Source of the DNA: Prosopocoilus inquinatus
Taxonomy: Eukaryota; Arthropoda; Insecta; Coleoptera; Lucanidae
Direction of reading: 5' to 3'
Assembly (NCBI GenBank): GCA_036172665.1
Contig: CM069870.1
Span: forward strand, 40,754,001-40,818,000
Length of the DNA stretch: 64,000 nt
In this document: in pieces, positions 1 through 64,000 of the stretch
How positions within the stretch are numbered: position 1 is the stretch's first letter
Layout: each line of letters opens with the position of its first letter
Notes under the pieces: generated by a model
Told to the model about the DNA's origin: nothing
The model's input: only the letters and a program-made list of their open reading frames with translations
Databases searched by the model: none
Translations under genes and position numbers: made by a program

Positions 1-3000
1 GCAAAATAAGGCGAACTTGTGATATGCTGAATGCCGTACAATTTCGCAAACTTTTTAAATTCGTACCTAAACTGTGGTCCGTTATCACTTCGCATAATTT
101 CTGGTATGCCGTAACGAGCAAACAGTTCTTTACATTTTGCGATTATATCTAATTCTTTCATTGAATCAAGTTTTACAATTTCGAAAAAGCGAGTGTAATA
201 GTCGGTAACAATTAAAAACCAATTTTTTTGTTTAAATAAGTCTAACGCGATTTTTTCCCACGGTCTTCTAGGAAAATCTTCTTTAACGAATTGCTCTTTA
301 CGGTTAACACGTTCTTCTATACATCTCTGACAGCATTCGACTACACTTTTCAACTGTGAACTTAATCCGTACCACCAAACTGATTGTTGCGCTCGCAATC
401 TACATTTGTTTATCCCTAGGTGTATTTTTGACAATATTTCTAATTGAAGCGGAGGGGGTATTACAAGTCGAGAGTTACAAAGTAAAAGATCATCAACTAT
501 AGAAAAATTATCTCTTAACTGATAATATGGTCTTAGATCTTCGGGCAACATATTTCGGTCCGGCCATTTTTGTAAGCAATATTCTTTAAGCTTTTTGCAA
601 ATAAAATCTAAATCTTGTTCTTTACGAATCTGGTCTAATTTTTCATCTGTTGCCGGCATATTTTTAACTATAAATCTGAGATATTTTTCAGTTTCTAATT
701 CTAAATTGTCATCTAAGATTTGTGTTTTAGATGGACTACGAGAAAGTGCGTCCGCGATAACTACTTGTTTTCCAGGAACGTACACAACTTCGTAATTGAA
801 CCTCATTAACCTAAGCCTAAATCTCTGCATTCTGGGACTTAACTCGTCAAGTGGTTTCGTTTGAAGAATTTGGACCAAAGGTTTATGATCAGTTTCTAAA
901 GTTACTGTAATACCTGTTATGTATTCTTTAAATTTTTCTGCCGCAACAACTAGGGCAAAAGTTTCTTTTTCAATCTGACTGTACCTTATTTCATTAGGAG
1001 TCAATGTTTTTGAAGTGTAAGCTACTACTTCTCGTTCATGATTTTTTTCTTGCATAAGAACACCTCCTGTTCCATAACTAGACGCATCGGCCTGAATAAT
1101 AATTTTCTTTGTGTAATCAAAGTAAGCAAGAGTAGGTGATCTTTGCAAAAGCTCTTTAATTTTTTTAAAAGCAATTTTTTGAGGATCTAACCACAAAAAT
1201 TGAACTCTATCTTTTAAAAGAGAATTAAGAGGCTCTAAAATTTGTGACTTGTGCGGGATAAATTTACCAGCAAAATTAACAAGTCCCAAAAACTGTTGCA
1301 AAGTCTTTTTATCCTTAGGTTCCGGAAAATTATTGATTGCGTCTACTCGTTCAGGAAGTATATCAATACCTTTATCGGAAATTTTATGTCCTAAAAAATA
1401 TATACTATTTGTTCCCCACTGACACTTTGTTTTATTTAAGGTGATTCCCTCTTCTTTTAATTTATTTAAGACTTTGGATAAAATTTTGTCATGTTCCTCT
1501 AAGTTTTCGGCAAAAATTAATACGTCATCTACGTGCGTTACAACCCCTGAAATTCCGGAAAAAAGATCAGTAAACATTTGAGAAAAGTAATCGGGTGCAC
1601 AGTTAATTCCGAAAGGAAGTCTTTTGTACTTGTAGCGACCGAAGGGTGTGATAAACGTAGTAAGAAGTTGACTCTTTTCGTCGAGTTTTATTTGATAAAA
1701 CCCTTTGTTAGTATCTAATTTTGAAAATATTTTTGCCCCTTTTAGTCTAGCTAATGTTACATCCACTTTTGGAATAGGATAAACAGCTCTACGTACATTT
1801 CGGTTCAACGCTGTGTAGTCACAACAAAGTCGAATACCATTACTATCATTTTTAGGTACACAGACGATTGGGCTACACCATTCAGTAGGAACATTAACCG
1901 GTTCAATAACATTTAATTGAACCAGCGATTCTAACTCTTTCTTCAATTTATCTAATAAAGGAACTGCAACGATTCGCGGGACATTTTGAACAAACGGAGT
2001 TGCATTTGGGTTTAACTCAATCGTTAGTGGTCTTTTAAAATTACCCAGACCAGTAAAAAGTTCAGGAAATTGAGCTTCGGGTTTTATTTTTGAACAAGAT
2101 TTAGTTTGCTCATTTGCAGTATTTCTTATATTATTTATTCTTTTGAGAATCTCAAATTTTGCTAAGGCGTCTTGACCAAGTAAATTTACTGACAATCCCT
2201 TTATAATGTAAGTTCTAATTTTCCCTTTTTTGTCATTTACACAGTAAGTCAAATCTAAGTACCCCATAACCTTTAACTGTTTGCCGTTCGGGCCAAATAT
2301 GTTTTGCGGAGCTCTTTTTAATTTACTAATAAAAGATTTGTCAATATTTGCTATAGATAAGCAAGTAATATCTGCCCCCGTATCAATTAGAAATTTACAT
2401 TTGGTATTAAAATCTAAAATCTCAACGTCAAGTAAAAATTGGTTGGACGATCTTATCTTATTATGTACAACCCCTATAAACATGGGTGACTCATCTAAGG
2501 AATCTTCAGGATCCCTTATATACCGTACTGTGCGACTGCTTCCTTGTCTTGGGTATGTCCCTGCATTCTTGTTGGATCTGCAGACACGGTCCCAATGTCC
2601 GATCTTCTTGCAGAATCTGCAAACAGAGTTTCTTGCTGGACACGGTTTCCCATCCAAGTGCTTTTCCAATCCACATCTGGAGCATTTATCCACGGCATAC
2701 TTTTTCTGATTTTTTCCCGCTGACGCATGCTTGTTTTTCCACGAAGGTTTTCGTTGTGATGAAGTTGCACATATCATGGTGCTGTCCGATTTATCAGCTC
2801 GAAGTACTCTAGTTTGTTTCGTTTGAATTTCCGCTTGTCGAGCCATAGTGATTGCTAACTCTAAGGTAAGTTTAGCCTGTATTTGCATCCTTTCTGACGT
2901 TTTAGAATCTTGAATGCCAATGACAATTCGATCCCGAATGAGTTCATCTCGAATGTCACCAAAATTACACGTAGCCGCCAGTGTATATAACGAAGTAATA

Positions 3001-3341
3001 AACTCATCAACTGGTTCTTCCGGAGCTTGAACACGAGCATTGAATTTATAACGCTCAAAAATTACATTCTTTTTCGGCTCAAAGTAATCCGTAAACTTTG
3101 CTTTTACCTCTTCAAAAGTGTTGGTATCTGAATTTGGCAGGATTTGAAGCAATATTTCCTCCGATTTCTCTCCCATAGCATAACATAAGAGGTCAATCTT
3201 TTCTTTGTTCGTCTTTGACGACAAATTTGCTACCGAAATGTATCGGTCGAATCTCTTGATCCATGCTGGCCACTTCTCCGGTTGGCAGAATTCGAACTGC
3301 TCTGGAGGTTTTAAATATATGGAAGAACTTCCCGGATTCAT
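1..3341 (-). CDS. Element A: Ty3/Gypsy gag-pol, single open frame, 3' end off window
   Basis: Read on the minus strand from the ATG at 3341, one frame stays open to base 1 (about 1,113 codons), so gag and pol are fused without a stop or shift. Gag begins MNPGSSSIYLKPPEQFEF; its capsid region is followed by two cysteine clusters, the second a canonical CCHC knuckle (CRFCKKIGHWDRVC, about 2600). The protease motif LIDTGADITC lies near 2370, RT with HVDDVLIF near 1530, RNase H with ADASSYGTGG near 1080, and the integrase zinc domain and core (LDLF, RSDNGPQF) run to the edge. The integrase HHCC finger appears to lack one His (IHLGINKCR where the family has HxGHxG). No env is visible in the window. 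This is a young-looking copy because the whole visible frame is open. It is inserted in the RT of element B1, whose frame stops matching at 3531. Confidence 0.9.
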   Translation of the reverse strand, partial: MNPGSSSIYLKPPEQFEFCQPEKWPAWIKRFDRYISVANLSSKTNKEKIDLLCYAMGEKSEEILLQILPNSDTNTFEEVKAKFTDYFEPKKNVIFERYKFNARVQAPEEPVDEFITSLYTLAATCNFGDIRDELIRDRIVIGIQDSKTSERMQIQAKLTLELAITMARQAEIQTKQTRVLRADKSDSTMICATSSQRKPSWKNKHASAGKNQKKYAVDKCSRCGLEKHLDGKPCPARNSVCRFCKKIGHWDRVCRSNKNAGTYPRQGSSRTVRYIRDPEDSLDESPMFIGVVHNKIRSSNQFLLDVEILDFNTKCKFLIDTGADITCLSIANIDKSFISKLKRAPQNIFGPNGKQLKVMGYLDLTYCVNDKKGKIRTYIIKGLSVNLLGQDALAKFEILKRINNIRNTANEQTKSCSKIKPEAQFPELFTGLGNFKRPLTIELNPNATPFVQNVPRIVAVPLLDKLKKELESLVQLNVIEPVNVPTEWCSPIVCVPKNDSNGIRLCCDYTALNRNVRRAVYPIPKVDVTLARLKGAKIFSKLDTNKGFYQIKLDEKSQLLTTFITPFGRYKYKRLPFGINCAPDYFSQMFTDLFSGISGVVTHVDDVLIFAENLEEHDKILSKVLNKLKEEGITLNKTKCQWGTNSIYFLGHKISDKGIDILPERVDAINNFPEPKDKKTLQQFLGLVNFAGKFIPHKSQILEPLNSLLKDRVQFLWLDPQKIAFKKIKELLQRSPTLAYFDYTKKIIIQADASSYGTGGVLMQEKNHEREVVAYTSKTLTPNEIRYSQIEKETFALVVAAEKFKEYITGITVTLETDHKPLVQILQTKPLDELSPRMQRFRLRLMRFNYEVVYVPGKQVVIADALSRSPSKTQILDDNLELETEKYLRFIVKNMPATDEKLDQIRKEQDLDFICKKLKEYCLQKWPDRNMLPEDLRPYYQLRDNFSIVDDLLLCNSRLVIPPPLQLEILSKIHLGINKCRLRAQQSVWWYGLSSQLKSVVECCQRCIEERVNRKEQFVKEDFPRRPWEKIALDLFKQKNWFLIVTDYYTRFFEIVKLDSMKELDIIAKCKELFARYGIPEIMRSDNGPQFRYEFKKFAKLYGIQHITSSPYF

Positions 3342-3530
3342 GCTTTTTAAAGTGCTTTTTTAACTTCTGACACCATGTATTGGGAGTGAGTTTTTTAAGG
3401 CGTGCCAAAAAATAACAAGCGTAACCACGACTCCCCATTTTTCGGGTCGTCATTGTTTCGCTAGCTGCGTTCCACAACAATTTGTAACTAGGTAAGTTCT
3501 TAATAGTTAAAAATATTCTGTGCGTGTTAG
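3342..3530 (-). repeat. Element A 5' leader and probable short 5' LTR with primer-binding site
   Basis: Between the A gag ATG and the point where B1 sequence resumes (after GTGGACCCT on the minus strand) there are only about 190 bp. A primer-binding-like TGGTGTCAGAAGT lies at 3363-3375 on the minus strand, as in many animal Gypsy elements. The LTR would then be roughly 3377-3530, about 150 bp, which is short. The LTR edge and TSD cannot be fixed because the other LTR is outside the window. The junction was placed by comparison with the second B copy at 51541-51552. Confidence 0.55.
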
Positions 3531-4944
3531 GGTCCACGGCGATTCCATTTCCATTAACAATGTGCCCCAGGTAATTCACTTCCTTCTGGAACAGGTGGCA
3601 CTTCTTGAGGCTAAGCTTTAGTCCAGCTCCGCGAAGCCGCTGGAACACTCTTTCCAGGTTCCTCAGATGGTCGTCGAACGTTTTTCCAACGACAATTATG
3701 TCGTCAAGGTACGCCATGCACGTTGTCCAGGACAGGACAGACCTTTCAGAACCGTCTCCATTAACTTCTCGAATATCGCTGGGGCATTACATAACCCGAA
3801 TGCCATCACTGTGAATTGCCACAGATCCATACCAATGGAAAACGCCGTCTTTTCTCGATCTTCAGGCGCCAGCTCCACTTGCCAATATCCACTCTTTAAG
3901 TCCAAAGTTGAGAAGATCTTTGAGCCGGCCAGGGTGTCCAGGGTATCATCAATCCGTGGCAGGGGATAGCTGTTCTTCTTGGTGACATTGTTGAGTGACC
4001 GGTAGTCTACACAGAACCTGGTGGATCCATCCTTCTTCTTCACAAGCACTACTGGTGACGCCCACGGGCTGCTTGATGGTTCTATTACATTATCCTTTTC
4101 CATCTCGCGAATAATGCGTTCCGCTTCCTCCTCCAATGGTAATCGCCTTGGAGCTTGACGGATAGGTCTTCCTTCTCCAGTCTCTATTTTGTGTTTCACG
4201 ACATCAGTTCTTCCCTTGGATCCATTTTCTACCTCGAATACATCTTGATAGCGGCCGATCAGATTCTTTGCTTTTGTCTTCTGGTCTGGAGTCAATTCCT
4301 GGGCTGTTGACATAACCATTTCCCATAATTTCGTTGAAGGAAGAGAGGACTCCTCTTCCAATCCTCTGATCATCAGTATTAGGTTCAACCATAATGACTT
4401 GCCCATCTTGAAAAACACCGTCCAGTTTTGCGTCGACGATAACCTCAGTCCTGCTGGGTAATACAACGTCTTCAGCGAGGACTACTCGAGCGGTCATGTC
4501 TCCTCGTTGATGTAGAACCAACTCCTCACTATTGACCGCCATCACGCCATGCTTTAAGTCCAATTGGAACCCGTGGGCACACATGACGTCCATGCCCAAA
4601 ATTGCCTCGTCCTCTATGTCTGCCACCAGTGCACGGTGTTTTATTGGAGTTGAACCCATGGTGATGATAACCTCTACTTCACCGTGGACAGTTGCTGATG
4701 TTCCAGTTGCAGTTTTCAGTCTCCACTTGGTCGGCTTGGTGCGTCCAGATGACTTGATGACGTCGGGTCTTAGGATGGTCTTCGTCGCACCCGTATTCAA
4801 TAATATGGTGTGAGGACTGTCATCAATGGTAACATCCACGAAGACACTGCTGGTTAACTGCCGTAGGGATATTACTTCCTTGGATCCTGTCTGGGCTTTG
4901 GACATCGCCTGCGAACATGTCCTTCCTCCTGGCAATTCCAACAC
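3531..4944 (-). pseudogene. B1 pol fragment: protease and reverse transcriptase
   Basis: The protease motif near 4795 reads LLNTGATKTI, so the catalytic Asp is Asn; B2 has Asp at the same place. The flap and C-terminal motif AILGMDVMCAHG follow. The RT segment (4466-3696) holds FCVDYRSLNNVTKKNSYPLP and continues in another frame with YLDDIIVVGKTFDDH, cut off after VDP by element A. At least one frameshift separates the protease-linker frame from RT and another separates the RT halves. The Gag zinc-knuckle frame stops at 4872 and protease is in the -1 frame, consistent with -1 ribosomal frameshifting, which B2 supports only weakly. The copy cannot make an active Pol. Confidence 0.85.
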
Positions 4945-7128
4945 ACCAGCGGCTTCTTCTTAAGACCTGTTCCACAATGCGGCGAACATCCTCGGCGGTG
5001 GTATGTTTCCTGGGTCGCTCCTTTATAGCAGATCCCACCTTGGAGTTAGCGATTTCCTCCTCTTCTTCTTGACATGCCCTCTTGATACTTGTCTCGCCGC
5101 TCCAAATTCCAAGGCATAAGCCAATGCATTCTTGGACGTTTTCGGATGGGTCATTCTCACTGCCTGCTGGTTGTCTGGGTCACGGATTCCATCTATGAAG
5201 CTCTGCACCGTCAAACATTTCAGGAATTCAACAGGAGCTGTGGGATATGCCAACTGGGCCAGACGCGCTACGTATACTTCGAATTCCTGAAGACTTTCTC
5301 CGGATTTCTGACAGCTATTCCTCAACTGCGCATGGTATACCTCGGTCAGATGGGGCTGTCCGTAACGGATTTCCATCCTATTCACCAGCTTGTCGAAGTC
5401 TTCTTGTTCCTCTGGCGGCATCGTCTTTAGCACATCGACAGCGTCCCCTCTCAAGGCCACAATTAACGAAGTGGTTTTTTCGCTGGCCGTCCATCTGTTC
5501 ACCTTTGCAGCTGCTTCGAACTGTTTGAAGTAGCTGGGCCAAGAAGACTTTCCATCGAACGTTGGTGGTTTTATTTTCAATTTCGCATTTTCTGCTGGTC
5601 CTTCCACAATTCGGGTTTCATTATTTTCTAGTGTTTCTACTGGTGGCTGATCCCCGAACACTCGCAACCCCGCCATGATTTGTTCCAGATTTTTGCTTTT
5701 ATTATCTTGCTGGAATATTATATCCTCCACATTACCTTGCAGGTTTCTTGTTTCTTCCGATATTTTTACCACTAGTTTATCTTCGAGTCCTTTCGTCTGT
5801 TCTAGAAATTAACCCTTCAAATTTCCAGATTGTTCTAGAAGCTTCTCTTCTAAATTTCTGGATTGTTCTCGAAGCTCGTCCTTGAAATTTCCAGATTGAT
5901 CTAGAAGCTTCTCTAGATTTCTGGATTGTTCTCGAAGTTCGTCCTTGAAATTTCCAGATTGTTCTAGAAGCTTTTCCTCTAAATTTCTGGATTGTTCTCG
6001 GAGCTCGTCCTTGAAATTTCCAGATTGTTCTAGAAGCTCCTCCTCTAAATTTCTGGATTGTTCTCGGAGCTCGTCCTTGAAATTTCCAGATTGTTCTAGA
6101 AGCTTCTCCTCTAAATTTCTGGATTGTTCTCGAAGCTTCTCTAAATTTCCAGACTGTTCTTGAAACTTCTCGTCCAAATATCTGGATTGTTCTCGAAGTT
6201 CGTCCTTGAAATTTCCAGATTGTTCTAGAAGCTTTTTCTCTAAATTTCCAGACTGTTCTTGAAACTTCTCGTCCAAATTTCTGGATTGTTCTCGAAGTTC
6301 GTCCTTGAAATTTCCAGATTGTTATAGAAGCTCCTCCTCTAAATTTCTGGATTGTTCTCGGAGCTCGTCCTTGAAATTTCCAGATTGTTCTAGAAGCTTC
6401 TCCTCTAAATTTCTGGATTGTTCTCGAAGCTTCTCTAAATTTCCAGACTGTTCTTGAAACTTCTCGTCCAAATATCTGGATTGTTCTCGAAGTTCGTCCT
6501 TGAAATTTCCAGATTGTTCTAGAAGCTTTTTCTCTAAATTTCCAGACTGTTCTTGAAACTTCTCGTCCAAATTTCTGGATTGTTCTCGAAGTTCGTTCTT
6601 GAAATTTTCAGATTGTTCTAGAAGCTTCTCCTCTAAATTTCTGGATTGTTCTCGAAGCTTCTCTAAATTTCCAGACTGTTCTTGAAACTTCTCGTCCAAA
6701 TTTCTGGATTTTTCTCGAAGTTCGTCCTTGAAATTTCCAGATTGTTCTAGAAACTTCTCTTCCAAATTTCTGGATTGTTCTCGAAGTTCGTCCTTGAAAT
6801 TTCCAGATTGTTCTAGAAACTTCTCGTCCAAATTTCTGGATTGTTCTCGAAGTTCGTCCTTGAAATTTCCAGATTGTTCTTGAAACTTCTCGTCCAAATT
6901 TCTGGATTGTTCTCGAAATTCATCCTTCAAGATTTTATTAAAATCGGCGGGACCACACGAAATTTCGAAAAGGAACGTCTCTGGATCTTCGCCAGCTGTA
7001 AACAAATCGCATCGGAGACGCTGTTGAAGTGCGCCTTTCAAACCACAGGTTTCTAACTCTCGTTCTTCCAATTCGGTTTTTAATTAGGCCGCTTTTAAGT
7101 CTTTCAACAACACTTTTCTCGTAGCCAT
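4872..7128 (-). pseudogene. B1 gag: SAP-like domain, 11-residue coiled-coil array, capsid, CCHC
   Basis: Begins at the ATG at 7128 (MATRKVLLKDLK) but has TAA at codon 15. The first 45 residues match the SAP DNA-binding pattern (LKDLK..., ELEERELETCGLKGALQQRL). Next comes an array of about 33 repeats of 11 residues, mostly EQSGNFKDELR alternating with EQSRNLEEKLL (about 6930-5820). The hendecad spacing predicts a long coiled coil. Stops interrupt the array at 6319-6321 and near 5806. The capsid-like part (5772-5023) includes the PPTFDGKSSWPSYFKQFEAA region. A CCHC knuckle CWNCQEEGHVRRRC lies near 4915, in a shifted frame. Several stops and shifts make this a pseudogene. The SAP call is from the sequence pattern and would need a profile search. 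Confidence 0.8.
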
Positions 7129-7204
7129 TGTTTTTTTCCGATACCGTACTTATCTGCTAATCTGATTAAATTTAGTTTACTTTAAATTGTTTATTTATTT
7201 GCAC

Positions 7205-8850
7205 CACGATATAGAGAACACTGGTACGCTCACTCGCCGCCATTTTCAGTTTAAAATTTTGAGCAAGTTGAGTAGTTTATAAAAATTCGCTAGATGGAGA
7301 ACCTTATCGCGGACTGTCATTTTTATCAAATTCCGCAGCCGGTTCTTGTTGGGCTCTTGTTCTATATAGGCTCTTGTGGTAAACACAAAACACATGGGCA
7401 GAAAAACAGACTTAAACAGTACGCAACAAACAGCTTTGAGGTTAGATACTGCATTTTAAATTTTAACTGTGATTTTAAAGCGAAGTTGTCGGGCGTAGAA
7501 ATTTTAATTTAAAGGGGGTATGTATTGGCGAATAATTTAATTCGTTTCCTAATTTAGTTACATTGCAGCCAAATAGCGACTTCTCAGAGTTAATTTGTAT
7601 TGAAGCAAGGAGATTTTAACATAAACATGAACTCATCGTAAGATTGCTAGCTAACCTAGAATATCCACCAATCTAACAGGCATTAAACTGACCGACGTAC
7701 TGATTAAAATGTACTCAATATAACGAGTGGATATAAACTCACAAAAGTATCTATCTAGCAACATCAGTTATGCATGCAAGTGACACCAAAAGTGCATAAA
7801 GTTAAAACACCTAAACGTTACTGCAGCTTGTTTTCTTCAAGTTTGATGACCTTACAAATTAATTCCATCGAAGCTGAAAATATCAAGTGTTATATGAGAG
7901 GCACATAACCTTCTTTATATTATTTCTAATTTAATAAAGATATTGTTTAATCTGATTACATCCCTTATTCCAAGATTACCGTAAGAGAAGCACTTGTCTT
8001 CATTTGCATCACAAGTTTGAAAACGCTGATGATGATGACCAACGCAATGAAAGTTTATCTACGTTTCACTCTGACACACGTAATGAAGCAAATAGCGTCT
8101 TCGATTCATTTGCACTGGTTGCAGTCAGAGTATTTGCATCTTGTAATAACACAAGATAAAGATACTCGTAAATTTGGGTTACAGATGTAGACTACCAGAT
8201 GTACATACCATTAATTATGAAATATTGTTAATTATAGATTTCGGAAAGGCTTCAAGAATGAACCAAAATGCAGGTGTCACAATATTGAAGTAACATTTTG
8301 TGTGCTTGATACATTTTCAAGAAAAATTTGTAAAAAATCATTATTAAGTCAGTGGAAATGAAATCATTCGAAGAACACTGACAGATGATGCTATTCCTCA
8401 ACTAAATGTATGCTCCTACTAATGCTAATCTCACATCTGCCCTTTCTTCTACCACTACCAAACAGATACAAGAAACAAATAATACGAATAGCCTCTGAAA
8501 GGTTTGTCACAGCAAAAACGTATTTGCTCGTTACATTAGTAAATATCTTTCTAAATCTGTTTGATTGCTTGCTAAATTTGACAGTCGCCGTTTATTCTTT
8601 GTTTCATACACACCAACCAAAGTTTGCCATTAGAACACACGTAAATACTGAATATACGTCGCCTACAACCTTGCCAACAACACGTAATGTAAGCTACAGG
8701 AGTACATTAATGACGTTTAGTGACAGTCCTTCATACATTGGTGTCATCTAGCGGTAAAATTTAAATCACGTAACTAGGCACTACTTTTGACTTCCTCGTT
8801 TTGTATGGAGAAGATAGGCAAGTGCGCATACCAGTGTTCTGTATATCGTG
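7205..8850. mobile_element. X1: non-autonomous DNA transposon, 1,646 bp, 8-bp TSD
   Basis: The ends are imperfect terminal inverted repeats beginning CACGATATA(G/C)AGAACACTGG and extending about 35 bp. The 8-bp direct repeat ATTTGCAC flanks it at 7197-7204 and 8851-8858. An 8-bp duplication fits hAT or P superfamilies; the TIR does not look like a typical hAT CAGGG end. I see no transposase: open frames inside (for example 8410-8751) show no recognisable domain. It interrupts the leader of B1. A second, partly deleted copy lies at about 39650-41205. Confidence 0.8.
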
Positions 8851-8862
8851 ATTTGCACAAAC

Positions 8863-9270
8863 TAGGGATACCGATACCCGATAAGTTTACTACCCGGGTA
8901 CTCGTTATTGATACCCGGGTAGTTACCCGTTACCCGATAAGTACCCGTTACCCGATAAGTACCCGGGTATCCGATAAGTACCCGATATCCGACAACTACT
9001 TGGCTATCCGATAAGTATCAACTAACAATTTAAAAAACCAGTATAGAATTATCTGAAATAATTAATGCTCATTCGAGCAAAATGTTAATGTAGGTCAGAT
9101 TAGGCAAAATGAAATGAAGACTACTTGGTTGTTCGGCAATTTCAGAATATCGGGTAACGGGTAATTATCGGGTATCGGGTAGTTATCGGGTAACGGGTAT
9201 TCAAAAAGAGGAACCGGTTCCATCTAAGTAAACGGGTACCTGGGTACCCGGGTACCCGTCGTCATCCCTA
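8863..9270. mobile_element. hAT-type MITE, 408 bp, TSD GCACAAAC
   Basis: The element starts TAGGGATACCGATACCCG and ends with the inverse of TAGGGATGACGACGGGTACC. It is filled with short repeats of the words TACCCG and GATAAG. An exact 8-bp duplication GCACAAAC flanks it (8855-8862 and 9271-9278). The 8-bp TSD and TAGGGATG end are typical of hAT MITEs in insects. It has no coding capacity. It sits 12 bp from X1 and its target overlaps the X1 TSD. Confidence 0.88.
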
Positions 9271-9295
9271 GCACAAACCCACACACCGACACAAC

Positions 9296-9627
9296 TGTTA
9301 CGTTTCTAGGGTTTAAATTAATTTATTTAAACGAATATAACACTCGGTAAAAACTTAACCGTAATTTCATAATGCTTAACAATCTAATTTATTTGTAACA
9401 ATTTATTTACACACTAAATCTAACTTCGACGATCGCTATTTATAATCCGACTGACTCATGAGTCCACCCCGGCCGATTTTATATTCTACGCTGCCTTCTC
9501 GTTTGTTCCATCGCTGGAAAAGTCTAGTTTGTTCGGTATAAGCCCCGGTGGCGTGGCGGCCGATGACGCATAGAACCGACTTCTTGACGCCTCCAGTTTG
9601 ACGTAGTGAGCTGGGTGGCGCGCCACA
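9296..9627 (-). repeat. B1 5' LTR (332 bp)
   Basis: On the minus strand it starts TGTGGCGCGCCACCCAGC and ends AAACGTAACA, followed by a primer-binding-like GTGTCGGTGTGTGGG. It aligns along its length with the 350-bp LTRs of B2 but with many differences. A TATA-like ATATAAAATCGGCC and an AATAAA are at matching positions. The other LTR is not in the window, so no TSD can be checked. Confidence 0.85.
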
Positions 9628-9769
9628 CTATTAAATTGACTGTAAAAATAATAACTTAGATAACTTGACAGTATTTTTATTTATTTTACATTAAAAATTG
9701 AAATTAATTTTTTTATTTAATTTACTTAATTTAAGTACAAAGTTTTTTTAAATTAGTTTGCAAGAAACG

Positions 9770-10470
9770 TAAATACACCATTCCGTCCAAATGATTAGGT
9801 AAAACGAAAGGTCCGATTAAATGGCCGTTTAAAATACCTGCAACCTACAGGTTGATTGAAAAACGTTGTTGAAAACTACGGCGCCGAATTGCATGTGGAT
9901 TTTCTTCTGCCGACACATGCATATTGTGAAAATTAAACATACCGTCCCTTGTAAACATTGCTTCGTCGGTAAAGAGAATATTATTAACAAAGTTCGGATT
10001 GTCCGTCTGTTTCCGGAGTAACCACCGACAGAATCGCGTGCGTTGGAGGTAATCTGCGGGCATCAGAGCTTGCACTCTTTGAAAATGGAATGGATATAAT
10101 TGTTCCTCACGAATAATTCGCCAAACAACTGAGTGTGACACATGCAATTGTCTGGCAATATTTCGCACACTTATCGAAGGATTTTCCTCTACAAGTTGTA
10201 GAATCTCTTCCACCGCGTTCATAATATGACGCGGACGCTGTCGTCCACCACCGCGTCCGCGACGCGCACTCAAATTTCCCGTATCCCTTGCTCGCTGTAC
10301 TGTACAACTGTTACAAAGGTTCTACTATTTGGTGACTGGCGATCTGGGTAACGCTGTGCGTACAAGCGTCTTGCAGCCAACGCATTTTGACCACATTTTG
10401 ACCATATTCGAAAATTCGGCCATGTTTTGAACACTGCTATCTGTGACGAAGTGCAGTCCAGAATTGACCC
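9770..10470 (-). pseudogene. Mariner-type transposase relic
   Basis: The frame 10273-9845 encodes a helix-turn-helix (NPSISVRNIARQLHVSHSVV) and the start of a DDE core with the first Asp in FTDEAMFTRDG, then ENPHAIRRRSFQQRFSIN. A stop follows at about 9845. The expected continuation (GILNGHLIGPFVLPNHLDG) is still readable to about 9775, where the element is cut. The N-terminal part is readable in other frames up to about 10470 (AARRLYAQRYPDRQSPNSRTF), so there are frameshifts too. A mariner-like end (reverse of TACTGGGTGTTTC) lies near 10665-10677. It is dead: the second and third acidic residues are missing. Confidence 0.82.
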
Positions 10471-10761
10471 GCTTAAATAGTTGAGGCTCAGCGTACTTCC
10501 CCGAAAATGTAATAAAAATAAGGCAGGGATTCACAACCTGTTTCACCGTTCGTCGAAAACATTTATTATCTTTAATATTTATTAATCAATTGTCATACAA
10601 AAACTGTTTCATTCTATCACTTTTAATGTCAGCTTTCACTGGTTTAATTTTTTGTATGAAGTTAAGAAACACCCAGTATATTATTTGTTAGTAAGGTTTG
10701 TGTTACGTGTAAAATTAATAAAATATGACGTCGTTTCCACATATATTTATTTGTAATTTCA

Positions 10762-10892
10762 ACATCGATGTTAGCAAACAAATATATTTGGATATTTGGC
10801 GGTCGATGTCTTTTAGACATCGATGTGAGCTTTCGATGTTAACATCGATGTATATATAACATCGATGTTTGTCGATCGATGTCCCATCCCTA
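10762..10892. repeat. MITE end with four ACATCGATGT palindromes
   Basis: The 10-bp palindrome ACATCGATGT occurs at 10762, 10817, 10842 and 10859, and the stretch ends GTCCCATCCCTAG. Read in reverse this gives the hAT-MITE-like end CTAGGGATGGGACATCGA. Only this end is convincing; the partner end is not visible to its left. Confidence 0.55.
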
Positions 10893-10908
10893 GTGCCTAA
10901 GAAGGAGT

Positions 10909-11020
10909 GCAGGGTTGGAAAGTTTAAAACAAACTGTTTAAAACATAGTGTTTAAAACATGTTTAAAACACCGAATTAAAAACATACCATCTGTTTTAAA
11001 CAAAATGTTTTAAACATGTT
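10909..11020. repeat. GTTTAAAAC-rich repeat, probable hAT MITE fragment
   Basis: The word GTTTAAAAC and its inverse occur many times after the start CAGGGTTGGAAAG. A similar block is at about 15890-16000 on the other side of the Penelope pair, so both may be parts of one element split by later insertions. No coding content. Confidence 0.45.
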
Positions 11021-11153
11021 TTTTTTTTTTTGATAATGTTTTAAATTAATTTTTTGTAATTTTAAGCTAAAAAGGAACTCTTTTGATATAATAATGCTTT
11101 ATTTTTAAGTTTTAAACATATTTTTTTTTGAAGTTCTTGTCCGATGAAAATAG

Positions 11154-12848
11154 TAAGTACAAAGTTTTTTTAATCTCAAACCGGACAGAAAAATGAAGGG
11201 AAACACACTCAACGTTTCGCTATAGATTTATAGCTTCGTCAGGAGTGAAAAAAAAAAAGTAAATAAACAAGTTGTCAAGAGAAACAAGTCGTCAAGAGAA
11301 ACGAAAAGGTAACATGATTTTTAAACTAAACTACGAGTTGTTCGGAATAAAAGTAACGAGAACTAATTAAAGCTACTTTTTTTTTTTTTAAATATATATA
11401 ATTAATTAATTGACAGATCTATATCTTGTTTAAAGAGTCCAGAAAACTACAAAATATGTCATTTAAATTTTCAAAGTCCGTACGTTTATTAATAGAATTT
11501 CCAGACATTTTAATTTTACACATTTCTATGAAACGTCTTTTAAAAATATTAGATTCACTGTACAAAATGTCAGTATTATCAAAATCAAAATTATGATTAT
11601 TTACTAATGAATGCTCTACAAGCATTGAATGATTTTGATTATTTTTTTGAATATGATATTTATGTTGGTCTAAACGTTTTTTTAAATTTTGGCTCGTTTC
11701 ACCTATATAAACAGAATTACAATTTGAACATTTGATTTCATAAACCACGTTAGGTTGTTTTAATTTCGGTATTTTGGTTTTTAAATTCGAAAAAATTAAA
11801 TTTAAATTATTCACAGATTTACTGGCTAAAATTAAATTATGTTTTTTGAAAATGTGTTTAAATGTATTGTGTAATGGTTCAATATAAGGCAAAGATATGT
11901 ATTTATGATTCGAAGTTTGTCTAATGTTTTTAGAGACATTTGAATTTTGTAAGTATTTAATACGATTTTTAATTACTGATTCAATAAGATTTATTGGATA
12001 AGAATTTTGAATAAGAGTTTTCTTTATTAAATTTAAGTTATCATAAATGAAAACTTTATCAGAAAGTAAAATAGCTCGATCAGTTAATGAAATAATAGTT
12101 GCAATTTTATAATTTTTAGGTGTGTACGAGTGAAAATTTATGTACCTACCTGACCAGGTAGGTTTATGAAACCAATTAGTAATTAATTTATCATTCTGTC
12201 TGATAATATTTACATCAAGAAAACTCAATGAATTATTATTTTCTTTTTCTACTGTAAATTGTAATCTATTATGAAAAGAATTAAATTTATTTAAAACAAA
12301 TTCTACCTTATCAGAAGGCAAAATCAATAAAATGTCATCTACATAACGAAAATATAACGTTAAATCGAATGATAAAGAGTTAATAACAGATTTTTCTAGT
12401 TCTTGCATAACAATTTCAGCTAAAGCCGGAGATAAAGGAGAACCCATTGCTGTACCAAAAATCTGTTTATAAAATTTATCATTGAAAGCAAAATAAGATG
12501 TTTCAAAACATAAATCAACTATTTCTAAAAAGTTACCTTTGGAAATATCAGTAAAATCTTTAATCTCTAACCACCTATCATTTATACTTTTTAAAGCTAA
12601 ATCTTTAGGAATGTTAGTAAATAAAGAAATAACATCTAAAGAAATTATAATGCAATTATTTGGTACAGTTATTTGTTTTAATTTTTCTACGAGTTCAAAA
12701 GAATTTTTTATAAAATATTCTGATTTACTAGTAACCTGAGTAATGATTTTTGAAATAAATTTAGATAAGAAATATGGAGAAGAACCAATAGTGGAAACTA
12801 TAGGACGAAGAGGTGTATTAGGTTTATGAATTTTTGGAATGCAGTATA
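11154..12848 (-). mobile_element. Penelope-like element, left arm of palindrome
   Basis: A 1,695-bp minus-strand copy whose sequence is the reverse of 13063-14757, differing to my eye only in an A-tract length (11 against 13). It is truncated at the 5' end inside the RT domain at 12848. Its 3' end carries a hammerhead-like motif (11206-11247). Both outer flanks contain matching host-like words (AAGCTAAAAA and GATATAATAATGCT), suggesting one insertion event for the pair. Confidence 0.88.
11206..11247 (-). ncRNA. Hammerhead-ribozyme-like motif, left Penelope arm
   Basis: On the minus strand: stem I CACTC pairs with GAGTG; between them are core CTGACGA, a hairpin GCTATA-AATC-TATAGC, then GAAA and CGTT. 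This is the type I layout with a minimal ACGU helix III, as known for Penelope-like elements. One extra A sits before stem II, which departs from the textbook core. Confidence 0.6.
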
Positions 12849-12852
12849 ACAA
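11419..12852 (-). CDS. Penelope-like RT plus GIY-YIG endonuclease, 5'-truncated copy
   Basis: 477 codons, starting in RT at YCIPKIHKPNTPLRPIVS. It has the RT motifs GTAMGSPLSPALAEIV and FRYVDDILLI (catalytic YVDD) followed by a C-terminal GIY-YIG nuclease (VVYEIKCSNCNSVYIGETSQ, then the Arg of KKRLDQH). Established knowledge: Penelope-like elements pair an RT with a GIY-YIG nuclease for target-primed insertion. The N-terminal RT part is missing, so the product is unlikely to work. The protein matches the right-arm copy residue for residue over the shared length. The nominal start codon belongs to spacer sequence, not to the element. Confidence 0.88.
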   Translation of the reverse strand: MLYCIPKIHKPNTPLRPIVSTIGSSPYFLSKFISKIITQVTSKSEYFIKNSFELVEKLKQITVPNNCIIISLDVISLFTNIPKDLALKSINDRWLEIKDFTDISKGNFLEIVDLCFETSYFAFNDKFYKQIFGTAMGSPLSPALAEIVMQELEKSVINSLSFDLTLYFRYVDDILLILPSDKVEFVLNKFNSFHNRLQFTVEKENNNSLSFLDVNIIRQNDKLITNWFHKPTWSGRYINFHSYTPKNYKIATIISLTDRAILLSDKVFIYDNLNLIKKTLIQNSYPINLIESVIKNRIKYLQNSNVSKNIRQTSNHKYISLPYIEPLHNTFKHIFKKHNLILASKSVNNLNLIFSNLKTKIPKLKQPNVVYEIKCSNCNSVYIGETSQNLKKRLDQHKYHIQKNNQNHSMLVEHSLVNNHNFDFDNTDILYSESNIFKRRFIEMCKIKMSGNSINKRTDFENLNDIFCSFLDSLNKI

Positions 12853-14491
12853 TGTAACTGTTTTAATTGATAAAACTGATTATTTTTCAAAAGTTCAAAC
12901 TATGCTGTCTGATAATAATACATATGTAGAATTAGCTAACGATCCCACCGAATCTTATCAACGTAAAACTTTCAGTATTATTAATAAGATAGAGAAATCC
13001 GTTGAAATTAGTAATATTGTTGCTAAATCTCTTAAAGTACAACATCCCATATTTCCTAAATTATACTGCATTCCAAAAATTCATAAACCTAATACACCTC
13101 TTCGTCCTATAGTTTCCACTATTGGTTCTTCTCCATATTTCTTATCTAAATTTATTTCAAAAATCATTACTCAGGTTACTAGTAAATCAGAATATTTTAT
13201 AAAAAATTCTTTTGAACTCGTAGAAAAATTAAAACAAATAACTGTACCAAATAATTGCATTATAATTTCTTTAGATGTTATTTCTTTATTTACTAACATT
13301 CCTAAAGATTTAGCTTTAAAAAGTATAAATGATAGGTGGTTAGAGATTAAAGATTTTACTGATATTTCCAAAGGTAACTTTTTAGAAATAGTTGATTTAT
13401 GTTTTGAAACATCTTATTTTGCTTTCAATGATAAATTTTATAAACAGATTTTTGGTACAGCAATGGGTTCTCCTTTATCTCCGGCTTTAGCTGAAATTGT
13501 TATGCAAGAACTAGAAAAATCTGTTATTAACTCTTTATCATTCGATTTAACGTTATATTTTCGTTATGTAGATGACATTTTATTGATTTTGCCTTCTGAT
13601 AAGGTAGAATTTGTTTTAAATAAATTTAATTCTTTTCATAATAGATTACAATTTACAGTAGAAAAAGAAAATAATAATTCATTGAGTTTTCTTGATGTAA
13701 ATATTATCAGACAGAATGATAAATTAATTACTAATTGGTTTCATAAACCTACCTGGTCAGGTAGGTACATAAATTTTCACTCGTACACACCTAAAAATTA
13801 TAAAATTGCAACTATTATTTCATTAACTGATCGAGCTATTTTACTTTCTGATAAAGTTTTCATTTATGATAACTTAAATTTAATAAAGAAAACTCTTATT
13901 CAAAATTCTTATCCAATAAATCTTATTGAATCAGTAATTAAAAATCGTATTAAATACTTACAAAATTCAAATGTCTCTAAAAACATTAGACAAACTTCGA
14001 ATCATAAATACATATCTTTGCCTTATATTGAACCATTACACAATACATTTAAACACATTTTCAAAAAACATAATTTAATTTTAGCCAGTAAATCTGTGAA
14101 TAATTTAAATTTAATTTTTTCGAATTTAAAAACCAAAATACCGAAATTAAAACAACCTAACGTGGTTTATGAAATCAAATGTTCAAATTGTAATTCTGTT
14201 TATATAGGTGAAACGAGCCAAAATTTAAAAAAACGTTTAGACCAACATAAATATCATATTCAAAAAAATAATCAAAATCATTCAATGCTTGTAGAGCATT
14301 CATTAGTAAATAATCATAATTTTGATTTTGATAATACTGACATTTTGTACAGTGAATCTAATATTTTTAAAAGACGTTTCATAGAAATGTGTAAAATTAA
14401 AATGTCTGGAAATTCTATTAATAAACGTACGGACTTTGAAAATTTAAATGACATATTTTGTAGTTTTCTGGACTCTTTAAACAAGATATAG
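12839..14491 (+). CDS. Penelope-like RT plus GIY-YIG endonuclease, longer copy
   Basis: 550 codons. The first 70 or so add the region before RT motif 1 (DKTDYFSKVQTMLSDNN, KTFSIINKIEK), which is missing in the left arm. RT motifs (GTAMGSPLSPALAEIV, FRYVDDILLI) and the GIY-YIG motif (VYIGETSQNLKKRLDQH) are intact, with cysteine pairs CSNC just before it. The first few codons come from the junction with the left arm, so the real start lies upstream in a full element. It is 5'-truncated compared with usual Penelope-like proteins of about 700-900 residues. No internal stop, so the insertion is recent. Confidence 0.9.
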   Translation: MQYNNVTVLIDKTDYFSKVQTMLSDNNTYVELANDPTESYQRKTFSIINKIEKSVEISNIVAKSLKVQHPIFPKLYCIPKIHKPNTPLRPIVSTIGSSPYFLSKFISKIITQVTSKSEYFIKNSFELVEKLKQITVPNNCIIISLDVISLFTNIPKDLALKSINDRWLEIKDFTDISKGNFLEIVDLCFETSYFAFNDKFYKQIFGTAMGSPLSPALAEIVMQELEKSVINSLSFDLTLYFRYVDDILLILPSDKVEFVLNKFNSFHNRLQFTVEKENNNSLSFLDVNIIRQNDKLITNWFHKPTWSGRYINFHSYTPKNYKIATIISLTDRAILLSDKVFIYDNLNLIKKTLIQNSYPINLIESVIKNRIKYLQNSNVSKNIRQTSNHKYISLPYIEPLHNTFKHIFKKHNLILASKSVNNLNLIFSNLKTKIPKLKQPNVVYEIKCSNCNSVYIGETSQNLKKRLDQHKYHIQKNNQNHSMLVEHSLVNNHNFDFDNTDILYSESNIFKRRFIEMCKIKMSGNSINKRTDFENLNDIFCSFLDSLNKI

Positions 14492-14757
14492 ATCTGTCAA
14501 TTAATTAATTATATATATTTAAAAAAAAAAAAAGTAGCTTTAATTAGTTCTCGTTACTTTTATTCCGAACAACTCGTAGTTTAGTTTAAAAATCATGTTA
14601 CCTTTTCGTTTCTCTTGACGACTTGTTTCTCTTGACAACTTGTTTATTTACTTTTTTTTTTTTTCACTCCTGACGAAGCTATAAATCTATAGCGAAACGT
14701 TGAGTGTGTTTCCCTTCATTTTTCTGTCCGGTTTGAGATTAAAAAAACTTTGTACTT
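12849..14757 (+). mobile_element. Penelope-like element, right arm and spacer of palindrome
   Basis: The plus-strand partner of 11154-12848. Bases 12849-13062 are the extra 5' sequence that forms the unpaired spacer between arms. The 3' UTR holds A-rich tracts and a hammerhead-like motif, then ends near TTTGTACTTA. Head-to-head arrangement of differently truncated copies is known for Penelope insertions. Confidence 0.88.
14665..14706 (+). ncRNA. Hammerhead-ribozyme-like motif, right Penelope arm
   Basis: Same 42-nt sequence as the left-arm motif in opposite orientation: CACTC, CTGACGA, a six-pair hairpin, GAAA, CGTT, GAGTG. It lies in the 3' UTR about 175 bp after the stop codon. Confidence 0.6.
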
Positions 14758-14774
14758 AATATTTTTTTTTAGTG

Positions 14775-14813
14775 TTAAGCTAAAAAAGGAACAGAGTTCC
14801 TTTCTTAGCTTAA
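14775..14813. repeat. 18-bp inverted repeat at Penelope insertion flank
   Basis: The stretch TTAAGCTAAAAAAGGAAC is followed after AGA by its inverse with one mismatch. The left flank of the Penelope pair (about 11061-11077) has one arm of the same sequence, so this hairpin seems to be part of the target and was duplicated. Confidence 0.6.
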
Positions 14814-15830
14814 AACTAAAAAATACCACTTTTGATATAATAATGCTGTGTTTTATTTTTGCAACGTAATACTGTGTAACCAGAAGTTAATTGTTTACAG
14901 TCTGTATTTCACTGACAGATTAACTTTAAACTTTAGTTTGTTCTCATATCCATTGTTTTAACAATTGTAGATAATACGTGGCTGAGCTGATGACGTGATG
15001 ACTACACTGTAGCTCTGATTTGAACTAAATTTAAATTGCATTAGATTGATTATAATCAATTCATTAATTATTACTAATCACTAGAATAATACTTATATTG
15101 TAAAATTTTAAAATACCTTTTCAATATTTAACCTTTTATTATTACATTAAGTTTTGAAACATACTGGGTCATCCGCTTCCCTGTTCATACTAAGGGCTAC
15201 GGGATGAGTTATTACGTAGCAAACTGGCTTGAATTTGTCAATGATAATGCAATGTTAGGTCAAAAAGTGATCGTAGGATGTCGCTATTTAAACTACTTAT
15301 AACATCGTTTCATTTGTCTGCATTGAATTTCTACTGTGTGTCCCAAGGCCGTATATTCGTCCTTCTAGAATTTTAAGGTTTGTTTAAAATTTGAAAACGA
15401 TGAATTAAACAAAAATTTAATTTGAAATTTCAAACATATACCTACTGGACTTTTGGTTTCGCCGGAAGTAATATCAACTTTGTTATTTTAAATGGAACAT
15501 CCTACATGTTTTTACATATTTGAAATTTTTGTTTTCCAGTATTGAAAGCCACGAGTCATGTATTTTAGTTCTAATGCGATCAAATAAAATTTATTGGGAA
15601 TGTTTTTCTCAGTATATTGATACCAAATACTTCATACTTTCTTTGAAAATCATTGAAAACACCGCGATCGTAGATCCTAAATAAATCAAGCTCTGCCTTA
15701 AATGATTTAAATTATTATCAAAGTACATACATTATTTTTAAAAGGGTACATAATCTAACATTACAAACTTTTCTTCTTTCTTTTAATTAGAGATCGAATT
15801 TTAATAAATTGTTCTTTTTACACAAATATC
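14814..15830. other. AT-rich non-coding stretch
   Basis: No open frame or domain recognised. One segment (about 15245-15295, AATGTTAGGTCAAAAAG...TGTCGCTATTT) recurs in the repeat cluster at 44360-44720, so the stretch is at least partly dispersed repeat. The rest is low complexity. Confidence 0.5.
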
Positions 15831-15831
15831 A

Positions 15832-15861
<30 letters not shown>
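15831..15861. repeat. AAT microsatellite
   Basis: About ten uninterrupted copies of AAT followed by TATATC. A simple repeat without other content. Confidence 0.9.
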
Positions 15862-15862
<1 letters not shown>

Positions 15863-16034
15863 TATCTTTTTATGTAAGCTGTAAGGGCAATTTAAACATT
15901 TAAAAGTTGTTTTAAACAGCTGTTTTTTTTGTTTAAAACGTGTTTAATTTAGGGTCAATTTTAAACATGATTTAAACAAAAAGAACTGTTTAAAATTAAA
16001 AAAAAAAAACAGAAGTTTTGTTCTTTTTTAAAAC

Positions 16035-16298
16035 TTGTGTAGAAGTTTATGGTTTTGGTTTTATGTTACGTCAAGGTACATAACCCCCCCAAAAATTGAG
16101 AAATTGGTAATTGACGTAAATAAATATCGACACAAAATAGAAGTGTCTGCTGGAACAGAAATGATTTATGTCTGTAATATTTGCAGCGCAACTGCATATG
16201 AAATGGACGTAATGCAGGATCATATGACATCCCACGCGTTTACAAGTAATAACACAAGGAGCACGTTTATAAATTGGCGATTGTGTTGGAGTGCTTGA
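16035..16298 (+). CDS. Short frame with one C2H2 zinc finger (fragment)
   Basis: 87 codons. Residues around 46-69 hold a C2H2 finger: CNIC, then 12 residues, then HMTSH. The finger is followed by AFTSNN, and a possible splice donor (CAA|GTAATA) directly after it. It could be one exon of a zinc-finger gene or a scrap of one carried in repeats; no neighbouring exon is recognised. The adjacent MITE Y starts 115 bp later. The start codon is arbitrary. Confidence 0.3.
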   Translation: MCRSLWFWFYVTSRYITPPKIEKLVIDVNKYRHKIEVSAGTEMIYVCNICSATAYEMDVMQDHMTSHAFTSNNTRSTFINWRLCWSA

Positions 16299-16412
16299 TG
16301 TCAGAGTAATGAGAGTGATCTGCGAGAGTGACCTGAGCATTGCGTATTTATGTTTAGAGCGTTTTAAATTTTAAAATTGTCGCCTGTTATCCAACTACTA
16401 CCTTTTTCAGAA

Positions 16413-17271
16413 GAGAGAGCCAATTCCCATGTAAATTTTTTGTCCACGTAATATGACGTAGTAGTACTTAGTAACGTATTTATCTGTTGCGATGGCGTCA
16501 CTATTTTACGCGCCTTTTTAATTTAAATAATTCTTTAGGTTTTCTTCTCCATACATTCGTTTAAGTAATACGTTATATTCTGCAAAGACTCTAATATGCT
16601 GTAATATATATTACAAGTCTTTACAGAATATAACTTATTACCTAAATGAATGTGTGAGAATAATATGTGCTGCCGAGGGACGACGGCGGTTCGGCCGGGA
16701 CCGAGGGTAAACGGCGGAGCAAATTTAAAGTTGGTCAAAGTACAATATTCTGAATAAAAATTGTTAAAAAAAAGTTTAATTTGCAGTAATTTTGAAGATA
16801 TTCACACTTAAAGTCAAAAATAATGTGTACGGATAAAGAAATAAATTATGAACTTCATGAATGACAATGTACAAATAATGTGTTATTACTTGCAGTTACT
16901 TTTGCAGTTAAATATAGTAATTTGAGAATAATATGTGGTTTGTTTTATTAGCTTAAAATCTAGTAAATATCATAATTTAAGCATGATTTTCCGTTTCTTT
17001 ATGTTTTCTTCTCCATACATTCATTTAGGTAATACGTTGTATTGTGTAAGGACTTGTAATGTGCATTACAGCATATTAGAGTCTTTGCAGAATATAACGT
17101 ATTACTTAAATGAATGTATGGAGAAGAAATCCTAAAGAATTATTTAAATTAAAAAGGCGCGTAAAAAAGCGCGCGTAGAATAGTGGCGCCATCGCAACAG
17201 ATAAGTACGTTACTAAGTACTTCTACGTCATATTACGTGGACAAAAAGTTTACATGGCACTTGGCTCTCTC
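16413..17271. mobile_element. MITE Y1: palindromic foldback element
   Basis: Long inverted arms start GAGAGAGCCAATTCCCATG on the left and end CATGGCACTTGGCTCTCTC on the right. Within each arm is a near-palindrome around TTCTTCTCCATACATTC and AATACGTTATATTCTG. A central block (16660-16985) with GGTCAAAGTACAATATTCTG also occurs in the third copy at 38892. Short frames inside are artefacts of the palindrome. No coding capacity. Confidence 0.75.
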
Positions 17272-17387
17272 CTGACTCCGAGTGTTCCAAGAGCGTAATT
17301 TATGAACGCTAGATCAAGTAACTCTTTGAGCAGAGTGTGCATTTATGAACGACTTTTGTGTGAATGTTCATTTATGAACGCACTTAA

Positions 17388-17617
17388 GGTGCTTGTTTTC
17401 GCTTCAAAATTTGAATCGTGTTTCGAATAGTTTGGACCTGAATTTCGTAGTAGTTGCAACAAAACACCTGATTTGAATATTTGATTGACAGTTCATTTGT
17501 AAATAACCACAATTCAATCCAAACAAGTATTAAAAATAGAGAGAATCAAAGAAAAGAATATCTGTTTTTGAATCAAAACACGTTTGGATCACGATTTTGT
17601 GAGCGAAAGAAAGCATC
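17388..17617. mobile_element. MITE Q, copy 0
   Basis: Starts GGTGCTTGTTTTCGCTTC and ends with the inverse, GCGAAAGAAAGCATC. Inner sequence (TTTGAATCGTGTTTCGAATA, TTGGATCACGATTTTGTGAG) matches three copies at 61270, 61653 and 62047. It is about 230 bp and non-coding. Confidence 0.75.
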
Positions 17618-17837
17618 TATACCCACTGGATACTTGGGCCCACGTGACCCGGTGATAATTTTTATTTTTTTAAAAACTGACCAATCAAAAGTAAACGTTT
17701 ATTGTCATAGGATGTGTCATATTTGTAACAAATTTTACACAAAAATTAACGTGTCATAAGAACCTTATTTTTCCATGTTTATAAAAGTTATTTTTGAAGG
17801 CGACTTTGATTAAATTTGTGCAGTGTCTTCAGCTTAA

Positions 17838-18090
17838 GTTGAAAATGTTAAAACTACATCAGAGCCAGAAGGAAAACCAATTGCAGAAGAGGCAGCGCAG
17901 ACGTTGTAGACGCCCGCAAGTACATTATTACTTATTGAATTGTGTAAAAAATATGATTCAGACTTTGAGTCGAGTGTTAAAAAGTATATACGACAAAAAA
18001 TTGCGAATTCAGTTACTAAGGAATTTGGCATATCTATCACTGTACAACAATGAGACACCAAATGGAAGGGAATGAAAAATATGTATAAAC
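17838..18090 (+). pseudogene. Myb/SANT-like DNA-binding domain fragment
   Basis: One frame reads EPEGKPIAEEAAQTL, stop, then LLLIELCKKYDSDFESSVK, IRQKIANSVTKEFGISITVQQ, stop, DTKWKGMKNMYK. This follows the trihelix or Myb/SANT-like pattern of insect MSANTD-type and Harbinger-associated proteins (conserved W, KIA, KW). Two stops show it is dead. It ends where the Gypsy C sequence begins, so C may have inserted into it. Confidence 0.5.
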
Positions 18091-18216
18091 AAACAAAGAA
18101 ATGTAAAGTTCTTCGTCTTTAGAACTTCGACGGCCGAAATAATACACTCACAACTAAATTGAAAAGGTATATATTTCAATAACTACAAATTAATAACACC
18201 AAGCGACCTCACGTGT

Positions 18217-19655
18217 CTACACCTTTACGCCATCTTCTTCTCTCTCTCCAGTGTTCCCAACTGTCTTTCCTTCCTGGTGGGTCGGTGTTGCCAACTGGTT
18301 GCTTATACTCGGCCATTCCTGCATTCTTGAGCGCCCTCGCTCAAAAGTGTCACCGGGTTGTGAACGCCGGGAACTAGTCAGCAAACAATAGTCATTCAAC
18401 TTGGCTGGCTTACGAATCTTTCTTCGATTTCTCTTGCCCTGCTCTTCTAACTCGTAATCCACGTCCTTCGGTTCAGTTTTCTCTGCTTCAGTATTGAGTT
18501 CGCCTCCGTCTCCTTTCTCTTCTTCAACTTCATCTTCATCTTCGTCGTCTTCCTCTTCATGGTTTCTATAAGTTTTCAACTGTGAAATATGGGCTGTAGT
18601 ACCATAACATCTCCCAGTCGTATTCAATGTTTGAACTCTGTAAGTGTCCGCTGGTAGTATTTGTGTTATTACCAAAGGTCCTCGATATTTTAACTGCGTT
18701 TTTGTTGGTTCTCCGGTTGCAATTGCAGCCCTTTGCATGACCACAATATCTCCAACCTCGTACTTCTTCCCTGCAAACCTTCGCTTGTCATAATGTCTCT
18801 TATACTCCTCTTGTGCCTTCTTGGTGTTTCTAATTACGACTTCTCTTAATTTTTCAGGTGGTATCCAAACTTCTGACTTCTCGTGTACTCGGCTTAGTTT
18901 GCCATCAACATGTATAGGTATATAACCATACAGTGCTTCAAATGGTGTTTTTCCAGTAGACTTGCTCTCTGCCAAATTCAAATTTCGTTCAACTTCACGC
19001 ATATTTCTGTCCCAATCTTCTTCCGATTTCATAGCGGCTAATATCATAGGTATTACGATTTACTCTTTCTACTTGCCCATTTGCTTGAGGATGTCTACTA
19101 CTATTCAGTACATGTCGCACTCCTTGTTCTTCACAAAACTTCTCAAATTCTCTGGAAGTGAATGACTTACCTCTATCTGTCACAACTGTCCTTGAAAGTC
19201 CAAAATCCATCACAAAAGATCTCATTATCGCAGCACGATATTAGTTTTAGTACTTTTTACAGGATACAGCTTAACGAATTGACTAGTACGTACATGTTTC
19301 CACGTTTGCTCTTCATAAATGGTCCTAAATGATCCATGTGCATCCTCTCAAATGCTCTCGATGCTGGTGGAATTGGATAGAGTTCCCCCGCTTTCTTGCC
19401 TCCCGGTGTCTTCGTCATCAAACATTCGAAACATCCTTGAATGTGTTCTCGAACATAGCGTCGCATGTTTCTGAACCAGTAACGTTCCATTATTTTAGAC
19501 ACAGTTTTATTGACTGAAAAGTGTCCCATCATATCATGAAATCTGACTACCAAACTTTTACGCATTCCACCTGGCATCACGTACAATAACTTTTCTTCAT
19601 TTCCTTTACTCACTCTTCGTAACAGCTTACCATCTTCCAAGACGTACTCTTTCAC
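18217..19655 (-). pseudogene. Element C integrase (broken in three frames)
   Basis: The zinc domain (HDMMGHFSVNKT ... CFECLMTK) and first core Asp (MHMDHLGPF) are in 19655-19257. The second Asp (VVTDRGKSF) and the Glu (NGQVERVNRN) are in 19225-18995. The C-terminal part (19047-18217) holds HYDKRRFAGKKYEVGDIVVM, the chromo-like barrel and an acidic tail (EEEDDEDEDEVEEE). All DDE residues survive but frames are broken between the blocks. Confidence 0.82.
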
Positions 19656-19718
19656 AGCATTGTTTTCTTCTTTTGTCCGATCCTTTTCTTCTCTTTCAAG
19701 TACATCGATGATTTTTCT

Positions 19719-20900
19719 TCACTTCTTCTCATCATTTCTTTGCGCCACAATTACTCTGTCTTCCTCAGAACAAATCGTCAACACATCAATCCTAGAATGG
19801 TATGCTTCAAGTGTATTTTCAACCTCACTATTCGATTGCAACGGTGCTCTACTCAAAGCATCAACATGCGCCATACGTTCTCCTGATCGATGTTTAATTT
19901 CAAAATCGTACTCACTAAGAGTGTTATACCATCTCGCAATCTGTGGATTAATTGCTTTCTTCGTATTTAAATACACAAGAACTTGACAATCTGTCACAAT
20001 GGTGAATTTGATTTCCAGAAGCATGTTTCTTAACCTCTCTACGGACCACACTACTGCCAGGAGTTCTAATTTGCTCGAATGATATTTGCTTTCAGCATCA
20101 GTTGTTTTTTTCGACACATAATAAACTAGGTGCAGGCTTTCGCCTTCTCCACCTTGCAACAACATTCCTGCAATACCCAATGAGCTTGCGTCTGTGTGTA
20201 ACGCAGTCCTTGCTCGAGGATCGTATAACTTCAAGACAGGTTCTGAAGTTAATGCTTCTTTTAATACAGTAAAAGATTTCTCCTGCGGCTCTCCCCAATT
20301 GAGTGGAGCATTTTTCTTCGTTAGAGAATTCAAAGGTCTTGCTTTTATTGCGTAACTGTTGATGAAACGTCGGAAAAGTCCCGTCAATCCAAGAAATCTT
20401 CGTACATCAAGAACATTCTCCGGCCTTGCGAAATTTTCAACCGCCAATGTTTTCCTAATGCCTGGCTTGATACCACCTTCAGAGATTTGAAATACCAAAT
20501 ACTCCACCTCTTGCATTCCAAAATCACATTTGCTGAGCCTCAGAGTTAACTTGGCTTCTCGAAGACATTGTAGCACCTTTTCTAACTTCTCTAATGTCTC
20601 CTCGCAGCTTCTCGCAGGAATTAGAATATCGTCTAAATACAGAACAGCTACCTTATTTCGCAATGACCCAACACCAGATTCATCAGTCTTGAAAACTCAT
20701 AAGGGGCATTTGTCAAACCGAAAACCATTCTCTCAAACTGTCCAGTCTCATCTGGCGTGATGAAGGCTGTCTTTTCCTTAGTTTGCTCTGTCAAAGGCAC
20801 CTGAAGATATCCACTCGCAAGATCAAGCGTTGTGAACATAACACTTCCTGTCAATGCAAAAAGTTGTTCGTCAATGTTCGGTATGGGGAAATTTAATTTA
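19719..20900 (-). pseudogene. Element C reverse transcriptase and RNase H
   Basis: RT palm motifs are MFTTLDLASGYLQVP, VFGLTNAPYEFSRLM (20854-20648) and VLYLDDILIPARS (20663 onward). RNase H shows LHTDASSLGIAGMLLQ, KLELLAVVWSVE and VTDCQVLVYL. The two frames overlap with a shift near 20650. The segment ends with DALSRAPLQ and a basic linker. Upstream, 20900-21010 is degraded. Confidence 0.82.
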
Positions 20901-21009
20901 ATCGTCTGACTATTTAGTTTTCGATAGTCAACAACAAGTCTCTGCTCTTTCTCCAGTTTTCTTTGAGATAAGGTGAGGTCGTTTCAGTCACAATGCCATG
21001 CCTTTTCCA

Positions 21010-22010
21010 CTAACGCACAAGTTCTGAAATTACTTCCCTCTCATGCATTGTCGCTCGATAAGGTTTACTCCTAACGGGCACATCGGAATTTTTAATGTCT
21101 ATCTTGATTTTATCCGTACAACCAAGTTCGGCCATGTTAAATGCGAAAACATTTCTGTACTTATTTAACAAAGTCAATAGTTCGGAAGCGTCGCTTTCAC
21201 TCACGGTAATGTCAATGTTAATTATGTCAAATGTTATTTTATCCACAACTGTTAACGAGTCTTTTCTGTCATTGTCTTTAATTTTTACACACCCGACCAA
21301 GTCATCTTCGATTCTCACCACATTAAATTTAGTTTGATTCTGCATAGGCAAAATAAATTCTTCGGTCCCCAAAGAACCATACACAAAATTTATTTTTTCC
21401 TTTTTTAACAGCTGTCCATTGTTAATATTCAATGTAATTTTTCGTGGCTGTCCAAAAATATCAATACGTTTAAATAATTTAATGCCTGAATAATCGAACT
21501 TAAAGTCTTCACCCTACCGCACATAAGCAATTTCTGGACGTTCCATGTATGTTCGCCCTACTAATATATCTAATTGTTGCGCATCATTCGGAACAACCCA
21601 CAGCTTGACATTCTCCACTCGTACACCATCAATTGTCATGCTCGAGCGAACATAATGTTTACTCTCTACAACAGGTTTTATTGTTACAAATCCGTACAAT
21701 GTTTTCTGACCTGCTTTACACTGTAGTCCACTTTCAGCTACTGCAGTTTCCCTTATAGTACAAATCGCACTACCAGGATCAATAAAACCTTGTAATTGCA
21801 GATCACCTAGCTCCACTTCTTTCACAAACTTGTTCAGATCTTTTCCTGCAGGTAAGTCACAGTTTACTTCATTCACAGAAGATTTATTCTTTACCGGTTT
21901 TACTGTTTTGTTCAACTTTGGACAGTTTTTACGTACATGTTCAGACGTTTTACAAAAATAACACACCACACCAGTTTGTTTTGGCCAGGAGAGAGGTTTA
22001 TTGGCAATTG
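21010..22010 (-). pseudogene. Element C CCHC knuckle, protease and pre-RT linker
   Basis: A CCHC-like CYFCKTSEHVRKNC near 21970-21930 is followed by a retropepsin motif in which the usual DTG is DPG (LQGFIDPGSAICTI), and by LDILVGRTYME. After a stop, 21432-21010 carries the pre-RT linker ending KPYRATMHEREVISELV. The N-terminal 45 codons of the open frame (22158 down) are not gag and come from joined sequence. Confidence 0.75.
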
Positions 22011-22475
22011 AAAATTTTTGTCCAGGCTGTTTTAGTAACGCTAGCGCTAGGAGTAATTGTAAATTTGGCGCGAATGAAATGTCACATGTTGTCGATGTCA
22101 ATTGCTTTAGTGATGGCGGTGATTTTGAACGTTTAAGTAAAATAAAGAACTGGCACAAATATAATGGGTTAAATCAAATTGTCCGTCAAATAAACGTTGT
22201 TGATGATTAAATTATTTTTGTGTGACCAGTGAATAGTCTCTAATATAAACAGAGTTTGAGAAAAATGGACCTCGCAAGATCTGCAAAAGAACATTTACTT
22301 GTGTAGTTATTGGATGTAATTCATGTTCCACTCATACCAAATTTCCTTCAATTTGGAATTGGGGCTGCTAATTTAGGTAACGAAGCTCTGTGACAGTTTC
22401 GATGCAAGAAGATGTGTACGCGTCTCACTGATGAAAGGTTAGCATTACCGTTAGCATCATAACAATCCATAATAT
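22011..22475. other. Unassigned sequence between elements C and D
   Basis: A plus-strand frame (about 22040-22210) reads CKFGANEMSHVVDVNCFSDG and so on but I do not recognise it. The stretch ends AACAATCCATAATAT, the target of element D. It may be host sequence or an older repeat. Confidence 0.35.
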
Positions 22476-22853
22476 TGTCACAAATGATGCTAAGGTAGGT
22501 ATCAATTATTGTTATAACTGTTTTAATTAATTAGTTATAAATTTGGATAAATGATTTGCTGACTTCAGCAGGCAGGCATAATAAAACCGCTAGGAAAACG
22601 CGTCGCGGGTACAGACAGATAGACAGACAGACGGGTGTGTGTGTGCGGTGCCGTGGACGTCACCTGGCGGTTACCGGGCTCTGCTTGCTGAAGGGATTCT
22701 TTGAGTTTTTGCAAATAAACCGCTTCTGAAAGGTATGGTTATTTTTATTTTTAACTTTCCAGCATTCCATTAAGGTACCTCCGCTACTAGCTAGCGACTG
22801 CTCCCTCTGAGCAACCCCCCTTTGCGACCCTTGATCTTACCAGGGTCGTGACA
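22476..22853 (+). repeat. D 5' LTR (378 bp)
   Basis: TGTCACAAATGATGC ... AGGGTCGTGACA. It contains a GACA/GT-rich stretch and CTTGCTGAAGGG. The partner is at 32642-33017. The two differ by three substitutions and a GT-repeat length change. Confidence 0.93.
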
Positions 22854-23408
22854 AGTGGTGGAGGCGCCTTAAGCGATCTATTTTATTTTATTTTTTTTTG
22901 TAATGCAAAAATGTAATTTAACGAATTTGTTTGAAAAGTTTTTTTGGATTCGTTTAAGCACCACTTTTTCGTGTACTTACATAGAAAAATTTAGGATGAT
23001 ATTATTCTGTTACTTATTTTGTTTCAAATAACGGTAACTATTTTCAAGTAATTTTAATACAATGTTAATAGTATTTCTCCGATTTATATATATATGTTTT
23101 CGGTTATTTATAATCATGACTTGTTTTAAACAAAATTTAATAATAATAATAATAATATGTGCGGGAATGAAAATAAAATAATTTATTGTAATATTTTAAT
23201 TATTTACGTTAATGAAATTTTTTTTCTGATGACGGAGGCAAGCGGATGGTGTCGAATTCTGAAACCGCGAACGTAACAGGAAATGCGTGAAGTTACATTA
23301 TTTGCATTTTTACTTTACGTAATAAGATTCCGTAATTGCGCTACAAATGACACGTATTTAATTTCTTTTTTTTCCTTCATAAAATAACGGACATTGACTT
23401 GAAGACAT
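22854..23408 (+). other. D leader between LTR and gag
   Basis: Begins with the primer-binding site and is AT-rich and non-coding, with an AAT microsatellite near 23140. In errantiviruses the env mRNA is spliced from a donor in such a leader; I cannot fix the donor here. Confidence 0.6.
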
Positions 23409-24728
23409 ATGGATAAACGACAAAAACCTAAGACTCGTTCACAAAGCAAAGAAGACGACAAAAATAAATACGATATAGAGATAAATTTGGAAAAGGATGT
23501 ATTTTTCCCTAGCGCGAGGAGCTCGCTAATTCCGCGTTCTCCTAGTCAAACACCCGTTCCTGCCGCAAGTGAATATTTAGAACCCGTGGTTCCTCCAATT
23601 TCATCGATAGTTACTACAATTAATGAACCGACCACTCTTACAGTTCTTCCGGAAAGTACTCCTCCAGAAATAAATAAATTTAAATGCCTTTCCGATAATT
23701 CAGAAATACCCCCGCCGCCGCCGCCCTCAAGTTTCTCTATTAACAGTGTACTACCCCCCGAAATTGCTTTTGACCGAGATAATAATTCATCAAAAATGTT
23801 CGAGTCAGTTCGTATGACAAATGATAACTCTTATGACGAGGTGGTTGGCTCAGAAATTACCCCAAATTCTAATATCAAAAAAACCGGTGCCATTCCAAAA
23901 TCAACAAGATTCCAGTTGCCAACAGAAACAATTAATGAATCTGTGAGATTTCCTCAAGCTAATTCTAGAAAAAGTTCTAAACCAGTTAGGGATGCTCACA
24001 TAGCGGACACTTTTATTTTAGAATCACAAGAATCTCATAATTTCTCAAACAGTAATCCTGCTACAGTCAATAACACATTATCAATGTTACTTCAAAATCG
24101 AACTCCTACAAAACCGAAATATTTCCCACCACCTATTTTTGATCCGTCCTCCGATGACGCAATTTTTTTCTTAAAAAACTATAAATTAGCTGCACAGTCG
24201 AACGCGTGGGATGATACACTTCAATTATGTTATTTTGGTAATTCTTTACGAAATTCGGCTGCAGTGTGGTTCCGGGAATTTGTTAAAAGACATCCAAATG
24301 CCGACTGGACATTGACAACAAAAGAATTTAAAAACAAATTTATCGGTCCGAGTTACGATACAGATATTGAAGCTAGATTAATTTCTCGCAGACAACAAAC
24401 AGATGAGCAATTAATAACATATTACTACAATATTTTAGACTTATGTTACGAGGTTAACCCAAATATGGCCGAAACGGACATTATTAAACGAGTTCTTGCA
24501 GGGTTATTACCATATCACAGATATTTGATAAATTTAACGCGTCCTTCATCGCTCGGGGAAATTGAAAATTTCATTGAATATGTAGCTGAAACAGAACGAG
24601 AAGGTCACTCTTTCAAAACAGAGATACTGCCGAAAACCATAAGTAAACTGAATGGTTCTACGTCACAGAACTCACATTCGGTACAAAATTCACAATTTCT
24701 ACAAAATTCACAAGTTTTAACAATATAA
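23409..24728 (+). CDS. D Gag
   Basis: 439 codons, intact. The N-terminal half is Pro- and Ser-rich and probably disordered (PPPPPPSSF). The capsid-like part runs from about residue 230 (PPPIFDPSSDDAIFFLKNYK, AVWFREFVKRHPNADWT, RLISRRQQTDEQLITYYYN, RVLAGLLPYHRYLINL). There is no CCHC knuckle, as in the gypsy errantivirus group. It ends in a Gln/Asn/Ser-rich tail and a double stop TAATAA. The following protease frame is in the same phase, so pol would need read-through or the stop may be a mutation. Confidence 0.88.
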   Translation: MDKRQKPKTRSQSKEDDKNKYDIEINLEKDVFFPSARSSLIPRSPSQTPVPAASEYLEPVVPPISSIVTTINEPTTLTVLPESTPPEINKFKCLSDNSEIPPPPPPSSFSINSVLPPEIAFDRDNNSSKMFESVRMTNDNSYDEVVGSEITPNSNIKKTGAIPKSTRFQLPTETINESVRFPQANSRKSSKPVRDAHIADTFILESQESHNFSNSNPATVNNTLSMLLQNRTPTKPKYFPPPIFDPSSDDAIFFLKNYKLAAQSNAWDDTLQLCYFGNSLRNSAAVWFREFVKRHPNADWTLTTKEFKNKFIGPSYDTDIEARLISRRQQTDEQLITYYYNILDLCYEVNPNMAETDIIKRVLAGLLPYHRYLINLTRPSSLGEIENFIEYVAETEREGHSFKTEILPKTISKLNGSTSQNSHSVQNSQFLQNSQVLTI

Positions 24729-24785
24729 TAAAGCGCAGGGAAACCGGAACGGACAGAATTTCACGAGGCCCTAAATTCTGTCCTG

Positions 24786-25361
24786 TTGGAATCAAACGGC
24801 GAGGGCCTAAGTAATAATAATAAAAATGTTAATAAAGGTCACAGTAAAAATTGGACATTTTATAATACAACGCCAGCCACCGTAGCGCCTGTATTTTTAA
24901 AAGATACGAATATACTTGAAATTAAAGGAAAAGTAAACAATAAATATATAACAGCGATATTAGATACTGGCTCATCATACAATTTAGTAAGACCTTGTTT
25001 TGCCAATAAAATTTCTCCTTTAAAAGAGGAATTAATCCTAAATACAATAAATAATTATCACGTTTATCCTATAGGTATAACTGAAATCGTAATTAACATA
25101 AACGAAGAAAGCTATCCTATAAAAGCTTTAGTTGTTGATAAATTAGCACCACATATTATTTTAGGGTATCCCTTTTTGAAGGACAATCAGGCCAATATAA
25201 ATTTCATTAATAATACTGTAACTTTTAAAAAAGACCGCATAAAAATGTTTAAGAACGACACGGAGGTTGACTTTGGAAGTAACACGATAGCGAACGACGG
25301 TCAGCAGCGTTCTAGTATTAGCATAGGTCAGGATACCCCACATATTTTCAAAGAAAATTAA
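24786..25361 (+). CDS. D retropepsin (protease)
   Basis: 191 codons in the same phase as gag. The active-site motif is ILDTGSSYNLV at about residue 58, and the C-terminal motif is PHIILGYPFLKDN. The upstream bases 24729-24785 are open, so the real protease frame starts earlier. It ends at TAA (25359-25361), after which the same frame continues into the macro domain; the intact element therefore probably had one longer pol frame. Confidence 0.85.
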   Translation: MESNGEGLSNNNKNVNKGHSKNWTFYNTTPATVAPVFLKDTNILEIKGKVNNKYITAILDTGSSYNLVRPCFANKISPLKEELILNTINNYHVYPIGITEIVININEESYPIKALVVDKLAPHIILGYPFLKDNQANINFINNTVTFKKDRIKMFKNDTEVDFGSNTIANDGQQRSSISIGQDTPHIFKEN

Positions 25362-26372
25362 GACTTTTCCATTAGTTACGAAAAATGTTTTTCAGATTTT
25401 GTTAAGCATTCTCAATCAACGTTAACGTATTCAAATATTAAGGAAGAATGCGGAGATTTATTTAAAACATTCAAACAATACAGTTTAGCTCATTGTGTGG
25501 CGCGAGATTTTCAAATGTCCTCGGGAATCGCAAGGGTTTTTAAAGAAAAATTTAACAATGTTACGCAACTTAAAAAACAAAATCCTAAAGTGGGAGGTTT
25601 AGCATTCCTCAAAATCAATAAGCGTTTTATATATTATTTAGTCACAAAAAACAAGTCAAATGAAAAACCTACTTATGAAGCAATTTTTAATAGCTTATGC
25701 AATTTGAAAAAACACATGACAATAAACGAGATCAATAAATTAGCAATACCCAAAATTGCCTGTGGGTTAGATGGATGTAAATGGGATATAATAAAAAATA
25801 TGATCTTGTATGTCTTCAAAAATTCCAATATTAATATCAAAATATATCATTTAAACAAGGAAACGGAAACAGAAGCATCCAATACCATACAAAATAGTAG
25901 CGTTGATCTATGGAATACATTACCTGATCAAGAAATTGTAAATGAAATTTCGAACAATAAAATAATTAAAGTTAAACTATGTGAAGACGTAGTTATTGCA
26001 CGAAAATGTAATAAAAAATGTCACGTTACAATAGATAATTTAAATAACAATGAGAAAGTAACATTTTACACTTTCTTTCCTAGAATGGAGTTTCTGAATA
26101 AAAATAAATTAGAATTAAGCGATCCTTTTGAATTTCTGGGTGACCATCAAATAAATATTTTTAATTATGGAAACTTTGCTTCCACATTACGTAAAGGAAC
26201 AGTATTGGGTTATTTATACAAAACTGATGACTTTGTTAATGACACAGCCGACAATGAAGAAAATTTTGATTTTAACAAAAACTTTGTTTGTAATGTACAA
26301 AGTGAACAACACTTTAATATTAGTGCTGAATTGGGCGATAAAGAAAAACAAAGGTTAAGTAAATTACTTTGA
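25362..26372 (+). CDS. D macro domain (TARG1/OARD1-like) and pre-RT linker
   Basis: Same phase as protease; the first Met is 25497 but the domain starts near 25435 (EECGDLFK). Visible motifs: YSLAHCVARDFQMSSGIARVF (in two parts), FIYYLVTKNK, KPTYEAIFNSL and KLAIPKIACGLDG. They follow the fold order of the TARG1/OARD1 macro domain. Human TARG1 removes ADP-ribose from proteins using Lys84 and Asp125; the equivalents here are the Lys of LVTK and the Asp of CGLD, both present. From about 25870 the frame becomes the linker that precedes RT in this group (FPRMEFLNKNKLELSDPFEF). A TGA at about 26370 separates it from RT in the same phase. A cellular role in reversing host ADP-ribosylation is inference. 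Confidence 0.85.
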   Translation, partial: DFSISYEKCFSDFVKHSQSTLTYSNIKEECGDLFKTFKQYSLAHCVARDFQMSSGIARVFKEKFNNVTQLKKQNPKVGGLAFLKINKRFIYYLVTKNKSNEKPTYEAIFNSLCNLKKHMTINEINKLAIPKIACGLDGCKWDIIKNMILYVFKNSNINIKIYHLNKETETEASNTIQNSSVDLWNTLPDQEIVNEISNNKIIKVKLCEDVVIARKCNKKCHVTIDNLNNNEKVTFYTFFPRMEFLNKNKLELSDPFEFLGDHQINIFNYGNFASTLRKGTVLGYLYKTDDFVNDTADNEENFDFNKNFVCNVQSEQHFNISAELGDKEKQRLSKLL

Positions 26373-26387
26373 AATAATAACGACATT

Positions 26388-27482
26388 ATGGCATGGGATT
26401 CATCAATGTTAGGACTGACACATTTAACCGAACACACAATTGACATTGGAAATAATGCACCGGTAAAATCGCGTCCTTATAGAGTGAGCCTTAAAGAAAG
26501 AAATATCATTTCAAATCAAATTCAAGAAATGTTGGAGTTAGGTATAATTCGTCCTTCAGATAGTCAGTTTGCAAGCCCAGTGGTCTTAGTTAAAAAACCT
26601 GACAACACCTACCGTTTCTGTGTCGACTACAGAAAACTAAATGCAATTACAACCAAATTCGCTTATCCGCTGCCCCTAATCGATGACATTTTAAATTTTC
26701 TCGGCGGAAATAGTTATTTTACAACTTTAGATTTAAATAGCGGTTATTGGCAGTGTGCGATTAAAGAAGAGGATAAGCATAAATCAGCGTTCATAACGAA
26801 TGACGGATTATTTGAATTTAATAGACTTAGTTTCGGTCTCTGTAATGCTCCGGGAACTTTCCAGAGATTAACGGATATAGTTTTTAAAGATCTAAAATGG
26901 AAAGAGGTCGCTATTTATTTAGATGATATAATAGTAGTAAGTAAAACTTTTGATGAACATTTAGATCGATTAAATAACGTTTTCCAATGCATCAGAAATG
27001 CAGGTCTAACTCTAAAACCTGTTAAATGTAAGTACGCTTATAAAAACATACATATTCTAGGATTTAACATCTCTGGTAATGGTATTCAACCAGACAATCG
27101 AAAAGTTGAGGCGGTAATTTCTTTTCTAACTCCAAAAAAGGTTAAAGATGTGCAGAGTTTCTTAGGTTTATGCAATTACTACAGAAGATTCATTCCTGGT
27201 TTCTCAATTATAGCTAAACCTCTTTATAATATTATCGGATCTAAGTCGAATTTCATCTGGGAAAGATCTCAAGAAACTGCATTTAATATACTGAAATCTA
27301 AGCTTGCAAGTCCACCTCTTTTACATCATTTCAATCCATTGGCGGATACAGAATTACACGTAGATGCTAGTGGTGTGGGTATTGGAGCTGTTCTACTTCA
27401 AAGAGATCATATATCTGGTAAACTTTATCCTTTGTCTTATATTTCTCGCACTCTAACTCCGTATGAGAAAATTATACAATAA
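26388..27482 (+). CDS. D reverse transcriptase and start of RNase H
   Basis: 364 codons, same phase as gag and protease. RT motifs are complete: RPSDSQFASPVVLVKK, FCVDYRKLN, TTLDLNSGYWQ, FGLCNAPGTFQRL and catalytic IYLDDIIVVS. The RNase H start LHVDASGVGIGAVLLQ follows. The frame is lost at 27480 in EKIIQ; the next phase carries on with SELECLAAVW, so one base has been gained or lost. Confidence 0.9.
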   Translation: MAWDSSMLGLTHLTEHTIDIGNNAPVKSRPYRVSLKERNIISNQIQEMLELGIIRPSDSQFASPVVLVKKPDNTYRFCVDYRKLNAITTKFAYPLPLIDDILNFLGGNSYFTTLDLNSGYWQCAIKEEDKHKSAFITNDGLFEFNRLSFGLCNAPGTFQRLTDIVFKDLKWKEVAIYLDDIIVVSKTFDEHLDRLNNVFQCIRNAGLTLKPVKCKYAYKNIHILGFNISGNGIQPDNRKVEAVISFLTPKKVKDVQSFLGLCNYYRRFIPGFSIIAKPLYNIIGSKSNFIWERSQETAFNILKSKLASPPLLHHFNPLADTELHVDASGVGIGAVLLQRDHISGKLYPLSYISRTLTPYEKIIQ

Positions 27483-28278
27483 GTGAATTAGAATGTTTGG
27501 CTGCAGTTTGGGCAGTTGAGTACTTCAGATCGTATCTTTGGGGCTTACAAAATTTCATAAAGTAACTGATCACCATTCTCTTTGCTGGCTTCAATCATTA
27601 AAAACTCCCGGTAGCAGGTTAGTTCGATGGGCACTCAAATTAATGGAATATTCGTATAAAATTTTTCATAAAAAAGGATCCGCAAATAAGGATGCAGATG
27701 CTCTTTCTAGATATCCCTGTACGGAGGCAACTACATTCGATCAATCTAAAGCTTTAGAGGTTCCATCTTTTTTAATTTCAACAAAGGAATTAATCAACTT
27801 ACAATCTAAGGATGCACGAATACAAGAGATTATTGCAGCTATTAACGATGAACAATTCGGTGGACCGGCTTTACAAAGGGCAGCTAAAAATTTTGAAATT
27901 ATAAACGGCATTTTATATAAAATTCAACCAAACACAGAAACGAAATTATTAGTTATACCAGCAGATATACGCGCAGAAATTTTATATAATAATCACGATG
28001 AACCTATTAGCGGACATTTAGGAATTTCTCGAACATTAGACAAAATTAGAAAAAAATACTTTTGGGAAGGTATGAAGCGCGATGTAGAAAAATATATTAA
28101 GGGATGTCCTGATTGCCAAATCCGTAAAGGGTTAAATCAAAAACCTGCAGGATTATTAAATCCGATCGAAGTAGGAAATCCTTTCGAAATGGTTGGTTGG
28201 TATAGATCTTCTAGGCCCTTTTCGAAAAAGCAATTCTGGTTGTACATTTATCGTTGTGGCGACAGATTATGCGACTAG
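27483..28278 (+). pseudogene. D RNase H end and integrase zinc domain
   Basis: After the shift, SELECLAAVWAVEYF is read first and another shift lies near 27535-27545. The main frame (27538-28278) contains VTDHHSLCWL, the ADALSRYP end of RNase H and an intact HHCC zinc domain (HDEPISGHLGISRT ... CPDCQIRK). It runs out of phase at about 28190, where the integrase core resumes in the next frame. Confidence 0.82.
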
Positions 28279-29029
28279 GTGGGCGGAGGCCAAAGCTCTT
28301 CCTAATGGTAAAGCAGAAGCTGTTGTAAAATTTATCATACAGCAGATCATTTGTCGACATGGTTCACCACAAAAGTTACTCAGCGACAGGGGAGCTGTCT
28401 TCATGTCACGTCTCGTCACAGAGTTATTAAGGTTGCTAGGCACAGGGAGTAGTTTTGCTACAGCTTACAAACCCTCTACCAACGGACTCACCGAACGGCT
28501 AAACAAAACGTTGGCAGACATGTTGAGTAAATATTGTTCCACGTCTCAAAAGGATTGGGATGTCTTCCTTCCTCATTGCGTATTTGCGTATAATACCACT
28601 CGTCAGGAAACTATCAAATGTAGCCCTTTCTCTTTAGTTTATGGCAGAGAACCTGTTTTACCGTCCGATGCTCAAATAAATCAATTAATGACAACTGATT
28701 TTGCATTGCGTAATCAAAAAGCAATTATAAAGTTAAGAGAAGAAGTTCGTAATAATATTATTAAACAACAAAAAATTGATAAAACACGATATGACGAAAA
28801 ACATCGTAATGCGAGTTTTGAAGTAGGAGATAAGGTAAAATTAAAAGTGTTCATCAGACAAGTAGGAAAGAGCGACAAGTTACAACCAAAATATTTTGGC
28901 CCATATACGATAGTTGAAAAACGAAATAACTTAAATTACGTTATAGAATCGGGAAAAGGCAAAAAGGCCAAACGAGAGACAGTTCACATTTCGCGTTTAG
29001 CTCCTTATTACGAAAAATGGACGCCATAA
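28193..29029 (+). CDS. D integrase core and C-terminal domain
   Basis: 278 codons. The DDE triad is visible: IDLLGPF, LLSDRGAVF and NGLTERLNKTL. The C-terminal barrel has VGDKVKLKVFIRQV and YFGPYTIVEKRNNLNYVI, ending LAPYYEKWTP. The start Met is internal; it should be joined in phase to the zinc domain by one frameshift. There is no macro domain after this integrase, unlike element B2. Confidence 0.87.
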   Translation: MVGIDLLGPFRKSNSGCTFIVVATDYATRWAEAKALPNGKAEAVVKFIIQQIICRHGSPQKLLSDRGAVFMSRLVTELLRLLGTGSSFATAYKPSTNGLTERLNKTLADMLSKYCSTSQKDWDVFLPHCVFAYNTTRQETIKCSPFSLVYGREPVLPSDAQINQLMTTDFALRNQKAIIKLREEVRNNIIKQQKIDKTRYDEKHRNASFEVGDKVKLKVFIRQVGKSDKLQPKYFGPYTIVEKRNNLNYVIESGKGKKAKRETVHISRLAPYYEKWTP

Positions 29030-29185
29030 GTTTTTACTTAAATAAACAAATAAATAATAAGTTTAATTTTAAGGGGATATAATTAAGTATTTTTATCATA
29101 CGTTGGATTTTTTTTCCTCCAATTGAAGTGTAGACTGTATATATAAATAAAGAATTGTTACAGGGTCATAAGCAAGAAAATTGAA

Positions 29186-31087
29186 ATGGAGTTATATTAT
29201 TTCTTATACTTGATATTTTTCACATTTGGATATGGAGAAGAAGACGTAAAAATTCCATATAAAGTCGAATCGTTAGAAAAAACATCAGGAATTTTATTTG
29301 AAGATGTAGGTAATTTATATCTGACTAATACTTTTTGGAATATTATTACTTACATAGATTTAGAGTCATACGATGATAAATTTGTTCAACTGAAAAATAT
29401 GTTTAGGGAAACAACAGAAATCTGTAATGAGCCTTTGCTTGAGAAAAATGAACTATGTGGCAATTACATTAATTTAATAAATCAAACTATGAATCGGGTC
29501 ACTTGGGAAAGAAATGTAATACCAAGTTTCATTGGCCACATTCGAGTAAAAAGAGGGTATTTTGATATTGTAGGTAAAGCTTCAAAAGTTTTGTTTGGAA
29601 CCTTAACTACAGAAGATGAAGAACATTTCGAGAAAGCAATAGGAGCATTGACAAAAAACGAAAAACAAATGAGTAAAATTTTAGCCAAACAAACTTCTGT
29701 CGTTAAATCAACTTTGGATTCTTTAAATAATACTATTGGTCATTTTCAGCACAATGAAAAAATTATTCTCGAAAATTTTCAAAAATTAAAATTTTTGGTA
29801 AACAGTACTTTAACCGACATCGATTTTATTTATAAAATAGATAGACGACTGAAGGATCATGTAGCTTTGCTAACTCTTTTAATTGATCAATAGCAGTTAG
29901 AAACAACGAATCTTGTAAATGTATTAGTTGCTGCGAAGCAAGGAATTTTGCACCTCTTATTAATTACACCCACGACTATCATGGAACAACTAAATACAAT
30001 TATTAACCATATTCCACCAGGGCTAAAATTATCATTTAATATTTTAGATCATGAGGATAATACACTTTTGTGGCGAATTTTAAAGGTAAACGTTTTTATT
30101 CTACAATCAAAATTGAATTGTGCTTTAAAAATTCCATTAGTTCATGTAAATCCTTACCTTCTATTTAAAACTGTATCAGTTCCAATTAGACTACGTGACA
30201 ACAACTTTATATTTATTAACAATTAATTTGGATATTTAGCAATTAATGAACTGCACAATAAATATTTTCATTTAGATGAAAGTGAATTTCAGAATTGTTT
30301 TATTTCAGAAAACAGAAACTACATTTTAAATTATGAAAAACCAATATTATCTGACTCAACAATCATGTGAAGTTCAGTTATTTCGGCCACTGAAAGAATT
30401 GCCCAATGTATGTGAAAGACATATCATTTATTTGAATAGAACAAAATTTATTGAGTCAGGCGTTTATAACTCGTGGATTTTCGTAGCACCAAACAGAGAA
30501 ACAATGACTGTTAATTGCAAAAATAACCAAAAAATTGAGTATATAGAATTATGGGGTACAGGAAGAATTACACTATCTGAAGAGTGCAAAGGGTTTTCCA
30601 AAAACATAATTTTAAATCCAGTTCATTCAGTTAAGTTTACAAAAAGTATTCAATATTCATCACGCTGGAAATTCTTTCATTACAACACAACAGAAAAAAA
30701 TTAATAAATCCATTGATTGCTGACCTTGACAAAATAAATTTTTATAAGTTGGAAGACTTAGTTAAAGGAAGTAGGCTAAAAGAAAACAGTAGAAATTTAG
30801 ATGAGGTGTTAAAAGATATTGACGATCTAGATTTAAATTTTAATTTCAGAAGAAACACACACATAGGATTCATTACCACGGGCACGGTATTAACTGTAAT
30901 TGGTATAGTTATTATAATTTGGTGTTATTTAAAATTAAGAACATGTTGTGCAAATAAAGTGACAAGAAGGGATTCGCAAGGAATTGTTGGTTCAAAACAG
31001 TACGATGAGGGAATCTTTGTCTTGCCAGACTGGAGAAGTTGTAAGATTAATCTTAAAGCATCTACATCAGAGTCGAGTCTACATTAA
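29186..31087 (+). pseudogene. D env: errantivirus/baculovirus-F-like envelope, broken
   Basis: The first block (29186-29893) begins with a hydrophobic signal-like segment (YYFLYLIFFTFGYG), then contains a furin-like RVKR at about residue 123, followed by GYFDIVGKASKVLFG, the typical place of the fusion peptide, and a helical region. A TAG ends it at 29893. Further blocks (29948-30226, 30333-30704, 30713-31087) continue in shifted frames. The last has a membrane segment (GTVLTVIGIVIIIWCYL) and a short basic tail. At least one stop and two shifts disrupt it. The order and motifs match the F-like envelope family known from insect errantiviruses. Confidence 0.85.
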
Positions 31088-31860
31088 CTAGGACTGCAGC
31101 CTAGTAAGTTAGAATCGAAGATGTAAGGGTCTCCTGTAAATAATTACAAAGCAAATGAGTGGGTACGCAATTTATGTAAATTAATAGTAAAAGAAATGAT
31201 TAAATGGGTTAATATTAAAGTAATAACACTTGAAAGTATGAAATGGCCTAATTATTAAATATTTTACAGTGAGTAATTGTAGTTGAAAAGAGTAAGAACT
31301 GAACTTTTCAACTGCAAAATTTTACTTAACAAGTATTTTGTATATTCGAAAAAAGTAAAGAATGAAATTTTCGATTACATTAATACTAAGTTAGTACTAT
31401 AAGAAAGAAAATGAAAGAGAATGAATCTTTATAAAAGTATATTATGTTATGTAAGACAAAATATTTCTTATGTATTAGCCATATGGACTAATTGCTTGAA
31501 AGTATTAAATATGTATTGTATGCTCGAAAAGAGTAAAGAATGAAATTTTCGATGACATAAGTTAAAGTACGTACACTATATGTTTATTAGAATAATCTAC
31601 ATATTAACAAGGCTACCCAATGTTTTAATCCAAAGTGTTGTATGAATATATAAATTGCACACACTAAAATTATTCAAACTATCCAAATACGTATTTTAAT
31701 GTCGTTTATAACAGAACCTTTAAATGAATCCTAGATTATAATAATAAAAAAAAAAAAATTAAATTGTATAAATACAATAATAAATGTGTGTGTAAATTCA
31801 TTAGAGGTTTATTTAGTATTAATTAATATTAATTTTTATTATTATTTACTTTTGTTTTTG
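31088..31860 (+). other. D 3' region with four similar hairpins
   Basis: AT-rich and non-coding. Perfect short stems with similar loops: 31281-31313 (AGTTGAAAAG with CTTTTCAACT), 31346-31374 and 31524-31552 (TCGAAAA with TTTTCGA), and a weaker one near 31412-31432 (AAAGA with TCTTT). Loops contain variants of AGTAAAGAATGAA. The stems change together between copies, which suggests selected RNA structure. Confidence 0.55.
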
Positions 31861-32400
31861 TTTTAATTTTGCATGAACCGTACGGAGACGGACAAATTAC
31901 AAGGGAAAGGGATACACCCGACCGTCACAAAAAAACATGGGGATGAAACAGAGCCTCCAGAATTTGACCAAAATTGTTCCACAAAACTGGACAATCAACT
32001 ACAACCTCATGAATCTCCAGCACATTGCAGATGCCACGCCTGAATTGAGTAGGGCGTGCAAGGGTCTTGTTGGTCCTGTTCACACCATTTATCAAAGGAC
32101 AAGAGTACTTCTACTACAAGAGCCTAAGTTCATCAACAGCAAATCTGGGACAGGCCATTGAGGAACTCATTACCAACTACCATCAAAAGGTCCAATTTAA
32201 CTGCTTGCTGCTTTTGAAGAGGCCACTGAGCAAAAACCCGTAAACACTAACGTCGGGGAGCCTAAAAAGCCACTGGTCAACAACGCCGGAGAACTTGGTG
32301 GTTACGTAGAAGATTTTGGTGGATTGTCCTGTGACAAACTAACGTAAAGGGATTCCCTTTCCACAAACTGCTAAAGTGTCCGTCCGAACTCTAAAACTAA
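31861..32400 (+). other. GC-richer, gene-like segment between env and 3' LTR of D
   Basis: Codon-like composition differs from the AT-rich element. One frame (31937-32161) reads MGMKQSLQNLTKIVPQNW and continues to SRACKGLVGPVHTIYQ. A neighbouring frame then reads FIKGQEYFYYKSLSSS and QAIEELITNYHQKVQFNC; another reads AAFEEATEQKPVNTNVG. I do not recognise the family. It may be a broken captured gene or accessory frame. Confidence 0.35.
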
Positions 32401-32628
32401 AACTGTGAGTGCGGTTTTGAGTAAAATTAATTTTTATTGCGTTTATTTTTCACTTACATACGTGTTTTATGTAGATAGTTTACAGTTTTTCATATGTCTT
32501 TTTTACTTTTAGATTGATTCGTATATGTAAACCTAGTATCATTTGTGGCTATTCAATCGTTACCTTTTTAATAAAAACGATATGGTAATTGTATCCATTA
32601 AGAAACGGTCAGGAGACGTTTTTTCTCC

Positions 32629-33017
32629 AGAGGGGGGGAAATGTCACAAATGATGCTAAGGTAGGTATCAATTATTGTTATAACTGTTTTAATTAATTAG
32701 TTATAAATTTGGATAAATGATTTGCTGACTTCAGCAGGCAGGCATAATAAAACCGCTAGGAAAACGCGTCGCGGGGACAGACAGATAGACAGACAGACGG
32801 GTGTGTGTGCGGTGCCGTGGACGTCACCTGGCGGTTACCGGGCTCTGCTTGCTGAAGGGATTCTTTGAGTTTTTGCAAATAAACCGCTTCTGAAAGGTAT
32901 GGTTATTTTTATTTTTAACTTTCCAGCATTCCATTAAGGTACCTCCGCTACTAGCTAGCGACTGCTCCCTCTGAACAACCCCCCTTTGCGACCCTCGATC
33001 TTACCAGGGTCGTGACA
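32629..33017 (+). repeat. D polypurine tract and 3' LTR (376 bp)
   Basis: The tract AGAGGGGGGGAAA directly precedes the LTR, which starts TGTCACAAATG at 32642 and ends GTCGTGACA at 33017. The 4-bp ATAT follows. Confidence 0.92.
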
Positions 33018-33056
33018 ATATGGTTTTTATTTTACTTAACAATGGCAGTAAAATAT

Positions 33057-33436
33057 TGTAACGTTGGCTTATTGGTAATCTGTTTTTTTACCAAGAAGTA
33101 ACGTATTAGGGGTTGCGTAGCTGAATTAATATAGGACAAAAAATATCAAGTACATTTATTTAAAAAGTATAAGATACACTTACATATCAGAGGGACTATT
33201 ACGGACGACATACACTCTCGCACTATAATCAGTATATCGATGACTTCTCTCCTGCTATGCCTGGAGTTGACCTACTTTCTGCTGCGTGGGCGGTTGACGT
33301 GTAGCTCTGTGTTCTTGAAGCTTTCGATGATTCATTTTTCTCTATTGCCGGATTATTATGTAATTATGTGCAAAGTTATCGATCAAGGTTTTTCCTTGTA
33401 TTGTATGGATCTTAGATAATTATTTCTTCTGTTACA
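33057..33436 (-). repeat. E 3' LTR (380 bp)
   Basis: TGTAACGTTGGCTTATTGG ... CTTCTGTTACA in plus orientation. It lacks a 22-bp segment and a 12-bp tandem copy present in the other LTR, and shows a few substitutions. Confidence 0.9.
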
Positions 33437-35214
33437 CTTTCCCCCCTCGGCGAAAAAAAAACAGATACATATGGTGTAGCAGTACGGAACAGTCCTATGT
33501 CGTGTCGGAGGGTGCAATGTTGAATCCATCAAAGCCGTTGATTTAGTGTGGCTTGTTCCAAATTTTCCCAAGGAAGTTCAGTCAATCCAAAAGTGTGGCG
33601 ACTGGCTTGGCGAAGTTCATCATTTCTGGTGAGGGGCGGAGTTTACTACTCATTACAGATTGATGAGTATGTCTGCTGGAACCAACGAGTTCGGCGAATA
33701 CTCTATGTAATCAAAGAAATAGCAACGTCGGAATATTAACAAGGCGTTGCGGCAAGAATTGCTCCGTAGCTGTTGGTGGTTCTTTAGGTTCTTTAGGGTT
33801 GATGTGGTTAGAGTCGCAGTGGTTATAACCCTAGTTCCTGGTTCTGGTAGTGAGCCACCAAGTAAGGCTAACAACACGAGCGTTGTAGCTGACAAACGTC
33901 TTGTGTCGCTGAGGATGTTGAGCTATGCTGGCGATTCGTAGTTTTCCTAATGCTTCTTTGGGATAGGGATTAGCAACGGCAAATGTATTCTTCCAATCTG
34001 CGAAAATTTTCAGGTTGACAAGTACACATTCCTATATGTCAGTGGACAAATATTTGTTACAGTTAAAAAATTAACATTTACAAGTGTATGTAATTGCTTT
34101 TTGAAACTTCATAATCTGGAAGATTACAATAACTTTCTTAAAAATAGAAATAAGTTACTTTACTAGAGAATTGTTTCCTTAAATAATCAGATAATAATCG
34201 TACAAATGATGACTAGAATTGCAACTCGATGTATCAAAATGCAATGAAAATTTAAACAGTTACGATTGCTACTATATAAAAATAAGACTCCTAAATATAA
34301 ATTAAGAATTAAGAAATTAAGAAATTCTATACATATAAACATATCTTAATTATATATTTACTAAAACAATTATGATAAATGAAAACACAGAATCGATTCT
34401 TGGGTACTCAATCTGTGCACAGTGTGAAATAATAAAAAAGAAAATTATGTACAGGAAAGAAACACAGATTATCCCAGGACGGGGCGATTAAGGCCTATTT
34501 CGCACTCGTACTTGGATAAACTATTAAATTTGAATAACTTCATTTATTTATTTATCTATCCCCAGTTATTCTTTTAAACTTTAAGAGCATTTTTGAGAAT
34601 TCTGAAATTCAATTAATTGGTTACGGCGCTTCACCAAATGTAACATTCTTAAATTCAATTGATTTATTTAACTAGCTCATTCTTTTTTCTAGGTATACCT
34701 TTTTTTTCATCTGCAATGTCATAAACAAAGCAATGTTGTTTATGAACAGAGATAATTCTTTAAATTATTTAGATATCGTAGGTTTTCTTGAAATAAAACA
34801 TATTGTTGATGGATTGGTTGTAATTTTACATCTGAAATCATATAATACACAAGTTCAACATATATTGTATAAAAAGCGAAGTCTGCATTGGTACATCAAT
34901 AAGTCGATTGTCAGGAGTAAATTTCTGTAAAAAAAAATAAATAGCATTTATAGACCGATAAAAAGTGAGAGGATATACAATTTACTTTTGGGGAGGCTGC
35001 CATGAGTCAAAAAAAATGTTTTTATTCTGATTATATTGTTTTGTTATCTCCCGCTTAGGTTTTATTTTCACTTTATATTTTGTGTATAAAATCTCTACTG
35101 TTCTTGTTTTAGTGAAATGTTGGAATAAAGTGTACTGGAGTGATTTGACGATATGAATCAACACTAAGTAAAGGTCAGAACGTTTAATTTCAAACCAATG
35201 ATATAAATAAATTA
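33437..35214 (-). other. E internal region with no recognised gene
   Basis: Bases 33440-33960 are GC-richer; on the minus strand a frame (33895-33653) starts with a hydrophobic signal-like MSATTLVLLALLGG but I see no known domain. Bases 33960-35200 are AT-rich without a convincing frame. This replaces the RT-integrase block expected here. Confidence 0.5.
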
Positions 35215-35406
35215 TTATTTAGACGACGGTGCACTAGGAACGCCATTCTCAACATCCTGATTGGAAAGTGATTTGGATTCTTTCTCAACCTGAACCTGAA
35301 CCTGAGAATCGTCCTTCTTATTTTCAAGCTCTTTTAACTTTTCCTCGATCCAAACTTCGGTGGAGGGGCAGTGGAGGAACAAACATTCATTGCACTCTGT
35401 AGTCAT
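35215..35406 (-). CDS. Small unknown frame inside element E
   Basis: 63 codons, MTTECNECLFLHCPSTEVW, then a charged helix (IEEKLKELENKKDD) and an acidic/Ser-rich tail ending SAPSSK. Three cysteines lie in the first 14 residues. An in-frame stop precedes the ATG, so the start is well defined. I do not recognise the family. It may be a captured host coding segment or an accessory gene of E. Confidence 0.4.
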   Translation of the reverse strand: MTTECNECLFLHCPSTEVWIEEKLKELENKKDDSQVQVQVEKESKSLSNQDVENGVPSAPSSK

Positions 35407-35702
35407 GCTACCATGTTACCAACAAACACATAAAGTAAATTTAGTTCAAAGAAATTAACCAGTTTTAGGGGATAAAAAAATACCCTCAATTAAACTGAAA
35501 CCATAGTAGGATATTACACAATATGTTCCTCATGATTTTTGAATTTTTATCGAAACTTAACGTTATGTGCATTCTTATAATTTTGCCATACATTCTGACG
35601 TAAAATTAATTTCTCATTTTGATCTGATGTGTGTAGGTGTGAGCATTTCTACTTTATTTCTGTTTTGAAATTTTAAATGTCGACGATGGTTGTAATTTGG
35701 AT

Positions 35703-36257
35703 TCAATTTCTCTTGAGGCTGTTTAGTCTTTTTCTTATACGACGTGCTCGAATAGACTTATAATCTGTAAAATTTTTTTCTTGAAAATTATTCCTCGATT
35801 TATTATTTATTCGGACTTGATCTTTTTTGTGAAAAATTTGGGGCTTTCTGTTGTTTTTATTAATATTTGGCTTCCCTTCGCCTTTAGAAAAATTCCGGTT
35901 GTGATGTGAAGATAACGTGCCGTTTTTAGTTAAACTAAAGTGATTAAAAAGTTCAGAATTTCGAGATTCTGAAGGAATTGCGGAATGTGTGTTACTTCTT
36001 AAATTTGTTTGACACGCCTTTTCTAAATAACCAATATTTGTATTTGCAAATAATTTTGATGGTACTTTGCTTATATTTTTTAATTCGACCATTACCCTTT
36101 GTTTTACAGAAAATGGATTTTTTGTTATTATTAGATGTTTCGAAAGCAAAAAACCTTCACGCTGAATAAAATTATGCAAGTTTAAATTTTTAGGGAATTC
36201 CGTAATTGTGGAATTTACTTCGACAAATTGTGATTCATTCAACAACATCAACATCAT
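35703..36257 (-). CDS. E pre-RT linker frame
   Basis: 184 codons overlapping the end of gag-pro in another frame (23 nt shared). It contains LNLHNFIQREGFLLSKHLIITK and SVKQRVMVELKNISKVPSKLF, typical of the linker between protease and RT in this group, then a Lys/Asn-rich tail and a stop. No RT follows. The overlap may represent frameshifting or a mutation. Confidence 0.6.
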   Translation of the reverse strand: MMLMLLNESQFVEVNSTITEFPKNLNLHNFIQREGFLLSKHLIITKNPFSVKQRVMVELKNISKVPSKLFANTNIGYLEKACQTNLRSNTHSAIPSESRNSELFNHFSLTKNGTLSSHHNRNFSKGEGKPNINKNNRKPQIFHKKDQVRINNKSRNNFQEKNFTDYKSIRARRIRKRLNSLKRN

Positions 36258-37662
36258 TTTTCAGGGGTACTTTTATTTTATTAGTTTCGTTAGAAACACC
36301 CGAACTACGTATGTGATGTTTGAGTTGTTTTAAATAGAAATTATCTAAACTATTTTTGGTGTTTAGAAAGGGAACGCGTGTATTACTATGAAGTTCCAAA
36401 CAATTTCGAGAGAAGTTAATTATTGCATCACTCTGGGTTAAAAATTGTGTTCCGAGGATTAAAGGTTTCGGAAGTTTACGGACTACTAGTACATCTGTTG
36501 AAAAAATTTCTTTAGAAATTTGCAACTTTATCATTGTTTTACCGATTACTTTAATCGTTTCGTTTCCCGCCGTAATTATGTGAACTGCCTTTTTTAAAGG
36601 AATGTACCGATTTACAAACTCTGAACTAATTACGTTATTTTGCGCGCCTGTATCAATTATATTTATTGCCTTCTTAAATAAGACACCTGGAACTTTTACT
36701 ACTCCGGATGATCCGAGAGAGTTAACATTTGTTCCTGTTTTCGCTGAGGTGAATTCCATCCGAAGAGAGAAACGTTGTCTCAGCTTATTTCTTGCAAACC
36801 CATGCAAATTTAATGTGTGATGTCCAACAACTTGTTCAGGCCGTCGCCGATTATCGTCAAATTTCCGAGTATTATTTATCTTTTGCGATTTTTTGTAATT
36901 ACACTCGTATGAAAAATGACCGGATCTTTTACAAACAAAGCAAGTGATTTTGTACTTGCGTGTGCGATTACTTTCAGCTTTATTTATATATTTATTTATA
37001 GATGCACTACTTACAGATGTGCTATTACCTTGAAAAAATGATTCAGAATTTTTTAAACACGACGCGACAACTCGTTTTCGCGTTTCACTTATTTTTGCTA
37101 CGATTGCTTTAAAATGTTTTAAAGTCATCTCAGGATTTGAAAATAATGCAAACTGTATCACATAAATAGGATGCAGTCCATTTTCAAAATAATCCAAAAT
37201 TTGGTTAAATGGCATTTTTGGATTTAAATCATTACACATTTCTAAAATTTCGTACATATATTTCAAAATATCTTCGCCTTCTCTTTGTTTTCGTTTTAAT
37301 AATAGAAGTTTAAGTTCTCGAATATTATATGCAATATTAAATTCTTCGCTAAAATCACGGCTAATGTCGCCCCAAGTTTTATTTTTATTTTCCCTAGCTG
37401 AAAAATAATTTTTGTACCATGTATTTGCTGCTCTGTGAAGAAATATGCCAAAAAAAATTATTTTATGCTGATCTGACCAACCATTGCTATCAGCACATTT
37501 TTCAAAATCTTTTATAAATTCAATTACATTTGATAATGCTGGTATAAAAATTTCAGGACTAACGAATTTTGGAAATTTGGAATTCTTATTTGCCTCTCGC
37601 GCTAGAGCAACTGTGACACGAGCGTTCTGAGCTTCGTTCATGATAACGCGATTCGTTAACAA
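36235..37662 (-). CDS. E Gag and protease
   Basis: 475 intact codons. The capsid-like part (residues 30-190) has AANTWYKNYFSARENKNKTW and KRKQREGEDILKYMYEILEM. A CCHC knuckle CFVCKRSGHFSYEC is near residue 243. The protease motif INIIDTGAQNNVIS is near residue 335, with PLILGTQFLTQSDAI closing the domain. Gag and protease are in one frame without a stop. Unlike D, this Gag has a knuckle. Confidence 0.9.
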   Translation of the reverse strand: MLTNRVIMNEAQNARVTVALAREANKNSKFPKFVSPEIFIPALSNVIEFIKDFEKCADSNGWSDQHKIIFFGIFLHRAANTWYKNYFSARENKNKTWGDISRDFSEEFNIAYNIRELKLLLLKRKQREGEDILKYMYEILEMCNDLNPKMPFNQILDYFENGLHPIYVIQFALFSNPEMTLKHFKAIVAKISETRKRVVASCLKNSESFFQGNSTSVSSASINKYINKAESNRTRKYKITCFVCKRSGHFSYECNYKKSQKINNTRKFDDNRRRPEQVVGHHTLNLHGFARNKLRQRFSLRMEFTSAKTGTNVNSLGSSGVVKVPGVLFKKAINIIDTGAQNNVISSEFVNRYIPLKKAVHIITAGNETIKVIGKTMIKLQISKEIFSTDVLVVRKLPKPLILGTQFLTQSDAIINFSRNCLELHSNTRVPFLNTKNSLDNFYLKQLKHHIRSSGVSNETNKIKVPLKNDVDVVE

Positions 37663-38250
37663 GTAAATTTCAATATAGTAATAAAAGAAAAATTCTTGAT
37701 CTCGTGGAAATTAAAACAATTAGTTTCTGGATAATTAAAATTGACTGTTTTGTACGCGTTCCTATTTTTCACTTTTTTTTTTCTAGAAAAATTGAAATTG
37801 CTGGTTAAAATATACGACGAACTTGATTAAAAATTGCATTAAAAAAACATTTAAATATCGTAAAATGCAAAATATTTAAAATTTTGGAAATCACAAAAAA
37901 TATAATAATTTATATTAAAAATTAGAGGTAATTAATATTCATTAATCATGTCGAATTAAAGAAAACGTATTCAAATATTATATATATTTATATATGCTTC
38001 AAATTGCCACATTAAATTTTTCCAAAATAGAATTGCGACTATGAACAAAAATTCTAAAAGAAATTTAATCATTGAATAATATTTGTGATTACATTTAAAT
38101 ATTATGTATTTAATTAAAAAAAAGTGCATAGTGAAAGCTAAAAACAATTATTGCGACAAAATTCATTATTAAATTAAAAAATTGTAATTAAAATACAAGT
38201 TTTCGGCAAAAACATTATTAAATTTGAGATTTGAGGCGCACTCCACCAAA

Positions 38251-38664
38251 TGTAACGTTGGCTTATTGGTAATCTGGTTTTTACCAAGAAGTAACGTATT
38301 AGGGGTTGCGTAGCTGAATTAATATAGGACAAAAAATATCAAGTACATTTATTTAAAAAGTATAAGATACACTTACATGTCAGAAGCACTATTACGGACG
38401 ACATACATCGTTCTCGCACTATAATCAGTATATCGATGACTTCTCTCTTGCTATCGGAAAATCTCTCGGTATATATGCCTGGAGTTGACCTACTTTCTGC
38501 TGCGTGATCGATTGACGTCTTGCTGTGTTCTTGAAGCTTTCGATGATTCATTTTTCTCTATTGCCGGATTATTATGTAATTATGTGCAAAGTTATCGATC
38601 AAGGTTTTTCCTTGTATTGTATGGATCTTAGATAATTATTTAGATAATTATTTCTTCTGTTACA
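38251..38664 (-). repeat. E 5' LTR (414 bp)
   Basis: Same ends as the 33057 LTR (TGTAACGTTGG, CTGTTACA). It carries an extra CGGAAAATCTCTCGGTATAT segment and a duplicated TAGATAATTATT. The primer-binding site lies directly to its left. Confidence 0.9.
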
Positions 38665-38891
38665 ATATAAATTGTTACAGATATGTGTGTCCAGGACATG
38701 AATGCAGGAAGATTAAATTAATACGAAGACTTAACCTGTATCCTACATCGTATTATCTACCGAGACAATTCATCATTTTAATAGAAATGAAAGTGCAGAA
38801 GGTAGGAACTACAACTATGAAACAATCACTTTAAATAATTTTATTAAAGTGTAACAAGTATTATTATGTGTGAGTGATTAGCTGATTTATA

Positions 38892-39331
38892 AAATTTAAA
38901 GGTGGTCAAAGTACAGTATTCTGAATAAAAATTGTTAAAAGAAAGTTTAATTTGCAGTAATTTTGAAGATATTCGCACTTCAAGTCAAAAATAATGTGTA
39001 CGGATAAAGAAAGAATGTATTGAATTGCAATTTTGAAAGCATCTCCATTTCCATTTCATTAGGTTTTCTTCTCCACACATTCATTTAGGTAATACGTTAT
39101 ATTCTGTAAAGACTTGTAATGTATATTACAGCATATTAGAGACTTTGCAGAATATAACGTATTACTTAAATGAATGTATGGAGAAGAAAACCTAAAGAAT
39201 TATTTAAATTAAAAAGGCGCGTAAAAAGCGCACGTAGAATAGTGGCGCCATCGCAACAGATAAATACGTTACAAAGTAGTACTACGTCATATTACGTGGA
39301 CAAAAAATTTACATGGGAATTGGCTCTCTCT
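38892..39331. mobile_element. MITE Y3: copy of Y1 lacking the left arm
   Basis: Starts with the Y1 central block (AAATTTAAAGGTGGTCAAAG) and continues through the palindrome TTCTTCTCCACACATTC to the end TTGGCTCTCTC. It directly abuts a gag fragment. Confidence 0.7.
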
Positions 39332-39339
39332 TCTGGTTT

Positions 39340-39640
39340 TGGCTCACCACAGTCTTTAGAAATATGTCCTGCTTTTCCACAATTGTAACAACGCACTTGG
39401 TCCAGTCATAGTCAGTTTTTCTCCTTTCTTGTAGTTATTACCACTTAAGTTTCTGTCAATGTTTTTAACTCGTACTTCACGTCGTCCAACTGCCAATTTC
39501 TCCGCCACTAAAAAGTCTTTATATAACTCCTCGATATCTTGATAAGCTTTTGTTACCAGATTCCCTGCAATTTCTCTCGACGACAGACCTCTCAAAATTT
39601 CTTGCTTCGTTTCTTCAACCGACAGATTCATTTCATAACA
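39340..39640 (-). pseudogene. Gypsy gag fragment with CCHC knuckle
   Basis: The minus frame 39631-39356 begins MNLSVEETKQEILRGLSSRE, gives a capsid-end-like helix region, then runs out of phase. The next frame holds an intact knuckle CYNCGKAGHISKDC at about 39395-39355. It is an isolated scrap with MITE Y3 on one side and X2 on the other. It could belong to the C family, but the knuckle sequences differ. Confidence 0.6.
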
Positions 39641-39649
39641 CAGGTTATG

Positions 39650-41205
39650 TTTTTCATGAAAATTTAAAATGTAGTATCTAACCTCAAAGCAGATTGTTGC
39701 GTACTTTTTACCTCTGTTTATCTCTGCCCATGTGTTTTGTGTTTACCACAAGAGCCTATACAGGCTGTTCATGGGAAGCCGCTACAATAGTTAACTTTCT
39801 TATTTGAATTTTTATGAAGTAACTTAAATTAGGAAAGTTTTAGGACCTTTCCTCTTCGGTTTTATGGTACTTTCAAAAAAACAAATGACAATCAGGTTTT
39901 CGTGATTTTCAATTGTTTTCAATTTTTTTTAATGGAATGTTAGGTTTTTTATCATCGCATCGCGTTCAGGATGTCAAATTAATTATGTCTCTAAAATATC
40001 ATCTCCCAAAGTCTACTATTTTAGAAATGATTTAGTAACAAAATCTTGGTGTTCACGGGAAATGGCTACAATAGCTAACTTTTTTATTTGAAATTTTGCG
40101 AAGCAGCTTAAATCAGGAAAGTTTCAGGACCTTCTCTGCTCCATTTTATGGTACCCTCGGAGAAACAAATGACAGATTTTCGAGATTTTCATTAAAATGG
40201 AACATTATATTTTTTATTAGCGTATCGTGTTCAGGATGTCAAATTAAGTATTTCTCTAAAATATTCCCCTCCTATATTAGACATTTAAACATGTCGCGCT
40301 TTCAATATTTGGACCCAAGAGTTTTTAGTTTGAACTAAATTTAAACAAATTTTGAATCGTAACAGTTCACAAAGGTCCGACAGTTTGAACACACTTCCTT
40401 TATTCTCTTGTTTCAACGCGTACAATATTGTATTCGTGATTAAAGACTATCGTAACGATACACTTCTTCCGGCGAATATCAAGACTTATTATAAGGATTA
40501 TTTATGAAATATTCTGTTTTGAGAGATATTATTTTGCAGACATACTTAATTTGACATCCTGAATGCGATTTCATGATAAAAAAAAACAAAAGTTGAAAAC
40601 AATTGAAAATCTCAGAAACCTGATAGTCATTTGCTTTTGCAAAGGTACCATAAAATCGAGCAGGGAAGGTCCTGAAACTTTTCTTATTTAAGCTACTTCG
40701 TGAAACTTCAAATAAAAAAAATAGCTATTGTAGCCATTTCCCGTGAACACCAAGATTTTGTTACTAAATCATTTCTAAAATAGTAGACTTTGGGAGATGA
40801 TATTTTAGAGACATAATTAATTTGACATCCTGAACGCGATGCGATGATAAAAAACCTAACATTCCATTAAAAAAAATTGAAAACAATTGAAAATCACGAA
40901 AACCTGATTGTCATTTGTTTTTTTGAAAGTACCATAAAACCGAAGAGGAAAGAAAGGTCCTAAAACTATTCTAATTTAAGTTACTTCGTAAAAATACAAA
41001 TAAGAGAGTTAGCTATTGTAGCAGCTTCCCTTGAACACCCTGTATAGAACAAGAGCCCCACAAGAACCGGCTGCGGAATTTGATAAAAATGACAGTCCGC
41101 GATACGGTTCTGCCATCTAGCGAATTTCTACAAACTACTCAACTTGCTCAAAATTTTAAACTGAAAATGCCGGCGAGTGAGCGTACCAGTGTTCTCTATA
41201 TCGTG
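39650..41205. mobile_element. X2: partial copy of transposon X, split by foldback element Z
   Basis: 39650-39760 and 41043-41205 together match 7205-7480 in reverse orientation, ending with the X terminal repeat at 41205. Rejoining at TA restores X sequence. The far end of X is missing. Confidence 0.75.
39761..41042. mobile_element. Z: mariner-type foldback element, 1,282 bp, TA TSD
   Basis: Ends are CAGGCTGTTCATGGGAAG and the inverse of CAGGGTGTTCAAGGGAAG, flanked by TA. Each arm holds two tandem copies of a roughly 285-bp unit (starts near 39768 and 40052 on the left; inverse copies end near 40755 and 41040). A unique centre lies at 40340-40480. No coding capacity. Confidence 0.8.
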
Positions 41206-41914
41206 GGAGCAACAAAATGCGCGCCTCACGCGGCCTGGGGGGAATTAAAATAAAAAAAGGCGCGTAATTTAAAAATATTTCTGCGTTAACGGTTTAAGTA
41301 TTGTTCAGAAAATAAATAATTAAATAATCTAATACAGGCCTAATCATGCGAGGGGAATATGTCTGGGTATATTCTCCTTCTATCATCGCACAGGCAGTGC
41401 CGGTTTCCGCTTGACGCTGACGCTTCAATTTCAACAACCAACGATATACGAAACTTATATAGATAATGTTCTTTATGGAAAATGTTGTAGTGACGAGCAA
41501 TATCATATAAATAATACATTTTGCATTATGTGTACTGTTTATAAAACACAGATACTTAAGTTCATAATTTTGGTTCATGTTTGTATTTCACGAAAGCCAC
41601 ACGTTTTATAACTTCTGTTGGTACACGATCGGCTGGTAGGCTGGCTCATTCATGTCGACGTTTCATTGACGCCTGTCGAATAGTGGGGGATACTATATCC
41701 TCGCTCTTCTCGTATTTTATGCCCAGGCCTGATCTAATACATTTAGCTGCATTCTTGCCCAAGATATTAGTTTAGGGCTATTCCAGAAGAATAAACGGAC
41801 AATTTGTGATATTCTTTTTATAAATTACGACCACATTTGCTCATATTATTTTTCGCTCCGGCGCTTAATAAGGCCGCGCGGCCGTGATTATTAAAGAAAA
41901 AAATCGAATTAATA
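41206..41914. other. Non-coding stretch before element F
   Basis: Mixed composition with GC-rich words (GGCGCGTAATTTAAA). Short frames (for example 41294-41578) show no domain. Confidence 0.4.
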
Positions 41915-42051
41915 CCGTGCCTTCAATTGAATTCCTCATTAAAGTAAGCTGTGATTTTTTTATGAAGTTGGCGACACATATTCTAGAGAAAACAGTTGTC
42001 ATTATATGTCAGTACTGATCATAACATAAAATAAAAACACAACATTAAAGT

Positions 42052-43111
42052 TTAAAGTAGATGCTCAAAGTGCTCTCCTTCAGCTTGAATACATAAACGT
42101 ACTCTGCGTTTCATGTTTTCAAACCCGTTTGCTAAGTGTTCGGGGGTTATGTTAGCATACATATCTGTAATGCCCGCACGACGTTCTTCGATTGTGTGAC
42201 GCATAGTTCTAAAAACTGTGTTTCTCATTTGCGGACAAATGAAGTAATCTATAATTGAGATCCGGAGACCTTGCAGGAAAATTCGCAATCCGATTATCGA
42301 AAAACTGCTGCAGGAAAGTCTATGTTTGATGAGCTGTGTGGGCAGTAGCATTGTCTTGCTGACAAAACCCTTCTGTAAGTTCATTATCATGTAGTTGATT
42401 AATGAAAGGTTCTAATAACTCATTTCGGTATCTTTCAACAGTTACTGAGTCGTTAAAAAATATTGGTCCGATGATATGCCTTCTTGACACTGCTAGCCAA
42501 ACACCAATTTTTAATGGATGTAATGGAGTTTCCACAAATTCATGGGGATTTTCTGCTGACCATATTCTCATATTCTATTTATTTAAATACCCTGAGAGAT
42601 GAAACCAGGCCTCATCGGAAAAGAAACACTTGTCAAGAATGTCGTCGTTGTTTAAGTTATCAGGAAACCACTGACAATATTCTGTTCTTCTGTGAAAATC
42701 TACTGACCTGAGTTCGTGGACTGCTAGATTCTTATATGGATAAAGCTTTAAGTCTTTTTTAAGAATAGTGTGACATGTTCCTACTGATAGCTGAACTTCT
42801 TGTGAAAGTTTCTCAATAGATTTCTTGGGAGAGTGTTCCGTTCGATCCCGAACATCTTCAATGCGGGCTGCAGTCCTTTTCTTAGCTGCTCCGCTCCCTG
42901 TTTTGCGACCAAGTGATCCTGTTTCACAAAATTTAAGAACACAAGCATGGATATGTTTAACTAGCTGTTCATAAGTAATAGCAAAATTAGGAAACTGCTG
43001 TCGAAACATCTGTACACACTCATTAATTGAATAAACTAACTGCCCATTTTCTATTCTACCGGTTTGAAAATAACTTTCAACAATAAATATTTTCTGCTGT
43101 AATTCTAACAT
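42052..43111 (-). pseudogene. Element F transposase (DUF4817-type mariner)
   Basis: The intact N-terminal frame (43111-42575) has a DUF4817-like region (LELQQKIFIVESYF, MFRQQFPNFA, VLKFCETGSL) and a second helix-turn-helix, then the first catalytic Asp in CFFSDEAWFHLSGY. The next frame (42571-42320) has ENPHEFVETPLHPLKIGVW and the second Asp in FCQQDNATAHTA. The last part (to 42052) ends with the usual RLCIQAEGEHFEHLL. The third acidic residue region is scrambled by a shift (RISIIDYFICPQ). At least three breaks make it inactive. Confidence 0.85.
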
Positions 43112-43731
43112 TTTGAATTAATTGAAAATACAGTGTCAAATTGACATTTGTTTAATTAAATAATTGAACCACAGTATACACATCAATCAGTATGGACAGC
43201 TTGGGCTTTTCGCTCTTACCGTTTCTGAGAGCGCATGTGCGAAATCAGCGGGCATTCATCAAGCGGCCGAGCGCGGCGCAACGGTCAATGGTTGATGGCC
43301 TCGTTCAGGTAACCACAGAAGCTGAGTTATTAATTCAACATAGCTATTGAACAGACATGCTTTTGGAGTGCCAAGCTTCAGCAGCTAGTATTATCACATT
43401 AACCCTTTAGAACACGAGTTGTTAACTTTCAATATGCTGAGTCTGCATCAGGGTCTGCATTCAGGCTCGGTGATCACCTGAACATGGCCAAGAAACGGAC
43501 GTTCCGCCAGAATTCCGGCACACATTCAATATGACCGTCAATTACCGATCAGCTGTTTTGGTGCATAATTAACCATTAGATTATCTTATCGAATTTCATC
43601 ATGTTTCGACTATTTTGAGCTCACTTGTAATTTTTCTAATAAAACAAGCTTTTGCTTTTTAAAATAAGAAGTATATCTTACGAAATAAATAAGTTTTTCA
43701 AGTAGCGACATCTGGTAGCATTAGAATCATT

Positions 43732-43792
43732 CGAACCTATCTTGGCGGGCAGTCATTCTAATAGAATGACTGCCCGCCAACATAGGTTCGGA
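43732..43792. repeat. Long perfect-stem palindrome
   Basis: GGCGGGCAGTCATTCTA, one A, then its exact inverse; beyond a 3-bp mismatch the arms extend with CGAACCTAT and ATAGGTTCG. It lies inside element F. Confidence 0.85.
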
Positions 43793-44040
43793 AAATTGTA
43801 GTATGAACTTCAAAGGTGCCGACAGAAGCTGTCCCTACTGATTAATGTCTATACTGTGATTGAACAGCTACCAGTGCTGCAAATCTTAAGAGAAAAAAAA
43901 CACTGAAATCATAGCCCACTTTAATGAGGAATTCAATTGAAGGCACGGTACTTTGGCTTCTGACAACCGATTCCAAACTTTTCAAAATCAATAAAAGGTA
44001 ACCATGGTAACTTAAAAATATTCTAAGGATTATAAACATA

Positions 44041-44902
44041 TAAAATAGCGACATCTTACTATCGCTTTTTGAGTAGGATAGACAAATTGAAGCGGGATTT
44101 GCTCCTAATGAGTCCCCCATGCAAGGCGGCCATGCTTGCTGTCAAAGCATAATGAAAGATTTTAGAAAAATTTTGTGCAAATCGTTTTTGATTGCAGTGA
44201 GAACCTCGAGCAGCCTCTGGACAGCTGTTTCAGCCCTGCTTGGGGCTTCTTCAGCAGAAACGTAGCTCGACATTCCCACTGCAGACCAAAAACGACTTGC
44301 AAGCATGGCCGCCTTGCATGGGGGACTCATTAGGAGCAAATCCCGCTTCAATTTGTCTATCCTACTGCAATGTTAGGTCAAAAAGCGATAGTAAGATGTC
44401 GCTATTTTATATGTTCATCATTCTTACATCGCATTTGCGAATAAATTGGGCAAGTCGTTTTTGGTCTGCAGTGGGAATGTCGAGCTACGTTTCTGCTGAA
44501 GAAGCCCCAAGCAGGGCTGAATCAGCTGTCCAGAGGCTGCTCGAGGTTCTCACTGCAATCAAAAACGATTTGCACAAAATTTTTCTAAAATCTTTCATTA
44601 TGCTTTGACAGCAAGCATGGCCGCCTTGCATGGGGGACTCATTAGGAGCAAATCCCGCCTCAATTTGTCTATCCTACTGCAATGTTAGGTCAAAAAGCGA
44701 TAGTAAGATGTCGCTATTTTATATGTTCATCATTCTTACATCGCATTTGCGAATAAATTGGGCAAGTCGTTTTTGGTCTGCAGTGGGAATGTCGAGCTAC
44801 GTTTCTGCTGAAGAAGCCCCAAGCAGGGCTGAAACAGCTGTCCAGAGGCTGCTCGAGGTTCTCACTGCAATCAAAAACGATTTGCACAAAATTTTTCTAA
44901 GG
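44041..44902. repeat. Inverted plus tandem repeat of a 312-bp unit
   Basis: Two direct copies (44299-44610 and 44611-44902, period 312) follow a partial inverted copy (44298 back to about 44041). The unit includes GCAAGCATGGCCGCCTTGC and GAATGTCGAGCTACGTTTC. All copies keep an open frame that reads WSAVGMSSYVSAEEAPSRAE and AVQRLLEVLTAIKNDL, a possible coding remnant of unknown origin. Part of the unit (AATGTTAGGTCAAAAAG) also occurs at 15250. Confidence 0.75.
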
Positions 44903-45924
44903 ATTATAGATTACTATAAATAGATTGCCATCACTGCCATCCCAGCGACATGGGGGGAATTATAATTGCGTTTAAAACTGTGGCAATAGATATGCACCCC
45001 CGTGTATTGAAGTCCGCAGAGTTTCCCTCCAGCAGGTTTTTTTATTGATATCCCACCAAGAAACGGCGGGAAAGTGCAGACAGGGGTGGGGGATAAGGAA
45101 ACGCGTCTCGTTTTCTTTCCATTTTCACTTGTATTTAATGAAATAATGCATTCACGAGGTATAAAATCATCGTAAGGACATCAGAGAGTCTATACAGTAA
45201 AACAGAAACATCGAAAACGACAGAAATATCGAATTGCATTCACGACCGAGAACGCCTACATCCACGACAGATGTCATAAGACCTGCCAACTCGTAAACAA
45301 ATTGTACTTTTTTATTCCGCAACGCAAACTTTTGCAATTGCACAGGTGCTTAGATCAATACATGTGCATTGGCGATGTGGAGCCCTTAAAGTTGTTCCTG
45401 CCTAGAATTTTTTGTTATTTCGCAAAATCGAAAACTCCCGTAAGCCGCACGTGTTAACGTAAACACGCATAATTTTCTTAATAAACAACGCGAAAACGTG
45501 AATTTTCACAAGTGGATAGAGTGAACCTTGCGCTTTAAGGATATGAAGTCCAAAAAGTTGTTCTCCCCTAGAATTTTCAATAATTCGATGGAATGTCGAA
45601 CGATGCACGGACTCTTTACGCGCCAAAAACGAAATTGCGCGCGCAAAAATTGATAATAAATTGCGACCGTAATTGTTACTCTATCTGGTACAAATAGGTA
45701 TAATTTAACTCAGGTGCACTGCAGACGTAATTAATCTCGCCGTTTTTCTCGGGAAAGTACGTTTTTTTGCAATTTCCCGTAAAACATTAGACCGCGCAAT
45801 GCGAAAACGTCACGCGTAAGGCCGGTTGCCTGGCTCTGCGACATCACATGTCGAATTACGACTCGCGCCGGTATCAGGAGCCGGTATCTTTCGCTGGAAA
45901 AATTGCAATTGCATCCTCCATTCA
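44903..45924. other. No gene recognised
   Basis: Mixed composition, with a GC-rich part near 45080 and a repeated phrase around CCTAGAATTTT (about 45400 and 45570). Short open frames show no domain. Confidence 0.45.
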
Positions 45925-47157
45925 GCATTATCTCCTGTAATCGCCAACTTATTCATGGAGGATTTCGAAGTACGGGCCATCGATACCGCAAGTCACAAAC
46001 CACACCTGTGGCTCAGATATATGGACGACACCTTCATAATATGGAAGCATGGAGAAGAACAACTACGAAGATTTCTGCAACACCTGAATGAAATCCATCC
46101 GAAGATCAAGTTCACGATGGAAATCGAAGAAAACAACGAACTTCCATTCCTCGATGTACTTATAAAGAAAAAACCAGATGGAAGCCTTGGACATTCCGTA
46201 TACCGAAAACCAACCCACACGGAACGGTACCTGAACGCACAATCACATCACCATCCAGCACAATTGCAATCAGTGGTAAGGACCCTCGTCACCCGGTCCC
46301 AAAGATTGGCTGACTCAGAAAACAAGGTAGAAGAAATGAAGAAAATCCGCTCATCTTTAATAAAAAATGGATATCAGGACAAACAAATCAGGAAAGCCGA
46401 ACACCAACGCAAACCCAAGACACAGGAAGAGGAAAAAGATATAGTAGGAACAGCATGCCTACCATTTGTTAAAGGGACAACAGAGAAGATCAGCAGAATA
46501 CTCAAGAAACACAATATCCGGACATCATTCAACACCGACAAGAAAATTGGAAACATCCTGCCAACAGTCAAAACTAAAATACAACTGGAAAGCCAAGGCG
46601 TGTACGGAATTCCCTGTCAAGATTGCGACAAGGTCTACATAGGCCAAACAAATAGAAAAATAAGCGTCAGGAGAGAAGAACATCGAAAGGCCGTCGAGAA
46701 GGACGAGAAAACATCATCATTGGCACAACACGTAAAAGCGACTTCACACAAAATAGATTTCGACAACACCAGAACAATTGCCAGCGTAGAACACAAGACC
46801 AAACGCATCATCCGAGAAGCGATAGAAATCGAGAAACATCAGATGAACTTAAACACCAGAGATGATGCCTTACGACTACCACCCACCTGGAGGCCAGTGA
46901 TCCAAAAATCCACCGACCGTCGAGGACCAGTAACCCGAAGCCAGAAACCAACGAACCCCGGACCATCAGGATTAGGAGAAAGCAGTCAACAGGCACGACC
47001 CAATCAACCAACAACAAGAAGTCAAGCGGAAAAACCACCAAGCGTAACGACGCGTGACCGCAACACGGTACTTAAACCACCACCAGCGCGACCAGAAGCC
47101 ACTGTGACTCGAGTAACGACGAGGAGCAGAAGCAGGCAAGCAGCAGCGAAGACCTGA
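45826..47157 (+). CDS. Penelope-like RT C-terminal part plus GIY-YIG
   Basis: 443 codons; the first 33 or so belong to upstream sequence. RT motifs SALSPVIANLFMEDFE and LRYMDDTFIIW (YMDD), then PFLDVLIKKKPDG. The GIY-YIG domain is at about residues 260-330 (VYGIPCQDCDKVYIGQTN, SVRREEHRKAV). A basic, Pro/Thr-rich tail (VTRSQKP, TRSRSRQAAAKT) follows. The RT fingers are missing, so it is inactive. The stop codon TGA is part of the hammerhead-like core that starts the 3' UTR. Confidence 0.87.
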   Translation: MPGSATSHVELRLAPVSGAGIFRWKNCNCILHSALSPVIANLFMEDFEVRAIDTASHKPHLWLRYMDDTFIIWKHGEEQLRRFLQHLNEIHPKIKFTMEIEENNELPFLDVLIKKKPDGSLGHSVYRKPTHTERYLNAQSHHHPAQLQSVVRTLVTRSQRLADSENKVEEMKKIRSSLIKNGYQDKQIRKAEHQRKPKTQEEEKDIVGTACLPFVKGTTEKISRILKKHNIRTSFNTDKKIGNILPTVKTKIQLESQGVYGIPCQDCDKVYIGQTNRKISVRREEHRKAVEKDEKTSSLAQHVKATSHKIDFDNTRTIASVEHKTKRIIREAIEIEKHQMNLNTRDDALRLPPTWRPVIQKSTDRRGPVTRSQKPTNPGPSGLGESSQQARPNQPTTRSQAEKPPSVTTRDRNTVLKPPPARPEATVTRVTTRSRSRQAAAKT

Positions 47158-47260
47158 AGATGGCAAGTGAGACCTTGCCGAAACGTTGTCAGAAGACAAA
47201 TAGTTCTTTAGAGAACTCAACGCGGAGTACTACCCGGAAGAATACTACAGCATATATATA
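45925..47260 (+). mobile_element. Penelope-like element 2, 5'-truncated
   Basis: Begins within RT (at LSPVIANLF) and ends in an AT dinucleotide tract (about 47255-47272) that abuts the THAP element L. It is more GC-rich than the 11-14 kb Penelope pair and belongs to another family. Confidence 0.85.
47151..47190 (+). ncRNA. Hammerhead-like motif at the end of Penelope element 2
   Basis: GAC, CTGAAGA, one extra T, hairpin GGCAAG-(TGAGAC)-CTTGCC, GAAA, CGTT, GTC. It has the same architecture as the motifs at 11206 and 14665, including one extra base before stem II, but with unrelated stem sequences. Stem I is only three pairs. Confidence 0.55.
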
Positions 47261-47787
47261 TATATATATAAATTTTTAGTCTAAATGTAATGAATATTTT
47301 TATTATTTTTAGTCGATGAGAATTTAAAATGAATTCACTGTTTGTTATAATCAGGGCTATTCTGTAACATTGACTTGCATGTCAATTGATATGGTCTTCA
47401 ATAATTAAAGAGAAATTGTTACGATTTCATAACATTTCACGCCGATTGCCGACCGCAATTGAAAAAAAATGCATATTAACTCGAGATCACACTTGAAACG
47501 GATTGCAAGTTGTTACGAAACTATTTACAGAATACCAATTTTGCAAGGTCACTTGAAACATAGCAATATCAAGTCCATATCAATGTTACAGAATAGACTT
47601 CATAGATTCTATAAAAGAACCTGTCAAATCAATGTTTTTATTTTTAACAAATTCAAAATACTGTCGGAATACAATTTCTAGCTTCATAAAAAAAATAAAT
47701 GTGTAAATAAACTGTAGGCTGTGGAATTGTTCTTTCGGCAAGTGGTGTCCGTTTTTTCAAAGGTGACTCCTGACTATAGTTAAATAT

Positions 47788-48137
47788 TGTGGCGCGCCAA
47801 CCGGCTTAGCTCAAGGCGTCAAGAAGTCGGTTCGTTATGCGTCATTGGCTGCCACGCCTCCGGGGTCTACATCGAACAGACTAGACTTTTCCGGCGATGG
47901 AACAAACTCGAATCTTCCAGCGTGGAGAATTCGAGACGGCCGCAAAGGATATAAAATCGGCCAAAGTTGACTCACCAGTCAGTCGAGTTCTAACTAGCGA
48001 CCGTCGAAGTGAGATTTTAGTGTGTAAATAAATTGTTACAAATAAATTAGTTTTTAAGCTTTATTAAATTACGGTTAAGTTTTTATCAAGTGTTTTATTC
48101 GTTTAAATAAATAAATTTAAACCCTATAAACGTAACA
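47788..48137 (+). repeat. B2 5' LTR (350 bp)
   Basis: TGTGGCGCGCCAACC ... AAACGTAACA. A polyadenylation signal AATAAA is at 48027-48032. The partner is 54212-54561. Confidence 0.93.
47950..47984 (+). promoter_or_regulatory. B2 LTR core promoter: TATA box and initiator
   Basis: TATAAAA at 47950-47956 and an insect-type initiator TCAGTC at 47979-47984, whose A is 31 bases downstream of the first T. This spacing fits RNA polymerase II start selection. The same elements are in the 3' LTR. Confidence 0.7.
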
Positions 48138-48234
48138 GTGGTGTCGGTATGCGGGTTTCTGCAAATAAATAAACAATTTAAAGTAAATTAAATTTAATCA
48201 GGTTATTAAATAAGTACAGTATCGGAAAAAAACA

Positions 48235-49880
48235 ATGGCTACGAGAAAAGTGTTGTTGAAAGACTTAAAAGTGGCCGAATTAAAAACCTAATTGGAAGAA
48301 CGAGTTAGAAACCGGTGGTTTGAAAGGCGCACTTCAACAGCGTCTCCGATGCGATTTGTTGACAGCTGGTGAAGATCCAGAGACGTTCCTTTTCGAAATT
48401 TCGTGTGGTCCCGTCGATTTTAATAAAATCTTGAAGGATGAATTTCGAGAACAATCCAGAAATTTGGACGAGAAGTTTCAAGAACAGTCTGGAAATTTCA
48501 AGGACGAACTTCGAGAACAATCCAGAAATTTGGACGAGAAGTTTCAAGAACAGTCTGGAAATTTAGAGAAAAAGCTTCTAGAACAATCTGGAAATTTCAA
48601 GGAAGAACTTCGAGAACAATCCAGAAATTTGGACGAGAAGTTTCTAGAACAATCTGGAAAATTCAAGGACGAACTTCGAGAACAATCCAGCAATTTGGAC
48701 GAGAAATTTCAAGAACAGTCTGGAAATTTAGAGAAGCTTCGAGAACAATCCAGAAATTTAGAGGAGAAGCTTCTAGAACAATCTGGAAATTTCGACAAAT
48801 TACAAAATAAATTGTTGGAACAATCTAGAGACTTAGACGAGAAATTTCTAGAGCAATCCAGAAATTTCGACGAGAAACTTCTAGAACAGTCCGGAAATTT
48901 GAAGGGTGAATTTCTAGAACAGACGAAAGGACTCGAAGATAAAAACTAGTGGTAAAAATATCGGAAGAAACAAGAAACCTGCAAGAAAATGTGGAAGAAA
49001 TAATATTCCAGCAAGATAACAAAATCAAAACTCTGGAACAAATCATGGCGGGGTTGCGAGTGTTCGGGGATCAGCCACCAGTAGAAGTACTAGAAAATAA
49101 TGAAACCCGAATTATGGAAGGACCAGCAGAAAATTCGAAATTGAAAATAAAACCACCAACGTTCGATGGAGTCTTCTTGGCCCAACTACTTCAAACAGTT
49201 CGAAGCGGCAGCAAAGGCGAACAGATGGACGGCCAGCGAAAAAGCCACTTCGTTAATTGTGGCCTTGAGAGGGGACGCTATCGACGTGCTACAGACGATG
49301 CCGCCAGAGGAACAAGAAGACTTCGACAAGCTTGTGAATAGGATGGAAATGCGTTACGGACAGGCCCATCTGACCGAGGTATACCATGCGCAGTTGATGA
49401 ATCGCTATTAGAAATCCGGAGAAAGTCTTCAGGAATTCGAAGCGGACGTAGCGCGTCTGGCCCAGTTGGCATATCCCACAGCTCCTGTTGAATTCCTCAA
49501 ATGTTTGACGGTGCAGACCTTCATAGATGGAATCCGTGACCCAGACAACCAGCAGGCATTGAAAATGACCCATCCGAAGACGTCCAAGAACGCATTGGCT
49601 TATGCCTTGGAATTTGAAGCGGCGAGACGAGTTTCAAGAGGGCATGTCAAGGTGCGAGCGGCTATGGACTTCCAAGAGGAAGAAGAGGAAGAATCCGCTA
49701 ACTCCAAGGTGGGATCTGCTATAAAGGAGCGACCCAGGGAATATACCACCGCCGAGGATGTTCGCCGCATTGTGGAACAGGTCTTCTAGCAGAAGAAGCC
49801 GCTGGTGTGGCCAGGAGGAAGGACATGTTCGCAGGCGATGTCCAAAGCCCAGACAGGATCCAAGGAAGCCACAGTTAAAC
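48235..49880 (+). pseudogene. B2 gag: SAP-like domain, about 15 hendecad repeats, capsid
   Basis: ATG at 48235 (MATRKVLLKDLKVAELKT), then TAA at codon 19 and a 2-base deletion relative to B1. The SAP-like region is otherwise clear (residues 8-43). The repeat array (48320-48949 frame) has about 15 units such as EQSGNFKDELR and EQSRNLEEKLL, half the number in B1. A one-base insertion near 48945 shifts the frame. The capsid part follows in two frames (MVKISEETRNLQENVEEIIF; SSWPNYFKQFEAAAKANRW; VEFLKCLTVQTFIDGIRD). The CCHC knuckle present in B1 is destroyed by an 8-base deletion near 49808. Confidence 0.82.
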
Positions 49881-52340
49881 TAAGCCGGGTCGGTGCAGAG
49901 GGGCAGACGCCGACCCGTATTCAAAGGCCCCCAAAGACGCAATCCAAACAAGTAATATCCCTACGGCAGTTAACCAGCAGTGTCTTCGTGGATGTTATCA
50001 TTGATGACATTCCTCACACCATGTTATTGGATACGGGTGCGACGAAGACCATCCTAAAACCCGACGTCATTAAGTCATCTGGACGCACCGAGCCGACCAA
50101 GTGGAAACTGAAAACTGCAACTGGACATCAGCAACTGTCCACGGTGAAGTAGAGGTTATCATCACCATTGGTTCAACTCCAATAAAACACCGTGCACTGG
50201 TGGCAGATATAGAGGACGAGGGCATGGACGTCATGTGTGCCCACGGGTTCCGATTGGACTTAAAGCGTGGCGTGATGGCGGTCAATAATGAGGAGTTGGT
50301 TCTACATCAACGGAGAAACAATTGACGTTCATCAGGCGGACAGGTACTTCCTTCTTCGCCGTCAACAACATTTTCCCAACGAGGACTCCTCTTCCAATCC
50401 TTTGATCATCAGTATTAGGTTCAACCATAATGCAACTACTCAGTCCTCGCTGAAGACGTTGTATTACCCAGCAGGACTGAGGTTATCGTCGACGCAAAAC
50501 TGGACGGTGTTTTTCAAGATGGGCAAGTCATTATGGTTGAACCTAATACTGATGATCAGAGGATTGGAAGAGGAGTCCTCGTCGGATAAATGTTGTTCAC
50601 GGCGAAGAAGGAAGTACCTGTCCGCCTGATGAACGTCAATGTTTCTCCGTCAATATCAAGAAAGGAACCATCTTGGGAAGCTGCACCATGGTGTCCTCCA
50701 TCTCCCGCCAACTTGAAACAAACGTGCCAGAAGCGAAAGTCCCAATGAAGTTATGGGAAATGATTATGTCAACAGCTCAGAAATTGACTCCAGACCAGAA
50801 GACAAAAGCAAAGAATCTGATCGGCCGTTATCAAGATGTATTCGAGGTAGAAAATGGATCCAAGGGAAGAACTGATGTCGTGAAACACAAAATAGAGACT
50901 GGAGAAGAAAGACCTATCCGTGAAGCTCCAAGGCGATTACCGTTGGCGAAGCGTGAGGAAGCGGAACGCATTATTCGCGAGATGGAAAAGGATAATGTGA
51001 TAGAACCATCAAGCAGCCCTTGGGCGTCACCAGTAGTGCTTGTGAAGAAGCAGGTTGGGTCCACCAGGTTCTGTGTAGACTACCGGTTACTCAACAATGT
51101 TACCAAGAAGGACAGCTATCCCCTGCCACGGATTGATGATACCCTGGACACCCTGGCCGGCTCAAAGATCTTCTCAACTTTGGACTTAAAGAGTGGATAT
51201 TGGCAAGTGGAGCTGGCGCCTGAAGATCGAGAAAAGACGGCGTTTTCCATTGGTGTGGGTCTGTGACAATTCACAGTGATGCCATTCGGGTTATGTAATG
51301 CTCCAGCGACATTCGAGATGTTAATGGAGACGTTTCTGAAAGGTCTGTCCTGGACAACGTGCTTGGTGTACCTTGATGACATAATTGTCGTGGGAAAAAC
51401 GTTCGACGGCCACCTGAGGAACTTGGAAGGAGTGTTCCAACGGCTTCGCGGAGCTGGACTAAAGCTTAGCCTCAAGAAGTGCCACCTGTTCCAGAAGGAA
51501 GTGAATTACCTGGGGCACATTGTTAATGGAAATGGAATCGCCGTGGACCCTGTGAAGAAGATTCAGGTGGTGAAAGACTGGCCAACTCCCAGAAATAAAC
51601 ACCAAATAAGGAGTTTCCTTGGCCTGTGCACTTACTATCGGCGCTACGTTCCTGGATTTGCAGACATTGCTAAGCCGTTGACAAAACTCACTGAAGAAGA
51701 CCGTCCATTTGAATGGGACCAACAGTGTCAAATTGGTTTTGAACAACTAAAGCAGTACTTGATTAGTGCTCCTATTCTGAGTTAACCTCTCCCGGAAGGC
51801 AAATTTGTCGTGGACACAGATGCTAGCAACATTGGGATTGGTGGCGTACTCTCCCAGATACAAGAGGGGCAAGAGAAGGTGATCGGCTACCTCAGTAAAG
51901 TCCTATCAAAGCCGGAACGAAACTATTACGCCACAAGAAAGGAATTGCTAGCCGTCGTAAAAACGATAGAACATTTCTACAAATACTTGTATGGTAGACG
52001 CTTCCTCCTGAGGACCGACCATGCCGCTCTAAAATGGCTTCTCCGTTTCAAGAACCCAGAAGGGCAAGTTGCAAGATGGATCGAACGACTTCAGGAGTAC
52101 AATTTTGAAATTCAGCATCGGGCAGGAACTAGCGATCGAAATGCCGATGCTTTGTCAAGAAGACCCTGTGCCGAAGACTGTAAGCACTGTAGTCGTTTGG
52201 ACGAGAAAATAGCTACGACTGCGAGGACAGCCATTGTTGACGACAAATGGCAAGGCGAAGAACTGCGAAGAGACCAGGAGAACGACCCGGATTTGAAATT
52301 AGTGCTAGAGTGGAAAAGCAGGGACGCGAGACCTACCTAG
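49881..52340 (+). pseudogene. B2 protease, reverse transcriptase and RNase H
   Basis: Protease LLDTGATKTILK (near 50025-50060) keeps the catalytic Asp. Between 50300 and 50670 a partly inverted duplicate of linker sequence disrupts the frame. RT and RNase H are in one phase from 50673: FCVDYRLLNNVTKKDSYPLP, FGLCNAPATFEML, VYLDDIIVVGKT, FLGLCTYYRRYVPGF, VDTDASNIGIGGVLSQ, ERNYYATRKELLAVV, DRNADALSRRP. In-frame stops are at 51264 (TGA), 51783 (TAA) and 52338 (TAG). All catalytic Asp residues of RT are present. Confidence 0.87.
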
Positions 52341-53425
52341 GAAGAGGTGGCACCATGTGCACCGTCCGTAAAATAATACTTGGGACAGTGGGACTCCATA
52401 TTGTTGGATCGTGGTATTCTGAGACGAAGCATAGAGAATCAGGAAGGCATGGAACAGAAGACACAGTTACTAATCCCCAAGAATAGGGTGCCAGAAGTTC
52501 TGAGGGAACTTCATGATGGAACTTCGGGAGGGCATCTGAGAGTTAAGAAGACTATGGAGAAGGTGCGCGAAAGATTTTACTGGGTGAACTGCAAGGAAGA
52601 CGTGAAGGATTGGTGCAGAAAGTGTGCAGTCTTCGCAGCCAGTAACGGTCCCCACAGGCGGGGCAAGGCCCCCATGAGACAGTACAACGTTGGAAGTCCT
52701 TTTGAGAGAGTTGCCATCGATGTAGCCGGCCCGTTTCCAGAAACGAATGGTGGAAACAAGTACATCGTCGTGGTAATGGACTACTTTAGTAAGTGGGTTG
52801 AAGCTTACGCCCTACCTAACCAAGAGGCAGTCACTATTGCGGAAGTCCTTGTCAGGGAATGGATCAGTCGGTATGGTGCACCTATGGAACTGCATTCAGA
52901 CCAAGGAAGGAACTTTGAATCAGCCTTGTGCAAGAACATGTGTACTCTGCTCGGCGTACGAAAAACTAAAACTGCACTCCACCCACAGTCGGACGGAATG
53001 GTGGAAAGGTTCAACAGAACCATCAACCGACATTTGTCCAAGGTCGTTTCCGATCATCAGAGGGACTGGGACACGTACATTCCCCTGTTTCTAATGGCAT
53101 ACCGCTCGTCTGTTCATGAGACAACAGGGGAGACTCCAGCGAAAGTGGTATTCGGGCGAGAGCCGAGACTGCCCTGCGACCTGAAGTTTGGTGTGAAGCC
53201 TGGCGAAGTCTCTGCCGACGAAGATTACGTGAGCAAATTACGCAGGAAAATGGACGACATCCACAACCAAGTGCGTCACAATATACAGACGGCCAGCGAT
53301 CGAATGAAGGAGCACTATGACATCAACGCTCAACACGGGGGATACCAACCTGGAGCACTGGTCTGGCTTTATAACCCCCAAAGACGTCGAGGCCTGTCCC
53401 CAAAACTGCAGACCTCCCTTACAAA
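52341..53425 (+). pseudogene. B2 integrase
   Basis: Same phase as RT. The zinc domain (HDGTSGGHLRVKKTMEK ... WCRKCAVF) and DDE core (AIDVAGPF, LHSDQGRNFES, DGMVERFNRTI) are intact. The C-terminal domain includes HYDINAQHGGYQPGALVWLY and GLSPKLQ, then a deletion of roughly a dozen bases shifts the frame near 53405. The remaining GPY-like end (YKVMKRIKDVVYRIKKV) is at the start of the next frame, which carries the macro domain. Confidence 0.87.
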
Positions 53426-54394
53426 GTGATGAAACGAATCAAAGACGTCGTTTACCGCATCAAGAAGGTCCCCCATGGCAAACCTAAAGTAATCCACTTC
53501 AAGCGGATAGGCCCTTACCATGGAGAAGCAGATGAAGGGATAGTAAAAAGGGCGCAAGTTTCCGAAGTGAACTTCGAAACCTTCATGTCTCATCACGCTG
53601 AAGGAAGTAAGGCACGGTTTGGAGTGACCACGGAGAAGCAACAAGATCTCTTTAAAGTGCCACTGGAGTACAGTCTGGCCCACTGCGTAGCAGAAGACCT
53701 GAAAATGTCCAGAGGAATTGCTCAGGTGTTTAGGAAGAAATTTGGCCAAATCGAGGAGCTCCGAAGACAGCATCCCGTGGTAGGCAAGAATCTGCAGATC
53801 ATCGATTCGACGGCAGATCGGAGGCGCCACGTGCATTATTTAGTCACTAAGAAGACATCAAGCGGTAAACCTGACTATCAAAGTATGTGAAGAGCCCTAT
53901 ATAGCCTGAGGAGACAGCTACTAGAGAACCACCAGATGAAGTTAGCCATCCCCAAATTGGGCTGCGGATTGGACGCACTAGAGTGGAGAGTAATTCGAAG
54001 CATTCTGGAAGTCATCTTCCACAGAACGGGAATTGAAGTCCTAGTCTGCAGCCACCACCCACAGGCAACAGTCAGCAACAGCAAAACCGTAGACTGCTAC
54101 TTCTTCCAGACGGGAAGTTGCAAGAATGGGCCAGCATGTAGATTCCGACACCCTCCTTCAAGACTATCACCAGGAATATTTCGAGACGAAACGTTTTTAA
54201 GACGGGGGCAGTGTGGCGCGCCACCCGGCTTAGCTCAAGGCGTCAAGAAGTCGGTTCGTTATGCGTCAATGGCTGCCACGCCACCGGGGTCTACATCGAA
54301 CAGACTAGACTTTTCCGGCGATGGAACAAACTCGAATCTTCCAGCGTGGAGAATTCGAGACGGCCGCAAAGGATATAAAATCGGCCAAAGTTGA
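53426..54394 (+). pseudogene. B2 pol C-terminus: integrase tail, TARG1-like macro domain, CCCH finger
   Basis: One phase from 53426 to 54394 with a single TGA at 53888-53890. After the integrase tail (PKVIHFKRIGPYHGE) comes a linker and then a macro domain from about 53640: QQDLFK, YSLAHCVAEDLKMSRGIAQV, VHYLVTKKTSSGKPDYQ, stop, KLAIPKLGCGLDALEW and a final strand GIEVLVC. The Lys of LVTK and Asp of GCGLD correspond to Lys84 and Asp125 of human TARG1. About 20 residues later is a CCCH zinc finger, CYFFQTGSCKNGPACRFRH. The frame continues through the polypurine tract into the 3' LTR and stops at 54392. Macro domains remove or bind ADP-ribose and CCCH fingers usually bind RNA; a joint role against a host defence is inference. 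Confidence 0.85.
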
Positions 54395-54561
54395 CTCACC
54401 AGTCAGTCGAGTTCTAACTAGCGACCGTCGAAGTTAGATTTTAGTGTGTAAATAAATTGTTACAAATAAATTAGTTTTTAAGCTTTATTAAATTACGGTT
54501 AAGTTTTTATCGAGTGTTTTATTCGTTTAAATAAATAAATTTAAACCCTATAAACGAAACA
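54201..54561 (+). repeat. B2 polypurine tract and 3' LTR (350 bp)
   Basis: GACGGGGGCAG precedes the LTR, which starts TGTGGCGCGCCACCC at 54212 and ends AAACGAAACA. The pol reading frame overlaps its first 183 bases. Confidence 0.92.
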
Positions 54562-55158
54562 ATATGTTGGCACTGCATTTCTTCTTAATACTCTATTGCC
54601 AACAACTCTGCTCTTTCCACATTTTAGGTGTAAAATGTACCTAAAAGATACACACTTTAGTTAGTTTCATATTTTTAACATGTTACAGTGTTTATTGTAA
54701 AGGTTCATCTATCACTTTTAACACAGTGCAAAGGAGATAAATTAAATTGAAAATTAACTCTTTTTCGTATTCCTGGACAACTAGGATCTCAGGTGTAATC
54801 ATAGCAATCATGGCTTCAGTATTTTCAGTTCAGTGCTTCTGAGAAATCATCAATACATTGACTATTTGAATGAACAGTTATCTTTTAATATATTTTGGAT
54901 ACATTCAAATCCTACAATAGATTTTAATGGAAAATCTGTAAATATCTACAAATGAAATTGTTAACGTCGCAAAATTTACAGAAGTAAACTAACACTTATA
55001 TCGTTGGTTTGAAACTACTTTATGCTGAATAATTTTATTTATATTTACATCTAGGATTACTTTATTAATCTATTAATTAATTAATCATGTTCTTTATTGC
55101 TGCACATATATCATCATTACTTCTTTGATTACTTTTAATATATTGGCAAAAGTCTTAC

Positions 55159-55311
55159 CTCACACAGCCGTGAATAATTTGTGGGCTCCCAGTCCCTTTG
55201 ATTTATTTGATCAGCCCATTGTTTCCTCCTTACAGGATCTCGAGGAAAAGCTTTCATCAGAAATCCCTGCGATGACTGATTCGAACAACCAATTGCAACA
55301 CACCCAACCGT
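55159..55311 (-). pseudogene. Element L THAP-domain exon
   Basis: The minus frame reads VGCVAIGCSNQSSQGFLMKA, RRKQWADQINQRDWEPTNYS and LCEV. This is the THAP C2CH zinc finger (C-x4-C, conserved W, final C), the DNA-binding domain of P-element and THAP9 transposases. The start codon has changed from ATG to ACG. A splice donor GAG|GTAAGA ends the exon. The remaining transposase exons are not found, so the element is internally deleted. Confidence 0.75.
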
Positions 55312-55478
55312 AGTACTGTAAAAAATTGTTTTATAAATACCATAGTGCGTATTTTGATACCATACTTATAAACATCATCAACGTTAATTTGCAGGATCAA
55401 AAAAAAACTCTCATTTTTCTGTAACTTTTATTCATTAATAAATGTACTTATATTGCCCAAAAATAACTTACGAGGTTA

Positions 55479-55626
55479 TAAAGCCGCGTACAGACCTGCG
55501 AGCTGAGCGGTTCATGAGCCGCTCTGCTCGCAAGTCTGGACGCGGGTGTCACATATAAAACCGCGTACAGACTTGCGAGCAGAGCGGCTCATGAGCCGCT
55601 CGGCTCGCAGATGTGTACCCGGCTTT
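55479..55626. mobile_element. Small MITE inside element L
   Basis: Ends AAAGCCGCGTACAGACCTG and the inverse of AAAGCCGGGTACACA. It contains two palindromic blocks based on GAGCGGCTCATGAGCCGCTC. It is absent from the matching place in R. Confidence 0.65.
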
Positions 55627-56147
55627 AGAGTATGGACGTCATTTCTTTTATTAGTTGTTACACAATACTGTACTTCTGGGCTAGGATTTTTAAAAAATGT
55701 TTGTATTTAATATTAAAAGAAATTCTGGTAGGAGTAGGGCAATTGGGGCAAAGCTATAACTTTTTAAAAAATAACGTAAGAGGGAAAAAAAACTCACATC
55801 ATAGGTAAAAAGACCTGAGGAATTCAAAACACACTCAATAAATAACAAAAATTCTTGTCCACGAATTTTACAATTAATTTCTTAGTCAATAACAATAAAG
55901 TCAACAACAATGTATACACTATTACCAAAAACAATGACCTGATTAATCATCAACACTATTAAACAGTCACAATAGTCTCTATGTAGGTTAAATTAACGAA
56001 TAACCATATGAAATAACATTTCTCTTACCGCATCAAATACGCTTAGAACAAATATAGCTACCGACCTTGGTAAGTAAAGTCGAAAATCGCTCGCGACCAA
56101 TAGAAATCGACTTCACGTATGTCCACACTCTTGTTTAAGGCACTCTA

Positions 56148-56155
56148 AGCCGTAC
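56148..56155. other. 8-bp spacer between elements L and R
   Basis: AGCCGTAC lies between two inverted CACTCTA/TAGAGTG ends. The right flank of R (57903-57910) has the exact inverse GTACGGCT instead of a direct copy. P-type elements duplicate 8 bp. Confidence 0.6.
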
Positions 56156-56673
56156 TAGAGTGCCTTAAATAAGAGTGTGGACATACGTGAAGTCGATTTC
56201 TATTGGTCGCGAGCGATTTTCGACTTTACTTACCAAGGTGATTATTTAATAGTGTTGTTGATTAATCAGTTAATTGTTTTTGATAATAGTGTTTACATTG
56301 TTGTTGACTTTATTGTTATTGACTAAGAAATTAGTTGTAAAATTCGTGGACAAGAATTTTTGCTATTTATTGAGTGTGGCACAAAGGTAAGAATTTCTTT
56401 TAATATTAACTACAAATATCTTTTTAAAATCCTAGCCCAGAAGTATAGTATTGTGTAACAACTAATAAAAAGAAATAACAATTTGATACCGTCCGTACTC
56501 TTATAACCTCGTAAGTTATTTTTGGGTAATATATACCTACATTTATTAATGAATAAAAGTTACAGAAAAATTAGAGTTTTTTCTTGATCTTACAAAATAA
56601 CGCTGATGAGGTTTATAAGTACTGTATCGAAATATGCACTTATGGTATTTATAAAACAATTCTTTACAGTACT

Positions 56674-56826
56674 ATGGTTGGGTGTGTTGCAATTGGTTGT
56701 TCGAATCAGTCGTCGTAGGGATTTCTGATGAAAGCTGTTCCTCGAGATCGTGTAAGGAGGAAACAATGGACTGACCAAATAAATCGAAGGGACTGGGAGC
56801 CCTCAAATTATTCATGGCTGTGTGAG
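56674..56826 (+). pseudogene. Element R THAP-domain exon
   Basis: ATG GTT GGG TGT starts MVGCVAIGCSNQSS, then TAG (the L copy has CAG here), then GFLMKAVPRDRVRRKQW, TDQINRRDWEPSNYSWLCE. The cysteines and Trp of the THAP finger are kept. A splice donor GAG|GTACGA follows. It is dead because of the stop. Confidence 0.78.
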
Positions 56827-57251
56827 GTACGACTTTTGCCAGTGTGTTAAAAGTAATCAAAGAAGTAGGGATGATACATATACAGCAATAGAGAATATTA
56901 TTAAGTAATTAATAGATTAATAAAGTAATCCGAGATGTAAAAGTAAAAAAACTTATTCAGCTTCAGTAGTTTTGAACCAAAGATGTTCGGAAAATGTAGC
57001 GACGTCAACAATTTCATAATTTATCTCCGTTGCACTGTATGAAAAGTGATAACTAAACCTTTACAATAAACACTGTAACGTATCAAACATATCAAACCAT
57101 CTAAAGTGGTTTAGGTTTTTTTTTACACTTGAAATGTGAGAAAAGCCCAGAGCTGATGGCAAGAGACTAGTAAGAAGAAAGAGTCGCCTGTAAAAAACGG
57201 AAACCACTTGCCGAAAGAACAATTCCACAGCCTATAATTCTTGTACAGCAG

Positions 57252-57524
57252 GTGGCATTACAAGCACAGCCTATAGTTCCTGTACAGCAGGCAACATTAG
57301 AAGCACAGCCTACTTTGAAAAGTTTTAAGAAAAATTGTTTATTTTATAGCAATCCGGAAACATTTAATTTTTTTATGAGGCTAGAAACTGTATTCCGACA
57401 CTATTTTGAATTTCTTAAAAACAAAAACATTAATTTGACAGGTTTTCTTTTTGAAAAATGTAATAATATAAAAGACAGTGAATCTAATTTTAAATTGTCG
57501 ACTAAAAATGAAAATAATAAATAG
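57252..57524 (+). CDS. Element R C-terminal exon-like frame
   Basis: 90 codons. The first part is a duplicated AQPIVPVQQATLEAQP motif (two related 45-bp units). Then SNPETFNFFMRLETVFRHYF and EFLKNKNINLTGFLFEKCN, resembling the end of THAP9/P-type transposases, but I am not certain. The matching part of L is at 47590-47715 with differences. It is probably the last exon, joined to the THAP exon only by deletion or splicing. Confidence 0.45.
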   Translation: MALQAQPIVPVQQATLEAQPTLKSFKKNCLFYSNPETFNFFMRLETVFRHYFEFLKNKNINLTGFLFEKCNNIKDSESNFKLSTKNENNK

Positions 57525-57910
57525 ATTCATTACATTTATGGCATCACAGTTATAATACAATATAAATTCTATTAGATATGTATGTCGATGGTATTTGCTG
57601 TAAATTATATAATTATTTTTATTATATAAATGTTTTACTGTCTACATATTAGCATAAATGTTTATTTCATTTCATATCTGTTTGTTCTTTTTTTAGTTGT
57701 GTAATTATGTTCTATGAATAAATATACTTAAAAGTGAAGCGTTTATGTTTTTCTTACTTGAAATGCAGTCATGGTTATAGTCGGAGAAAGAAAATGGCAA
57801 ATTAGGATAAGTCAACAGACACCTGCCTAATTTCAAATTTGCCTCCTAAGTTAGAACAAATATGGCGCCCGTATGGCCACACTCTTATTTTAAGACACTC
57901 TAGTACGGCT

Positions 57911-58633
57911 TATATAGCAGAGCCATCAATTGCCCGAACACGCTAGAATGATCGAGTACTTTCCGGTCAAGTTCTGTGACGCAAGGTGGCGTACTGATAC
58001 TAAAAATAGATATGTTTGCGTGACGGATGTAACAATAATAATAGAAAAAATATTTTTAAATAAATTAGAAAATATTTAAATTATTAAAAAAAATAAATTT
58101 CAAACCCCGTTACTAAATCTTTTCTAAGTGGAATTTTATTCATGTTAATAAAATTTCATTTTGTAAAAGTTTTTGTTATGAATGAATATGTCCTCATGTA
58201 AATAAGCTGTAACACTAATTATGTTTCTACAAAATTATTAATTAAAACTTAGAATTAAATATTAAATTAAAAATATGCGTTGTTAATAAGGATAATAAAT
58301 AATACTAGCAATTGAATATATTTTCGGAAAAGAAATTCAAGTTCAATATTGTTAGTAATTTGACATTATTTCTATAAATATATTTTTTGCGTTGAAATCG
58401 AGATTCCAAAATTAACAATAATTAGAGTCAATAGAATAGTCAAGTACTAATTAATATAGTTCTTCTAGAAGAAATCAGAGACATGTGGTTCTAACCGGAA
58501 GCCAAGAATTCAACCGTAGTTTATAATAAAAGAGTTTAATACAAAACTTATAGGGACTAATTCAAAGTTTCACTGTATGCTCACAGAAAAACAATTTGTG
58601 GTCGGATAAACGAGATATGATAAACTTTTTTTT
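57911..58633. other. AT-rich, no gene recognised
   Basis: Only short frames and A/T runs; nothing I can assign. Confidence 0.5.
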
Positions 58634-59256
58634 AAATGGAACACCCTAAATATTATTACGATTTTCCATTCTAAATTAAGTTCTACTGGGACTACGTATA
58701 TAATAAAACTAATAATGTAGAAAGTGTATATAAAATAATTCCTATTTAATTTATTTTATTTTTGAATTTTAGAAATAGAAAACTCCAATTTATACAAGAG
58801 TTATTATTCAAAATATCTTAAAAACTTTTACATTTTGGCAAAAAAAATTGAGAACGCTTTAAATATGTTTTACGTTAAATTTTCAGTTATTTTTTAAAGT
58901 TCAATTTTTCCGAATTTTTGTTTCTAGCTTAAACGTTAATTTTTAGAACATATCTAAATCGATTTAATATGTTAATGGTAAAATTTTATTCAATGTTATT
59001 TTATTTAAAATCAAAACTTTGTTTATTTTTTTGGGTGTCCGACACAGCAATTGTTTTTTTGTGAATATCTGTAGCAGTACTGAAATAAATTGTACGACTT
59101 CTTTCATCTTTTTTTCTTTCTAAAATCAAAAATAAAAAAATTAAGCAGGAATTATTTTATAGACACCATCTACATTATTAGTTTTATTACATATGTAGTG
59201 CCATTAGAATTTAATTTAGAATCGAAATACGTAATAATATACAGGGTGTTCCATTA
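58634..59256. mobile_element. Palindromic MITE with mariner-like ends
   Basis: Arms of about 130 bp: AATGGAACACCCTAAATATT on the left and the inverse of AATGGAACACCCTGTATATT on the right, continuing through AACTAATAATGTAGA. The arms show many small differences, so it is not recent. Confidence 0.7.
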
Positions 59257-59615
59257 AAAAAAAGAACTTAAGTTTAGTTACTACTCTGTCTACGATAATC
59301 AGCACTCGCCATCGAGTAGTAATCTACAATATGCTACCAAGGAGAATCATACATTCGACACGTCAGTTTTAAGTTTGGAATTCGACCACTTGATATTTCA
59401 GAATGTTCTAACATTTTTAACCAAGAAAACTTTTCCAAAAATAGTTTTCGGTGAGTTTTACTATTATACAGGGTGTCCCGCGACGTAATGTCAACACTTC
59501 ACCCACGTGATAATCAATTCAAATTGAGTAAAAAACTGTACTAGTTTTGTTTTAAAGTAAACCATTGCAGAAATACTGGGTGTTAAATGTTCTATTTTTT
59601 ATTTTTTTTATTTTC
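59257..59615. other. Scraps of mariner-like ends
   Basis: A TACAGGGTGT end occurs at about 59467 (TACAGGGTGTCCCGCG), and a TACTGGGTGTT-like end near 59574. No transposase is seen here. Confidence 0.45.
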
Positions 59616-59858
59616 AAGTTCACCGAATCATTTCTCCGTTCACCTAATAATCAATTCAAACTAAAAATAAAATAAAAAAACAAACCGTTTTTCAAGAACA
59701 CGACGTGTCTTGTAATTTAAATTTGTGAAAATACAGTAACAGTGCTGATAGATATCTAAATTTTTGGTATTCTTGAAAAACGACTTGTTTTATTAGATTT
59801 CTTTTTATTGAAATTGATTATTAGGTGAACCGAGAAACCGGTTATGTGAACGAACTTT
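59616..59858. repeat. Inverted repeat, about 85-bp arms
   Basis: Left arm contains CACCTAATAATCAATTC and CGTTTTTCAAGAACAC; the right arm contains the inverses. The centre (59703-59772) is unique. It is a probable MITE. Confidence 0.65.
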
Positions 59859-60062
59859 AAAATTTCTCACCGGTCATTTCTACATATTTATAACTCAATG
59901 AACGAGTAAATGCTCTGGAATAAGCTTTTCTATAACTTTACGTAAATAAGCTCCACCCACTAGTACAATTAGTCAGTAGTAACTTCATGGCTCTCCGGCC
60001 GTGTATTAACCACGCTTAATACTGGTTAACTGCAAACATGCAATAGAAAATATTTGGGTTTT

Positions 60063-60359
60063 ATGAGTAACAAGGAAGCAAATAGTGAACCTGTTGTTAC
60101 TTTGCGCATAAAAACGTTGTGAAGACAAATAAATGTAAAAGTAAACAGTTTTATTGGGTTCGCAGCTGCAAAAATTCCGAAAACAGCCTTAAATGTCATA
60201 GTGTTAAGGATTATCAAGCAAGTAAAATACCAACCCGAGAGGGGTACCTTCGCAAGGATTCCTCTTAATGGCACAAGCTTGTCCATGGGCGCAAGAGCCA
60301 CAACAGGTGTGGGGAATAAAGAAACCGCAATGACGCAATTCACAAAATCGGTAAAATAA
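60063..60359 (+). pseudogene. Possible psq-type helix-turn-helix remnant
   Basis: A frame from ATG 60063 (MSNKEANSEPVVTLRIKTL, stop, then AAAKIPKTALNV and QPERGTFARIPLNG, ending QFTKSVK). The IPKTAL part recalls the pipsqueak helix-turn-helix of pogo/Tigger-type transposases, but the match is weak. Confidence 0.25.
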
Positions 60360-61269
60360 AGTAATTTGAAGCAAACGGAATCACGTCAGTTTATTATACA
60401 AATAAAATAAATTTATTAATTAGTAACTATTATTTTCATGAAATACTTGATTAGAACCAAATTTATTTCTGACTCCAATAGAATAGTCATTGGGAAAACG
60501 AAAAATATAGATAGAAAGTGAGGACATATTTCTTTATTATTTAATTATGTTGAAAATTCGAATAAACAGTAACATAATTATGCGTAATGTAATTAAATTT
60601 TCGTTGCAACTGTTATACAGGGTGTTTGCAAAATAAGTGCAAAATTTTTAACCACAGTACATCGACAGTACAAACACGATAAAAATACAAACAAAATCTT
60701 GTAACAAAAAGAAAATTCTCTTATCCGTCCTTATCTGGCGCTCATGAAATAACAAAAAAAAAACTTACGGAACTTGCTTCTCTGATCATAGACAGACATT
60801 ACGGGAATCACTAACCCGCAAGACACATTCACCGAATATCATCTGTGTGGAGGATCACATTTAAATAAACGTTAACTATTAGACATTTAGAAATGTGTCT
60901 AACAATAGAGTATGACAATAATATCAAATTATTAATTAAAGCTCTGTAACTGTAATAGAGACTATAATCAATAACACACGTGAAAATATCAGATTTATGC
61001 ACTGTTTCTATTTATCATTCTCTTAAATTAATAAATAAAAACGAAAATATTAAAAAAATATATATATATAATAAATAAAAATAAAATATTCAAATATACG
61101 TGTTTTCGAACGGCTTTTCATTTGCTGTGACATCATTGTTCATAAAATGTCATTTGACGTTTATGTTTTATACATACAAATGTCAAATAGTTTGAATAAT
61201 ATGTGTTGAAAAACGTAGTTTTAATTTAAACAGTCACGGAATAAATATCTTAAAGAAATCATTATATTA
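60360..61269. other. AT-rich, no gene recognised
   Basis: Contains one mariner-like end TACAGGGTGTTTGCAAAA at about 60614 and a TA microsatellite near 61057. No coding content seen. Confidence 0.5.
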
Positions 61270-61492
61270 GGTGTTTTCTTTCGCTTAAAAGTTTGAATCG
61301 TGTTTCGAATAGTTTGGACCTGAATTTCGCAGTTGCAACAAAACACCTAACTTGAACTTTTTATTGATAGTTCACTTGTAAATAACCATAATTCAATCCA
61401 AACAATTTCTAAAAATAGATTCAAAGAAAAGAATGTCTGGTTTTGAATCAAAACACGTTTGGATCACGATTTTGTGAGCGAAAGAAAGCACC
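61270..61492. mobile_element. MITE Q, copy 1
   Basis: GGTGTTTTCTTTCGCTT at the left and its inverse GCGAAAGAAAGCACC at the right, with inner words shared with copy 0 in the same orientation. Confidence 0.8.
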
Positions 61493-61652
61493 TATTTTTT
61501 ATTTTATTGGTGGGAAATTTGTAGTGGAAACGGGAACTTTTCTCCATTGAAAAGTAAGATTAGTAATACTAAATTTTGTAAGGCCTTTATAGATAATTTA
61601 TTCCGAGTTCTTGCGCAGGTATTTTTACGTTATGGTATACAACATAATATTA

Positions 61653-61945
61653 GGTGCTTTCTTTTGCTCACATAAACGTGGTCTAAACGCGTTTAGTTTG
61701 AAAGACAGATGTTCTTTTGCAAACGGATTAATCCCCACTTTCTTTGAAATTTCAGCCCCTATCAATAATCCCGTTTCCCCTTTGAATCAAACTGTTTTTA
61801 TGTTTTGTTTGGACTGAATTGCAATTATTTGCAGAAGAACTGTCAGTCAATAATTCAAATCTGAGGTGTTTTGTTACAACAATTACAAAATCCAGATTCA
61901 AACTACTCAAAACCAGATTCAAACTTTTAAGCAAAAGAAAACAGC
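61653..61945. mobile_element. MITE Q, copy 2
   Basis: Starts GGTGCTTTCTTTTGCTC and ends GCAAAAGAAAACAGCT; the body runs in inverse orientation to copy 1 and is longer and more diverged. Confidence 0.7.
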
Positions 61946-62046
61946 TATTGATAACATATTTTACTATTCATTTTAATAAGTTTTTATGTGCGTATTCGTA
62001 TTCACTTATTACGATTTGACAACTTATGAACATTGACGTTACACGA

Positions 62047-62262
62047 GGTGCTTTCTTTCGCTCATAAAATTGTGATCTAAACATGTTTTGATTCAAAAAC
62101 AGACGTATTTTTCTTTGAATCTCTCTATTTTTGAAATTCGTTTGGACTGAATTATAAATTGTCAATAAAAAATTCAAGTAAGGTGTCTTGTTGCAACAAC
62201 TACGAAATTCAGGTCCAAACTATTCGAAACACGACTCAAACTTTTAGGAGAAAGAAAGCTCC
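62047..62262. mobile_element. MITE Q, copy 3
   Basis: Starts GGTGCTTTCTTTCGCTC and ends GAGAAAGAAAGCTCC; the body (ATTGTGATCTAAACATG, TTCAGGTCCAAACTATTCG) is in inverse orientation to copies 0 and 1. Confidence 0.8.
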
Positions 62263-62404
62263 TACGGTCAGAATGTATGTTTTGGCGGGAATTTAATCAA
62301 TTCAGATTTCTCTTATTTTTCATGACTTTAAAAAAAGGAATTTATCTAAATTATTGTATTTTTATCTACTTTTAAATATGATTAAAAAAAATGGTTATGT
62401 AGCC

Positions 62405-62570
62405 TGTTCTTCGACGTGGCGTCCATCATTAGCGACACGAGCTCGGCGAAAAAGTGATTCTTGTGTTCATGTGCGTGTTAGGAATAACGCAAATATTGTC
62501 GACGGCATTATGAATACACTCCTCTGAAATACGCTTCTTTCGGCGTTCGTCAATTGCGACATTTTAATAA
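62405..62570 (-). pseudogene. Mariner transposase C-terminal scrap
   Basis: In two minus frames: DERRKKRISEECIHNAVDNI, then ESLFRRARVANDGRHVEEQ. This resembles the end of Tc1/mariner transposases, which usually finish RRARxCIxxxGGHFEHLL. Short and frameshifted. Confidence 0.35.
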
Positions 62571-62979
62571 GTAATAATATCCATAACAAACAGTAATCCT
62601 TTACAACCAACGACTAAAGATTGATGCTCGCTTCATGAGTGTAAGACTACGGTTCAAATCAAATGCGAAATTTGAATCAATATTTATTTCTTTTGTTTAT
62701 TTGTCACAGAATAGCAATATTATATGACTAACTAGCTGGGTTATGTAAATGAACCACTGAAGTATTTTTCCGAAATCAGAATTTCATAGACCGATTACTT
62801 TAATCATTAAATAATGTACTGGCCGGTTCAACCATTATACAACAACTTCACCTGCATCTAATATCGCTAATGAACACTGTTCTTTCTATAAATGTGCTCC
62901 TCTAGGCTAACCTTCGCTTTACACAGGAAACGCACAAACCTCCACGTTCTGCAGGGTCAACTTAGAAAATAACTATCAT
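62571..62979. other. No gene; degenerate satellite-like end
   Basis: The last 90 bases (CTCTAGGCTAACC, CAGGAAACGCAC) look like a decayed unit of the satellite that follows. The rest shows nothing recognisable. Confidence 0.4.
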
Positions 62980-64000
62980 TAGCATTCCCCGGCTAGGATA
63001 ACCTTTAGCCCGCTGTAGGTAGTGCAATGGAACCAAGGGAAAATGCACGAGGTTCCCTCCTCACAGTCTACTTGGGGAAAACGCACCCAGTAGGTTTCAG
63101 GAATCTAATCATAAACTTGTAAAACAAACTAGCATTCCCCGGCTAGGATAACCATAGCCCGCTGTAGGTAGTGCAATGGAACCAAGGGAAAACGCACGAG
63201 GTTCCCTCCTCACAGTCTACTGGGGGAAAACGCACCCAGTAGGTTTCAGGAATCTAATCATAAACTTGTAAAACAAACTAGCATTCCCCGGCTAGGATAA
63301 CCATAGCCCGCTGTAGGTAGTGCAATGGAACCAAGGGAAAACGCACGAGGTTCCCTCCTCACAGTCTACTGGGGGAAAACGCACCCAGTAGGTTTCAGGA
63401 ATCTAATCATAAACTTGTAAAACAAACTAGCATTCCCCGGCTAGGATAACCATAGCCCGCTGTAGGTAGTGCAATGGAACCAAGGGAAAACGCACGAGGT
63501 TCCCTCCTCACAGTCTACTGGGGGAAAACGCACCCAGTAGGTTTCAGGAATCTAATCATAAACTTGTAAAACAAACTAGCATTCCCCGGCTAGGATAACC
63601 ATAGCCCGCTGTAGGTAGTGCAATGGAACCAAGGGAAAACGCACGAGGTTCCCTCCTCACAGTCCACTGGGGGAAAACGCACCCAGTAGGTTTCAGGAAT
63701 CTAATCATAAACTTGTAAAACAAACTAGCATTCCCCGGCTAGGATAACCATAGCCCGCTGTAGGTAGTGCAATGGAACCAAGGGAAAACGCACGAGGTTC
63801 CCTCCTCACAGTCTACTGGGGGAAAACGCACCCAGTAGGTTTCAGGAATCTAATCATAAACTTGTAAAACAAACTAGCATTCCCCGGCTAGGATAACCAT
63901 AGCCCGCTGTAGGTAGTGCAATGGAACCAAGGGAACACGCACGAGGTTCCCTCCTCACAGTCTACTGGGGGAAAACGCACCCAGTAGGTTTCAGGAATGC
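62980..64000. repeat. 149-bp tandem satellite, about 6.9 units, runs off the window
   Basis: Units start at 62980, 63130, 63279, 63428, 63577, 63726 and 63875 with TAGCATTCCCCGGCTAGGAT. The first unit is 150 bp and most diverged; the later ones differ by single bases. Each unit can form three hairpins (see findings). The last four bases differ from the unit (AATGC instead of AATCT). Confidence 0.93.

What the first reader, a model, noticed from the sequence alone, without database searches (positions are those of the whole stretch)
25362..25870. TARG1/OARD1-type macro domain inside the pol of an errantivirus-like Gypsy element (D)
Between protease and the pre-RT linker, in phase with both, lies a macro domain with the ordered motifs GDLF, SLAHCVARDFQMSSGIA, YYLVTK, KPTYE and ACGLD. 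Human TARG1 uses Lys84 and Asp125 to remove ADP-ribose from proteins; both residues have equivalents here. Viral macro domains in RNA viruses are known to counter host ADP-ribosylation. A captured ADP-ribose hydrolase in an insect LTR element suggests an arms race with PARP-based control of transposons. I do not know a description of this arrangement.
Basis: partly seen in the sequence, partly recalled or inferred. Interest (0 to 1): 0.92.

Follow-up and report, generated by a model that had tools for sequence, protein, structure and literature searches.

The report
ADP-ribose eraser inside beetle retroelements
Virus-like jumping elements in what is probably a beetle genome carry, built into their polymerase protein, a well-kept copy of a cell enzyme that strips ADP-ribose tags from proteins and nucleic acids, which hints at an unrecognised conflict between such elements and the host's ADP-ribose tagging enzymes.

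The parts
22476..22853 (+). 5' LTR of element D (TGTCAC...GTGACA), preceded by ATAT 22472-22475
   Evidence: self-blastn 98.7% to the 3' LTR; ends read
23409..24728 (+). Gag (Retrotrans_gag, Ty3_capsid)
   Evidence: Pfam E 5.1e-8 and 8.1e-7
24786..25361 (+). protease piece, closed by an in-frame stop at 25359-25361 in this copy
   Evidence: RVP_2 E 3.9e-6
25362..25868 (+). TARG1/OARD1-type macro domain (core 25431-25853)
25647..25649 (+). codon of the residue equivalent to TARG1 Lys84
   Evidence: alignments; sequence
25770..25772 (+). codon of the residue equivalent to TARG1 Asp125
   Evidence: alignments; sequence
25869..26369 (+). pre-RT linker, same open frame as the macro domain (25362-26369, 336 aa)
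   Evidence: the matching piece of L031 has no Pfam match
26388..27482 (+). reverse transcriptase and start of RNase H
   Evidence: RVT_1 E 3.7e-31
27538..29029 (+). rest of RNase H and integrase, in two other frames in this copy
   Evidence: Integrase_H2C2 E 2.2e-22, rve E 2.4e-8
29186..31087 (+). broken env, baculovirus F type
   Evidence: Baculo_F E 1.4e-10 (29186-29893) and 1.8e-9 (30333-30704)
32642..33017 (+). 3' LTR of element D, preceded by a purine tract, followed by ATAT
47788..54561 (+). second macro-bearing Gypsy element (E2), LTRs 47788-48137 and 54212-54561
   Evidence: 98.3% identical LTRs; RT 50865-51920
53573..54046 (+). macro domain of E2, after the integrase C-terminal domain, one in-frame stop at 53888-53890
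   Evidence: tblastn 38% identity, E 2.5e-34
54083..54157 (+). CCCH zinc finger after the E2 macro domain
   Evidence: zf-CCCH E 1.1e-6, 28.9 bits

Best explanation
The segment is a host-derived TARG1-type ADP-ribosyl hydrolase that became a lasting module of Gypsy pol polyproteins. Shown: homology and fold, catalytic dyad, in-frame position between pol domains, presence throughout the D family and in several other families of this genome, constraint on the module. Inferred: it is made as part of Gag-Pol, packaged, probably cut out by the element's protease, and in the cell removes ADP-ribose that host PARPs attach to element proteins (capsid, integrase) or to the termini of its RNA or cDNA, so that reverse transcription and integration go on. 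Sites next to integrase in two of the orders favour a late, DNA-side step.
For: TARG1 is the nearest solved relative. In 21 representative rows (15 of the 35 macro loci, E2 included, and 6 database proteins) Lys84 is kept in 21 of 21 and Asp125 in 20 of 20 that cover it. Of 21 positions invariant in 28 presumed host proteins, D keeps 19, E2 18, P0087 17, P0089 21, more than uniform rates on the terminal branches predict (P 0.0011, 2.4e-9, 2.5e-5, 0.0012; rough). Macro dN/dS 0.13-0.24 for L037-L038, L033-L039, L033-L036 and L047-L050, and at most 0.51 in all listed pairs without L017 (listed are pairs with dS 0.05-1.6 and over 80 codons). 20 of 21 D-family RTs and 33 of 46 RTs of 71-79% identity have a macro upstream. 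Three positions in one genome and a fourth in P0089. TARG1 acts on phosphate esters at nucleic acid termini and on MARylated proteins (PMC7050489, passages) and on thymidine-linked ADP-ribose in DNA (PMC8501950, passages). In Drosophila parp-1 mutants five of eight significantly changed mobile elements went up, springer (gypsy clade) most (PMC7712786, passages).
Against: No activity, expression or packaging data. 13 of 46 close RTs had no scored macro (not examined: truncated, diverged or lacking), and the 59-61% sister set had 0 of 9, so the module is dispensable for the lineage at large. The PARP-1 paper has three of eight elements going down, a further panel of ten (nine Gypsy) that misses its thresholds, and itself allows an indirect cause. 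Macro identity between D-like families (47-52%) is well below RT (73-79%), which may be relaxed constraint as well as conflict; the dN/dS pairs are few and three of the four between-family pairs are near saturation.
Confidence: 0.6

Rival explanations
1. The module is a reader, not an eraser: it binds ADP-ribose on chromatin and tethers the integration complex to PARylated sites, as chromodomains do in chromoviruses (recalled parallel).
For: In two orders the macro flanks integrase; macro folds bind ADP-ribose generally.
Against: Lys84 and Asp125, the residues of the cleavage mechanism, are kept in the rows examined; in D and P0089 types the domain is far from integrase in the protein.
Confidence: 0.17
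2. A housekeeping activity: clearing O-acetyl-ADP-ribose or stray ADP-ribose marks during cDNA synthesis, like the dUTPase captured by some retroviruses (recalled), without any conflict with the host.
For: Positions parallel those of retroviral dUTPase (recalled); TARG1 cleaves O-acetyl-ADP-ribose (PMC7050489, passages).
Against: The host already has TARG1 (L049), so a plain metabolic need is weakly motivated.
Confidence: 0.15
3. Passenger: a host TARG1 retrocopy that landed in this one element, or a non-functional fusion.
For: This copy's pol is broken by stops and frame changes.
Against: Present in 20 of 21 family members; D's macro lies outside the clade with the genome's own TARG1 (D held with own TARG1, p-AU 0.008); dN/dS below 1.
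Confidence: 0.03
4. Evolutionary rival (about origin, not function): one ancient capture whose domain later moved between pol sites by recombination, instead of repeated captures.
For: Tests that hold element macros together mostly do not reject it: p-AU 0.36, 0.23, 0.16, 0.22 and 0.17, 0.12, 0.09 (D-like with P0089 type); two sets are marginal, 0.046 and 0.048 (all 19 rows).
Against: P0089 with the Rhamnusium and Exocentrus proteins sits inside beetle host TARG1 (98/83 with Hypothenemus, 100/99 for the beetle group; 100/99 and 97/95 with another alignment), the other element macros do not.
Confidence: 0.3

Closest known systems
TARG1/OARD1/C6orf130 (ALC1-like macrodomain hydrolase)
   Same: Fold, 44% identity over the whole domain, Lys84/Asp125 dyad
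   Different: TARG1 is a small cell protein; here it is a module of a retroelement pol
Teleost epsilon-like endogenous retroviruses with macro-domain or CNPase ORFs (Basta et al. 2009, known to me through one sentence in PMC4977317; the paper itself was not held)
   Same: Retroelement with an acquired macro domain
   Different: Described there as additional open reading frames in fish retroviruses; here within the pol frame of arthropod Gypsy, at several sites. Macro subtype of the fish genes not compared
Insect errantiviruses (Metaviridae)
   Same: Gag, PR, RT, RH, IN, baculovirus-F-type env, ATAT flanks
   Different: No macro domain known to me in described members (recalled)
Macro domains of RNA viruses (alphavirus nsP3, coronavirus) and the TARG1-like part of Kadipiro virus VP8
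   Same: Viral macro domains; VP8 is the best match in the viral structure library, 45% identical
dUTPase captured by beta- and lentiviruses (recalled)
   Same: Cell enzyme placed at pol domain borders, before PR or between RH and IN
   Different: Different enzyme and substrate

Membership tests
TARG1/OARD1 | macro fold with TARG1 as nearest structure | tested here: met
TARG1/OARD1 | catalytic Lys84 and acidic residue 125 | tested here: met
   both kept in D and in the representative rows that cover them
TARG1/OARD1 | stand-alone minimal macrodomain without extensions | tested here: not met
   it is part of a pol frame, up to 1430 aa in the D family; hence TARG1-type domain, not a TARG1 gene
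TARG1/OARD1 | ADP-ribosyl hydrolase activity | not testable with these tools
   needs purified protein
Errantivirus-like Gypsy | LTRs, Gag, PR, RT, RH, IN in Gypsy order | tested here: met
Errantivirus-like Gypsy | env related to baculovirus F | tested here: met
   two Baculo_F pieces, broken
Errantivirus-like Gypsy | 4-base target duplication | tested here: met
   ATAT on both sides
Errantivirus-like Gypsy | tRNA type of the primer binding site; place in an RT tree of named Gypsy lineages | not tested
   stretch after the LTR seen, tRNA not typed; no named reference RTs were aligned
Alphavirus/coronavirus-type macro domain | nearest relationship to those viral domains | tested here: not met
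Bacterial DarG antitoxin | NCBIfam equivalog score | tested here: not met
   41.2 bits against a cut-off of 250

The most novel reading that the evidence does not exclude
Insects use PARP-made ADP-ribosylation of incoming retroelement protein or cDNA ends as a defence, and several Gypsy lineages have independently answered by building a TARG1 eraser into pol, in one lineage by capture from a beetle's own TARG1 (P0089 type) and in others from older sources (D type).
Probability: 0.3. Interest if true: 0.95.

Novelty: new variant of a known kind. Interest (0 to 1): 0.84.

Why it matters
It gives insect retroelements a defined module with a complete TARG1 catalytic dyad, a possible counterpart to PARP enzymes. 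Insects lack, as far as I recall, the expanded antiviral PARPs of vertebrates, so recurrent capture would point to a PARP-based control of transposons that is not on the map, and natural variants at four pol positions make it testable. It also warns annotators: some TARG1-like gene models of beetles (Rhamnusium P0052 and P0085, Exocentrus P0070, which cluster with the pol P0089) are probably retroelement parts.

Tried and rejected
Local insertion or retrocopy: rejected. D and E2 macros as one pair: not resolved (p-AU 0.36). A D + P0087 + Ephemera clade (93/91) fell apart with another alignment and a reduced set, so I do not use it. L037/L038 first looked like a macro swap (macro dS 1.29 against RT dS 0.25), but the window scan shows a mosaic in which the RT block is the odd, similar part: dropped. 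L017 pairs with D copies (dN/dS 0.58-0.72) were dropped because L017 has gaps in the macro region. In one search the printed 'percent' is the number of aligned bases and the n value is the identity (my format slip). In one search the minus-strand loci were not turned round, so its numbers for them are void; one search replaces it. Viral contigs with the macro and with RT and genome contigs with P0089 found no relatives. Rfam gathering scan of the window: none. P0084 and P0086 carry the macro but I could not say what they are. No CCCH finger was matched after the macro of L040, and the one of L044 is 0.3 bits under its cut-off.

Limits: the genome search scored 150 of 1313 macro candidates and 150 of 3874 RT candidates, so counts are lower bounds and an unscored macro can make an RT look macro-free. 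Only 20 stretches were looked at for domain order.

Full report

The element. LTRs 22476-22853 and 32642-33017 are 98.7% identical and flanked by ATAT. Between them lie Gag, PR, macro, linker, RT, RNase H, IN and pieces of a baculovirus-F-type env. In this copy stops at 25359 and 26370 bracket the macro frame and the frame shifts further on, so this copy's pol is broken.

Not a local insertion. The genome in which the window lies (649.6 Mb, 173 contigs, unnamed) could be searched after many busy replies. The macro gave 151 matches from 150 scored candidates of 1313; by my count of the rows 16 have a stop in the matched stretch and 17 share a 1764-aa open frame. With the RT as an independent query, 20 of 21 RTs at 95% identity or more have a listed macro upstream on the same strand within 5 kb, 33 of 46 at 71-79%, and 0 of 9 at 59-61%. 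In three of those nine, fetched upstream, the PR match ends about 440-560 bases before RT, room for the linker alone (in D the two are about 1100 apart); the best macro match there is E 0.02, and a weak one (30% over 80 residues, E 0.02-0.05) overlaps the PR-linker border in two of the three, which I take for chance. So the domain looks like an insert between PR and linker, present in one clade and absent from its neighbour. The 13 of 46 without a listed match were not examined.

Four places in pol. Local domain searches of 20 fetched stretches and Pfam scans of 14 pieces give: PR-macro-RT-RH-IN in D-like L031, L033, L034, L035, L036 and L039, in L032 without a detected PR, and in L038 (PR by Pfam), with L037 alike but its PR not tested by Pfam; RH-macro-IN in L042, L043, L046 and L048; IN-macro in L040, L041, L044, L045 and the window's second element E2. 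E2 and L044 add a CCCH zinc finger (L044 just under the cut-off); L040 has none matched. L050 has the macro before RT but in another frame, L047 has no RT nearby, L049 is the host gene. Outside this genome an X-padded search found, among 316 candidates and 5 hits, two intact Gypsy pols with a macro: P0087 (RH-macro-IN) and P0089 (macro-PR-RT-RH-IN, 55 contigs); the other three hits are a mayfly protein of unknown kind (P0086), a DNA ligase III (P0088) and a Cloeon protein (P0090). The 37 P0089-like pols listed for this genome match only from residue 182 or later, past the macro. Gain or loss of the module within pol lineages therefore seems common.

Origin. The genome's own TARG1 is a tandem pair with introns (L049) and falls with beetle proteins at 100/99 support, so the host is most likely a beetle (inference; the assembly has no name). 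P0089 with proteins of Rhamnusium and Exocentrus (counted here as elements only because they cluster with P0089) forms a clade (100/98) inside that beetle group (98/83 with Hypothenemus), while D and the other element macros of this genome lie outside. D held with own TARG1 is rejected (p-AU 0.008); all 19 element rows as one clade is marginal (p-AU 0.048) and D-like with P0089 type is not rejected (0.09); other sets gave 0.36, 0.23, 0.16, 0.046, 0.22, 0.17 and 0.12. I conclude that at least two captures are likely but not proven, and that D's domain is not from this host's present gene.

Constraint. In 21 representative rows Lys84 is present in 21 and Asp125 in 20 of the 20 that cover it; among them are two proteins of undefined kind (P0084, P0086), L047 and the two beetle proteins named above. 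D keeps 19 of 21 host-invariant positions, E2 18, P0087 17, P0089 21; against uniform change at the tree's branch lengths this is more than expected (rough, because real proteins never evolve uniformly). Pairwise dN/dS of the macro is at most 0.51 in the listed pairs without L017 and 0.13-0.24 in four pairs of different families, three of them with dS above 1.2 and so near saturation. Macro identity among D-like families (47-52%) is much lower than RT identity (73-79%) and nearer that of PR (36-43%): fast change around a fixed active site.

How it may work. TARG1 removes ADP-ribose from proteins and from nucleic acid termini (PMC7050489, passages) and thymidine-linked ADP-ribose from DNA in a Lys84-dependent way (PMC8501950, passages, which also say that PARP1-3 modify phosphates at DNA ends in vitro). 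In Drosophila parp-1 mutants five of eight significantly changed mobile elements go up and three down, springer (gypsy clade) rising most; ten more that rise, nine of them Gypsy, miss the paper's thresholds, and indirect causes are not excluded (PMC7712786, passages). I infer that the module is carried with pol into the particle and keeps its proteins or cDNA ends free of ADP-ribose. A reader role next to integrase and a housekeeping role remain open.

Literature. Full-text searches for macro domain or macrodomain with retrotransposon, Gypsy, errantivirus, LTR retrotransposon, endogenous retrovirus and insect terms, and for ADP-ribosyl with Metaviridae listed no paper that by title, abstract or the passages read describes such a domain in insect Gypsy pol; one search showed 30 of 6,475 papers, and most listed papers I saw as listings only. 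The one precedent seen is a sentence on fish retroviruses citing Basta et al. 2009 (PMC4977317). The library lacks most subscription papers. An aphid flavi-like virus and two relatives are reported with a macro-like domain at varying positions (PMC11642819, passage).

Noticed in passing
47788-54561: A second Gypsy element of another lineage in the same window carries a macro domain after integrase plus a CCCH zinc finger, a pairing that recalls CCCH-finger PARPs (recalled).
   Followed up: partly
3529-9592 (minus strand): Partial copy of the E2 family by DNA similarity; the matched part stops before the macro region.
   Followed up: no
L049 (G000:C5, about 3751725-3753242): Host TARG1 is a tandem pair with introns; a long charged, repetitive stretch precedes the second copy in the same frame.
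   Followed up: partly
P0088 (database protein without a name): DNA ligase III with zf-PARP and BRCT domains fused to a TARG1-like macro domain.
   Followed up: no
P0084 and P0086 (Ephemera danica): Larger proteins with a TARG1-like macro and no other Pfam domain above cut-off; possibly parts of other mobile elements.
   Followed up: no
11147-12849 and 13061-14765: Inverted repeat of 1.7 kb, 99.8% identical.
   Followed up: no
62980-63998: Tandem array with a period near 150 bases, about 98-99% alike.
   Followed up: no
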